64,000 nucleotides of DNA from Chondrosia reniformis (taxonomy: Eukaryota; Porifera; Demospongiae; Chondrillida; Chondrillidae), in contig OX359191.1 in NCBI GenBank assembly GCA_947172415.1, forward strand, positions 5,890,001 through 5,954,000. The letters are read 5' to 3'. The translations under genes were made by a program, and so were the position numbers. The notes under the pieces are model-generated. The model did not search any database. It was given only the letters and a program-made list of their open reading frames with translations, and was not told the origin of the DNA. The stretch's first letter is position 1. Each line of letters starts with the position of its first letter. Below are positions 1 to 64,000 of this stretch, in pieces.

Positions 1-2
1 TG

Positions 3-1097
3 CCACTTCCTTTCACAAGAAGGCAACCATGCCCCATTCAGGAGTGCCAGAGGTCAACAACTATCAACAAAGATGTCAATACTGACAATCAGGTCAAAGC
101 ACTTGAAATTAAGTGTGTACATTCCGGTGATGGGTGTGAGTGGATAGGTCAGTTGGATCGCCTTGAGAACCACCGTGTGCAAGACTGTCCGGAGGAGGAA
201 ACATCTTGTGACAGAGGTTGTGACATTAAGGCAAAACGCAAGGATGTTCAGAGGCATCTGAGAGATGAGTGTCCACAAAGACAGTACACATGTAATAACT
301 GTGGAGATGAAGGCATATATGCTCGTATCAAAGGTCAACATTACAAGGATTGTGAGGGCATTTACATTGAGTGTCCAAACAATTGTGGAAACAATGAAGA
401 CATTAACACCGTAGAGGGAATTGAAGCACACTTAGAGATCTGCCCGCTTCAGAATAAGGAGTGTCGCTACTGGGTGGTTGGATGCAGGGATCTGGTACAC
501 AGTAAAAACACGGAGCAACATGAACAGGATAGAAAGAGAGATCACGAGGACATGATCCTGAGAGCATTACAAGACATCATGATTTCATCAGGTCAACTGA
601 AAGAGAAACCTTGGCTTGAGGAGAAACATAAATTTCCAACTTCACCTTGGACTCTAAAGCTGGAAGGCTATGAAGAAAAATTGAACCAAGAAGGTCCATG
701 GAGATCTGAAAGTTTCTTTGGCTCACCAAAGGGCTATTGCTTCATCTTGCGTGTTTATTTGAAAGGAAAAGACGGAAATGGAAGATATCTCTCTGTATTC
801 CCCACATTGAGGTCTGGACCAAATGACGAGCACCTAAAATGGCCATTTACTGGTTGTGTGCATATAGAATTGCTCAGCCAAAATAACAGCAGCACAAGAC
901 ATAAGGAGACCAGCTATTTCTCTGTTGTTGGAAGAGATGCTGGAAAAAGACCACAAGAAGGCCAAATTAATGAAGTTGGTTGTGGCATTCCAAAGTACAT
1001 TGAAAGGAGCAGGCTTAAAGGAGAGTTCCTTAAAGAGGACACCTTGTACTTCAGAATAATTGTTGATGAGCAATTTGGTCAACAAAAGGCTAATTGA
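3..1097 (+). CDS. TRAF-like RING/zinc-finger/MATH protein, 5'-truncated by the window edge
   Basis: The frame is open from base 3 to a TGA at 1095-1097 (364 codons seen), with no intron. It begins inside the last zinc-ligand pair of a RING finger (C-P-I-Q-E-C), so the N-terminal ~60 residues lie outside the window. TRAF-type Cys/His fingers follow (codons for C-x-x-C and H-x-x-x-C pairs at about 110-530). A C-terminal MATH/TRAF-C domain (about 640-1080) carries the SGPNDEHLKWPF signature that also occurs in the neighbouring paralogues. Family knowledge: RING-TRAF proteins are ubiquitin ligases or adaptors that trimerise through TRAF-C and link receptors to NF-kB/JNK signalling. The spacing C-x4-C at the RING end differs from the usual C-x2-C, and I cannot tell whether the RING still binds zinc. 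A start at 153 would be internal and is not supported. Confidence 0.85.
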   Translation, partial: PLPFTRRQPCPIQECQRSTTINKDVNTDNQVKALEIKCVHSGDGCEWIGQLDRLENHRVQDCPEEETSCDRGCDIKAKRKDVQRHLRDECPQRQYTCNNCGDEGIYARIKGQHYKDCEGIYIECPNNCGNNEDINTVEGIEAHLEICPLQNKECRYWVVGCRDLVHSKNTEQHEQDRKRDHEDMILRALQDIMISSGQLKEKPWLEEKHKFPTSPWTLKLEGYEEKLNQEGPWRSESFFGSPKGYCFILRVYLKGKDGNGRYLSVFPTLRSGPNDEHLKWPFTGCVHIELLSQNNSSTRHKETSYFSVVGRDAGKRPQEGQINEVGCGIPKYIERSRLKGEFLKEDTLYFRIIVDEQFGQQKAN

Positions 1098-2266
1098 CAA
1101 ACAGCTACTTTAAAACTTTTCTAGATACTTGTAATTTGGTCAATAGGAACCTTAAAACTTTTCTATAGTATAGTTACTTGTAATTTGGTCAATAGAAAGA
1201 TAACTAACGAATAATTTCTTAAACACTGTATAGTGTTGTAATACACTACATTTAGAGAAGATGTATTATTTAATTAAGCAGTACACAATTATTGTATAAG
1301 AATGTGATCCAAAATCATCAATCTATAATTTGAATGGCACATCTTTAGACTTTTTGAGTATCCTTTGAAGTTTTAAGTTTCAAAGGCAATAGATGAATCA
1401 TTCAAAAGATATATCTTTAGTGCTGTACTAAGAGTATATACCTCCAAAGGCCAAGTTACCTTTAAATGGAGACATGGATATCACTGCATAATACCTTATG
1501 TGACAGTAAGCACATATTCAGTAGGTCACATGACTAATAATTAAGTAATGATCATCTTTAAACATTACGAAGAGGGAAAAACAAAATAAGAAATTGATTG
1601 AACCAAGTATAACTGGTGACCAGTTGCTCTGCCACGACTATCATACAGTGTAATACTAATGTGTTATGTTTAGATGATACATTTAGTTCAATAAGGAAGC
1701 TGCATATATATATTTGCTGTAATTTTACTTTGTAGCTAGTGACTAGGTTTGTATTCTATTGATCAAATTGTTCACAAACAACTATTCTAAAAAGGTTGTA
1801 TATTCTAATATTAGGGATAGAATACCTACGATTTCACATCTTTTCGTCTGATTCTTTTTCGGCTACCACATGCACGACAAAAAGCGAGAAATAAGTGAAA
1901 GGGATTATGAAATCTATAAAGTAGGCAAAAAGAAAGGTTAACTACTGTGTCAATAACTAGATACCTGAGAAGTTTGAAGGGTACAATCATTAAAGCAATT
2001 AACAAAGGCGAAAGAAGACACTCCTAATCGAATTACTAGGGAACGCGAATGACGACATTTTGCAGAAGCGCCATTTTGTTTATCTTTACTTCACAGACTC
2101 CATTTTTGTGGTGACATAATAACAATGGAGTACAGGTATGGAGTCAATTGGTAATTGATGCACGGCCATGACTTAAAAGATCAAAGACAACGCAGCCGTT
2201 GTAATTTATGAATTCAATTAAAAGGTAACCGCCACAGGAAAAGTTCAGCCTTTGTGGGCATCAAAC
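1098..2266. other. Intergenic spacer between two tandem TRAF-like genes
   Basis: AT-rich sequence with no convincing coding frame on either strand. It must contain the 3' end of the first TRAF gene and the promoter of the next. The last ~250 bases before the next ATG are less AT-rich. No repeat structure was recognised. Confidence 0.5.
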
Positions 2267-3556
2267 ATGGCGGGTGTAAAAAGGTTAAGCTTTAAAGGGA
2301 GGATTCAAACTTTCGTAGACGATGTCCCCGATGACTTGATATGCCCAACATGTAAAGAAGTTCTTGAGGACCCCTACCAGACTGCTTGCGGCCATTTGCT
2401 CTGCAAAAAGTGCGTACCTAAAGAATCGAAGGAAAATGGCGAAGATGATACCCTAAAGTGTCTTAAGTGCCCGGTATGCGATCAAGAAAACGAAACAAAG
2501 CCCACACCCGACAGATATAACCAAATGAGGATACAGCGACTCAAGGTCAAGTGCCCAAACTATCCTTGTCAATGGTCGGGCAGCTTCAACCAGATAACTC
2601 AGCATATAAATGCAGAAGATGGGTGTACCTTCACAAGAATCAAATGTCCCCTGGGATGCGATGAAGAGATACTTCGCGCGGAGGTTACGAAGCACCTAAC
2701 CTTGTTTTGTCATCAGAGGATGTTCAGCTGCCAGTTTTGTGGAGAGAAGGATATTTATAAAATGATTAAGAAGCATTATCTGAATTGCAGCAAATTCCTT
2801 GTAGCATGTCCAAACTGTGGACCAAATCTGCGCATGCTGCGAAGTGACCTTGAAAGGCATTTGAAGGAGGAATGCCCAATGCAAGAGGTGAAATGCCCAT
2901 TTTGGGAGCTTGGCTGCTATGTAGGAGTAAAGAGACATAGCTTGGCCTCTCATTCACAGGCCAATCTAGAGAAACATCAAAGGCTGTCTCTAAACAGGAT
3001 TCAAAAGTTAACAGATATTGTGACATCCCTTAAACCAGATGCAGAACACCTGCAGAAACTGAACTCAGATGAGAAATCATGGCTGGAGAATGATGAATTG
3101 TTTCCAAGTTCTCCTTGGATCATTAGAATGGATGGCTTCTCAGAAAAGATGAAGTTGGGCAGGAAATGGGAGTCGCCTCCTTTTTTCAGCCATGCCGCTG
3201 GCTACAAGTTTATCTTGTGGGTGTATGCCAATGGTAATCGAGAGGAAAACCAGGGATGGCTGTCTGTCTTCTCTTCATTAATTTCTGGTCCCAATGACGA
3301 CTTTCTTCCCTGGCCATTCATTGGATCAGTAACATATACCTTATTGAACCAGAAAAGGGACGATGATCATCACACTACTAGTATTGATTATGCCAAGGCA
3401 GATAAGGACACTAATGACCGTCCCATCGATAACAAAGCCAATGTTGGGTGGGGAAAAGCTAAATTTATACTGCGGACAAAACTGTGTCAAGCAACACCTC
3501 AATGCCAGTATCTCAAAGATGACTCTCTCTGCTTCAAGGTTACTGTCAATATATAA
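2267..3556 (+). CDS. TRAF-like E3 ligase/adaptor (RING, TRAF zinc fingers, MATH), intronless
   Basis: A single open frame of 429 residues. I chose the ATG at 2267 (context aacATGG) because the protein then starts M-A-G-V-K, like its neighbour's M-A-A-L-K; the frame upstream has no ATG. RING finger: C26, C29, C41, H43, C46, C49, C68, C71. TRAF-type zinc fingers follow at about residues 95-240. There is a short linker with no obvious long coiled coil. A MATH/TRAF-C domain occupies about residues 283-429, with the SGPNDDFLPWPF motif. Expected role from the family: ubiquitin ligase or adaptor at cytoplasmic receptor complexes. It is a close paralogue of the genes at 3-1097, 5138-6514 and 6800-8160. 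Absence of introns suggests an origin by retrocopy followed by local duplication, which is inference. Confidence 0.9.
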   Translation: MAGVKRLSFKGRIQTFVDDVPDDLICPTCKEVLEDPYQTACGHLLCKKCVPKESKENGEDDTLKCLKCPVCDQENETKPTPDRYNQMRIQRLKVKCPNYPCQWSGSFNQITQHINAEDGCTFTRIKCPLGCDEEILRAEVTKHLTLFCHQRMFSCQFCGEKDIYKMIKKHYLNCSKFLVACPNCGPNLRMLRSDLERHLKEECPMQEVKCPFWELGCYVGVKRHSLASHSQANLEKHQRLSLNRIQKLTDIVTSLKPDAEHLQKLNSDEKSWLENDELFPSSPWIIRMDGFSEKMKLGRKWESPPFFSHAAGYKFILWVYANGNREENQGWLSVFSSLISGPNDDFLPWPFIGSVTYTLLNQKRDDDHHTTSIDYAKADKDTNDRPIDNKANVGWGKAKFILRTKLCQATPQCQYLKDDSLCFKVTVNI

Positions 3557-5137
3557 CTTGTTTTTTTGTTTATTCATAGTTTGTTATGTCTTATAGTCAC
3601 TTTGCTTCTTTCAGCACACAATCTTTACAATGTTTAAACGTTTAATTGATTCCTATCAGGGAAACTCTGATTGCGACACATGAAATGTTGTGGATACATT
3701 AGAATTTGATATGAAAGAGAGATTTATAAATGAGCAGGTATTAGTTTAGTAGCAGGTAGTCAGGTATTATTTTAGTACCAGAGCTAATCTGTTGACTAAT
3801 ATCTATTACATAGGTTTCACGCTATATGCTTTATTGCATTGCTTACATGGCAGAAGCACTTTCAAGCAACAAGATAACCTAGAAATGCAGTAATTGTGTG
3901 GTGCTGAATATGGTTCATGTATATGGCTTCTTTTTTGAGTGCAAGTAAATACAGCACTGGGTTTCAGTAAAACGGTAGACATAACAAATAGGATTTACAA
4001 GACATACGTATATACATGCAACTATGTACGTATTACAGATACATCACCTCAACTACATTTGTCATATCAGTATACTTAGTACATGTTGGTCCACTGTCAG
4101 TACACCTAGATAATCCAACCAATAGTCAAGCTATCCCATGCATGGAAATGGTCACGAGATGAAGTCTGTGTTAATTTAGTGAATGGCATCACCTTTATTA
4201 ACATCTATTTCACAAATATTCCCCATCTCTATAACGTATTATACACGCATGATATCCATACTTGCACCCATTTGCAAATATACTCAACATTCACCATGAG
4301 TGGACATACGCACGTACATAACTACAGATTTGGAAGATACCTGCTCCTGCCATGATTAGACAAACCAATTCTTGGATGAATGTACGTACGTAGTATATGG
4401 AGGAATAATGATTGTGATATACGTACGTACATACCTACAAGACATATTCACATATACAAGAAACCATTTGACCATTCTATAAGGTCCCAAAAGAAAACAT
4501 TGAATACGTTTAGGTAAAAACAATAGCAGCACATTCATAGCAAAGATCACTTTTATAATTTACAACAACTCTAACCTAATATACGTATAGTCAAGGTATT
4601 GTAAAAATGTATAGATTACTAAAATGACAAACTCAATTAAAGTAAAAAAACAGACATCTTATAAATATTGGTATATAGAATGAGGCATAAGAAAGCTATA
4701 GCAATGCAAAATACAAGTGTGCACAATTGGGTTAGTTGTGGTTCATACAAAACTTCATGACAAATGATAGCATCCTCAAATAACTTCTATAAATAACACA
4801 TAGTTCCCAGAGGTGATCTTCACAACTATTCTATTTAACATTATTCATGATTTGAGCTAGCTACGTACTTGGTGTGGCTTGTGGCTTTCCAATAATAATA
4901 TATTTATTCTAAAATGTGTTTTAAAGAAATGGTTACAGTCTTCCCAAGTGGACATGTTGAAGGGATTGAGTTGCAACAGGAAGAATCATGTCATATCTGA
5001 TATACACATTTTTGTAAAACATTAAATATCTAACATATAAAATTCGTTAGTTGCTCTTACAAATTATATAAACAAACTAAATTAAATTAATAGAGTTTTC
5101 ACAAAGAAGCCAATATCAGCCAAAACTGATGATACAC
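3557..5137. other. AT-rich spacer between convergent TRAF-like genes
   Basis: About 1.6 kb between the 3' ends of two convergent TRAF genes. It contains many TACGTA/ATGTACGTAC words and no frame I would call coding; the 64-codon reverse frame at 4356-4550 looks random. Confidence 0.5.
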
Positions 5138-6514
5138 TTATAGGAAAATAGTTACTTTGAAAAACAAACAGTCATCTTGTAGATAGTGAAAGAATGCAAG
5201 GCGGTCCACTCTAAAGAAATGGCTACGGCCTCGACCATTGTTTTCACCACCTTTAGTAGGTTTTCCATTGTGAATTACACCAGCTGCAGCATAATCTGTG
5301 GTTATTGAATAGTGACCGCTGTCCATAGCTTGATTGAGGAGTGCATACGTTACCTTCCCCTTGAATGGCCACTGCAGGTTGATATCATTTGGTCCTGACA
5401 TGAGGACAGGGTAAAGGGAGAGGCAACCCTGGCTACTGTCATGTCCATTACAATGAACCCGAAGATGAAACATGTAGCCATTTGTATTTGAGTAGAAGGG
5501 AGGTGACTTCCAAATCAAATTACGAAAATGCTTTTCTTGAAATCTATCTATCTTCAAAATGATCGGAGAAGATGGAAATAGCTTTCTATTCTGCAACCAA
5601 GATCTATTGGAGATCAAAATTGGTGTCTCCGATTCTTCATTTGCAAAAGAGAGGATGGGTTCGGCGGGTGTTAACAAGGGTTGCAATTGCATTTCACTCG
5701 TATCATGACCACATCTTACTCTCAAATCTTGCAGTTGTCTTGTAAAAGTTGCATACATATTGATATGTGCTTCAGTTAGTTCTCCAACTCTTTTCATGGC
5801 CAGATCTAGATGTTTGTCCTTCACTTGCACTGTATGGCCGGCCAAGTGACATCTTAGCATTGTAGCATTGCAACCAAACCCAAAAAAAGGACAGGCAATC
5901 ATCTGTTTTGGGCACAGTTTAAGATGGCTCTCAACAGTAGCTAAGGTGAGTTGAGCTACACCACAATCGTTTGGGCAGGAGACTGGATAGCTGGGGCACT
6001 GGAAGTAGTGTTCTCTGGCAATTTCTTTAAAGGTTCCCTTTTTATTGCAGTGATTACAAACACCTTTCCGCAGCAAACACTTGATCTTCTTGTGTTTTGC
6101 AACATCAAAGCGATAAAGTGTAGCTCCACAATTCAAAGGACACTGCACCCTTTCATAGCCACACTGGGCCTTCTTGTGGGCAGGATGCTCACAGAGGAGG
6201 CCAGCCCAGGTGCACTTGTCATTGGTACACTTTACACCTAGATCTAAAACCTTTTTACCAATACACTGATCTGGCTTTGCTTCTATGGTTAACTGAGTTT
6301 TACAGACCACACAATTTCCCAGTGTTTTTCTGTCATCTTTAGCTGAGATCATGAGGGATCTGCTGAGACAATCCTTGCAAAAGATGTGGCCACATTCAGT
6401 CTGTTGAGGTTCATTTAATAGCTCACGACACACTGGACATATTAAGTCTACTGAAACTGACTCAATGAAAGTGTACTTACTCCCTTTGTAAGTTAGGGTC
6501 TTCAGTGCAGCCAT
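5138..6514 (-). CDS. TRAF-like E3 ligase/adaptor (RING, TRAF zinc fingers, MATH), intronless
   Basis: Reverse-strand single-exon gene of 458 residues. The open frame continues upstream to 6673, but the ATG at 6514 (context aaaATGGCTG) aligns with the start of the paralogue at 2267, so the 53 extra residues are probably 5' UTR. RING: C26, C29, C41, H43, C46, C49, C68, C71. TRAF zinc fingers are at about 95-265. A MATH domain is at about 315-458, with SGPNDINLQWPF and a Y-L-Q-D-D-C-L-F-F-K ending. The linker between fingers and MATH contains a short amphipathic stretch that could be a coiled coil. Role by family: ubiquitin ligase or adaptor in TNF-receptor/Toll-type signalling. It is convergent with the gene ending at 3556 and tandem with the next reverse-strand copy. 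Confidence 0.88.
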   Translation of the reverse strand: MAALKTLTYKGSKYTFIESVSVDLICPVCRELLNEPQQTECGHIFCKDCLSRSLMISAKDDRKTLGNCVVCKTQLTIEAKPDQCIGKKVLDLGVKCTNDKCTWAGLLCEHPAHKKAQCGYERVQCPLNCGATLYRFDVAKHKKIKCLLRKGVCNHCNKKGTFKEIAREHYFQCPSYPVSCPNDCGVAQLTLATVESHLKLCPKQMIACPFFGFGCNATMLRCHLAGHTVQVKDKHLDLAMKRVGELTEAHINMYATFTRQLQDLRVRCGHDTSEMQLQPLLTPAEPILSFANEESETPILISNRSWLQNRKLFPSSPIILKIDRFQEKHFRNLIWKSPPFYSNTNGYMFHLRVHCNGHDSSQGCLSLYPVLMSGPNDINLQWPFKGKVTYALLNQAMDSGHYSITTDYAAAGVIHNGKPTKGGENNGRGRSHFFRVDRLAFFHYLQDDCLFFKVTIFL

Positions 6515-6799
6515 TTTGTTTTCTTGTGGTTTATATACATACTTTACATTCATATGTATGTACTGTATATAATATTCATATGTTCCTACATTCATGGAAT
6601 CATGGAGCACCTTATGTAACAAATTTGTTGTGAACCAACAGCTAGTCAACATATTAAAACTTTCAATATGCAAAAAGTAGCTTCAAATTCTGATTTGCAG
6701 TTGTATGGGTTTTATGTCAAATGGTATGCATTATGACACTAATAGAAGAAAGTCTTTAGCTAAGAATTAGGAACCAGGCATTTTTACTTAAAAGTTTGC

Positions 6800-8160
6800 T
6801 CAGTTTTGATGAACAGTAAACTTGAAGTACAAACAGTTATCTTTGAGGTAGCTCCCTTCAACTGTATTTTGAGAAAAAAACTTAGCATCCCCAGGACAAG
6901 GAATTCTCCTGCCTTTCTCTGGTCTTCCATTATATTTGCTTTCATTAGAAAGAGAAAACGTTTTAGAATAGTGATTCTCGTTATTTGATTGATTGAGCAA
7001 GGCTATTTCCACGTTTCCTCTAAAGGCCAATGAAGGTATTCATCGTATGGTCCTGAAGCTAGAACTGGGAAGACAGAAAGGTACTTTCCCTTCCCTTGGC
7101 CATATCCACCTGCATACACCAGGAGACAGAACTTATATCCAATCAAACTACTGTAAACAGGAGGAGAAAACCAGTGAATATCGGCTTTCTTCTTCTCTTT
7201 ATAGCTATCCATTTGCAGTATCCATGGTGAAGAAGGGAAAACTCTATCATTTTTCAACCAAACATAGTTAAACTGACTTAGGGGGTCAGACAGGTATGGT
7301 ATCTCTTGGTAACTACTCCTTTGGTTCATGGAATCTGAATCTCTATAGATTTTTGTAAACGCCTTATTTATTTCTTGAAGACTGGTTGAAAAGCATTCAG
7401 AAATCTCTCCTATTCTTTTAATAGCTAGGTCAAGGTGGCTGTCTTTAGCACTTTCTTCATGGCTCATCATCTCCTCCTTACGCAACAAAACTTTGCAACC
7501 TAGATGGAAATAGGAACATTCTACAACTCTCAAATTACATTCTTCAAGATGACCCTCAAGGCTTTTGGCCACCAACCCTTTAGTTCCACATCCATAGGGA
7601 CATGTTACAGGTAGCTTCTGACATATCTGGTAATGCTCAGTAATTCTCTTATAGATTGTTTTCATCTTACAAAAGTTGCAGGAAAAGGGACGATGAGGAC
7701 AGGTCTTCTGTTTATGATCAGCAATTTCAAATCGCATTATTATCTTGCCGCAGTTCTCAGGACAATATGTCTCCTCATAGTCACATTTTGTGTTTTTGTG
7801 GGTTTTCAGCTGACAGATTGGGCCAGTCCAGGTACATCTGTCATTGGTGCAGATTAATTCAAGATTTTTCACTCTGCGATCATTGTATCGATCATCATAA
7901 GGATTTCCTAATTGTGCTTTGCAGGTGGGACATGGTAGCCTTACTCTCCATGCACGTCTTCTTCGGGTAATGAAATCTGAGCCATTTATATGAGTTGAAT
8001 AGGCAGTTTCAGCTTGTTGGAGACAGGTCTTACAGAACAAGTGTCCACAGACTGTCTGCTGTACATCATTCAAAAGTTCATGACAAATTGAACACACTAG
8101 ATCGGGTGGGACAGGATCTATAAACGTGTACTCAACTCCCTGATAACTACACTTCTCCAT
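6800..8160 (-). pseudogene. TRAF-like RING/zinc-finger/MATH gene with a frameshift in the MATH domain
   Basis: The first frame runs from an ATG at 8160 (M-E-K-C-S-Y-Q-G, aligned with the start of its paralogues) to a stop at 7003. It encodes a RING (C23, C26 ...), TRAF zinc fingers and the first half of the MATH domain up to S-G-P-Y-D-E-Y-L-H-W-P. The second half of MATH (F-R-G-N-V-E-I-A-L-L-N-Q to F-T-V-H-Q-N) continues in another frame, ending at 6800. The break is at a run of As (Ts on the coding strand) near 7022-7025 and equals one missing base, so it is either a homopolymer sequencing error or a recent pseudogenising mutation. Everything else looks intact, and the downstream frame has kept its family signature, which favours error or very recent loss. 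The frame continues upstream to 8430, but without family similarity. Confidence 0.75.
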
Positions 8161-8439
8161 CTCCCGGTAATTAAGATAGGAATGCAATCCATATATGGCA
8201 AAATTCAGGCTCGCCCCACGATTACCCGAAGACTTACGCGATTTTGTCTGTTCATATCTATCGTACGTACATCTTACCGTATACATTACCCAAAACCAAA
8301 TGGCCGCCGCTCGCGAACAGCTTGAATATTCGCCGCAGAAAGCTTCAAACGGTTGGTTAAGCGCACGAAATAAAGAGTACTTGCCAACCTTACCCAACTT
8401 TTTCTGGAGTGCCATCGTGAAGATCAGCACCTATTCTCG

Positions 8440-8900
8440 CTTCAGCCATAATTTTTCCTCCCGCCCCAGCTTGACATCCTCAGCATCCTGCTGAGCTTGC
8501 TCCCTGTTTATCTGCAGCTCGCACTCCTCTCCTCTTTTCATGGGCCTTCTCACTCCTTACATTCCAAACCATGCATGGACCTTTCCCTATTCTCCACCCT
8601 CTATATACATGCATTCCTACTCCACTCTATGCATGTCTTACTCCAAAGTAATTCCAAACTCCCGCATCTCCCATGTGCACTCCACCATTGTCTTCTAGTT
8701 TCTCCTCTCCTTCCTGCAAATCTGTTAACACTCATCTCGCATCCTTTCCAGCTCCTTCACACTCACGCACACACATGCATGCACATGGCACTCATGTCTT
8801 GTAGCCTCTCCAGCTCCTTCACAGCTCAATCCTGGGCTATCTCATGCTTCTGCTACCTACCACCTTTGTTGATTTTGCAAGCATGTGTCTAACAATGCTC
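8440..8900 (-). other. CT-rich block; possible decayed coiled-coil coding repeats on the reverse strand
   Basis: The forward strand is unusually C+T rich. Reverse-strand reading gives short runs such as V-K-E-L-E-R-L-Q-D-M (near 8810) and V-K-E-L-E-R-M-R-D-E-C (near 8755), and an E/Q/K-rich 36-codon frame near 8430-8540, each interrupted by stops. The phrase cagctccttcaca recurs. This looks like degenerate copies of a charged helical repeat, but the evidence is weak and low-complexity sequence is an alternative. Confidence 0.25.
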
Positions 8901-9681
8901 GCAAACAATCACCTATAACTCACTCAGGCTCACCCCCAGGATGATTATCATCTACCTAGTAGTTAATGATATTCATAGGTTACAATGCAAGTCAATGTGT
9001 TAAGGCATTAACCTACCACACATATATACGTAGTCTTTAAGTATTATAATAAATACATAACTTCACATCTTGAAATGATGTCCTGTTAGTGTACGTAAGT
9101 GTGGTAATAAATTGATTCTAGTCACTTATTTTGTCCAGCATAGCTAATGGATACTATACAAGTGATACAATTAGCCATTGCTAGGTAAATCGTAGAGTGC
9201 AAACAGGAACGTGAAATGTGGTCACAGTGGATGAGCTGGTGTTTCTGCAGCAATTGCTCAGATTGATATGCTACAGAATTCTTAAACCTATAGTCAGAAC
9301 CTAGGTACAGATTCTAACATCATATTGAAGTTCAATTAAGGGTTAATCCTTTGCATACATACGTACATGTGAATAAATCTTCTTATTCTATAACACGTAC
9401 AATGGACCTACCCCAAACCAATATAGCAATGAAATTCTAGTTTCAGGTACATATGTACAGTATATATGAAAGACTCATTTTCAAGCTAACATTTACAAAC
9501 AAATTAAGTGGCATCTGTATGAACAGTCACCTCTCCAGGACTGACACTTGATTAATGTGGAAGCTTTTAAGTCAAAAACTTCACACTATGTTATTTTTAA
9601 CTAGCTATCTGTCTACTGTAGCAAGATATATTAGGTCACATTCGTATGTGACCATATCAGGAAGGTTCTACTTAATCTCAC

Positions 9682-12600
9682 CTTCTTGTCTTTAGCCTCT
9701 TTAACCCTTTTGGCTACAACAACAAGAGAGGCCACCACATCAGCTTGCCTCTTAAAATCTTTACTTTGATCGGGAGGAATCAGCTGCAGGATGCCTGATA
9801 GGAGCTGGTTGAACCGCAATCCATGCAAAACATCTCCCACGCAGTGTTGAACTATCCTAAATATGGTAATTACAAGTTAAAATTGAAACAGAAAGAAACA
9901 GCTAAAAGTTCTCTTATAGAACTCTGTATAGGCATTCTGTCAGTAGCATTGACCTTCCAGAGGCAATAAGAACACCTATATATGTACAATGTCATACATA
10001 CCTTCGTAATTTAATCACAGTCAGTTCTATGCGCATGTGCACATACACATACATAACTGATGCTGAAGACATGGAGACACATGTAAATACGTAAATGACA
10101 GTGATTCTGACAATAGGATAACATTAGCATACAAATATACACTCTATGGACCCAAAAGATTAACAGGGTCTCTGTTTACCACATATATATTTAAGGATAC
10201 AAGTACTCTTTGATACGTATATCAAATTCTTCAGCTCACACGCAAATGATTATCACAGCTTTAATATACGTACGTATATTCCAACATATAGCCAATTACT
10301 TATACATTGCTTCATTTATTTTTATGACTTATGTACGAGTTCAGTTTATGCAGTGTGTATTTCTCTATAAGAAGTTGGAATACGTTTGTCAAAAATAGAG
10401 TATATTGAATACACAAAAATAGGTACATACATACTGTACGTACGTACATACACATATGCTGTACTATTCCAAACCAGTGGTGGAATTAGGGGATGTTTTG
10501 GGCAGGTGTTGAAGTGCCCCCTTTGAGTTCAAACGTTTGTATTAGCCAAATTTTAATCTCTAGTGAAACTATTTCTCTATGACATTTCTATATGTAACCT
10601 AGCACACACACTTTCCTCCTTACTAAATCCATCCCTGCTAACCTTGCACTTTTTACACTTACCAGTATAAGTGATGAGCTATTTCTTTAGACTTGCCAGC
10701 TCTACTCAACAGCAGCTCAAATACTGGGCCAGACGAGGACCATTCAGACCTCAATGACTACATGTGAAGGAGATAGAAACATAAAAGAGGAAAGTATAGG
10801 TATATACGTATATATGCTAAATGAAGTGATAAGGATTAACTGACTAACTGACTGGTTGAGTATCAGATAGAGGTACGTAGGTGTATGTATGCTGGGTTTA
10901 ACCCATCCATCTTCCTATGTCTACCTAACTGTATACATCAATCAGACAAGTGCCTAAACCTCATCATAGTGCACTTATGATGAGCTAAGAGTAGCAACTG
11001 GAAAATGGAGTAGTTACTTGAACTATCTGTGGCAGAAATGCAGTTAACACAGGATCAGATAATTGCTGCAGTGATTTAACAGCAAATGACCGTATTTTCA
11101 CATCAACAAATCTAAGACAAAAAACAAGAAACTATAGTATCAAAAACAAATATACGTACATAGATAAATGTGTATACAAACATCCATAAGCAAGTCATAT
11201 ATGCACAGTAATTCACATTTACCATTTAAATGTCTGCTAGATACATATACATAGATATACATTAAAATGTCTGTTAGATACATACATATACATTAGCTAG
11301 ATATACATTAAAATGTCTGATAAATATGTACATATACGGTAGCTAGATATATATTAAAATGTCTGTTAGATACATACATATACATTAGCTAGATATATAT
11401 TAAAATGTCTGTTAGATACATATAGATATACATTATGACAACTAATGATAACTAACTGAGGCGTGAGCAGGGCCAGTGCATCAAGGGGATCTAACAGCTT
11501 CCAGGTCTGCAGGATGTGGTAGAGTTCTACCCTTGCTGACTGCTTGTTGGGAGGAATGCATGATACTAGCATGGGTACTGCTAAATGGGAGCTTAGGGAG
11601 AGGGAGGAAAGGGAGTGCCTACACGTCCACAGTAGCTCCTGCTCATCCTTTTCAAGGGACTGCAAGTTGTCTTTAGAAGTTACTTTCTTCACCTTTTGCA
11701 TCATCTGAAGGCTAACATCTTTACTATTCCTAAAGAGTAAAGACGTACGTATATACCTATGTACACATGTATCAAATAGGCTGATATCATATTTTGAGAT
11801 ACGTAGTACGTAGTTGAATACTCTATAATTAAGTCATACACTATCAAAAGCCATTTATGAAAGTGTACAGTCTAAAGCTTTAAATGTATTAAAATACTGT
11901 AATACAATTTTGACTGCATGATGTAAACATTTCACTCCTCTATTATGAAGAACTTTAAAATGCATACTATAATCTTCATGCATGTGGAGACTTTACAGAA
12001 CACACTGCATGCACTTGGATAAATTATTCTTAGGGTTTCAAAGTAAACTGTAAAGTACTGAGATTATGCATAGTAAATTATACAAGCACATGCCTATATG
12101 ATTACCCCTCATGTACAGTACCTATGGACAAACGGTAGGTCTCCATGTACAATAGGCTGCTCAGGTACACCCTCAACCTTCAAGTAGAGCACCATGCTAC
12201 TGTCATCTGTCACATTGGGGTAGTAGGGGACAGTCTTCACATCTCCAACAAGCTCTCCAGGCCACATGCACAGGATGTGGACACCACTCCAGAAGTCACT
12301 GCAGTATTCCATCGCAATGTGAGGATATCATGTGAAGTCAAATGATAACCAAACCACAAGTATAATCAAGACACACATCATGAGAGGGAAAAACCTAAAA
12401 AAGCAACTACTGGGAAATTGAATTGGGACACCTGGCTATGACCACAAGTGCTCTGTCACTTGTAATGGTATTCATTATATTATTGGCTATTATTATTATC
12501 AGAACAAGCTGACAATCCAGACCTTACAGTGTGACATACTGAATTCAATAAAATGTCAGTTAAATGTATGAATAGAAACATATGATGTACATACTTATCT

Positions 12601-15600
12601 GTTCATATACTATACATTGTCTGAACATATTTCATATACTTAGTATCATTTCCAAAAACTAATATTAATACAAACTTCACAGCAGTAATAAGTTGGAGCA
12701 GTAAAAGGAAAAGAATGCTAAGGTTACACTAAGTATACTATAATAGGAAAATACTTATATACAAAATGGATATCTTGGGATCTAATAAATACTACACAGC
12801 TCTGTATGCCATTTGGCTGCATATAAATACATATCAGTAAATAATTTATAATAATCTGTGGATACGCTTACAGATTGGCCTTGAAAAGATTGGCAGAAAC
12901 AAATGCCATTGTCTCCTGAGGTCCTCCAATTGAAGTTAAAGTACAGATTAACTGTGTTTCAAGAGGCAAATGTGAGATAGAGATTGGCAATGTAACCCTA
13001 CAATAGAAGAAGCAGAATACTTATAATTTGTTGAGTTCTGCAAGGATAAGAGTGCCTATAAGCACACAACAAGCTACAGTTGTTACAGTAACTAATGTCC
13101 AAAACAGTAAAATTATTCCCATAACTGTTGTTATATTATGTTCAGCTGTCTTCATCAATGTTATCAAATAGTAATAATATCATGAGAGAGTGGTAAATTG
13201 CACATGAGTAGTGGTATTATATAATTACATATATAGGAAATACAGTATAACAATTGGTAGGGAGATCTGTACCAATTAACAGAGGTTCCACTAAAAACAA
13301 TCTAGACTATATAGTAAAAACATAATATAGGTTGAACTAGATTTCGACAACAGTATCAGGGGTGAGGCCTAAAGGTCCTACCTCACTAGCTGGGTACCCG
13401 GCACCAATTGTCAGGCTAATGTACTATACAAAGGTCAGCTTTGCAGTGTCGCAGTGCAAATAGAAGGAAGATTTTGACTACTCCTCCTGTTACTGTCTGT
13501 AAGAACGTACATGTGGTTACTCTCATATGATTTGTGAGTCTTGACCACAACATTATGAGGCACTGCAGGGGACTATCACTAGGTGGATGGCAAACCTAAT
13601 TAGGCATCTCAAAATTCAATAATAGTCTTTCATACTTCTAAATAGTTACTATAGTGGGTGGCAAATCTACTTGATGGATGATACAGTGATATGTAAATAC
13701 ATATGTCTATAATATCAGTATTTACTGTAAAAACAGCTACCTAGGGATGGCTAAAAGGGGATGATGATAAGTTCAATTCAATCCATTCTTATGGTAGGAT
13801 ACACTAGATGTAGACTAAAAATGAATATTAAAGTAGTTTAGTTAGCATTTGTGTATATGCATAATGGAACAATCTATAGAATATACGGTAAAACACACGC
13901 TCTATTATCATATTCTCATGTGATTCTCGATTCTTTTAGAGATTAGTCTGCACCATAAAGACACTTCGGTTAATTATGGGTGACACCCACAAGTACCCAC
14001 ATTATAAGGGTTCACGCCCTTTAACATGGATTTTATACGCAGTTTTCACGGAAGAGAATACCAATTCGTGGACCAGAGTAAAGAGTCAATCGAACGCTTT
14101 GTCTGTCCTATTTGCCAAGAATTAGTATACGAACCAGTTCAGACATCATGCGGACATTTATTTTGCGAACGTTGCTTGACGGTGCACATCGGGAAGAAGA
14201 ATCGCCTTTGCCCAACATGCAGGGAGCCGATTAGTGAAGATCCGCATAGAGATAGGTTTAATGAAAGAGAAGTACGAAAACTGAGAGTCAAATGTCCCAA
14301 CACTATAAAAGGTTGCTCGACTGTTGGAGATCTAGGTGACATCATTAAGCATCAAGCTTCCAGCGATGATGGCGGATGCCAGTTTCAGCTAGTGAAATGT
14401 AGCAATGACTGTGGAGAAGTAGTGGAAAGAAGACGTCTATTCGTTCACTTAAAAGAAGATTGCGTTCTTAGGCAACATAAGTGCCCGCATTGCTGGTATA
14501 AGGGAACATATAAGGAGTTTAGCACCCATTTAGATGTATGTCAAAATGTTCCTGTTGCCTGCCCCAATAACTGTGGACAAGACAAAATCAGGCGTAGGCT
14601 GATTTCAAGTCACATTCTGCACTGTCCGAAAGAGGTTGTGTGTTGTCGCTACAAGCAACTGGGATGTAAATGTCTTCTGACTAGAGAGAAAATGATAGAT
14701 CACATGGCAGACCAGAAAGATTATCATTTGGAAATGGCCCTTAATACTCTCTCTGAAATAACAAAGCATTATACTACATTAGTGGAAGTCCTGAAAACTA
14801 AAGGATTGTTTGTGTCAGAAACAGACATCCAACCAGATATTCCAAAGAGAGGCTGGCTGGAAGAAGATGTACTTCCACTGCATATTCCATGTACAGTTAA
14901 GATTGGAATACCTAATCCAGAACAAGCTGTGGTTAGGCGAGAAATTTACATCCATCCTCAGGGCAGCAAATACGAGATTGTTATTTTTATATCTCATACT
15001 ACATTGAGTGGAAAAATGGCTTGGCTAGACGTCTATGAGAATCGCACAAATCCTCCAACAGAAGAGTACATTGTAACATTGAAAATACTAAATCAAATAG
15101 AAGACAAGAACCACCTTACGATAGAAATGAAATTGAAAGGATGCAACGAATATATTATTATGCCAAAAAGGTTTCAAAATAAGAAAAGTGTTAAATACAT
15201 AGTGGATAAAGTGATGTTTTTTCAACTTACAAAACTTAAATAGTTAAGCCAGACATCATTTTGATACAAAACGTAGCATGTTTTGTTCTCAATAACTAAA
15301 AGTTGTTTAACATGTTTCATATTGGCCATAAGATTTATACTTCAAAAAATACACTTGAGAACATTTTCATTGTCTGTGTATTTATGACAACATCCAATAA
15401 AATTAAGGTTTAAGTTCATCTTGCTCAGTAGAGATAAGAATACTCAAAAAGAAAACAAAAAATTGAAATATGTACGTACATTAAGAAGTTCATCTCCATC
15501 CTAGAGGTAGCAAGTACGTATGTGCTTATACAAAAAGTGGGTAATATGTAACGTTACGGAAAAAATTGTGCTTCTTTAATTTTGTGACCACAATTGTGGA

Positions 15601-16737
15601 TACATTGCTATCTTATTGTCTAAAGCTTTTTAAACACACCATATGTTGGGCAAATGAAATGTTGTAAATGTAAGATAAATTAAAGTGTTTATATTATACG
15701 TAGCAATGAGGCCACATTGCCAACAGGACATCTCTTGCAAAACAACACTTAAATCTTTTTGGATATCACCACAGGTATAAACATATAGAATCTTAACCTT
15801 CCTTGAAAGTATACGTAGATAACCTGGATATTTCAATTTAGCAATTGGACACCTTATCTCCTTTACATTTAAACATTAGAGTATAGGAATTATCCCCCAA
15901 ACACACTTACTTTACAGCTAAATCATACTCTCATAGGACAACTAGCTTCTCCTACATTGCGTACCTTTATTACGTACATGCATGTCAACAATGAAGCAAT
16001 GCAGGTTCTACTAAACCTTCTACAGTCCCTACTAAACCAATTGGGTGGTGCACAAACCTCCCTACACCTCCATAAGGGAGATGAAGATTATGAATCTGAT
16101 ATTGCTGGCTTTTTGCTGGCACAGCATATGTACGTATGTATGTACGTACTGTATGTACTTCAATATAAACATATACGTATGTGTTTACCAATGGTTGTGC
16201 TTGAAGAGTACCTTTCATGTACGTACTCATCAGTTACCTATAGTTACATACGCATGTATAAGTGAGAATATAAGTTTCCACTTACCACTGGTTGAAGACA
16301 ATTACTGAAAAGAACCCTTTTTCAATTTTACCTTCCAAAGTCTTACTCTTGTTTGGTAGAGCATATGTTTTGTGATGCAAACTCAGTTGCAGTTGAAATT
16401 TTGCATTTCTACAGAAATGATCACACATTATGTAATGAAAACTCGAGTACATTTCCCAAAACTACAACGTTTGAGACTCCATACAGCATACTATATGCGC
16501 TCAATGAACTGTGAATATATGGGCTATTTTCTTATAAGGGGTAATGTTCTCATAGTCTCTTGGGACCAAACTTTATTATTCGCATTAGGATCGGACTTAA
16601 AAATAGTCTAAACCAAACTAAGACACTGTACAACAGGAATGTTGGTAATCACCATTACATGTACTACATGACTCTCCAAGGCCCATATGTACTGTACTTA
16701 CGTATAGTACATATACATACTGTATCTATATAGATGT

Positions 16738-16769
<32 letters not shown>

Positions 16770-19700
16770 CATACATACATACGTACGTAGGGATTTGAGC
16801 TTGTATGTTCATGTTACTTTCCAACTGAATATTAAAAACTCTTACCCTGTGGCTAAGATCTTGGGAAGTCTCGAGATACAGCCAACAAAAAGCTTCACCT
16901 GTTGGGTTACCTTGGCAGACTCAATGCTTTTCTTCATCCTTAGAGCTTCTCTCTCCAAGAGATAGTCCTTTACCTGATACACAGCACCAAAAAAGCTACA
17001 AAACTCTCCCACTATCTGCTCCACTGTACCAACTAATTTCTGCAAACAGAGTACAACTGGTTCAACAAGAGCTCCTTGACTCTCTACTAAAGTTTTAACA
17101 GATTTTGTCAGAGAGCTGATGGAGTCTGCAAGGGACGGTGTCTCCAGCCCATACAAAGTGGCACAGATGACCTTGACACAGTGTAGAAGAGACTCTAAAT
17201 CATTCAGAGTAATCATTACCTGCAAGATGTGACAAGTAAGTGGAAAATTACCAAAAAAGGATTGTCAAAAGTAAAAGTGAATACCTTAGCATTCATTTAC
17301 AAGTTCAATTTTATTTTTATGATCAACTAATTTGACTTACATTTAGGGATGATTCCAGTGATTTTGAAGCTGTTACAGTAGATTGTTTAAAATGCTTTAC
17401 TTTGTGATAGAAAATGGACATCAGATGTGCTAAGTGATCCCTTCAGAGTGGAAATGACCAATAATAGTAAGCAATTGTGCTAAGTGTAACGCTAATAGAG
17501 CATTGATAAAGTAGTCACTTGCTCATCTATGTACATATACAATTAGCACAAAATGCTAAAAAGGAAGAGTGTGTGCATACGTACGTATATGTAGCAATTA
17601 AACAGTCAGTAGGATTAACAGTAAAAGCTATGCAAAAGCTACTGCTTCAGTAAATGTATAAATGTACTGTATATACTGTACGTATGTTCCAAAATGGTGA
17701 AAAACTTTAAAATACACAATCAAAATTAACAGAAGGCACTGCAGGAGCAAATATCGTTTATCGTTCTATTTAGCTGGCTATAAATATTATTGAATAATAT
17801 TTTTGATGATATTTGGTTAATCTGCCAAACTCAATATTCCACCAAAAAGTGCTTGAACGAATTGTGGCAGATTATCCGGGTTACACTGTATATATTTAAT
17901 GGGTTTTATGTGTTAGCATGAATACTTTTCTTTAGAAAGGATCATCTTTCGACTTTTAGAGCATCTAAAAACACAGTTTTATTGTCTCTTCTTGGATGTC
18001 AGACGTTTCGACCCCGAGGGTCTTCTTCAGTGACTGTGTCTTTAGACATTCTAAAAGTCAAAAGATGATCCTTTCAAAAGATAAGTTCAATGCAGTTAGA
18101 AGAAATCCTTATTCTATTATGAATACTTTGTGGAGAAAACAATATCACAAAGCATACTTTACTCACTTTGAAACTAGCTTACTCCTCTGAGAAGTGATTG
18201 TATCATTTGTGTCAAGTGAATCTAAAGGAGATTTACTAAAACTCTTGTTTGGTCCATGTATTCTAATGAAAAATACAATACACACTAACTTGTCAACTCA
18301 TACACATATTTGTGTGATATAGCTAGGCTACTGACTTAACTATACAATACACACTAACTTGTCAACTCATACACATATTTGTGTGATATAGCTAGGCTAC
18401 TGACTTAACTATACAATACACACTAACTTGTCAACTCATACACATATTTGTGTGATATAGCTAGGCTACTGACTTAACTATACAATACACACTAACTTGT
18501 CAACTCATACACATATTTGTGTGATATAGCTAGGCTACTGACTTAACTATACAATACACACTAACTTGTCAACTCATACACATATTTGTGTGATATAGCT
18601 AGGCTACTGCCTTAACTATACAATACACACTAACTTGTCAACTCGTACATATTTGTGTGATATAGCTAGGCTACTGACTTAACTATACAATACACACCAA
18701 TACAAAGTCACCTCTGTAAAAGAGGAAGAAGACCTCGACAATAACACTCAGTGTAAACAGCTACATTAACCTATAGCTACCCCTCTAAGCATTTGTATAA
18801 TCTTATTACTGCTTCATGAATACTTTGAGTATTTAAAGAGAATTTAAAGAATGATCTCTCCTTATCAAAAACTAAATGCAATCTCCTGATCCTATGAATT
18901 AACTATTACACTTATAACACTATGGAAACAAGTAACAGTAAACAGAGAGCCACTATGCCTAGACGTGTGACTTGTACATAGGACAAGTCTACAAGATGAA
19001 CAATATTCCTTGATTTACTGTATGGAGAAACACACTTAATACAAGTTGCACTCATTGTATCTTAAAAAGGAGAAAGCACTTATCTCTGAGAAAGGTATTC
19101 AGTTAAAAATAGACATACGTACAGAGATATGTATTAGTGTAAACTGAATATCACCACAACATTGTGTTGATACCAATACTGCAAAATGAATTTGAAATTA
19201 CGGTGTGTATATAAACGTACAGGTGTGAAACTACATATATAATAAATTATTACACACAATCAATCAGTATATTAAAACAGCAAATTCAACTACATTGATA
19301 TATGTACAATGTGTCATTAAAGAGTGCAGTATTATAGTAATTGCTTCATAATAATTCATGTGTACTGCAGCCTGTAGTTAGTCTAAGAGAAGTGAAAATC
19401 AAAAAGGAATTGATTTGAAAAATTTAATACAGCCTACTTTCTGTGATTAATTTACACAAGCATGCAACTGGTGGCAAAGCTTTACAGGCAAGAATGCAAT
19501 TAAACATACATAAAGAAACAAAGCTCAGCAAAGGTAAACCAACAAACTAGAGGTCCCATCTAAACTACATGTATTGATATACCTCGAAATCATTAAATTG
19601 AACTGATTCATTTCTTCATCTTCAGATTTGCAAGTGACAAAAATACTGTTGTCGATTGCAACAGGACTGAAGGAAGGACTCAACATTTCTGATGGAGATG

Positions 19701-20728
19701 TGCTTTCAGATTTTGGATTGGGGAAATCAGAAAGCGAGAGTGGCCTTTTACTGTTTGCTGAACTACCCAAAACGTTGTCATCAACTTTGGTAGCTGGTGT
19801 GTCTATGGCTATACTGTATCTGTTGGATCCTTCAAGTCGTAGTACTGTTCCTGAGGTAGATCTTCGAGGACTTTTGCTGGACTGCCTTTGAGAATTTTGG
19901 GTGGGATTAGATGACAGGTACCCTGTAGAAGGTCCCTCTACTATAGTTGGCGTTACTCTCTTTTGGCCGGAATGAGGAACCCTGGGATACGAATTAATGG
20001 GTCTGGTAGGGTTAGAGATGGAGGCAATGGGTGTTCCCATGCTCCATGATTTTCTAGAGTGATGAGTTTGAAAAAAATTTTGCGATAACAACATTATATA
20101 TGAAAGCCATATAACTTAAGTTTTATGTACAACTTGAAGTGCCATCTAAGCACCCTTGGTATATACTATGGGCTAAGCTAAATTCAGAAAGAGAATATAT
20201 AACATTTAAGGAAATAAAGAGGCCTAATCGCGAGTAATGGAAATTTTATGTTGATTATGGAATCATAACGATCATCGGCTAAAACTAGCACGGCTAGTAT
20301 CCCGAAATACACCTGGATGTGATGATGTGATCACTACGGCCTAGAATTGTATGTACGTATATGTAAATTTCACAAAACCCTCATATCGATATACTTGATA
20401 CACGAAAACGAAGAAAAATAATAGATTCTAACCTTGTCAAACCGGCTTCGATAGTCGATTCGTTACGGCCATCGTACCATTTCGCACTGGGTTTTAGGAT
20501 ATGTGACTTGTGCTTTGTCTTAGCTAAAGCTTCTGAAGGTTTCTCTTCAGTTGGACGTAAATTGGATGCAGACAGAAACATCTTCTGTGAGTTAGTTGCC
20601 ATCTTTGGAGCTAGGGTTGGCGATGATGGTTTAATTTTTCTTGAAGACGGCACCTGTTTCGAAGCTTCGGGTTTACTTTCGAAACCTTCTTTGTTTTTCC
20701 AGTAATTGAAGACATCTTTATGAGCCAT
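9682..20728 (-). CDS. PIK3C2: Class II phosphatidylinositol 3-kinase-like gene (PIK3C2 type); kinase exons not in the window
   Basis: Reverse-strand multi-exon gene. Exons placed by GT-AG sites and matching phase: 20728-20433 (start M-A-H-K-D-V), 20053-19583 (disordered, Ser/Pro-rich, ending D-E-E-M-N-Q-F), 17429-17341, 17219-16846 (L-L-H-C-V-K-V-I-C-A-T-L-Y-G-L-E-T-P, a class II signature region), 12997-12872 and 12298-12122 (C2-like: L-P-I-S-I-S-H-L-P-L-E, then G-V-H-I-L-C-M-W-P-G), 11729-11457 (helical PIK domain, E-K-D-E-Q-E-L-L-W), 11111-11018 (F-V-D-V-K-I-R-S-F-A-V, F-L-P-Q-I-V-Q), 10757-10663 (I-A-H-H-L-Y-W) and 9856-9682 (V-A-K-R-V-K-E-A). The last exon has a good donor (GTGAGA), yet no G-D-D-L-R-Q-D, D-R-H or D-F-G exon lies between 9681 and 1. 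The Ras-binding exons and the first half of C2 were also not found. Class II enzymes make PI3P and PI(3,4)P2 on endosomal and clathrin membranes. Confidence 0.82.
11225..11440. repeat. Degenerate tandem repeat (about five copies, 45-60 bp) at a PIK3C2 intron/exon edge
   Basis: The phrase taaaatgtctgttagataca followed by tatacattagctagatatac recurs about five times with small length changes, ending about 20 bases from the donor side of the helical-domain exon (11457). It is purely non-coding. Confidence 0.75.
14026..15243 (+). CDS. TRAF-like RING/zinc-finger protein with divergent C-terminal domain, nested in a PIK3C2 intron
   Basis: An intact 405-residue single-exon gene starting at the ATG at 14026 (ttaacATGGA). 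RING: C27, C30, C42, H44, C47, C50, C62, C65. TRAF zinc fingers are at about residues 90-245, including the subfamily phrase V-G-D-L-G-D-I-I-K-H. The C-terminal ~130 residues sit where MATH is in the paralogues but lack the S-G-P-N-D...W-P-F signature. Only I-L-N-Q and the general strand pattern suggest a degenerate MATH domain. Its closest relative in the window is the gene at 36616-37872. It lies on the opposite strand inside the PIK3C2 intron between the exons at 16846 and 12997. Likely an E3 ligase or adaptor; ligand binding through the C-terminus may have changed. Confidence 0.85.
   Translation: MDFIRSFHGREYQFVDQSKESIERFVCPICQELVYEPVQTSCGHLFCERCLTVHIGKKNRLCPTCREPISEDPHRDRFNEREVRKLRVKCPNTIKGCSTVGDLGDIIKHQASSDDGGCQFQLVKCSNDCGEVVERRRLFVHLKEDCVLRQHKCPHCWYKGTYKEFSTHLDVCQNVPVACPNNCGQDKIRRRLISSHILHCPKEVVCCRYKQLGCKCLLTREKMIDHMADQKDYHLEMALNTLSEITKHYTTLVEVLKTKGLFVSETDIQPDIPKRGWLEEDVLPLHIPCTVKIGIPNPEQAVVRREIYIHPQGSKYEIVIFISHTTLSGKMAWLDVYENRTNPPTEEYIVTLKILNQIEDKNHLTIEMKLKGCNEYIIMPKRFQNKKSVKYIVDKVMFFQLTKLK
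15244..16845. other. PIK3C2 intron remainder with a (CATA)n microsatellite
   Basis: Non-coding AT-rich sequence rich in TACGTA words. A run of catacatacatacata occupies about 16741-16783 and ends in acgtacgta. The reading frames at 15957-16310 are made of the same repeat words on both strands and are not credible genes. A missing C2 exon of the PI3-kinase could be hidden here, but I could not identify it. Confidence 0.5.
16741..16790. repeat. (CATA)n / (TACG)n microsatellite
   Basis: About ten uninterrupted catac/ata units ending in acgtacgta. Visible directly in the sequence. Confidence 0.95.
17935..18075. repeat. Foldback element with a central GAAACGTC/CTGAAGAAG motif
   Basis: The left arm (gaaaggatcatctttcgac, then agagcatctaaa and aacacag) is complementary to the right arm (ctgtgtctttagac, then gtcaaaagatgatcctttc). 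The centre carries cagacgtttcgacc and ggtcttcttcagtgac, the dispersed motif described in the findings. A shortened relative lacking the centre lies at 48475-48550. Confidence 0.8.
18275..18700. repeat. 69-bp tandem repeat, about six copies, in a PIK3C2 intron
   Basis: Units start with acaatacacactaacttgtc at 18275, 18344, 18413, 18482, 18551 and 18620, with a partial unit at 18686. The first five are nearly identical; the sixth has a 3-base deletion and one substitution. No open frame spans it. Confidence 0.95.
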
Positions 20729-21336
20729 GGCTGATTTAATTCCGAAATGTAGCCAATCTACTGCATTACACTTTGCTTTCCCAAAGAAAAACGACTAAAG
20801 ACATTCATTTTTCAGATTGCACAATTACTTGGATAAAGAGATTCATGAAGCTGAGATAATTCAAAGGTCAATCACATTCCATTACTATGAATATTTTTAT
20901 TAGGCTATGAATACCATTTAATATAACCTTCTTGTTTACCCATAAGGTGTGTTGGCTGGAAAATAGGCCAGAGTTTGCTAGGAAAGCTTATGGACGGGAC
21001 ATGCGTTCTTTAGATGAAAACCCGGCTATTTGGATACTCATGAGTGTCGAAAACTATTTTTTACCCTGTCAAAGGTACCACATGGCAACTTAATTGATCT
21101 AATTAATTACTCTAGTTCAGCATTTTCTTTACTTAGAAACTCTTTTATTTGACGCCATTTTATCAAAAGCTAGCATCTTTGAAATCTCCGCTAACGTGGA
21201 AATTTTTAAGTCCTTTAGAGCATGCAATTCTGCTTGAATGAATATTTTAACAACATATTGTTATTTTGTTTACCCTTATTTATTGAAGAGTTAGCTATCA
21301 TAGTTTATTCACATTTTAGAATCTGAGAGAGATATC
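20729..21336. promoter_or_regulatory. Shared divergent promoter region between PIK3C2-like and RasGEF genes
   Basis: 608 bp separate the two start codons, which point away from each other, so both core promoters and 5' UTRs must lie here unless non-coding first exons exist elsewhere. No clear TATA box was found at a standard distance. The sequence is AT-rich with no repeats. Confidence 0.5.
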
Positions 21337-24300
21337 ATGAAAAGGTTCCTCAAAAGAGTTAGTTTGTCCTCCATCGGCTCCCGATCGACCCTTTCTTCTG
21401 CTATCGCGATTCCGACCACTCCCTTCCAATCAAACGAAGTCCTACCTAAGACTGAAGAGCCTGTACCTTCTGGATTAGAGTGGAACCAGGAAGGATATCT
21501 ACTGCGCCATCTCGGTTCGAAAGTGCTGGATGTGCCGTATACTGACGAAATCCTAGAAACGTCAGTCTGTTCTTTCCAAAAGGAAGAATCAGGTCGATCG
21601 TTTCATCTTCAGTTGGCCAATGGAACACTCACAGTGACGGACCTTACGGGACAGGTGCTCATTAAGGAAGATGTTACATCTCTGGTTTCCTGCATACAAG
21701 ACACCTCGCAGAAGGTGCAGGATTGTCTGGGGATTGTGCTACCAGCCGAACCAACTCAACACCATCTGCATATATTCCAGGCAATGTCTTATCGTGAGGT
21801 TAGCTTTGTATGACTCGATCAGAATCATGTTAGTGACATAATAAGGTATAGGACCTGCACCTGCAACCATTGGTATGTTGTTTTATAATTTCTGCTAAGT
21901 TTAATTTCTTACTGTGATACAAATAATCACAGGAACGTTATGCCTAGTGGCCATTGCTTGCCATTAAATAAGACTTCTGTCTCCCCACCACAATAAGATT
22001 TCATGCACTTGTTTGGTCTGGTGTAATGTTTTCCAATGATTATTTGTATAGCATCATATCCTTTGCAACAGCTTAATGCAATTAACTCCCCTTAGTTTCA
22101 TATCCTTATTATCTTTCACTTGCTTGATTTCCTTTTCTTAGGCTGGTGTTATAGTACAGCATCTGAGCTATGCTTTAGGACAGAAAAGACCTCTTAAGCC
22201 ATCGTCTTCTTCTGGTTCTGGAAGTGGGTCTTCTGATAAAGGTACACGCAAGCAGCAAGTTGGAAAGATTGAAGAGGATCCAAAGAGTTTACCAGCAAGG
22301 AATAGTCAAAGTCCTATTAGAACATATGGACAGTCATCTTCGCAACAGCTAGTTGGTGATAAAGCAGTGAGGTGAGTGTTGAGCTGTATACATTTCTGCA
22401 GAGCGTGTTTGGCCTTTTGAAGGAGGTGTACATTAATATACCATTTATGTGTCCATAATTAAGATCTAACTTTATGAGACACAGAGAATTGAAAAAGTAG
22501 TCTATATACGTTTTGGAGATTGAAACATTCTTTAGTGAAGTAAATTTGTCTGCTGAATGGATTTTGCAAAATATAAGTGATACAATCAGTTTCAGTATAA
22601 TATTGATTTACATATTGTTATTATGTACAGTATGTAGTAGCTACGTAGGTAATATTTAAAGTTTCATATTCCAATTATACAAGCAAAGTATTATTTGATT
22701 CTGGATTTACCCCGACCACTTATACCTCTTATTAAGAGCTAATGGGAAGCCCATTTGAGAGAAACAGACTCTTTCTACCCTGTGTCACTCATATAGATGG
22801 TTCATCCATATCAGCACTCATCAGTATGGTGTATCATTGAAGCATGAGTGACAACTTACTCTCAAAAAGTTTGTAATTTCTTTATCAGCAGATAAGGGAC
22901 AGCCAAAGTGTGCCTGACCATTAAATAATTATCAAATATACAAACTATTTAAGGCTAACTGCCCATGAAATACATTGTTACTAATATACATGTAATTCTT
23001 GTGTAAAGATATATACATAAAGGATAAGGAATGCATTCATAATGGTAATTTAAATGATTGAGCATCAGCAATTCAATGCTGATGAAGACCTCCAACATAT
23101 ATTGTTATTTTCAAGTATGTACGTACGTACATATATGTAATCCCCTGTATATTCCTTCCACTGAAGAATCCCTGTAGCTGTACCCTCCAAAGGAGCCATT
23201 CCTTCCCCGGTAGCCTCCAAAACTAGAGCTACTAGGAAAACCTTCAGTGACCTCTCACCTTTTCAAAAGAGGCGTGTCTCCATGAGGAGGGTGGGGTCCA
23301 TTGGCAAGGCCACTGCATTGTCTTTAGGACAATGTATAGAAAGGGTACGTTTAGGAAGAGAGCGAATAAGAGAATATGGGAAAGCTCTAGTATTCAAATG
23401 CAAGTAAGTTAATCTGCCTAATTGTACGGTATGTGCGTACATATGTTTTTGATTGTGTTTTATACATAAAATGAATGAGTGGAATCAGGAGATTTAAACT
23501 AAGGGGCCTACAAATTTATTAACAATGCCTTGGGAATTAAATTACTTACGATAATGGTTAATTAGTTTGTCCTATTAATAGAAGGAGGAGGGAGAGAAAA
23601 GCTATACGTACCATCTTAAATATTAAATTCTTGACCAAGTTTTTGAATGCTTACAATATTAAAGTGCCTGTGTTTGGTGGTATATGATAAAATTGTACTA
23701 AATTATAGTAATTAATTTTTGACCATATACAGCACCTAGCTATAAACGTACAGTTTACCAACACACCTAATTTGTGTACATAACATTACAGTTTGGTTTC
23801 GTGCATTTATAAATGTTTTGACTTCATATTCTGAATAACATAGTGTGTATTAGAGGTGAATTTGAGTATCTTTCAATTGCTACAGAAGTGTGGTTCCTTC
23901 AAGTCAACTCAACATAGCTCTAAAAGCAATATTTGAAAACAATGTGGAAGGTCTAGCCAAACTCCTGAGCACTGCTGGATTGAGTATTGAGTGTGCTGAT
24001 AGTAGCGGGAACACCCTACTGCACTATGCTGTGGCTTGTCAAAGATCAGACATAGTCAAACTGCTCTGTGAAAGGTCAGACATATATACCTTCAGCTGTA
24101 TGTATTTCCTATGTAGAAAATAACATAACAATTAGTTATGCATATAATTGGTGTAGAATACACTATATAGTGTAAATGTTGTTATAAATTTATAAAATTA
24201 CATGTTCATTGCTGTATACTATGTATACCACACACTATACAGCCATAGTCCTTTTTATCAATACTGTATACGTATACATATTTCTGTGAAATACTGGCAA

Positions 24301-27300
24301 TTCAGCAACTGAGATGTAATGTGGATTACTTTAGTTATACTGTGCTCTGCTAGATTGCTCTCAATTCCTCAGCAATTAACATACGTAGGTTCATGGTAAT
24401 GTGACCACATGTGTTTCACAACCTGTTATCTGCCCTCCCCAGAGGAGCTGCTGTTGATAAGAAGAGTGACAATGCCATAACACCTCTACATCAAGCAGCT
24501 GCAGAAGGGACAATTGCTATTATGAGACTATTGCTTGAAAGAGGGGCTTCCCCTAATGACCTGGATAGCCATCTGTAAGCACATTAGTGCATACTGTACA
24601 TTTCACCAGACGATATATGAAGTTTATTGAGCAGCAACAGCAACAGCAACAGCAACATTAAATCTTAGGAATAGAACGTTTCAACCCGTAGGTCTTCATC
24701 AGCAAAGACCTACAGGTTGAAACGTTCTATTCCAAAGATTTAATGTTGCTGTTGCTCAATAAACTTCATATATCATCATGATCGCAACAAATAAACCCTA
24801 TCACTTCATTTCACCAGATATACCCTCCAAACTACTGTTATGAATGTACGTATATATACAGTGTAGTTAGTGTTTTGAATTTGATAAAAATTATTTGATA
24901 TTCCTCTACGTACACTTACAGATTATTGGACGAAGGTTACGCTCTCTGAGAGGATACCGTATTGAATGTAACTCAGTTACTATGCACGTTTCTCCTTTCT
25001 TTCTACTTGTAGCCGTTCTCCACTTCACTTTACAGCCGGGATTGAGAACTCACTTGAATGTACATATGCATTGCTGGAAAGAGGAGCCAGGATCTACCAA
25101 AAGGATGCCCTGGATGTAAGCCCAGTTGACCTCAATAAGGTATGTCTTGACCTCTGATACTAATCCTATGTGTACATAAGTACATAAACAGCCTGCCACA
25201 GGACATGCTTTGGTCACTGATTTTAACTAATAAGAAGAATCACATAGTTATATAGTTATGATATGTACGTACTAAATATATGTACGTATGTACATACAGT
25301 CGACTCCACTTATAATGAACTCGCTCATAACGAATTTTGGGTTATACCGAACGATTGTCAAAAAACAATTTACTGTTCATTCAATTCCTTCTGTTTATAA
25401 CAAACAAACTTCTATTATAATTAACGTGTTAACTTATGATTATGTATGTGTGAAGCCAAAAACGGCTGTATTTATCATTCTTAAACCGAAGTTACTGGAC
25501 GAAGTGGATAAAGGGAGGAAGGAGAAGGGTATTTGTGACGAATTTTCAGTTGAAAAGTCCACCCTGAGTACCATTAATATACTATTTTACGTAATTTTAA
25601 TTTTTGTAAGCATTCTACTGTATTCATACTGCACTGATGAGTAGTTTATTTGTATAGTTATATACAAATAAAGTACATTTGGTTATAAAGAACTTCTTTT
25701 ATAAAGAACAATTATGCTGGGATTTTGGTGTTCGTTATATCAGGAGTCGACTGTATGTTATATATATTGCAGTACCCAGCTAATCCAAACCTTGAAGTGT
25801 GAAGTGACACCCCATTTACACAAATACTTCACCACAACTAAGCATTACCTGTAGGTGCAGGCAGCATACTGTAATGAATTGGCTCAGGCCAGTAGGTACT
25901 CCATAATACATACACACTTTAATGAGGCTGACCCAGGTTCAATATACCCATCCAGTGGCTATGTTTCCTACTTAACGAATAAAATTAATCAAACACTTAC
26001 TTATTGATGTGCATAGATAATTATGTAGTTTTTTTAGCCTCCAACACCTTATTGCTTGCAGTGTGCATAATCAAAGCATAATGCATCTACAAACTAGTAA
26101 GATAGATTTCAGATAGATAAGAAATGCTAGTCTTTTTTTCTTCTTCACAGGCACTGAGGAATATGCAGATTGAACTTGTCAAATCTGTATGTGAGTCTTT
26201 CTCCTCAACTCAAATGAAGGATTATGAGGTTGATTTGAGTGATGATAGTATTGGAGGTTCCCTCAGTTCTCCATTTGATGCTTCTTCCGGCTCTCTTCTC
26301 TTTCCCATGGGCTCTAGGGATCGTTCACTCTCTTCGGAATCTTCCTCTCATGAACAGGCTAACCCTACTTCACCAAGCCCACACATCCCCCACTCAGCTC
26401 AACCTAAGTTGGCATGGCAACCTCAATATGGCTCCCATTTGTCATTATCCCAAGCAAAATATGGAAGCCTGCGCCGATTTGGATCAAGTGAATCATTGGC
26501 GAGTCGTAAATCTGATGAATTATTACAAGTAGTAAAGTTGGCTAATGCACGAGCAGCTAGATTTAAAGAAAAGATTTCCCAGATGAGACAATCTGAATTG
26601 AGACGTTCTACCTCTCAATTGTTTTTGGAAGCTGAGGAAGATGAAATGAGAACAGAACTTAGAAAAGAAAAGCTAAAATTCCCTTCTGACTCTAGTATTA
26701 ATGTGGCTGGAATAGGAATTGAAATGAATGCAGAAGCAATTGAGAAGGAGTTGAATGACTTACTCCAGTTTGGCTTAAGGATTGGCAAGTCTAGGCCAGT
26801 AAGGAGAGCTCAACCAGTCTTGACAGAAGCAGAGTTTCGCTTTGATACTAAGAAACATACCAGTCCTACAGAGAATCTGAGCAGTAACTTGGAACTTCAC
26901 CAAAGTCATGGCAACCTCTCTGCTGTGTCTACCCTAGAAGGCTCAGCATCTCAGAAAGATGTGAGAGTGTTGGATAAGATATCTGGTAGTCACACCTCTT
27001 CAGAGACTCTGGTTAACAAGCAAGGCAGTTCAGAGAGTGATTCAGTGATTACTCATTACACCACTAGTACAGTGGCGATGCAGCAAGCATTCACAGACCT
27101 GCAAAAGGCAGTTGAACATGACAAGTATCATGAACGCATTCGGGCTGTGGCAGAAGGACGGTCTGAAGAAGATATACCAAGGATCTCCATAGCAAAACGG
27201 CCTCTGCATAAGAAACTGAAGTAAATTTGAGCATTAAATTTTACATTTATTTGACACTCTGTGTATATATGTAGTAAACTAAATACTGGTATATCATTTT

Positions 27301-30300
27301 TTGCTGTTGGCAAATTTCTGTATGTGTACATAACTATATATAATTATATACTTTAACAGTCTTAATTAGGTTTGTTGGAGTTATGCACTTGTACTTTTAC
27401 TATCTCAGGTATCATTCCAGTAGTTCTGAGCATCATAGGAGGCAGGAAACCGACACTGTCTTTGAAGCCATCTTGGCTGACCTTCAAGGAGATCTACCAA
27501 ATGAGACTGAAAGCAAGGTCAGGGCTACCTCTAGCACCAAAACCCAGCCTTCTCCTGCTCAGGAGGATTTGCCAACTAAGGAGCCTCCTGTAGTGAAACG
27601 AACACTTGGTCCTGCCATTAGTCTGGAGCCAGTAACCATGACTACAGTGAGACAAAGAAGTGCCAGTGCTCTAGTTGCCAGTAACCATGACTACAAGGAC
27701 ATCTCAGGTTCCACAGCTGGGTCACACCAAAGGAGCAGAAGCTTCACATCCAGTGTTAGCAGTGCTGGGTTACTCAACCCTAGCCATCACAGGTGCTCAC
27801 TGCAGTATACATGAACGGGAAATGTACTTTTTGTAACTGTATGTGTTGTGATACACTGTCAGTGTTGCATAAGCCAAAACTGTAGTGACTGTACTTGTGA
27901 GGGGAACAGTTGATTATGTGTAACTCTTCTACAAGTTTACTATCTTCACATGTTCTTGTTTTGTGTCATTCCTTTGAGTAACCATGTTTCTTATCGTCTC
28001 TAACAGGAGATCCTGGTCTCAGCCATTTTCTATGGCACCCAATGAACCAGGAGCAGCCTCCTTGAAGGGCCTCATAATGCTCTCATCAAATGAAGAGTGC
28101 CTGAGTAAACTCATCCAGTACATCTGCATTCCCAAGTTCTCTACTAATCTGATTATGATGGCAAGGTCTCCAAGGTCAAGTTATGGCATGTTGGCCAACG
28201 TGGCCAGTCTTATGCAGAATATATATGAGGTACATATGTATGTATGTACATGTATACGTATGTGTGGCAGCATGGGGTGTACGTATATACGTAGACATGT
28301 TTATATAGTTGGTATTATAACAGTAATATGGTTTGTGCACTTGCATTTGTATGTAAACCCTTTAATGGAACATCCTACCAAGGTATGGCCTCTGCATCCT
28401 GCAACCAGTCTGTTCTACTTTGCAAGGCCGGCGTGTTTAGATGTGTAATCATTCTAAAGTGCCTTTAACAGAATTTTATTTTGTATAGGTTTTATGTAAT
28501 TATCTGAAAATGTTAAGATAACTGGGGAATTGCCTCCTGATTCATAAGCTTAAAGACTTTGCATGAACCATTCCGCTCTGTTGTGGCCAGACATTTATAT
28601 GGTGTAGAATAGTGCTAAGGTTAATGACATTCATGGCTTGTATGACACATTAGTAGAGAATGTGCCAGGTAATAAAAACGTTTTTATCATCCTCTTTATC
28701 AGCTAGGTTAGTAAATATGACTAGTGATAATCATAAGTTTATCTACTGACCTAATGTACTGGGTGTGTTATTGTTAGCCCAACTGGTACTGGACATGTTT
28801 ACTCAAAAGTCCCTGTCTCAAGGATTATTATGCAACTGGTAGTATACTGGTATATGTTTATAAGACCCTCTATACTATAGTTTATATCCATATACCTGTT
28901 TTTAGGGGTTGCCACAGGTAGCCCCTTATATTATTTTCATTTGCTGATACTGTTGTATGGTTTCATGTTATGGAAAGATATATATACGTATATATATAGA
29001 TTTATAGATATAATACAGGTTCATACGCAACTATGATAACACTTAATTTATACATCAATACATCATTTTTGCAAATGATGGCCTTCAGGAAGCTTTAATT
29101 AACGAAGGTTTTCTATTGTTATTTATAATGTTCAGGACACTTAAGTGTCCTCAATCATTAAGATTATGAATATAAATATTTAATCTCAACGAAGCGGCCA
29201 AGTATTTCAAGTGCGGGGGCGGTAGCCCCACGAGTTTTTAAACTCATAATACTTGTTTTTTTAATAAATACAGATAAGGGTCTAATTGACATTTACCCCA
29301 CACTTACATCACTTTGAATCTCCTATTTCCTATTGTTGTTAACTGTTATGTATGTTGCCTGTAGAACTGCTTACTAACACAGCCACAGACAGTGTAGCCT
29401 GTCCTAGTATTAATTGTCCTGTGAAAAGCAACATGTTTCTCCTGTGTAGGTGGGAGGGTCTGCTGGTCGCAAAAGAGCTGTAGAGTCTGGTATATTAACT
29501 CTCACAGTGAAGCTTCTCAGAGCAAGAGAACCGATTCCAGTAGGTCATATAGTGAAAATCACTCAACACACATGCTTAAGATGTACGTAATTCGTTTTTC
29601 CCAAAGGGTTAATTAGGCCCTGGTTTTCAAAGCATCTCTTGTAATACAAAAATTGTTAATACAAATTTGGCTATTTCACACCAAATATCTTGTGACTGTA
29701 TTCCCTTTACAGTTCAACACAAGCTTAGCAGCTCTGCAGGAGAAACCAGCCCTGCTTTCTGTTTGATATAGCAAAACCTTGGTTATTAATAGACTTTTAA
29801 ATGTAACAGAAGAGGAATACACTGACTGTAGACAGTGTAGATATTTGTAGAAGCAAACTTGTTAACTGATTACTTTTCCAGTAGTCCTATTAATTTTCAA
29901 CTTCAATTTTTATGTTAAACAGATAAACATGAAACTTAGAAACAGTTCCTTCAATTTCGTGTTTAGTGGCCTCAAGTGTATACTTTATTGATAGCTGCCT
30001 GGTCATGCACTAATGTGTGTACATGTAGGAGGGGCTTACGTAATTCACTCAGCTAAAAGCTTCTTAACTGATTACTTTTCCAGTAGTCCTATTAATTTTC
30101 AACTTCAATTTTTATGTTAAACAGATAAATATGAAACTTAGAGACAGTTCCTTCAATTTCATGTTTAGTGGCCTCAAGTGTATACTTTGGAACCTTGCTT
30201 AACGACCACCTCAGTATTAAGACCACCTCAAAATTGTAACACATATTTTTGGTCCCGAGTAATTCTTATATCTCGCCCTGTACTTTAGGTGTTCAGAAAA

Positions 30301-33300
30301 GCGACCACCTCGGAATTCCCTTTTCCGACCACTATTTTCAGACCGATATTTAAAAATAACCAGCAAATAACCTCGGTATAACGACCAAGTGTGAAAACAA
30401 AGTTCGAGTTCTGGTCGTCGCCAATGCCATATCTCATAGAAAACGTTTGTGCAAGCTTTACCTTAGTAAAAGTGCTTTCTAAATCCCTTTCGCTGGTTCA
30501 ATGCTCGACGTTAAGGAAGAAAAAGCTTATTTTTAAGGTAGAAAACGAAAGCCAGCGGAGTGTCTGCCATTTTGTTGACAGCTACGTATTTCCTACGTGT
30601 ACATGTACGTAATAATTTCAGAATTAGGACCACCTCAAAATTAAGGTGGTCCCAAAGGTGGTCGCATTTGTGAGGTTCCACTGTACTTCATTGATAGCTG
30701 CCTGGTCATGCACTACTGCGTGTACATGTAGGAGGGGCTTACGTAATTCACTCAGCTTAAGACTTAAGCTCTAGTATAGCAACAAAGGTTGCCACTTCCG
30801 TTCCCCATTCAATTGGTGGCACAATATGTACAAGTAAATAGTCACTTTTGTGCTTTACGTACAAAAATATGATTAAATGTATTGGACACTTGGTGAAAAA
30901 TCCAGTTGGATTGATTGTTAATCATTAGTTTGATAAAAAGAGGGAGACATAGCTGAAGCATTGCATTTGAAAGGAAGTATTTTTGAAAATCCATGAATCA
31001 AATATGTTTAGTACCAAATTGCTTAGCTACTGGAACCATGTTTGCTACAAAAGACATACGTACTTTACTGGTTAATATTACAAATGTAGTCTTGTAGTTT
31101 CACATTTTGTAGGATCCTATAAATTTTGATATCTCTCAGCAATATAATGTTAAACTTGTGTATACATCTGTTTCTTCAGGGGACCATGCTACAGCTGTTA
31201 TATAGTTTGTTGTTCAGTGAGGAGGACCCCAATAGTTATCTCAGAGCCATTGCTCGAATACCGATATCTCCACTTCTGGCATTTCTAGACAGCACTGACA
31301 AAGATTCGGGAATAGATCCTAGACAGAGAAATATCTCTGTTTCCACTCCACCGTCAGGAAATTCTGTTAGCAATCAATCTAGAGAAAGCACAGGTGCACA
31401 GGTACACAGTGAGTTTAAAGATTTTGAGAAGAGGAGTAACTATGTGGAGACACTGAGCCCTAGAGGGAACTCAGATGGCCCACCACGACCGAGAGGTGGC
31501 TCTCAAACAAGTGACCAACAAGCCAAGCTGACACGCCCCTCTAGCCGTGAAGGTACTTCAACATCAGGGATTGAAACATACTCTGATGGTTTCCATAGTG
31601 ATACAGACAGACGTCATACTGACAGTGGAAGCAGTAGAAGTCTGACCACACCCACTTTACACGGTCAAACCATGACCTTTACTGAGGCTAAGAGGATTGC
31701 TCTCAAACTGTTTGCTGCCCTCAGTGTCTATGATAAGCTACACAGAGAGCTGGACAATGCAAGGTACAGTGCAGTGGACGGGAAGTGCAAAGCGAAAATT
31801 CAATTCCTTCAATGTTTTATGCAGTACTTGATTACTACATAATATTAAAGGGGAAATCCAGGGATTGTATTTAAAGGAGACAATGTCTCTATGCTGTAGA
31901 TTTCTAAGACACTATGAGTAGCACTGGTCTGCTCTATTACTACTATATGTACGTACGTACCTTAATTGATGATACAGTATATACATGCATTCTTACAACA
32001 CACTCATTTTGAAACCTTTCCTAATTGCTGCATATGTTTGTGTTTGTATGCATTTTCGATTCATTTTACATCTAGTTTATTGTTTGTATTGGGTAAAGTG
32101 TTGTCTCTTTCTTTGTATATACAGACATTCAGTTTGTAGTACAGTTGTCCATTATGCATTATATATCTCTACTACGTATATAGAGCAATAGCATTGCTGG
32201 TGGACAGTTTACAAGATGTATCTCAAGAGAACGTCACTAATGCTGTCATGACACTTGCCAATGTGGCAAGGAACACAGCTACACATAGCTTAGTAAGTTG
32301 TCAATTGACAGTATTATTCATACACATAGATACAATTATTAAAATTTTAATTATTGAAATTTACCAACATATACACAGTGCTCCCTTGTTATAACATGCA
32401 ACTTGACTGTTGAAGGTTGTTAGTGTTGGTAATGTAAGACTGATGTTATTAAGTATATGGCTCCTGTACAGAATATGCTTTATCCATATGTGTTACAAAT
32501 CTGTTCCAATGCTTTGGTTTCAAAATGTGGGAGTACTAGCTCATTTGATTCAGACTATAAAGGAATGGGTTCTGAGGGATCTAAGAGTGGATTAATTCAT
32601 AATGTGTGCTCTTGTATTCAGATGAAACAGAGATCTGCTGTAGAGAAACTGAGACCCTTGCTACAGGGAGGCCCAACTATCAGACATCATGCCTGTAGGG
32701 CACTGGTGTACCTCGGGGAAATGGAGACAGATGGAGTCAGTCTCTTTCAGAGAGGAAATGGTAGGCTGGTACTGTAAGCAGCACATATGAGTATAGTTCA
32801 TATACAGTACATAGGCATAGAGTTGATGTACAATGTGAAGCCCTCTATTAGATTCTAAATAGAGAGTGTAAACCGTCAATAATTTACAATGTTTGTATGA
32901 ATAGTAAGGTTTTGTTTTATTGCTAAGTGTGTATTTTGTGTATGTACGTAGGTTATGGTAATGAAGAGGTATTGTATATGACTTCTGAATCAACAGAACT
33001 TGATAAACAACTTTGGTGAGCACCACTATGGCAACAAATGTTATGTGCTCCTATCTCTTATATTGTGTACGTCAACAATGTCTTTTAGAAAATGGTTTCT
33101 AGATTGCCCCATGAAAGTATTCATTATTAATATTGTTACAATCTTGAAACCATTACCAATTTCTACTGGTTACAGATCAGAATTCACTTTTATGTACACA
33201 ATCAAATATCACTCCTAAAAACACCTACGTACTCCTAAATATTTTACAGGGATGATATACGTACCTGATATTGTCTTTTCTGCCTTATTTAGGGGTGCCT

Positions 33301-36300
33301 CTATAGAGCACCTTGTCCATTACCTTATTGAAGACCCAGCTGTACTTTGGAGTGTGGAGAAGGGTATTTCTAAAGTGGGTGTGGCTCATGAGCTGCACAC
33401 TCCCTCAGAAAGAAAAATTACTGAATTTTTTCTTGTCATGATGAAGTCCTATGTTGATCCTCTGATATTTCTAAGGCTTCTCCTTCACAGGTATGCAAAC
33501 ATAAAGTTTGCTTAGGGTAACCCTTAAATGGTAACATAAAACACATAATAATGTGCACATTTAAAGGGTTACTAAAAGGAACATTAGTGATATTATGTAT
33601 GTAAGGAGGTTCAGGGCTTACGTTTCTGGAAGGACTAAATCTGAGCCATCAGAGATTGATATATTAAAGAATAAATAAGGAACTTATACATTGGTATTAC
33701 CCTTTAAGAGTTCTTAAATTTTGTTGTTTAATTAAGGCAGAGACATATATGTAAACATGTATGCATGACAAGGTCTGATGAAACTGGAAAACACTTCAGC
33801 TATGAAAACATGTTGTTAATCTAAAAGCCTAGATTAGAAGTCATAACTTACTCACTTATTTGGAACTCCTATATGTATGTTTATGATTGAGTGTGTACAC
33901 ATTAATACAATTAAGTTTTGACAATGTTCTGTTTGTTGTTAGATTGGTTTCACATGACCTCAGTGGGTACATTCATCGTGTGTTTGTTGGTAATAATGAA
34001 GAGGTAAGCAGAAGTTCCAGTTCTCCTTCGCTCTCCAGAACAGGAGATAGAGTGCTGGATATCATTGAGCAGTGGATGGACAGGCATCAAGATGACTTTC
34101 TAGCTCAACCATTACTACAAGTTAGTCTACCTGAACCAGTTGTATAACTGAATAGACCTAATGCTTAATTGTTGTAAATAACACATTGACAATGTAGTCT
34201 ATTACATACATACATATATTACAATATGTCTGTATTATTTTACTGCTTTGTAGAAAGAGGTTTCAACCCTTTACTGTCAATTGAGGGACATTAGAGGGCC
34301 CTATCTTGCCCATGCACAGAGATTAAAATCACTGTTGGACACACTGGGAGTGAGTTGCTTCGAAATAAAACGAACATATTCTGGACAATATGTTGTAAAT
34401 ATACTATACATCTAAGTACGAACGATGTCTTTCATAGAATTTCCTGGGGTTTCTTCAAGGGGTTTCTTTAGGGGGAGGGGGGAGGGGGTAGGAGTCATTT
34501 GCTTTTACCATCCTTGGAAACATTTTACTCCTTCTCCCCCCTCTCTTGAAGAAAGACAAATTACCATTTTTTGATAGCAAAGAAACATATTGAACTAGTT
34601 AACATTTGTAGTTTGCTAACTCAAAATCTTTTGTTCCCCCTCCTGTGGTATTTCCAAAGGAAACCCTGTATCTGTTACAATTCTGTTAGAGACCACGGGC
34701 TGCCAGCAGTGTGTCTGTTAACACTGAACGATTGCCTCATCATGATCAGTTTTATCCTTTGGTAAGTTAGGCACTGTACATACATATGGTTTATTAATAA
34801 TATATATGGAAGTCTAAATTAGATGTTTTTGGTGTTTCATGTACATGTATAGTGTCAAAAGACTATAGTTGAGGGTCACTTGCCTATAACAGGTGAGCAG
34901 GCTGTGGTGATGGCAGCTTTACAGGTTCACATTGAGTCCTATGAGTTGAGGGACTTTGCAAAGCAGAAGGAAAGTGGAAGGGGAAAGAAGTGAGTTTATC
35001 AGGACAAAAAATGTACGTACCCCACTGAAATGATGGCAGGTTCTTCTAACTACATGCATACATATATATGTGTTATCTTATCTACGTCACCGAACTTATG
35101 TTTCATCTTTCAATCTTTTTGAACAACTATAGACACAGTCTTGGATCTACTTGTCAGACGTTTCAACCACTGGGGGTCTTCTTCAGTAGCCATCTTTAGA
35201 TCCCTCGAAAGAGATCAAAAGATGAAAATATTCAAATATTTACTTTATATAAAAATGTGATTCATTTGTTAATTTGTAGTCTCAAAATATGCCTATGCTA
35301 AAGAATATATACAGTACTAGTGATATTTTGAATCCAGATAGCCTACTTAGGTAGTCTAAGAAATTAATCAATCCATTGAATGGTATGAACTATAAACATT
35401 TCTTTTCATATAATATGTACATTTTGCTTACAGGCATTTTCAGCAGCAAATTAAGAGATCACTTCCATCTGTATATCAAAAGACAAAGAATGTATGCAAA
35501 AGGTTGGTTTGGGTCAATAACTACTTACATACTGTACATACATCAGTGTTCAGAGCAACAGCCAAGTTCTACAGGCACATGAACGTACATGTGATTGCGG
35601 TCACCTATTGTGCTAAAATGTATAAATCACAGCCAGTGTAAATGTAATTAAGTTTACACAGGACCCTGTTCAACATACGTACATAATGACTTTGACCCAC
35701 CCTGTTCAACATACGTACATAATGACTTTGACCCACACTGTTCAACATACGTACATAATGACTTTGACCCACACTGTTCAACATACGTACATAATGACTT
35801 TGACCCACACTGTTCAACATACATACATAATGACTTTGACCCACACTGTTCAACATACGTACATAATGACTTTGACCCACACTGTTCAACATACATAAAT
35901 AATGACTTTGACCCACACTGTTCAACATACATAAATAATGACTTTGACCCACACTGTTCAACATACATACATACATAATGACTTTGACCCACACTGTTCA
36001 ACGTACGTACATAATGACTTTGACCCACACTGTTTAACGTACGTACATAATGACTTTGACCCACACTGTTCAACATACGTACGTACATAATGACTTTGAC
36101 CCACACTGTTCAACATACGTACATAATGACTTTTACCCACACTGTTCAACATACGTACATAATGACTTTGACCCACATTGTTCAACATACATACATAATG
36201 TCTTTGACCCACACTGTTCAACGTACGTACATAATGACTTTGGCCTACACTGTGCAATTATTCCCTACGTACATTTCAAGAATCCTGCAGCCTCTAATCA

Positions 36301-39300
36301 TGAGGTACACTTTTAGTGATATATATACATTGACCAGATAACATGATCACTAATTAACAGTTAATGAAAGATATGCATTACTGTTTGTTTTACTAGTTGG
36401 TAAAGAAAGGATGTATCAAAATGTTGTTTCATCTTCATTTTAATATGTAGTATTGTTATGTCAGGCAGAATGTTCTTAAATTTATTTTCTGTTTCTATGA
36501 ACTCCATTACTTATTCATCACAAAAAGGATTATTGATAAATAGCTACTGAAGCCATACATATTTAGTTATATAATGATAAAAACCATACAAGTGTTATAA
36601 TGAAAGAAGTTAAATATGGAATCTAATAAGTATAGCTTTCGAGGAGTTGAGTACGAGTTTCAGGAGAATAGGCAACTAATTGAGCGGTATATCTGCCCTA
36701 TATGCCAAGAACTGATTAATGATCCTGTACAGACCTCTTGTGGCCACTTGTTTTGTGAATTTTGCCTAAGAATTAATAACTCGGGATTCTGTCCAGCCTG
36801 TAGAACTCTCTTCTCAGAGCAGCCAAGGAGAGACAAGTTTAACCAGAGAGAGGTCAAAAAACTCACAGTTAGTTGTCCTAATAAGGCCAAAGGGTGTTCT
36901 CTGGTTGGTGACCTAGGAGATATTATCAAACATTGTAACCTTGAAGATGGGAAGGGGTGCCTCTACCAGTTAGTCACCTGCTCTAAATGTAGAAATAAGA
37001 TGGAAGGAAGACACTATTCTTACCACATCAAGGAAGAGTGCCCCTCTAGATTATATACCTGCCCCAACTGCCAGAACTCTGGACCATACGAAAAGATAGC
37101 AAATAGTCACTTGAAGGAATGCCCACATTTGCCAATTGAATGTCCAAACAAATGTGGTGTAACAAATGTATTAAGGAAAGATATCAGTGATCACCTCTGT
37201 TCCTGTCCCTTGGAGGTTGTATCCTGTCGTTATAAGGTGCTCGGTTGTCGAGTCAGTTTGCCAAGGAAAATGATGAAACACCACTTGTCTGAGAAAAAAG
37301 ATGACCACTTGGATATAGCTTTGGATACAATAACGCAGCTCACTACAAGACTGTCACAGCTCCAATCAAGTTTAGACTTTCTCTCCAATCAGTTTACCTT
37401 TTTGACAAATGCTGTTAAACCAGGCCTGGAGTTACCAAAGCGACCAGTGCCACAGCACCACGGATACTGGCTTCAAGTTGAACCCTTTCCTCTGTACCCG
37501 CCATGTGTGCTGAGAATCACAAGATTAGCGGTTGGTACAACTCGCACCCACCCCTTTTACAGTAAGGTAGGCGGATACCAGCTTAACATTCGAGTGAGTC
37601 TGGAGAATCAGAGTTTCTTGACTATAGAGTTGGACTTTAATCACTTGGATGATACTAACAATTTTCTACCAAATTCATGTGTTGAAGTGGACTTGACACT
37701 CCTCAATCAAACTAAAGATAGTAGCCATATTTCCCACAAGTTAAATGGTAATGCATGGATAAGTGAAGTGAAGGATAGTCGTGTGAGGTTTCCTCTACCC
37801 AGTGCTAGTAGAGGTAGCACGTGTTATATCAAGGATGGGCAACTCTTTGTACGAATCAACTCTGTCAAATAGAGATTTCATGATTGCATGTTAAACTGTA
37901 TTTACATTTTGTTTAAAGCTGTAATAATGTGCTTTGACTACTCTATATTTTACTGCTAAATTTTTAAGTTTCAATTTGTTATTATGGGACAGAAGAGCTG
38001 ATTTTCCTTTTATTTTCCATTTATTAATTACATATGGTAATGCTATTCCATGTAATGATGAAGTATCAGTCTCCACACTTTGTGTCCTGGGTGCTTGAAA
38101 CATTTTAACACATGAATGGAATGGAATGTAAATATTATTTGTTTAAAGATTGATAATGTTGCTAATCTTGATTGTCTTGGACATTCTTAATGGTACGTAG
38201 GTATGACATTTTTAGTATGTTTGTTCAAGGTATCAAGATGACCCTTGCCCTGTACATTTTGCAGAGTACAGGAACAGCTAGGGAAGTTCAGTAAATTGTC
38301 TATACGCAATGCCAAGCATCTGTACATAGAAAAGTGCCAAGCTCTGCCTGGATATGGATGCCAGTTTTTCAGTGTTACATTAAAGGTGAACTTTCCTTTA
38401 ATCTCTACATGTGACAGTGACAGTGACAGTTATATTTGGATTAGAATGACACTTTGGTTTGATGTATTCTGTAGAGCCCAACTGGTAGCCTGTTTAGAAA
38501 AGGGCAAACTGAGAGTAGGCTTCTTGGTATTGGTGACAAGGAAATGATACTCTTAGATGGGAGAACAAAGGTTTGATGCCATATATCCGACTATTCAATT
38601 AGACACCCAAAGGTTTCATGAAGCTATATATATTCTGTTTATATTGGTGGTATAAACAATGTGTGTATCTGTGTATTTGAGAATGAAGTCTTATAGAGTG
38701 TCAGCAACATGAATTTATTAATTCTGGACGTTTCAACGCTGAAGTCTTCATCAGCAATATACGTATATTCTCATAATGATCGCCACAAGCACTCCTTATT
38801 TCTTCATCTGTGTATTTTGTACGTCATTATAGACATTTGTTTATGCCTATGGTTACTCTAATTATTGGATATATATATATGACTATTTAAAGTACGTATA
38901 TCTCAATCAACATAGTGAGCTTTATACATAAATAAGAAGCTTAATTGCTCCATTAAATGGCTGTTTACCTACTTTAGTGGCTACTGTATGTTTCATAATA
39001 TTTGTCATTTTCCATATGCACAGCAAGTGTTGAGTCAGTTTAATGTTAAAGATATTGTGAAATATGATGGAGACAGAGAAAAGTGTCTTGTAACTGTTAA
39101 ACTGAAGGGCAGACAATTTACATTCATTACCGAAGACCAGAGTGCCGCTGACGGTATATTGAGAATCCTTGAGCAGTTTGAGGAGGAGTATAACTGGCAG
39201 GTTCGTATAGATCTAGTGTGCTTGCAGTGTACACACAGTATGCTTATAGAACTGCTACATATATAGTACATAATTTGTATGAAAGAGTTGCTAAAGATAT

Positions 39301-42300
39301 ATTGTAAGATAACATGCTAGAAATCCAATTTTGATAATAAAACATAAAGTTCATATACATACGTACGTTTCAAATAGAGATTGTTGGATAAATTATAATT
39401 GTTTAAAAGAATATCCTAACATTGAAGTTACCTATTTACTTGCACAGCATCACATGATGTATTGTGGGTAGTATATTACTTATAACTACATATGGATGTA
39501 GTAAAATGTAATTCAAAACATTTGAAATACTACAATAAAGTTTTAATATTGTTTTGGATTCTTTTTATGTGAGTGCATGAGTCATAGGCTATTAAAAATT
39601 TTATATAGTTTCTCATTGAGTGATTGTGGGACTGGTTCAGGCTGTCCTGCATGCAAGAATTTTAAACTTTTTAATCTTTTGCTCAGCAACTGAGTGGTGA
39701 TGACCTTGAACAATTTGACCAATCACTTGAGCACTTGGATCATTCCAATACTACTCGCCCTGCTGCTACTAGGCAGTACTCTGGACATAGAATGGCTGTT
39801 GAACATGTGTTATTGACTGCAGCTGTTGGTCTAGATCAATCACACAATATGTCAGCTGACAATCACATGACAGCCTTCCCTGTGGGTGTGGATGTGGGCA
39901 GTGTCCCAACTCTTTTTTCACCATGGAATCCATCTTATATGCACGAGGAGGAGGATGATGATGATAGCTATGTTATTAAATTTATTTGTGATTGTCCTCC
40001 AGATCCTGAATTAGGACATCTTCAACTCAGTGATATTCAGTAAGTAAACAATATAAATATGAGTTATTATGAGATTACAAGTGTTTCATTTATGATGAAT
40101 TAATAATTTGAAGTTAGTTATCCAGACCACCATCATGGAACTGTATCACACTGATGAGCCCAAATAAGGGAAAACAGCTCTCTGTGGTTCTTTGATAATT
40201 TTTCCATCTTGGATCACATGTTGTTTTGTTTGCTATGCTACTGTACAGCTTTTAGTTTAACTTATGTTCATATTTATAGACTGCCTGAATTGCTAGAATA
40301 CCCACTTGAAGTGGCGAGGCAGATTACCCTTATCGACCATGGTAAGATTCAAAGTACACTGTAAGTAGCTCAGACCATTGTTTCATTTACTGCAAACAAA
40401 ATTGGCAAGAAATCCATGGACATTTATATGCATATACAGCGGACATGATTTCTTTTAATGACCCCTTGTTCATGCACGTTAATGTATTTTGTAACCCCTA
40501 TCATGCACAGGGACATACACGTAAATGCCCTCTATACAGTTCTATAGCCATATTATGTAGGTTATCAACTTGCACCTTAGTCCTTAGGCTAATTGTCTTC
40601 TGTCTACCTTACTTTATTAGAACTCCTTAGTCGTGTAACTGCTACTGATTTGCTGTGGAAGATAGGGATGGCATCCCACTATCGTGCTACAGGAGAACCA
40701 CATGCCTCATCCCAGTCCATCACATCCAGTTCCCTTAGCACATTAGAACAGGCAGAAGGAACCATAGAAAAACTGGCTTTCAGATTCAATCTGGTAAACT
40801 GAACAACTTGTGTGCTAGCCTAGTGATATACGCATATGACTTTACAAAAGATCAGTTTCAACTGTAACGCTATATTTATATACCATAACATGCGAAAAAG
40901 TGGGTGGAAAGGGTACAAGTGGGAGATAGAGGAAATTATTCTCTTAATTGAGTGGGAAAATTTTATCATGATCTACTGGTATGCTGGGTTTTATAGGATC
41001 AGTATTCTGCTGATTAGTTACCTTATGATTGCTTAAACTGTTCCCACTTGCACCACACAACAAAATGTTGTGTGGTTCAAGTAATAATGTTCTGTATTAT
41101 AAATACAAAAGTCGGCCTTTATAATTTCAAATCATGTTTTTTCTTAACTTCATGGCTTTCTAGCTTATATTATTTATATTCTGTAGCTTGGTGACTGGGT
41201 GGCTAGTAGTATTTTGCAGTACAATACACCGGAGGAGAGAGCTGAGGTTGTAATGAAATTCATAGTTGTAGCCAAAGTATGTCACTAACAATAACCTTAT
41301 CTAAGCTCTATTGATTTTGTATTGCTTGTCACATGCATAGCACTGCTTTGAGTTACGCAACTACAGTGCAGTAAGAGCAATCATTGTGGCTGGGCTACAG
41401 TCTCCATCAATCAGACGATTAAAAAGTACTTGGCAAGTAAGCATTAGCCCTATTTACTTTACCCTATAACAAGTAACTACATTTCAACAGAGTCTTTAGT
41501 CTATTGTACGTACTGTATATGATTATGTATTTTAGATTGTGCCAGTGAAACATCAAGATTTCCTTAAGAAAATGGACAACTTATTTGTATCAAAGGTAAA
41601 TATATCTATTGATCCTGCTTCATGTATCTGTAAATCATAAACACAGGCTTTAGCATAAAATATAAATTTAACTATGTACGTATATTTAAATATCTCACAT
41701 AAAGGAATCAGGTATGATACATTCAAACCCTGTTAAGATGAAATGGTAGGACCGTGAAAATATTTCCATCTTAAGCGAGTACATCTTAAGCGAGTTCAAC
41801 TGTTGTTATAATGTGACACTTGTGTCTGGAATTTCATAGATATTATGTCTTATAACATGAAGAAAAAGCAAGTGCTCACCGAGACGGTCTTCAAACGATG
41901 TCACGAAACCAGTGTGCTAGAAGGCCTTTTCGTGGAATACCACCACTCATCAGTAGCACTGGGTTTCTGTTAACCTTCAGGTGTTGCTAGGCCAATTGTC
42001 ATTGAAGGCAGCGACCAGGTAACATCTGAATACCTGCGATTTTGAATTCAAAAACGTCTCAACCAAGTCGTTACAGCGTTATACTTAATGAAGCACTTGC
42101 TCTTTCTTCATTTATTGCTCAGGTCGAGCTCCAACTGAATTAGACTAATTGCCTACTGGAAATCTATGTTTCTTTATTTAGGTCTACGGACCATTGTATA
42201 CCTCGTGTATGTTATCCTACAGCGGTAAAGACCAATAATTCTTTGTCTTCATGTCTTATAACAGTCTACTTCTTTTCCTCGATCTCACAGAACAACTACA

Positions 42301-43278
42301 AAAAGTATAGAGACATGCTGGCCAACACTACACTGCCTTCAATACCATATTTCGGAGTTTTCATGAAAGATTTGAAACAAATTGTGGAGTATAACCCTGG
42401 CTATTTAAAGGGAGGCTTAGTCAATCTGAAGAAGCGAAGACAGGTATGAATACATTCAAAATTAAACCAATAATTCTCTCCGAAATTGATAATAGGTCCA
42501 TCTATCATTTGTTTCCAAAACATACATACAAATGAAGTATATATGTTTATGTACACATATACTCAGCTTTTTCTGTGTGTAGCATTGTTTATACACATAA
42601 TACATGCATGAAGTGGTAGTTATAGTTGCATTCATGGATCCAGTTGGTTATTTTGTGCAATCTGCAACATAATTCGAGAATTTGGACTCTCTTGATTGAT
42701 TTTTTTCATTTTGCACAATTTTTCACAACTCAACTAATGTCACCCCTATTCTATTTAGCTAGCATCTTTAATCATTGTCCTGTGTATTGTGATGAAGATC
42801 TAGGGTCAAAATGTCCAAATCCTTGAAATCTATTGCTGATTGCTCATAATAAGAATCCAACTGGGTTGTAAATACATGTGTGTAAAAGTGTATGAATAAT
42901 TGTCGAAATGATAAAGTAATTATAATCTCAAACACCATGCACCATATATACAGTATTATATGCACGAGGTAATTTAAATAATTGTACTTATTGTTGTAGA
43001 TTTATGAAAAGGTAGAAGAAATAGCTGTCTTCCAACGACATCGATACAATTACAGATGTGTCCCTGAGATCAGAGACTACTTGCTCCATACCACAATCAA
43101 TTGCAAAACAGAAGAAGCACTGCATGAAATATCTCACTTGCTGGAGCCTAAAGAAGATAGATCTGGAAGCCAAATTTCACTCAGGTCTACCAGAGCTGGT
43201 TCAATGTCATCTCTCACAAACATACCTTCAGGAATAATGCGTATATTTAGGCATGGCAGTACAGAATCTATAACATAG
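21337..43278 (+). CDS. Multidomain Ras-family exchange factor: PTB - ankyrin - ARM-like - REM - FERM - RasGEF (31 exons)
   Basis: Exons, all GT-AG with matching phase: 21337-21798, 22142-22371, 23167-23403, 23886-24074, 24443-24574, 25013-25139, 26151-27220, 27409-27792, 28007-28229, 29450-29539, 31180-31763, 32184-32292, 32472-32760, 32952-33015, 33293-33490, 33943-34120, 34254-34349, 34690-34761, 34853-34989, 35434-35502, 38265-38385, 38475-38570, 39024-39200, 39687-40039, 40280-40341, 40621-40793, 41187-41276, 41341-41436, 41536-41595, 42291-42443, 43000-43278. Sum 6600 nt, 2199 residues. Domains: PTB-like (about 48-172), ankyrin repeats (311-459), Ser-rich disordered region (460-943), ARM/HEAT-like helices (944-1397), REM (1398-1522, W-M-D-R-H-Q-D-D-F), talin-like FERM F2-F3 (about 1580-1778, L-P-G-Y-G-C-Q-F-F then L-L-G-I-G-D-K), acidic linker, CDC25 catalytic domain (1897-2160, with N-Y-S-A-V and R-R-L-K-S-T-W). 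It should load GTP on a Ras/Rap-type GTPase at membranes. Confidence 0.85.
24612..24774. repeat. Near-perfect foldback element with a (CAACAG)n expansion in one arm
   Basis: The left arm, from gatatatgaagtttattgag to the phrase gaacgtttcaacccgtaggt, is repeated in reverse complement up to cttcatatatc at 24774. The left arm has extra cagcaa units. The centre holds cttcatcagcaaagacc, the same dispersed motif as at 18002, 35157 and 38726. It lies in the intron after the second ankyrin exon. Confidence 0.9.
25297..25753. mobile_element. Non-autonomous pogo/Tigger-type (Tc1-mariner) MITE with TA target duplication
   Basis: Terminal inverted repeats cagtcgactcc (25297) and ggagtcgactg (ending 25753) are flanked by TA on both sides. 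Subterminal phrases such as cataacgaattt and gttataaagaac are typical of pogo-like ends. The 118-codon forward frame inside has no recognisable transposase. It lies in an intron of the RasGEF gene. Confidence 0.85.
28905..28990. repeat. Dispersed repeat copy (partner at 60133-60215)
   Basis: Phrases ttattttcatttgctgata and ggtttcatgttatggaaaga match, with a few substitutions, sequence at about 60150-60215 (ttgttttcatttaccgatta, gcttcatgttacggaaaga). The copies are over 30 kb apart, so this is an interspersed element end in a RasGEF intron. Confidence 0.6.
29862..30756. repeat. Tandem ~200-bp duplication, second copy interrupted by a MITE
   Basis: The sequence from ttaactgattacttttccag to gcttacgtaattcactcagc appears at 29862-30054 and again from 30064. 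In the second copy it is split at 30184 by the element at 30185-30683 and resumes at 30686-30756. Homology continues across the break, giving an exact empty site. Confidence 0.85.
30185..30683. mobile_element. Non-autonomous Tc1/pogo-like MITE inserted at TA
   Basis: It begins ctttggaaccttgc and ends gaggttccactg, imperfect terminal inverted repeats, with TA on both sides. The interior has inverted phrases (aacgaccacctcag / aaggtggtcgcattt). The uninterrupted paralogous copy at about 29980 gives the pre-insertion sequence and confirms the boundaries. The 73-codon internal frame is not transposase-like. Confidence 0.85.
35105..35228. repeat. Foldback element with the dispersed GACGTTTC motif
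   Basis: catctttcaatcttt near 35105 is complementary to gagatcaaaagatg near 35212-35225. Between them is gtcagacgtttcaaccactg followed by ggtcttcttcagtagcc. It is related to the element at 17935 and lies in an intron of the RasGEF gene. Confidence 0.7.
35664..36256. repeat. 36-bp tandem repeat, about 16 copies, with TACG slippage
   Basis: The unit reads catacgtacataatgacttt then gacccacactgttcaa. Units differ mainly by gain or loss of 4-base tacg/tacа-type steps and single substitutions. Because 36 is a multiple of 3, several frames on both strands stay open by periodicity alone, so the 70-150-codon frames here are not genes. It lies in the same RasGEF intron as the nested TRAF gene. Confidence 0.95.
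36616..37872 (+). CDS. TRAF-like RING/zinc-finger/MATH-like protein, intronless, nested in a RasGEF intron
   Basis: 418 residues in one exon, on the same strand as the host gene, in the intron between the FERM exons ending at 35502 and starting at 38265. RING: C27, C30, C42, H44, C47, C50, C59, C62. TRAF zinc fingers are at about residues 85-240 with V-G-D-L-G-D-I-I-K-H, as in the paralogue at 14026. A Q/L-rich stretch (about residues 235-265) may be a short coiled coil. The C-terminal MATH-like domain (about 285-418) keeps Y-S-K-V-G-G-Y-Q-L and T-L-L-N-Q but has lost S-G-P-N-D...W-P-F. Family role: ubiquitin ligase or adaptor. Its own promoter must lie in the intron, just after the 36-bp repeat array. 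Confidence 0.87.
   Translation: MESNKYSFRGVEYEFQENRQLIERYICPICQELINDPVQTSCGHLFCEFCLRINNSGFCPACRTLFSEQPRRDKFNQREVKKLTVSCPNKAKGCSLVGDLGDIIKHCNLEDGKGCLYQLVTCSKCRNKMEGRHYSYHIKEECPSRLYTCPNCQNSGPYEKIANSHLKECPHLPIECPNKCGVTNVLRKDISDHLCSCPLEVVSCRYKVLGCRVSLPRKMMKHHLSEKKDDHLDIALDTITQLTTRLSQLQSSLDFLSNQFTFLTNAVKPGLELPKRPVPQHHGYWLQVEPFPLYPPCVLRITRLAVGTTRTHPFYSKVGGYQLNIRVSLENQSFLTIELDFNHLDDTNNFLPNSCVEVDLTLLNQTKDSSHISHKLNGNAWISEVKDSRVRFPLPSASRGSTCYIKDGQLFVRINSVK
41857..42111. mobile_element. Small MITE-like element with ~20-bp inverted termini
   Basis: The left end atgaagaaaaagcaagtgct (41857) and right end agcacttgctctttcttcat (ending 42111) are inverted repeats with one mismatch. The ~255-bp element has no coding frame. 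A pogo-like phrase (ttaagcgagtacatcttaag) lies just upstream at about 41770 and may belong to another fragment. It is in a RasGEF intron. Confidence 0.6.
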
Positions 43279-44517
43279 TGATCACATTCTTGTATATAAA
43301 TAATTAATTTATAATTTGGTTCATGTAAACTTTACTGGTGCATCATATGAACCAAACGTACATGTTGCATGCAAGCATTTAAGATTTAGCATGAAGGTCT
43401 GGATATTTTAAGGTGTCTCGGTTATAAATTTTATTTTATATTTATATAGCACCAGGGGACATCTCCTGTACATGTAAATTAGGCATTTGACTATATATTA
43501 CATAACGATCAGATTTCTCCATGTATATACAATACTTCATAAAGGAATGTCGGACTGCTTAAGCTTCATATTCCAACCAGAGGGGAAAGATTGGAACTGG
43601 AAAGCTAAATCGTCCGCTTAATATGTCCCAGGTAGCCCAGATGGAAGGCCTTAGAGTCCCGGCAACCCAAAGTTGAAGCGACAGAGCCTCTGCTCCTTTC
43701 CAGAGTGCAACACAAAGGAAGCTCCCACTTGGATTGGCCAGGTCCATCTGCTGACAGAGGAAGCTACACTCAGGCTGCTACTGCTGTCTCACCGGTGGAA
43801 CTGCGATACATGCAGAACTATAGTGCAATGGCTGAAATATAAAGCCAAACAACTGCAAGTGATTACAATTAGGGTTAGAGATTTTGGCCACAAGGGCTTC
43901 ACCAGCGATCGCAGCAGCCACACGTGCCGTGACGTATTTATTGCACGTGTCGCACGCGCTATGACACCTCCACCATTCATTCATATGTATATTGGTTGCT
44001 GGTGGCCAAAGCAATGGGATGGCCAGGGCTCACCTCCAGGGCAGTAAAGAAAAAGAAAGAAAAGTGACACCCCCTACCATCAACACTGATTGTTGACTGC
44101 TTTGAGCTGAAGGGTCATTCCTAAAATTGATATTAAAACACACAATTGTCAATTGTCACTAATATATTATTTTCACCTGCAGCTGTATTATATCCATAGA
44201 CACTGCTACATAGTATAGATAAATGGACGATGTTTATCTTGTTCATATTGTCACTATAAGGCTACCAACATGCAATTTATGATTGCAAACATAGTCGCTT
44301 TGATAAGAGCTTTAACTTATTCACTCTCCAATATAAATATGGCACACCCACACAGTGTAAGAGTTTCATCTACTTTCAATTTAAGAGATTGAAATAGCTT
44401 AATTATGACTTTTGGATTTTTAGGTCGTTTCATTGACATGAAATGTGACCTCTCCTTCAATTCGTTTTCGATTGTTTACGTTACTAAACGTGTTATATGT
44501 TTTTCCGTGCAGTCAAA
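43279..44517. other. Spacer between RasGEF and WD40 genes with a GC-richer block
   Basis: 43560-44045 is distinctly GC-richer than its surroundings and keeps several frames open on both strands (a 124-codon forward frame starts at 43673). No family is recognisable, and the competing frames argue against a real protein. It could be an old element or a non-coding exon. The rest is AT-rich and contains the WD40 gene promoter. Confidence 0.4.
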
Positions 44518-45870
44518 ATGGATGCCATATTAGATGCTTACGACTCCAGTAACTCTGATGATGCCGATAGTAAAGAAGATGAGTCACTGCGACGGGAAAT
44601 GACAGTTCGAAAGGTTAAAATGAGTGATAATGTACCAGTAGCATTTAGTCAAAGCGTAGACACAAAAGCGAGCAAACTTTTCTCAACTGATCCTTTGAAA
44701 AGTAAGGCCGTGCCATCTTTGTTTGATCACTTATCTTCGAGTGATAGACCTCTTCATTATGTTTCTAAGCGCAAGAGAACTGGTCGCTTTAAGGAAGTTG
44801 TACCATCTAACCTCAAGGTTGCAAAGCCTGAAATTACTACTTTTTCTGCTTTTGAGGAATACCATCAGAGTCCTTTATCACCACTATCTGGTTCTATGTT
44901 ACCTTCAAAGATACTGTTTGCTAATGCTGACTGTGGTAAGCCTATCTCATCACTTAAGTGGCACACATCACAAGATTTATTGATGAGTAGTTGCTATGAC
45001 GGCAGATTGTGTATATGGGATATTTTTGGGAGGACCAAGATTGCTCAATTCACCCCACATTTTATACATGACTCTTCAGCCATCTTGGATGCACATTGGT
45101 TAGATGAGACCAGTATAATAAGTGGAGGAATTGATAAAAGGGTTTTACTCACAGATGTGATCGAGGGTAAGACCAAATTAGCCCTTACTCCAGACACTGA
45201 AGTGTCCACAATATCAGTCAACAATACAGATAGAGCAATATTTGTGTCTGGGGGTTATGATAAACTAGTACATGCCTGGGACAAACGAGTTCCTAAAAAG
45301 GCAATCAGAACATTTGTTGGTGCAGGAGGGAAAATATTGGATGTAGAATTTCTTTGTGGGTATTCTGAACTTTTAGCCACTTCTGATATTGTTCGGCGTA
45401 ATGCAGCAAATCATTCTAATGTAGTATGGGATTTTGGTAGCGGTGCTATTTTATCCAATCAGATTTACCAAGAAATGTTTACCTGTCCTAATATATTAGT
45501 AAATGAAAGAGAAAGATGTTTTATGTTGCAATCCAATGGTGATTATATAGCCATATTTTCTACTGCAAGACCTTACAGAATGAACAAGTACAAGCGTTTT
45601 GAAGGTCACAAAGTTGAGGGATATCCAATAGGATTAGACATGTCAGCTAATGGTTCTATCATAGCCAGTGGTGATTCACTGGGGAAAGCCCTTTTGTATG
45701 ACTACAGCAATGGAAGGATAGTAAAGACACTAACTGCTGCAGGTGTGGTTGGTATCTCTGGTGTTCATGGTAGTTCAGCAGACCCATGTGTGGCAGTAGC
45801 ATGTCATTCAAGACTACAGAATGTTCTCAGTGTTGGAAAATGGAGTGGTTCTATTATTGTATATTCTTAA
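44518..45870 (+). CDS. WDR25: WD40-repeat protein resembling WDR25, intronless
   Basis: A 450-residue single-exon gene. I chose the ATG at 44518 (caaaATGG, M-D-A-I-L-D-A-Y-D) over the in-frame ATG at 44497 because WDR25-type proteins begin with an acidic A-Y-D-S/D segment and the context is better. The N-terminal ~135 residues are acidic or basic and probably disordered. WD repeats run from about residue 140 to the end: S-S-L-K-W-H, L-C-I-W-D-I, I-S-G-G-I-D-K-R-V, H-A-W-D-K, and V-W-D-F-G. The stretch S-N-Q-I-Y-Q-E-M-F-T-C-P followed by Y-R-M-N-K and F-E-G-H-K-V-E-G-Y matches my memory of WDR25 rather than other WD40 families; the related splicing factor Prp17/CDC40 is the main alternative. 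Cellular role is not well defined. Absence of introns is notable. Confidence 0.8.
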   Translation: MDAILDAYDSSNSDDADSKEDESLRREMTVRKVKMSDNVPVAFSQSVDTKASKLFSTDPLKSKAVPSLFDHLSSSDRPLHYVSKRKRTGRFKEVVPSNLKVAKPEITTFSAFEEYHQSPLSPLSGSMLPSKILFANADCGKPISSLKWHTSQDLLMSSCYDGRLCIWDIFGRTKIAQFTPHFIHDSSAILDAHWLDETSIISGGIDKRVLLTDVIEGKTKLALTPDTEVSTISVNNTDRAIFVSGGYDKLVHAWDKRVPKKAIRTFVGAGGKILDVEFLCGYSELLATSDIVRRNAANHSNVVWDFGSGAILSNQIYQEMFTCPNILVNERERCFMLQSNGDYIAIFSTARPYRMNKYKRFEGHKVEGYPIGLDMSANGSIIASGDSLGKALLYDYSNGRIVKTLTAAGVVGISGVHGSSADPCVAVACHSRLQNVLSVGKWSGSIIVYS

Positions 45871-46588
45871 CTGATGTGTCGTTGAAGGCCTATGGCTGGA
45901 GTAACTCCGTTTCATTGTATTACTTAATGTCAATTATTTTATCAGTTGTTTGTCAGAGTAACTATTTCTTTATTTTTAACCCTCATACTCTTTATAGCAT
46001 GAGGAAACTTGGCAGCCCTATCCTATGTCTTATATTTATGTCTATTCACCTTATAGATACAATTTAGCTCATTAATAACATAGAAATGGTACAAGTCAAG
46101 ACTAAACATGGTGGCAGGTGTTGGAGAATTCTAATGTATCTACAGGGTTTCAAGTAATTAATACTACAGTTCATATATTTATGTATATCTAAATCAGTGC
46201 TATCATGAAGGGCTGCCTAGAACCAAGGTTATCTTGATAAAGCCTGTCGTATACATACGTAATAGATGAATATATGAAGAAATGAACAATATATACCTGA
46301 ATTACCAGAGACCTCCACTGCTTTAAACGATTCTCAGTCAAATCTCTGTTTCTCGAATATAAGCCGATGCTCAAAACTTTTCATTATGAATGCAACAAAT
46401 ACCCCTATTGTTTCGTGCAATGCTATATATGGAAGCAGAGATACCCATATGATTTGTTTCAACACTAAATGACTAAAAGTCTTGCCAAGTATATATAATG
46501 GACTCCCAGGAGTGCATGATCTAATTACTATTAGTCACGATGTAGAACAAGACTGTGAATGTAAAACATTACGCAATGATGAGACAAA

Positions 46589-49500
46589 ATGGCAACCATA
46601 GCATTACTAACATCTGGTCTTCATAGGTGCTGCAGTAGAAGGGTGTACAGTCAGGTTCACAGCAAAGCTACCACAATGTATGTTTGTATTTAGTTAATAC
46701 TCTGTTGGCTTGTAACCACTCTAATATCGCTTATATTAGCTTGATCCATACAGTACTGATTATATAGTAATGCAAGCTCTCGCTTTACATGTAGTTTGTC
46801 TCCAGCTGTTCGAGCGTTGGTCGATATAAACGGTTTGGATCCTTCGTTGATACGTCCTAGTGGCCCGAAAGGACGAATACTAAAGGGGTAAGTTGAAGCA
46901 CTGTCAGTCGAAGAGGATGATTAGTAGGTATTCCCACATTTCGTAAGTAAACTCTTTAGTTTAGTATGGATGTTAATACATTGTTGATCTCCAGATGCAT
47001 TTATTGCAGGATAAGTTTTGTGATATTGACAGCTTTGACATTTGTATACTCTGTGGTTGAATTTGTTCTTGTATAGTGATGTATTGGCATTTCTTGATGG
47101 CAAAAGAGAGACTGAGAAATCTTTTTCATCAGATAAAGTAAAATCTCAAAAAGAGTTAAGGCTGCCCTTTGCACAGCCTCCGATCTTTGGTGCAGATGGA
47201 GAAGGATCTGGTGGCAGGTCTGTGTTGAGAGGAAGCGATACTAGGGTGTCATCCTTTGAGGACCTGCCTCTCAATAACATGAGGAAGACCATTGCAAAGC
47301 GTTTGTCATTTTCAAAGGTACAGTTGGTTTATCTGGTGGCTAGCAATATATGCATGTGTGTTAGTATAGAAGGTAATTGGTAATCAGGCTGACGTGTGTG
47401 AGTCGGGCTGACGTGTGTGAGTCGGGCTGACGTGTGTGAGTCGGGCTGACGTGTGTGAGTCGGGCTGACGTGTGTGTGTCAGGCTGGATGTGTGGAGTTG
47501 ACAGTGCAGGTTGGTACATGTTAAATGTACAGTGATAACATTGTAACTGTTATTGTGGGGTGACACAGGTGGTTGTAGCATTGTTTAGATATATACTTCA
47601 TGCTATATTATTCAGACATGTACTGTATGTAGTGATGATTAGATATGTACTTTATGTGGTGTGCTGTATAGAGTACTATTCCACATGCTTACTGTACTGT
47701 GAGTTGTAATGCGGATGGAATCCTTGAAATGAGAAAGAGGCTCAAGGGTAAGTGTATTTATGATGTACCTACCTATCTCTGTAACACTTAAATTGTATAC
47801 ACCTAGTATGCTATTATAATAATATAAGTATGTACCATATTCCTTGACAAACTAGATAATGAGCTTCCCGTAGTAGTGCGAAACAATTGAATTATTTCAG
47901 GATGTTTCTGTTCGTAGACCTTCTTCAGCTGAAATGACACTGAGTTACACCCCAAAAATAAACAAAAGGTCATTTCGGTTGAAGAAGATCTACGAACTGA
48001 AACGTCATAAATAATTCAATTGTTTTGCACTACTACGGGAAGTTCATTATCTAGCTTGTTGTATCAGGAATGTAGTAATGAACCTTTTTCTATCACCATA
48101 CTCCTTGTCAAGGAATATGCATAGAGTTTTATGTACATTTTACAGTAAGTCAACTACTATACACTTGTGGTTTAGTTTGGTTAATACTTTCTGGTTTGGT
48201 AGCATCTGTTGCATTATATGAGTCTATATCTGGTACACTTATTGTAAATGGGAGATGTGTTATACTTTTGTGATATTCATAAAAATGATTTTTATCTTTT
48301 ATTCTTAAATACAGATAATGATATTAGGGTGTCCCTGAATGACATTCTAATAAAGTTAACTGCAACAGTGCTAAAGGTTAGTCTTCCATGTGTGGAAGAA
48401 ATGTGTTTTGGTATTTGAGCTCGTTAGCCATATAATTATTTTTTAATTATAGTTATGTAATTATTATATGAAAGGATCATCTTTTGACTTTAAGAGCGTC
48501 TAAAGACGCAGTATTGTTGTCTCTCTTGATTATCAAAAGCTGATCCCTTTGTAAACATTACTATTAAGATTTATGCTATTAGGTACATACGTACCTATAT
48601 TGATCTTCTAAGGTATTTAAATCAGATTATGTAATATGATTGTGACATTAGGAGAGTTCTGAGTCACATTTTTGGACGAACAAGTACACTAGCAACGAAT
48701 TCATTGTTTAGGCATAAGCAATATCCTGTAATCTGATTGATCAAATGTTGTTACCTCTTTGTGTGTTGCATTGTATGCCTGATGAAGCCTGTAATAGGCA
48801 AAACGTTGCATTGAATCGTTAAGTGACTTTGCTGGTGTACCTGATCGTCCAAGAAAACACAGGAGTACATTCCCTAACGGAGATTGCTGTATAATGTGCA
48901 TACCTTTACTGCATTACTGTATTGCCCATGTCTCTTAGGATGTCCCTGGGGTAAATGTGTCCTGGGACAGTGACAAAGAGGAGACTCTGACGATGGATAC
49001 TGTAGACATTTCAGTTGCAGTAGCCACACCAAATGGACTTATCACTCCTATCATTAGAAACACTAACGATAAGAGCATCACTGAAATCTCAGCTGAACTC
49101 AAGGTATCTGTATGTACTAAGCAGATAGTTGAATCCTCAATGTCTTTCTAAGCATTTAGTCTGATGCAATACTATTCAAGTACGTATGTAAGAATTATAT
49201 TTAGGTGTAACTAATCATATTACAAAATGTGTGTAATCATTTAGAGTGATTAGATCAGTTTCTAGTCTTTTGCACTAGAATGAGATGTATTTTAGCTGCC
49301 ATTTATCTCTATTTATTTCTCTGCTGTGCTACCACGGCATGACAAACATGTATTGTGGTAGTAGACAAGTGTGAATGTTAGCTCTACCCACCTGTGTAAA
49401 TGTATATGCATAGCTTAGTAATTGAGTGGGGGCGGACTAGCTTACATAGGTACTATATTTGACAGTCACAAGCCTGTGCACTCTACCATGTAGTTAATTG

Positions 49501-50428
49501 AATCAAATACCAATTTTGTTGTTATTTAGGAATTAACACTACGTGCAAAGGATGGGAAGCTAAAGCCTGAGGAATATCAAGGAGGGTCATTTACGTAAGT
49601 TTCAGTATTAATTTTTTATTATACATGTATGTGTTAATTAAATATGGTTTATTTGTATATATAATCTACCAAAGTTTCTCCAGAAATAAGGACACATTAC
49701 AAATCAGTATATTTGCCATTGACATTTGGACTTCATATGCCTACTTACTCATGGCACTGGAATCTGTATATTACTGTATATCGGGATATGAGTGCAAGAG
49801 TAAAAGATTGCGAATTACGGGTTTAAGTAAACATTGTGGTTAAAAGAATGCGAGATAAAGCTGAGGTGTACGGGACGTGTATACGAAATTATGAGGTGTC
49901 AAATCCATACATGCCACAGATTGCGTATACAGTCAAAACTCGCAATTAGCATTCTTTTGACACACGCATTCAATCCGATATACGGTATTACTGTAGCATA
50001 AGTTATGTAGTTCCCATTTTACCTATATATACTCGACATATGTATATATAAAAATTGTAATCAAAACTCCTGAAATTGGAGCACTCCTATAAATATGTAG
50101 GTTACTTTCTTGTAAGTGTAAAGGATTTGTTGCTTTTAAATGAGTAGGCTGTCTTAGTTTATGTACACACTATCTTATTTGTAGAATATCAAACCTTGGA
50201 ATGTTTGGAATTAAGCAATTTACAGCTATCATAAATCCACCACAGGCAGCCATTTTAGCAGTAGGTGGTTTAGAAGGTGTACCACACCAGGAGAGTGGGC
50301 ATGTGACCACATCGCACAGCATCACAAGCACACTTTGCTATGACAACAGATGCATTACAGATGAGACAGCCAGCAGATGGCTACAGGAACTTAAAAGGAT
50401 CTTGCAAACTCCTGCTTTAATCCATTAG
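46589..50428 (+). CDS. PDHX: Pyruvate dehydrogenase complex E3-binding protein (PDHX)-like, without a lipoyl domain
   Basis: Eight exons with matching phase: 46589-46677, 46795-46887, 47077-47317, 47672-47747, 48315-48376, 48939-49103, 49530-49594, 50185-50428; 344 residues. Exon 1 is an Arg/Ser-rich presumed mitochondrial presequence (M-A-T-I-A-L-L, R-R-V-Y-S). Exon 2 begins the peripheral subunit-binding (E3-binding) domain (S-P-A-V-R-A-L, P-S-G-P-K-G-R-I-L-K-G). Exons 3-8 are the E2-type core: M-R-K-T-I-A-K-R-L, V-S-L-N-D-I-L-I-K, F-T-I-S-N-L-G-M-F-G, I-I-N-P-P-Q-A-A-I-L. The acetyltransferase D-H-R-x-x-x-G motif is replaced by Y-D-N-R-C-I-T-D-E, lacking catalytic His, as in E3BP. No lipoyl domain (D-K-A type) is encoded between presequence and binding domain. 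It should tether E3 to the PDH core in mitochondria. Confidence 0.82.
47387..47485. repeat. 19-bp tandem repeat, five copies, in a PDHX-like intron
   Basis: The unit gctgacgtgtgtgagtcgg is repeated five times, the last with a gtgtgtgtca variant. It lies about 70 bases after the donor of exon 3. Confidence 0.95.
47845..48063. repeat. Long foldback element carrying paired GTTTC/TTCTTCAG motifs
   Basis: The left arm (actagataatgagcttcccg to cttcagctgaaatgac) pairs with the right arm (gtcatttcggttgaagaag to cgggaagttcattatctag) over about 90 bases with few mismatches, around a ~30-base loop. It lies in the intron after PDHX-like exon 4. Confidence 0.9.
49770..49994. repeat. Foldback/MITE-like element
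   Basis: ttactgtatatcggg at about 49770 and ccgatatacggtattactgta near 49974-49994 are inverted. Inner phrases gattgcgaattac and actcgcaatta are also inverted. There is no coding frame. It lies in the last PDHX-like intron. Confidence 0.6.
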
Positions 50429-51174
50429 ATTACACCTATGTATAACTTATCTGTATATTTCAATTGTAGTTGGACATTCACATTCCTTATCAGTAACAGG
50501 TATAAGCAAGCTTCAATGACTATTCAGAATTATATCAATCTATTAAATAATATAGGTGTTCTACTATATTGTATGTATTACAGTCAATGTTTTGTTAACA
50601 TACAGTATGTGTACACTCAAGTGAGTACACAAGCAACTACGTAGTTTTAGTAATGGGAAGGATATTTATCAAAATGCATGTGCTTTGCTACTTCACAGCA
50701 GTAGCCTATTAGCTAGACTGAGAATGTACAGCCGTCATAATATTAGCCTTATACAGATTAGCTGCTTGGTCATAGGGTTCTAATTTTCTGGTTACTTTGA
50801 CACCATGAAATAATATACATAGATAGAGCATCTTTGTTTTATATTAGTGTTTAATAGTTGTATACGTATATATACGTACTTTGTGTTAAAAGTACATTCT
50901 TGGGCTGTATAGGTATGTTCTTGCTTGTTACTAGATTAAGCCATATATAGAGTATGTGTTATGTAAGAATCATTTAAAATTTCAACAACTGCATGTGTTA
51001 GTAACATCATGATTTTCATTATACTATCTACCAGTGTTTATTATAATATAATCATATCATTTGGTTCCTTTAATAATAGAAAATTGTGTATAATAAGCAA
51101 AACAGATCATTCTCAAACAAATAATTAGTCATTCTAGCTACTACATTGTTTACTCTGTTTGTAATCTAAAGGAC
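50429..51174. other. Spacer after the PDHX-like gene
   Basis: AT-rich DNA with several aataat/tataat words; no gene recognised. It should include the PDHX-like polyadenylation site. Confidence 0.4.
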
Positions 51175-52371
51175 TCAAAACTCAAAGAGGTCAGTATAAG
51201 TCTTCATCAGCAAATTTTCCTGATCAGCACACCATCTAATTTCAATGTTATCTCGACTGAGTGCAATTTCACGATGAAACCAACCACATCTTGAACATAA
51301 ATGGTCCATCCCATAAGGGGTCCTCCCAGACAGTCCTGTTTTCATAATTTTGCAATCCATTGAATCCAACTTCACAATAGAAATCATTATTAACAAATTG
51401 GGTACTACAGTGAAGGTAAATAGATCAATATCTCTTGGGCACCTAGCAAGTAGATGTTCATCAGGCGCTAATTCAGACTGAGTAACAGCCAATGTCCTCA
51501 TTTAATTGCGACTATTATAGAACTTCCTCTGGGTTCTCAAATTTGCATAGATTTGTAAGTCAATCTATATCTTTCTATCTATATTACACAATGCCATTGC
51601 TAGTTCAAGGTATAGACCCTACAGTAAAACCTCTATTTAACGGACACTCCCAATAACAGACAGTCTCCGTATAACGGACAGCATGCAATGTACCCAACTT
51701 ATTTTAGCAACTCCCGAATACCGAACTACCTCTGAATTCCAGATAACCGACACTCTGCAGTCCTTGTACAGTCCTTTTAAAGTGAGTAAAACTGTAGCTG
51801 TGTTATTGTACTGAAGTGTCCTTAGTTGTGGGACCATCTGTAGGCAATACTGTATTCTGTGCTTCAGTGTCAATGACAACCGTGGAGTGTTGTGAGCTAG
51901 CAGGAGGCTGGGATGGTTGAGGTGGCTGGGGTGCTGATTGCTTCATAGGTCCAAAGTGTGATGCCATTCTATACTCAGAATTCCCATTTCATTCATTTGA
52001 AGTTGGTTAGTTCAAGGAATCAATTTTTGCCAACTGAAGAGGTAACTTGGAAATTAGTAGCTTGGACTTTGATTGTTATCATCTTTTGACTCTGGATTTA
52101 ATCATACTGGTTCATTACTCCTGAGGAGCACAATGAGCTTGTTAAGACTGTCATATTTAATCCAACAGGAGTATGTGTCAATACTTACTGAATGAAGTGT
52201 ATCAGGACATATCCCATAAATTTCAAAGTGTGCTTTGTCCATTTCTGAGAGAAATGACAAGATCTGGTACTCCTGTAAAATGTCCTCTTTTTGGCAGTAA
52301 AATTACATTTCTGTCTAACTTCTTGACATCTTCTAGTAGGTGCTTATGACCTTCAAGCAAGCAATCCAACT
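51175..52371 (-). other. Possible reverse-strand gene remnant or unrecognised gene (two exon-like blocks plus a pogo-like end)
   Basis: A block at about 52196-52371 reads T-E-L-D-C-L-L-E-G-H-K-H-L-L-E-D-V-K-K-L-D and, after a one-base frame change at an AAAAA run (about 52301), S-F-L-S-E-M-D-K-A-H-F-E-I-Y-G, ending at a GTAAGT donor. A second block, 51484-51175 after a TTACTCAG acceptor, reads 102 residues from S-E-L-A-P-D-E-H to a stop, with C-S-R-C-G-W-F-H. The phases would join. I recognise no family. Between them, 51624-51760 looks like the terminal repeat of a pogo/Tigger element (cagtaaaacctctatttaac), and 51810-51964 has a Pro/Gln-rich short frame. It could be a decayed host gene or element-derived. 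Confidence 0.3.
51624..51770. mobile_element. Solo end of a pogo/Tigger-like transposon
   Basis: cagtaaaacctctatttaac followed by repeated variants of aacggaca / ataaccgacac is typical of pogo-family terminal and subterminal repeats. I did not find a matching inverted end nearby, so this is probably a fragment. Confidence 0.5.
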
Positions 52372-53051
52372 CAGTATACCTGAAAACCATATATATATTT
52401 GCATCTCTATATATAAAATACCACTTAAAGGTGCTATACCATTAAATACTTATATACTACATTACTATTCTAATATTGAATTAAGGAGTCAAGTAATGTA
52501 ACATAATGCCCAGTTTTGAATTGTGCTGCAATCCAAGACTGGCCGCTCTGTGTAACTGTTCTTCAACAGCAAGGTCTCTAGCTAAAACTCAGTTGATTAT
52601 ATATGTGATGCATGCAACCAATTGGGTGGGGTAAACCCTGAGTCCACTGATGGTGACATCCAAGCTTTAAGATCAGCTTTTGATCTTAAAAGTCTATTTT
52701 TCCATACTAGTGGTCAGCCACATAGTTTCAAGTTAGCATCATAATCAATGGTTCTTTGGTTGTCCCTGGATACGTACCACTTAAATATATTTTAATGCAT
52801 ATGCATGGCTTCCAAAATGCTTGTAAAATTAGAATGCATGTCATGCACACCATAATATATTCATTAAATATACAAAGTGTTTTGAATACATTTCACAAGT
52901 ATATTGAAAACTGTATTATTGCAATTTCACTTTTAAAATTACCTACGTATATAGCTAATATATATCTCCTTGATAGTAGCTAGCTCATGCAATGGGTGAA
53001 ATGATGAGGAGTATTTGTTGCGTTTATATTTAATTTAGTAATAGGGGTTAG

Positions 53052-53369
53052 TTGGGTCAAGGTGAACTCCCGAGTGTTCATACAAAGAGTGTTCTGTATC
53101 AAAATACCCTCTTTTATCTTCCTCACCTAGGCCTGTGTACTCCTTGTTGAAGTACAGTTGCTTCATCCCAAGCAATGTCATGAAGATTTGAGAGGATGAA
53201 GGAACATAAGAGAGCAGTTAGATGAATGGATATGAACACCAATAGATATGAGCAACTGTACTTCAACAAGAAGCAAGAAGTACACAGATTGGTGAGGAAG
53301 CTAAAAGAGGGTATGTTGATATAGAACACTCCTTGTATGAACATGGACTAAGGAGTTCTCCTTGACCCA
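53052..53369. repeat. Foldback element, arms about 150 bp
   Basis: The left arm, from ttgggtcaaggtgaactccc through caaaataccctcttt to gttgaagtacagttgc, is inverted in the right arm, from gcaactgtacttcaacaaga through aaaagagggtatgttgata to ggagttctccttgacccaa. The 73-codon reverse frame inside is a by-product. Confidence 0.85.
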
Positions 53370-53827
53370 ATATTGAATGACATTCGTCATTATTAACACC
53401 TATTCATTTAATCTATATTTTCATCATAATTTGTTATTCGGCACAAAAACATTACATTACAACTCAAACCATGCCACACCATTGCTATTTAAGTTGGCTA
53501 TAATCCCCCTTTCCCCTTATCCTCATTCATTACTGAAGAAGACCTCTGGCCGGGTGGAAACATTCCATTTTACAACAATTTGTGTTGCTGATGCTCAACT
53601 AACCCCTATTACTATATCTCCGGTCCTTTTGTTAATTCCTTATTGCACATTATTTTCTCATTTACATTGTTTCAAACTGCAAGTATTATATTATATATGT
53701 ATATGTAGATTGATTATTAATTCAATAATGTAATAAAGAGTATCTACTTCATGATTTAAGTTGCAAAAGTTAAGCATAGAGGATAAACACATTTTGGTTA
53801 ATTAATCTTGATAGAGTTGATCATTAA
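53370..53827. other. Spacer with one dispersed-motif copy
   Basis: AT-rich. It contains ctgaagaagacctctggccg followed by ggtggaaacattcc near 53533, the same core as in the foldback elements. The 118-codon forward frame at 53377 is unconvincing. Confidence 0.4.
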
Positions 53828-55006
53828 TTAATAAATGTACATTTCCAGTTCTTTCAATCCAACATCAAGAGACACACCAGTAGCTCTGCAGAATCGCACT
53901 TCTATATCTTCATCTGTCTGATCAAATAGTGTTTTCCAGAACCAAGGGATTCGAGAACTGTTGCAACACTTGCTATTGGTGTAGCAGCCTTTCCCAGTCC
54001 ACAAAGGTTTATCAACATACCATTTTTGAGTAGGAGAGTTGCTTGCATTATCACAGTAGTAATTACTGCCAACAAAGAGTTGTGGTTGGCGACCAGGATG
54101 AGCTGCACATGGACAGTTGGTAGTGCTGGATGAACTCTCTTTATAGCCAATAGCATATGTCCACACATGTTCTCTGTTATTATGAGGGCCGGAAGTGATT
54201 GCGATACCATCTACATATGGATCATTGATGCCTCTTGTATTGTAATGAAATGCATTTCCATAGTACCGTGAATATCCCACTGCCTTACCACAAACCCTGC
54301 TATGTTTAATTCCATAGGTAGGCAGAATAATTGAATCACATGTTGCAGTAGTAGATCTACCAATACAGAAACGTTTACCACTTTGTACGACTTCCTTAAG
54401 TGCATGTGGACACACAGTTTCATTTCTTCCCATATTGAAGTCAGCAATACGTATTAATCCTCTGATACCACACTTGTCCAGTTCCATGTGACAGTACAGC
54501 AGCAGTACAGTGGGTGAAGAGAGTGTGGGATACACCTTCAAGTAGTAGTATCCAGACTTACTGGTGCAGTCACATTTCAGTATGTGACGACATGAGTCTG
54601 CTGGCTTGTCTGGTGATCTCCCAACTGTGCAGTTTGGATTTTTAGAATTCGGTGTAATCAGTGTAGGCAGTTTGGGAGTTGCTAATATGTTCTTTGGTGT
54701 TGCAGTGGTACCATTCTCCATCAATTTAGCTGTAGGAGTAACACTTGAACAGAATCTGTCATAATCCACAACAACTGTCTCTTTGGTGTTTGTAATGTTA
54801 AGTACTTCCTCTCTCACTGCTGCTCTCAACATTTCTCTTACTTCTTCCATCAGTTCAGTGGTAATACCAGTACTGCACTGTACTGTGTCATTGTGAGGTG
54901 TTCTTGTAGTTGGTTCTCTGGTAGTGAGACTCTTGGCTGCAGCTGTTGAGTAAATCTGTAGTGTTAGAAAGAGAGTAGCAGTTATCCACTTTGTTATCCT
55001 AGGCAT
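53828..55006 (-). CDS. Secreted Cys-rich protein with a fibrinogen-like/HVWTYA-type extracellular domain
   Basis: A 392-residue single-exon gene. The start at 55006 gives a clear signal peptide (M-P-R-I-T-K-W, then A-T-L-F-L-T-L and an A-A-A cleavage region). Next comes a Thr/Pro-rich segment to about residue 130 with several N-x-S/T sites. The C-terminal ~260 residues have about 20 cysteines: C-D-C-T-S-K-S-G-Y-Y-Y-L, Y-C-H-M-E-L-D-K-C-G (reminiscent of the fibrinogen-related Y-C-D-M motif), then D-G-I-A-I-T-S-G-P, H-V-W-T-Y-A-I-G, N-C-P-C-A, N-Y-Y-C-D, L-W-T-G-K-G-C and D-E-D-I-E-V-R-F-C. I associate this second part with unnamed extracellular domains common in sponges, cnidarians and lancelets. 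Function is unknown; adhesion or recognition is plausible. Upstream lie at least four truncated copies of its 5' end. Confidence 0.75.
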   Translation of the reverse strand: MPRITKWITATLFLTLQIYSTAAAKSLTTREPTTRTPHNDTVQCSTGITTELMEEVREMLRAAVREEVLNITNTKETVVVDYDRFCSSVTPTAKLMENGTTATPKNILATPKLPTLITPNSKNPNCTVGRSPDKPADSCRHILKCDCTSKSGYYYLKVYPTLSSPTVLLLYCHMELDKCGIRGLIRIADFNMGRNETVCPHALKEVVQSGKRFCIGRSTTATCDSIILPTYGIKHSRVCGKAVGYSRYYGNAFHYNTRGINDPYVDGIAITSGPHNNREHVWTYAIGYKESSSSTTNCPCAAHPGRQPQLFVGSNYYCDNASNSPTQKWYVDKPLWTGKGCYTNSKCCNSSRIPWFWKTLFDQTDEDIEVRFCRATGVSLDVGLKELEMYIY

Positions 55007-55559
55007 TGTTGTAGGCTAGGTGTATAACAGTCATCAGGAAAACAAAGGTAACTAATTGTATGGATGTACCACTTGCAGTTTTAAAAGGATTTTTTACTGA
55101 AATTGTGCATAACTAATGTATATTATTGAATATTCTTTGTGAAGCTGTATAAAACTTCCATTATATGAATCCTCGTCAATTTGAAGACTTACAGATGAAA
55201 ACAGTATTATTAAAGTGAAGAATTACCAGCAGTGCATAAACATAGCTATCAAATTTCCAAAGTCTCATAATAATATTATACATATAACATGGTGAATCAG
55301 CTATGCAGCATACTGTACATAGTTCTGTAGCCTTGGGTGCATAATTATATCCATATACATTCACTTTGTTACTTTTCCAGATGTTCCAGTCACTGTTTCA
55401 AGCACTGCTATCCTTACTACTGTATATAACTTCATTTTTAAATGTATTAACATTATAAGTATGATACATGATTTTAACTGACAACCTCTCGGTAGAGTGA
55501 ATATATAATAAATATAAGATGAGAATAATGGAATTATACAGAAAGACTAGATTTCAAAG

Positions 55560-55924
55560 TCATCTGATGCAAAAGATGGGCTCAGATATCTTGACTTGTG
55601 TGTATGATCTGCTCCTAGTATATCTTGACTTGTGATAAACTGCACATGGAGAGCTGCAGTTGGTAGACTGAGTGTACATGCTGGATGAAATCTATATTTA
55701 GTCAATAGCATATGATATAGGAAAATGGTATCTTATAGATTGTTCATATCCATGGTACTGTGAATATCCCACTGCCTTACCACAAACCCTGCTATGCTTA
55801 ATTCCATAGGTAGGCAGTATAATATGGTATATAGTCTGGTAGAGAGACTCTTGAATACAGCTGCTGAGGAAATCTGTAGTGTTAGCAAGAGAGTAACAGT
55901 TATCCACTTTGTTATCCTAGGCAT
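55560..55924 (-). pseudogene. Internally deleted copy of the secreted Cys-rich gene
   Basis: It starts with the same signal peptide (M-P-R-I-T-K-W-I-T-V) at 55924, then jumps to sequence matching the I-L-P-T-Y-G-I-K-H region of the intact gene, but out of frame, giving a stop at 55733. Sequence to about 55560 matches later parts with further damage. About 600 bp of the parent are missing. Conserved upstream DNA (ggctaggtgtataacagtca) is shared with the intact gene. Confidence 0.8.
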
Positions 55925-56779
55925 TGTTGTAGGCTAGGTGTATAACAGTCATCAGGAAAACAAAGGTAACTAATTATATGGATGTACCACTTGCAGTTTT
56001 AAAAGGATTTTTACTTAAATTATGCATTACAAATATACTTTTTTTCTTTTTAGGTATCTATAATTGCTTTATTATCATTGTGAAGCTGTATAAAACTTTT
56101 ACTATATGAATCCTCATCAGTTTGAAGACTTACAGATGAACAGCATAAAGTGAAGAATTACCAGCAGTGCATAAACATAGCTATCAAATGTCCAAAGTCT
56201 CACAATAATATTATATATACATATAACATGGGGAATCAGCTATACAACATACATAAATACGTATATAGGTCTCTAGCCTTGGGTGCATAATTATATCCAT
56301 GTACATTCACAAATAGCCACTTTGTTGCTTTTCCTGATGTACCAGTCACTGTTTCAAGCACTGCTATCTCTACTACTGAATAACTTCATTCTTAAATGTA
56401 AGTATGATACATGGGCTCGGATATCTTGACTTACGTGTATGATCTGCTCCTAGTGACCTTTCTGTAATGCTGAGATAAGTTTTCTTTGGCCCAAGCGTTC
56501 TTGAAGGATGTCTCACATCAAACTAATGAATGGGAATGAACAGTCAAACCATGGTATGTACTTTACATAACATTGATAATAAGAGATACATACAGTACAA
56601 ACCAACAAGACATCTGGTTCATGAATTTTTCAATACAGCATACTGTATAATTGTACATGTGCCAAGGATTCACAGAAGATCAAGATAAAGAAAAGACAAA
56701 GACTCCCAGGATCACTTTCAAACTTTATCCAATGAATTTTCCATGGTAATCATAGCATCGCAGGATGGTTCCTCAATTG

Positions 56780-57564
56780 TCACTGGATGCATGTTTGATC
56801 ACTGACTACTACAGGTTTGACAAGCAGAGAGGAGGTCATTGGACCAGGAAGGAGAATGAAGTGACCAGAAGGTGGACTTCTGTGATTGGTGGATGGAGAC
56901 TGATCACTATAGCAACCATAATCTGACCCTACATGAATGTACAAAATATACGTACATATTAAAATAGAGAGTGACAGAGAGATATCTGTGTATATCCGTA
57001 CATGCGTTACTACATATTTACTGCTAATTAGCTCAGTGTACCACACCTGTATCAACACAAATCATTATTCGTGTTTCAAGTACATACACATATGAACTTG
57101 CATTTTGGATGTCATTTATTATCATGTACTTTGGACAAATTACAGTAAACAGTACATAAAGCTTCTCTCTCCTGCTTGCAAACATATGCATGCACTGTAT
57201 TGTACACTCAATTCACTGTGACTAACACACAAGTGTACATCTTACTCGTTCCCTTAACAGTTTTGTGAGTGCTATAAAGTTTTGATTGTTTGTTTCCAAG
57301 TCTTCCCAGTCTAGTTTCCAACATGTAGTCGACCTCAGTAATACTACCAAATACCTATATGTGCATACATATATATGAAGGGAGATGAGTGTCAAAATTC
57401 AGCTGTACACTTCTAATTACAATACACCTTTCATTTTCATTTTGACTTAAAGAGAGCTTCATGTAATCAAGCAGACGCACTAGAAGTTCGAGTAGAGAGC
57501 TAGTATACTGGCCAAGGAAATATGTGATGGGAGAGGGAGGCACTCCCTTTAATTGCAGAGGCAT
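56780..57564 (-). CDS. Small four-exon candidate gene of unknown function
   Basis: Exons 57564-57428, 57354-57246, 57046-57022 and 56928-56780 (stop). All have GT-AG junctions and compatible phases, total 420 nt, 139 residues. The protein begins M-P-L-Q-L-K-G-V-P-P with a leucine-rich helix (L-L-E-L-L-V-R-L-L-D-Y-M-K). Exon 2 gives W-K-L-D-W-E-D-L-E-T-N-N-Q-N-F and L-T-K-L-L-R-E-R, and the end is Ser/Pro-rich (S-P-S-T-N-H-R-S-P-P-S-G). I recognise no family. The joint occurrence of four consistent splice junctions is the main support. Exon 2 is also open in another frame, so the model may be wrong, and a 5' exon could be missing. Confidence 0.4.
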
Positions 57565-57629
57565 ATTCAAAGTTTAGGAGTGTGGCAGAGAGAAGCATGC
57601 TTGCTTCAAATTTTCAAGCTCCAGGCCAG

Positions 57630-57790
57630 TGATTGTATAGGTGGTCGGGTCAGAAGACCTCAATTTGATAGTACTTAGCATAAGCTGGAATATTCAATTT
57701 GGACACGATTTATACCACAAATTGCAAAATTGGTTGGTCTTTCTGTGAGTACCATTTGACGTCGTATGCTGGAAATTGCCTCTAACCTCT
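57630..57790 (+). pseudogene. Decayed helix-turn-helix fragment of an integrase-like transposase
   Basis: Forward reading near 57720-57775 gives I-P-Q-I-A-K-L-V-G-L-S-V-S-T-I, a stop, then R-R-M-L-E-I-A. This resembles the DNA-binding start of integrase-core domain proteins. The preceding bases look like a damaged continuation. Too short and broken to be functional. Confidence 0.35.
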
Positions 57791-58118
57791 AAATCTTTGT
57801 AACTCCTTTATCTAACACAGCATAACCAATATCTGAGTAAATGCCCTGAATGTTAAGATTGTAGCTATTCTATACACATCATACATTTTTCTAAAGTTTA
57901 ATGTACGTATATATACCTATACAATAAACACTCACCTTTTTATTATGGCTATATACACAGAAATGGCATCCATACATACATCACCCTATGCAACCATTCA
58001 ATTTATATACACTAAAAAATAGCTGAATGAAAATTCACCTCCATTTGTCACAGTATACATACCCTTGCAGTCACATTATTATTACAAATTAAACACCTAA
58101 GGAGATATATATACGTAT

Positions 58119-58875
58119 ATATATACCTGAAATTTGATCCTGTGACAGTGCCAATTACAAATTTAAAGAGACCCAAGTGACCCCTAGGATAATCTGATTC
58201 AGTATTTTAAATTGTACGTATAGTTACAGACTTTGAAATTGTTCGTGAAATAAATTAAAGGCCTCGGCCTTTATGTCCCTGTGTGCAAGTTACTAAATCA
58301 CGTCTAACCCTGTTGTTTATGTGAATGCATGCAAGCAACCAATGGTACTCCTAGCTCACACTCAAGGCAACTCAAATCTGCGGTGATTATTGGCTGAGAC
58401 CCCCTGCATGAGACTGGAATTTTTGCTGATAATGGCATGCAGATGCATCATCTTCTTTCTATACTAAGGTGTGAAAAGGTAATTGGAAGGCCATGTGTTT
58501 AACCTTATATGATCTGTAGACTACTACTCTGTATGCAGCAGTTGAGAGTTTCAGTGTGGCTAAAGTCTTGTAGCGTTTAATATACCTGATTGTGATTATT
58601 TTGGGAGTCACTTGCATCCGTGTATAAATTTGTAACTTGCACTGTGTAGTACTTATATATATATATATCTCTTCAGTCTATACTAAGGTGTGAAAAGGTA
58701 ATTGGTAGGCCATGTCTTCTACCTTGCAATTGGATGATCTGTATCAACTACTTCTCTCTATGCAGTAGTTGAGAATTTCAAAGTCTACAACTATACGTAC
58801 TGAATCAGATTATCCTAGGGGTCACTTGGGTCTCTTTAAATTTGTAATTGGCACTGTCACAGGATCAAATTTCAG
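58119..58875. repeat. Large composite inverted-repeat element
   Basis: The phrase caaatttaaagagacccaag with cctaggataatctgattcag (58150-58200) recurs inverted at about 58803-58850 (ctgaatcagattatcctagg, cttgggtctctttaaatttg). The interior includes ctatactaaggtgtgaaaag, seen twice in direct orientation (58459, 58678). Related sequence recurs at 60576-60850 and, inverted, at 61800-61925. Confidence 0.75.
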
Positions 58876-59080
58876 GTTTCATATTGCATGAAACCTATCT
58901 TGAACAGCCAGGTTTCAAAGGGTGCTCAAGTGTGTGCTAATAGATTAATTTCATAGGTTTCAAATTTTAACAGCCCCCTTTCTGGTTTTATACATATTTT
59001 CATACCTTTTGAAACCTGGCTGTTCAAAGAGTTTCAAATAGGTTTCATGCCTTCTGAAACCTGAAATTGGATCCTGTGTG
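58858..59080. repeat. Foldback element (GGTTTCA-rich)
   Basis: cacaggatcaaatttcaggt ... ctatcttgaacagccaggtt is inverted in aacctggctgttcaaagagt ... acctgaaattggatcctgtg, arms of about 70 bases. Confidence 0.85.
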
Positions 59081-59575
59081 TGTAGCTAGTACTTGATTGT
59101 AATTTTAACATTTAATAGTCACTTGGATCGCATAAATTTGTAACTTGTACTGTGTAGTACTTGATTGTAATTTTATTATTATTATATATTCTAAAGATAT
59201 GGTCTTTGGAGCTCATACTATAGCTAAAGTTGTTAATAGTCTCCTGTCATTGTCAAAAGTGTAGGAATTCAAGACGTAAATCTAACAATTGTTAGATTTT
59301 ATTTTGCTATATTGAGAAAATATATATCTTTATTATGATAATCTTATGCTAGTCTTGTAATCATCAAGCTGTATATGTTTATATAGCAAGCAAGGGAGAT
59401 GAAATGTGCAATGGCACTATATTACTCCCAGTTCATTTATTGCTTCATTTTTAAGAATGGAATGTATTATGTCAAGTCAAATTCTGATAATATTTATTAA
59501 ATGCCAAATATAATGAGTCAGTGGATACTCTAGGGTCTACTTTTGTTCTATTTCAGCCTTGCTATTGCTTCTTTC

Positions 59576-60028
59576 TTAGTAGGAAGTCTTGTACATAACA
59601 TAAATGTATTTTCCCCCGGCACCTTCATTGGTATCTTGATTAATTCTTATCCAGGAGCTGTCCGGCGGGTAAGTATGCCTTGTATCTCCAACAATAACTG
59701 CAACCTCTTTAAGTGGGGGGCGTGCCGTATTACTGGTAGTATAGGCGTACACATATTTACCCGAAGCTCCCTGATTTAAGTCTTGATCTATTCTATCAAA
59801 ACCTGATTGGAATGGAAAGTCCTTTGAACTCCCTCCCTCTAAATCCAATCCTGTTAGGGCTTCACACAGTATGTCTGTTGTATGGTAAGCCAGATAGATG
59901 TACTTGCCTCCAGCACCCTGATTAAGGTCCACATTAATACGTACAAAGCCAGGAGGGACATCAGGATTAGGAGAGTCTGATGCAAGCGCTATAATCTTAG
60001 AAATATATGTTGTAGCTACACCTTCCAT
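59576..60028 (-). CDS. Single-domain MABP-like beta-prism protein with three internal repeats
   Basis: 150 residues in one exon, ATG at 60028. Three repeats of about 50 residues end in the same phrase: R-I-N-V-D-L-N-Q-G-A-G-G-K-Y-I-Y, R-I-D-Q-D-L-N-Q-G-A-S-G-K-Y-V-Y and R-I-N-Q-D-T-N-E-G-A-G-G-K-Y-I-Y. Each is preceded by a P-x-F/W segment. The motif D-L-N-x-G-A-G-G-K-Y-I-Y is characteristic, as I recall, of the MABP domain, a three-fold beta-prism found in MVB12 and DENN proteins and thought to bind acidic membranes. Here it forms the whole protein, with no signal peptide or transmembrane segment. A TATATAAAAG box lies about 85-95 bases upstream. It sits among repeats, so its expression needs proof. 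Alternative: a beta-prism lectin-like protein. Confidence 0.7.
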   Translation of the reverse strand: MEGVATTYISKIIALASDSPNPDVPPGFVRINVDLNQGAGGKYIYLAYHTTDILCEALTGLDLEGGSSKDFPFQSGFDRIDQDLNQGASGKYVYAYTTSNTARPPLKEVAVIVGDTRHTYPPDSSWIRINQDTNEGAGGKYIYVMYKTSY

Positions 60029-60110
60029 CTTCTGATATCTTGGAAATATCTGGAAAGAATTCTTAAAGCTTCCTGTATATAGATTTGACTAGAATGAGCT
60101 GGTGGTCTCC

Positions 60111-60120
60111 CTTTTATATA
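60111..60120 (-). promoter_or_regulatory. TATA box of the MABP-like gene
   Basis: The reverse strand reads TATATAAAAG, 83-92 bases upstream of the ATG at 60028. That spacing fits a short 5' UTR. Confidence 0.55.
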
Positions 60121-60220
60121 GCCAATCAAGATTATTCAGGGGCTGCTGCAGGCTATATTGTTTTCATTTACCGATTACGTTGTACGGCTTCATGTTACGG
60201 AAAGATATATATATATATAT

Positions 60221-60556
60221 AACAATTACAGTCTCATGTAGGGGGTCTCAGCCAATAATCACCACGGATTTGACTTGCCTTCAGTGTGAGGTAGGAGTAC
60301 TGTTGGTTGCTTGGATACATTCACCAGAAATAACAGGGTTAGAGACAATTGGGTAACTTGCACACAGGGACATAAAGGCTGGGGCCTTTAATTTATTTCA
60401 TAATGAGCCTTGTGTGCAAGTTACCCAATTGTCTCTAACCCTGTTATTTCTGGTGAATGTATCCAAGCAACCAACAGTACTCCTACCTCACACTGAAGGC
60501 AAGTCAAATCCGTGGTGATTATTGGCTGAGACCCCCTACATGAGACTGTAATTGTT
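60221..60556. repeat. Foldback element, arms about 140 bp
   Basis: aacaattacagtctcatgta ... gggtaacttgcacacaggga is inverted in ttgtgtgcaagttacccaat ... tacatgagactgtaattgtt. The right arm continues into the same sequence as the 58437 element. Confidence 0.9.
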
Positions 60557-60949
60557 GCTGATAATGGCATGCAGATGCATCATCTTGAGTCTATACTAAG
60601 GTGTGAAAAGGTAATTGGAAGGCCATGTGTTTAACCTTATATGATCTGTAGAGACTAGCTACTACTCTGTATGCAGAAGTTGAGAATTTCAGTGTGGTAA
60701 AGTCTTGTAGCGTTTAATTATATACCTGATTGTGATTATTTTGGGAGTCATTTGCATCTGTATTATATTATCTACCTCAGTGTGATTATTTTGGGAGTCA
60801 CTTGCATCCGTGTATAAATTTGTAACTTGCACTGTGTAGTACTTGATTGTATTTAAATATGCATAATATATATGTATATATATCGAATTTCTTTTATTTC
60901 TCTACATCATCAATATATATAGCAACACTTTTGGCTTAAACTTAGCATG

Positions 60950-61320
60950 AACGTATACAAATACGTTTTATCTAACCTTCGCTACAACTCGCTTATTCGG
61001 TAGCTCCTTCTCGTAGGAGAGCGTCGACTTGTCATAGCCGTTCTCGAAAGGATGATCTTTAGCAACGAGTCGGTGACGTTTTGGCAACGTCACATGATTC
61101 AGAAATGTGTGTACGGAGCGACATACGAAGGTGTTGGTGACGCATTAGAAAAACATCACAATACATCACCAGCTTGCGCAATCGTAACTTTGAATTCTTC
61201 ATTATATCTTGATTATTTTGCTCATTTAATTAAGCAAAACTTCGCCAGACGTTTCTTATACACATGTACCATGATATATGTTGATTTCACAGTTATCTGA
61301 CAAATTGAAATTTTTTATCA
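60950..61320. other. Block of unusual composition with a weak 82-codon frame
   Basis: GC- and CpG-richer than its flanks (cgcttattcggtagctcctt, gagcgtcgacttgtcatagc). A forward frame at 61052-61300 has no family resemblance. Possibly an old exon or element fragment. Confidence 0.25.
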
Positions 61321-61599
61321 ATATAACACATTGTTTGCATATAAATTTCCCATAGGTTTTCTATAGTCCTATGGCCTTTTATATGCAGACTTTGTCCTCT
61401 GTTTTCTAACAAACGGAGGCCTAAATTAAAAATCCCTTAATTTAAAATGAGTTTTATACCCTAAACTTTATGATGGTATGCCCATTTTGTTTCTAGGTCC
61501 TTTCTTGGAGCCATATGAATTATTTAATTAATTATATTATTTATTTATTTATTTATATTAGATTACCTTAGTATATTGTAACTTGCACTGTATATATAG

Positions 61600-61925
61600 T
61601 TACAAATATATGAGAGCCAACTGACTATACAATATTAAAATTACAATCAAGTACTAGCTACACAGTGCCAGTTACAAATTTAAGAGGGCCAAGTGAATAT
61701 ACAATATTAAAATTACAATCAAGTACTAGCTACACAGTTCCAGTTACAAATTTAAAGAGATCCAAGTGACCCCTATAGGATAATCAGTATTTTAAATAGT
61801 ATACGTATAGTTGCAGACTTTCAAATCCTCAACTACTGCATAGAGAGTAGTAGTTGATACAGATCATCCAATTGCAAGGTAGAAGACATGGCCTACCAAT
61901 TACCTTTTCACACCTTAGTATATAG
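61600..61925. repeat. Dispersed repeat copy related to the 58-kb and 60-kb elements
   Basis: attaaaattacaatcaagta occurs twice (61636, 61709), each followed by ctagctacacagt and cagttacaaattta. The end (cctaccaattaccttttcac, ccttagtatatagact) is the inverse of sequence at 58676-58715. Confidence 0.7.
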
Positions 61926-61927
61926 AC

Positions 61928-62043
61928 TGTACTGTGTCATTGTGAGGTGGTTCTCTGGTAGTGAGACTCTTGGCTGCAGCTGTCAAGGAAATCTGTAGTG
62001 TTAGCAAGAGAGTAACAGTTATCCACTTTGTTATCCTAGGCAT
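61928..62043 (-). pseudogene. 5' fragment of the secreted Cys-rich gene (signal peptide only)
   Basis: ATG at 62043, then the signal peptide M-P-R-I-T-K-W-I-T-V and K-S-L-T-T-R-E-P-P-H-N-D-T-V-Q in frame. It is cut at 61928 where the dispersed repeat begins. Shared upstream sequence extends to about 62130. Confidence 0.8.
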
Positions 62044-62700
62044 TGCTGCAGGCTAGGTGTATAACAGTCATCAGGAAAACAAAGGTAACTAATTGTATGG
62101 ATATACCACTTGCGGTTTTAAAGGATTTTTTACTGAAATTGTGCATTACTAAAATAAACGTATGTATTATATGTTATTAACTTAATGAAAAATAAGCTGT
62201 CTTTATAAATAAAACTTGTATATATGAATCCTCATCAATTGGAAGACTTACAGATGAACAATATTAGAATTACCAGCAGTGCATAAACATACGTAGCTAT
62301 CAAATGTCTAAAGTCTCATAATATAGTATTATACACATAAAGGTACAATGATAATAATAATAATATACGTATATAAAGTGGTGAATCAACTATGTGTTCT
62401 TCTATATATATTATATATATTATATCATAATGGTCAGGTTTCAATCTATATAGGGATTCAAGGATGAGGGAACATAGACTCAGACCTGTTATATATAATC
62501 ACAAGGATGCATATGCATGATTGGACGTCAGTCTAGATGGTATATATTAAGAGGGACAATAGTCAGAGCTGATGTGGTTTAGATGTCTACCCTGAAACCT
62601 AAATAGAAAACCAAAGAAACAGTATAGCTTATGCATAGCTAAGTATGTACTTACGTACAATTACTCATACTAAGACATATCTCCTGCCTTCAATCAAAGA

Positions 62701-62739
62701 CAAGAGAGTAACAGTTATCCACTTTGTTATCCTAGGCAT
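62701..62739 (-). pseudogene. Minimal 5' fragment of the secreted Cys-rich gene
   Basis: The reverse strand from the ATG at 62739 encodes only M-P-R-I-T-K-W-I-T-V-T-L-L before homology stops. Upstream homology (ggctaggtgtataacagtca) continues to about 62815. Confidence 0.7.
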
Positions 62740-63128
62740 TGCTGTAGGCTAGGTGTATAACAGTCAGCAGGAAAACAAAGGTAACTAATTGTATGGATAT
62801 ACCATTTGCAGTTTTAAAAGAAATTACCAGCAGTGCATAAACATAGCTATCAAATGTCCAAAGTCTCATAATAGTAATATACATACTACATGCAGCATAC
62901 TGTACACAGTTCTGTATAGTAGCCTTGGGTGCATAATTATATCCATGTGCATTCACTTTGTTGCTTTTCCAGATGTTCCAGTCACAGTTTCAAGCACTGC
63001 TATCCCTACTACTGTATGACTTCATTTTTAAATGTATTTACATATAAGTGTGATACATACATGATTTTAACTGACAACCTCTCGGTTGAGTGAATATATG
63101 ATGAGAACAATTAAATTATACAGAGAGA

Positions 63129-63531
63129 CTAGATTTCAAAGTCATCTGATCCAAAAAATGGGCTCAGATATCTTGACTTGTGATAAACTGCACATGGACA
63201 GTTGGTAGACTGAGTGTACATGTTGGATGAACTCTCTTTATAGCCAATAGCATACGTCCACACATGTTCTCTGTTATTATGAGGGCCGGACGTGATTGAG
63301 ATACCATCTGCATAGGGATCATTGATGCCTCGTGTATTGTAACGAAATGCATGTCCAAAGTATAGGAACAGTGAATATCCCACTGCCTTACCACAAACCC
63401 TGCTATGCTTAATTCCATAGGTAGGCAGAATAAACCGGAAGTCTGGTAGTGAGACTCTTGGCTGCAGCTGTTGAGGAAATCTGTAGTGTTAGCAAGAGAG
63501 TAGCAGCTATCCACTTTGTTATCCTAGGCAT
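63129..63531 (-). pseudogene. Internally deleted copy of the secreted Cys-rich gene
   Basis: The signal peptide starts at the ATG at 63531 and reads to L-T-T-R, then an early stop in the deleted junction. Downstream, another frame (from about 63383) keeps Y-N-T-R-G-I-N-D-P, D-G-I-S-I-T-S-G-P and H-V-W-T-Y-A-I-G, ending G-S-D-D-F. The deletion junction (aattccataggtaggcag joined near gtctggtagtgagactc) matches that of the copy at 55560-55924. Confidence 0.8.
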
Positions 63532-63599
63532 TGTTGTAGGCTAGGTGTATAGCAGTCATCAGGAAAACAAAGTAATTACCCAGCTACCCACTTTGTTAT

Positions 63600-64000
63600 C
63601 ATTGTGAAGTTGTATAAAACTTCTATTATATGAATCCTCATCATTTTGAAGACTTACAGATGAACAGCATAAAGTGAAGAATTACCAGCAGTGCATAAAC
63701 ATAGCTATCAAATGTCCAAAGTCTCATAATAATATTATAACATGGTGAATCAGCTATGCAGAATACATATATACTGTAGCCTTGCAATTGAGTGCATAAT
63801 TATATTCACAAATGGCCACTTTGTTGCTTTTTCCAGATGTTCCAGTTACTGCTATCCCTAATACAACTTCATTTTTATATATTTTTATATATTTACATAT
63901 ACGTATGATACATGATTTTAACCGACAAAACTCTCGGTAGAGTGAAAATACAAGAGAATAACAGACAGATTAGATTCCAAAGTCATCTGATGAAAAAGAT
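63600..64000. repeat. Further copy of the upstream region of the secreted-gene array, running off the window
   Basis: Phrases gaattaccagcagtgcataa, catagctatcaaatgtccaa, gatgttccagttactg and agattccaaagtcatctgat repeat those at 55220-55590, 56150-56370, 62270-62340 and 62820-63150. The array therefore continues beyond 64000. Confidence 0.8.

Follow-up and report, generated by a model that had tools for sequence, protein, structure and literature searches.

A predicted Ras-family exchange factor gene of the sponge Chondrosia reniformis with a talin-type F2-F3 insert between REM and CDC25

In CDC25-class exchange factors, the REM domain steadies a hairpin of the catalytic CDC25 domain, and a domain lying between the two, such as the RA domain of Epac, regulates the enzyme. 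Both Epac (RAPGEF3-4) and PDZ-GEF (RAPGEF2-6) carry a regulatory domain in this position, the order in Epac being REM-RA-CDC25. The F3 lobes of talin and kindlin bind NPxY tails (those of integrins) and acidic lipids, and in talin the Trp of the motif IKRW matters for integrin binding. The connection of integrins with Ras/Rap signalling runs, in vertebrates, through several separate proteins, talin included. KRIT1, a protein of the Rap1 pathway, has ankyrin repeats with a full FERM domain directly after them, and lacks REM and CDC25. The RasGEFs of Dictyostelium combine their core with partner domains unseen elsewhere, some of them linked to actin, and words beginning with FERM or ankyrin occur zero times in the main text of the paper describing them (PMC1273635).

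Within a window of 64,000 nucleotides from the genome of Chondrosia reniformis, we analysed a predicted coding span of 31 exons and 2199 residues on the forward strand (21337..43278), using its exon list, phases, translation, codon scores and a gene finder. The predicted product is a large RasGEF with the order ankyrin repeats, REM, FERM part and CDC25, which bears out the central claim of the earlier note; the parts are recognised with Pfam, REM more weakly than the others. At the level of sequence, the order and homology of the ankyrin repeats, the F2-F3 lobes of the FERM part and the CDC25 domain are established. We know of no vertebrate RasGEF with this domain order, and a literature search by title or the start of the abstract, with subscription journals mostly outside its coverage, did not find it described. 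The predicted gene would encode an exchange factor of the CDC25 class whose domain order is new, and most likely a Ras-family exchange factor that is recruited to membranes or receptor tails.

The gene was assembled by hand from the sequence. All 30 introns are GT-AG, the phases agree and a single open frame results; the 31 exons at 21337-43278 (+) join in phase and yield the residue count claimed before. Exon 13 has a long form (32472-32760), which gives 2199 aa, and a short form (32622-32760), which gives 2149 aa; the extra 150 bp of the long form have a positive in-frame codon score, with exon 13 within the training set, and stops in both other frames. When codons were scored against an intron background, each exon being excluded from the set that trained its score, the in-frame score was above zero in 31 of 31 exons and totalled 725 bits. 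Nine exons (1, 3, 9, 17, 20, 25, 28, 29 and 30) score higher in another frame if stops are ignored; the alternative frames contain stops in all nine cases, and six of these exons are shorter than 160 bp. By a simple consensus score, the splice sites of the model fall in the 79th to 100th percentile of the region's AG sites and the 85th to 100th percentile of its GT sites. A gene finder, prone to adding tiny, even empty, exons, was trained on seven ORFs from elsewhere in the window and run four times with differing settings. With a nested TRAF-like gene masked, it returned 28 of the 31 exons exactly, all in one gene, among 41 predicted exons of which 13 are extra or deviate from the model; of the other three runs, two divide the locus into two genes each and one into five.

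The CDC25 catalytic domain (40280..42443, +; exons 25-30, aa 1906-2106) matches PF00617 above the Pfam cut-off (E 3.6e-50) over profile positions 1-181 of 181, i.e. as a complete domain, just as had been read from the sequence before. The last exon (43000..43278, +), into which the alignments with RasGRF1 and Cdc25 extend, encodes the end of the CDC25 region and a C-terminal tail and ends in the stop TAG. The closest solved relatives are RasGRF1 (E 5.8e-30), yeast Cdc25 (3.2e-29) and RasGRP1 (4.5e-24), followed by RalGPS1 and SOS1, and the hairpin stretch reads FGVFMKDLKQIVEYNPGYL here versus LGMYLTDLVFIEEGTPNYT in RasGRF1 and FGVYLSDLTFVYHGNPDYL in Cdc25. RasGRF1, Cdc25 and RasGRP1 are thus the nearest in their solved catalytic domains, but the protein differs from them in what surrounds this domain: DH, canonical PH, IQ, EF-hand and C1 gave no match at E up to 1, and a PH_SLA1 match lies on F3. 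No CDC25 subfamily appears distinct enough to be named. Exchange on a Ras-family GTPase is predicted, with the target GTPase not readable from the sequence. The REM domain upstream (33293..34120, +; exons 15-16, aa 1399-1522), also claimed before, is significant though weaker and stands at the edge of the curated cut-off: in three cuts, RasGEF_N scored 27.0, 29.2 and 23.7 bits (E 5.3e-6, 1.1e-6 and 5.9e-5), exceeding the cut-off of 28.3 bits in one of the three, and REM had no match in the PDB at E up to 1.

Between REM and CDC25 lie two FERM lobes of talin type. The F2 lobe (34853..38385, +; exons 19-21) is split by intron 20; its FERM_M match spans aa 1574-1682, starting in exon 18, and reaches 58.5 bits when joined (E 1.1e-15), over the Pfam cut-off. 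The PTB/PH-like F3 lobe (38265..39200, +; exons 21-23) is recognised by phmmer matches to talin and kindlin and by PH_SLA1; a linker with an acidic run, seen in the translation, occupies exon 24 (39687..40039, +). Searched against the PDB, F2-F3 matched 33 distinct sequences at E up to 0.1, of which the top 19 are talins and the rest comprise 10 kindlins, 3 PTPN21 and 1 unrelated protein (best E 9.9e-6 for talin-2 and 0.01 for kindlin-2). The talin alignments are collinear from F2 into early F3 and end at query residue 210-213 of 268, the kindlin-2 alignment reaching 226. In the later part of F3 the talin likeness fades and the sole match is PH-like (PH_SLA1, with 28.2, 26.7, 26.9 and 23.2 bits in four cuts against a cut-off of 27, exceeded in one); IRS on F3 stays below its Pfam cut-off. 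Pfam gave no match to FERM_N ahead of F2 at E up to 1, and because the REM match ends at aa 1522 and the FERM_M match starts at aa 1574, leaving only about 50 residues in between, we conclude that F1 is absent and that the FERM part consists of F2-F3 only. The FERM domain of the earlier note therefore holds for talin-type F2 and F3, and fails as a full FERM, with F1 missing.

A broken talin was ruled out as an explanation because this genome encodes a talin elsewhere, on contig C13. The F3 exon of this talin matched talins in 24 of 24 PDB matches (best E 7.9e-24), counting an entry named "MKIAA1027 protein", which we take to be talin-1. At E up to 1, the whole protein has 12 Pfam matches, none of them to a talin-rod family.

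The protein resembles Epac and PDZ-GEF in having REM and CDC25 with a regulatory insert, and the CDC25 domain matches that of Epac2 (RAPGEF4) at E 2.7e-18; it differs from them in that the insert, at the position of RA in Epac, is a talin-type F2-F3. Cyclic-nucleotide, DEP, PDZ and RA domains gave no Pfam match at E up to 1 in the whole protein. Talin and kindlin have a similar F2-F3, whereas here no F1 precedes F2 and the lobes are fused to an exchange factor. KRIT1 likewise combines ankyrin repeats with a FERM-type module, but it is not among the 33 PDB matches to F2-F3.

Intron 20 (35503-38264), which splits F2, contains an intronless TRAF-like gene on the same strand (36616..37872, +; RING and zf-TRAF by Pfam, MATH at only E 0.04). 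When this gene is left unmasked, the gene finder closes a gene at 35978 and joins the TRAF-like ORF with the exons that follow it, as might be expected if the catalytic half consisted of two genes separated by the TRAF-like gene. We consider this very improbable. A break at this point is contradicted by the FERM_M match, which continues as one across both sides of intron 20, with halves of 28.0 bits (profile 14-67) and 21.6 bits (profile 78-112) at consecutive profile positions, and the talin alignment is likewise collinear across the nested gene.

We propose that the locus is a single gene without a close paralogue, encoding a 2199-residue REM-F2F3-CDC25 exchange factor of the Ras family that is recruited and activated through F2-F3, a reading that we hold to be probable, if modestly so. 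In this mechanism, F3, perhaps together with F2, would bind an NPxY-type receptor tail and/or PI(4,5)P2. Such binding would carry the enzyme to the membrane and free the REM-CDC25 pair from inhibition, and as a result of this release Ras or Rap would be loaded with GTP at the membrane or receptor site. The ankyrin repeats, the ARM-like region and the long Ser-rich linker may serve as a scaffold for docking and phosphorylation.

Against an integrin-like mode of binding speaks the sequence alignment, in which IKRW of talin-1 is aligned to IVKY here, the talin Trp being replaced by Tyr. F2-F3 could instead be a structural spacer that packs REM on CDC25 and binds neither tail nor lipid, with recruitment left to the ankyrin repeats. 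The loss of F1 and the change of Trp to Tyr in the talin tail site would both fit a spacer, but F2 and early F3 are still recognisably like those of talin and kindlin, whose F3 binds integrin tails, as the E values of 9.9e-6 and 0.01 indicate; we regard the spacer as unlikely, albeit deserving some weight. Returning to recruitment and activation through F2-F3, a bolder version would make the protein a member of an old, unnamed family of animal Ras/Rap exchange factors with a talin-type tail-binding lobe within REM-CDC25, in which contact with NPxY motifs or integrins activates the GTPase directly, without adaptors, and which was retained in sponges and lost in vertebrates. We put this forward as a conjecture that is itself rather doubtful. 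A sponge protein with talin-type F2-F3 lobes inside a Ras-family exchange factor would place the link between integrins and Ras/Rap in one molecule, in an animal that branched early, and its REM-F2F3-CDC25 fragment is of a size that permits direct testing.

The earlier note had assigned tail binding to a PTB domain at the N-terminus, coupling the protein to phosphotyrosine or NPxY tails. The region concerned (21472..22195, +; exons 1 and 2, about aa 46-172) gave no Pfam match (limit E 10, with HMMER filters removing most matches above 0.1), and the three PDB matches returned by phmmer, with E 1.2 to 1.4, are to isoleucyl-tRNA ligases and thus not relevant. A home-made profile built from five PTBs of the same genome (5 of 7 PTB loci) gave a score of 10.8 and a probability of 0.13, a score that 53 of 100 shuffles reach and that other stretches of the same protein surpass; in the control, 5 of 5 left-out PTBs were recovered at probabilities of 73 to 98, with 0 of 40 shuffles each. 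On these three lines of sequence comparison (Pfam, phmmer against the PDB and the five-PTB profile with its positive controls), we reject a PID-class PTB at the level of sequence. AlphaFold2 models of exon 1, in full and in trimmed form, are of low confidence and give weak PTB/PH-like hints, and the two disagree. Foldseek and VIA-align, which both caution against low-confidence models, were applied to the first model only, and VIA-align covers its listed families only, such that a family outside the list could still fit. The domain may be a PH-superfold adaptor. What is left of the PTB are inconsistent fold hints, and its coupling to phosphotyrosine or NPxY tails is without sequence support; talin-type F3 would be the better-founded candidate for binding an NPxY tail or phosphoinositides.

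The ankyrin repeats (23886..25139, +; exons 4-6) were read correctly before, being over the Pfam cut-off (Ank E 9e-19, Ank_2 E 6.8e-18) and found again in the full protein. After them come a long Ser-rich linker, seen in the translation (26151..27792, +; exons 7-8), and a helical region of ARM/HEAT type with a Ser-rich insert (28007..32760, +; exons 9-13), for which the Pfam matches lie below cut-off. The ARM solenoid claimed for this region could not be confirmed: its matches to HEAT_2 and Arm are weak and under their cut-offs (E 9.8e-4 and 0.03, respectively), with 15 and 14.8 bits for Arm against 20.6, and 16.8 and 19.8 bits for HEAT_2 against 27.7, in two cuts. A PDB search found designed ARM proteins at E 1.3e-5 by whole-sequence score, with no single stretch significant, and the first half of the region had no match in Pfam, nor in a PDB search with part of that half.

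For the Ser-rich linker, and again around exons 11-15, the joins depend on gene prediction, and here two adjacent genes might have been taken as one, an ankyrin adaptor (exons 1-7, or 1-11) and an ARM-REM-F2F3-CDC25 exchange factor. The join of exons 7 and 8 is by anatomy the least certain because an in-frame TAA lies directly after the exon 7 donor, and an in-frame ATG stands shortly upstream of exon 8; nevertheless, this join (27220 to 27409) is made in all four runs of the gene finder, and among the AG and GT sites of 20000-44000 its acceptor and donor rank at the 99th and 87th percentile, respectively. Under a raised intron cost, the gene finder closes one gene at 31842 and opens another at the ATG at 32457, and the run with cheap start codons is the one that yields five genes. 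The break at 31842/32457, however, drops exon 12, whose weak ARM-like match starts in exon 11. No domain match in the Pfam and PDB searches was found to bridge exons 7-8, 8-9 or 13-15, which leaves the two-gene alternative some room, and we judge it improbable beside the single gene considered so far.

Comparisons within the genome covered this genome only, as an assembly of 117,379,552 bases in 15 contigs in which the window is C3:5890001-5954000; the published assembly is described as 117.37 Mb in 14 scaffolds, with a longest scaffold of 10.41 Mb and an N50 of 8.46 Mb, alongside a mitochondrial genome of 17.45 kb (PMC12181767). The counts from the paralogue and domain searches are lower bounds, as domains split by introns are missed, the window's own F2 included. 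The N-terminal 343 aa showed no paralogue at E up to 1, all four matches being the gene itself. Elsewhere in the genome, F2-F3 had three weak matches, the best of them the C13 talin (E 0.007), and CDC25 had four, 34-42% identical over short stretches. There are at least 26 matches to FERM_M and at least 30 to RasGEF, the latter in about 17 places by manual grouping, that of the window included. Among these matches, the closest pair of FERM_M and RasGEF lies 28 kb apart on C11, and no FERM_M match came up within 25 kb of any RasGEF place found, in a search that intron-split domains escape.

The gene could also belong to an old, unnamed RasGEF family of sponges or early animals that is already present in public annotations and was lost in vertebrates, a possibility that we hold to be evenly balanced and that is compatible with the single F2-F3-recruited exchange factor preferred here. 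The core domains are well conserved by Pfam, and the genome annotation of the species is public; the paper concerned lists RNA-seq data (run ERR10177766) and two gene annotations for Chondrosia reniformis (PMC12181767). In this case the domain order may already be in databases, though we found it undiscussed.

The nested gene has its nearest relative in an ORF of the window (14041-15132, 43% identical). A 36-bp minisatellite of 16 copies (35666..36257) lies beside it in intron 20. The window contains five more long single-frame TRAF-like ORFs, at 3-1094, 2222-3553, 5141-6682 (-), 7006-8430 (-) and 14008-15240; in Pfam, all five have zf-TRAF and four have MATH, which is shortened in 7006-8430. 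In the genome, the nested gene has at least 107 matches, drawn from the best 100 of 152 candidates, many of them in long open frames. The predicted TRAF-like genes are a large expansion, with tight clusters on C2 and C3 among the matches listed.

Several introns carry repeats. Intron 5 has a near-perfect fold-back at 24609-24777, with 52-bp arms that are 96% complementary around an 8-base spacer, and an extra 34-bp pair (88%) outside. A 467-bp element in intron 6 (25292-25758) has 29-bp inverted ends (ACAGTCGACTCC..., 86% complementary) and looks like a small DNA transposon. In intron 10, a tandem pair of units of about 202 bp (29855-30765) has its second unit broken by about 495 bp (30189-30683), an insert that contains inverted repeats of the GACCACCT type; because the second unit carries this insert, the first resembles, by eye, a naturally empty insertion site of a mobile element. 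Immediately downstream of the exchange factor gene lies a single-frame WD40 gene (44488-45867), in which generic WD40 is over the cut-off and most of the named beta-propeller families listed fall below their own. Two further ORFs on the reverse strand, 53831-55015 (395 aa) and 59579-60088 (170 aa), have no Pfam match at E 0.01, and the latter contains three repeats around RINQDxNxGAGGKYIY.
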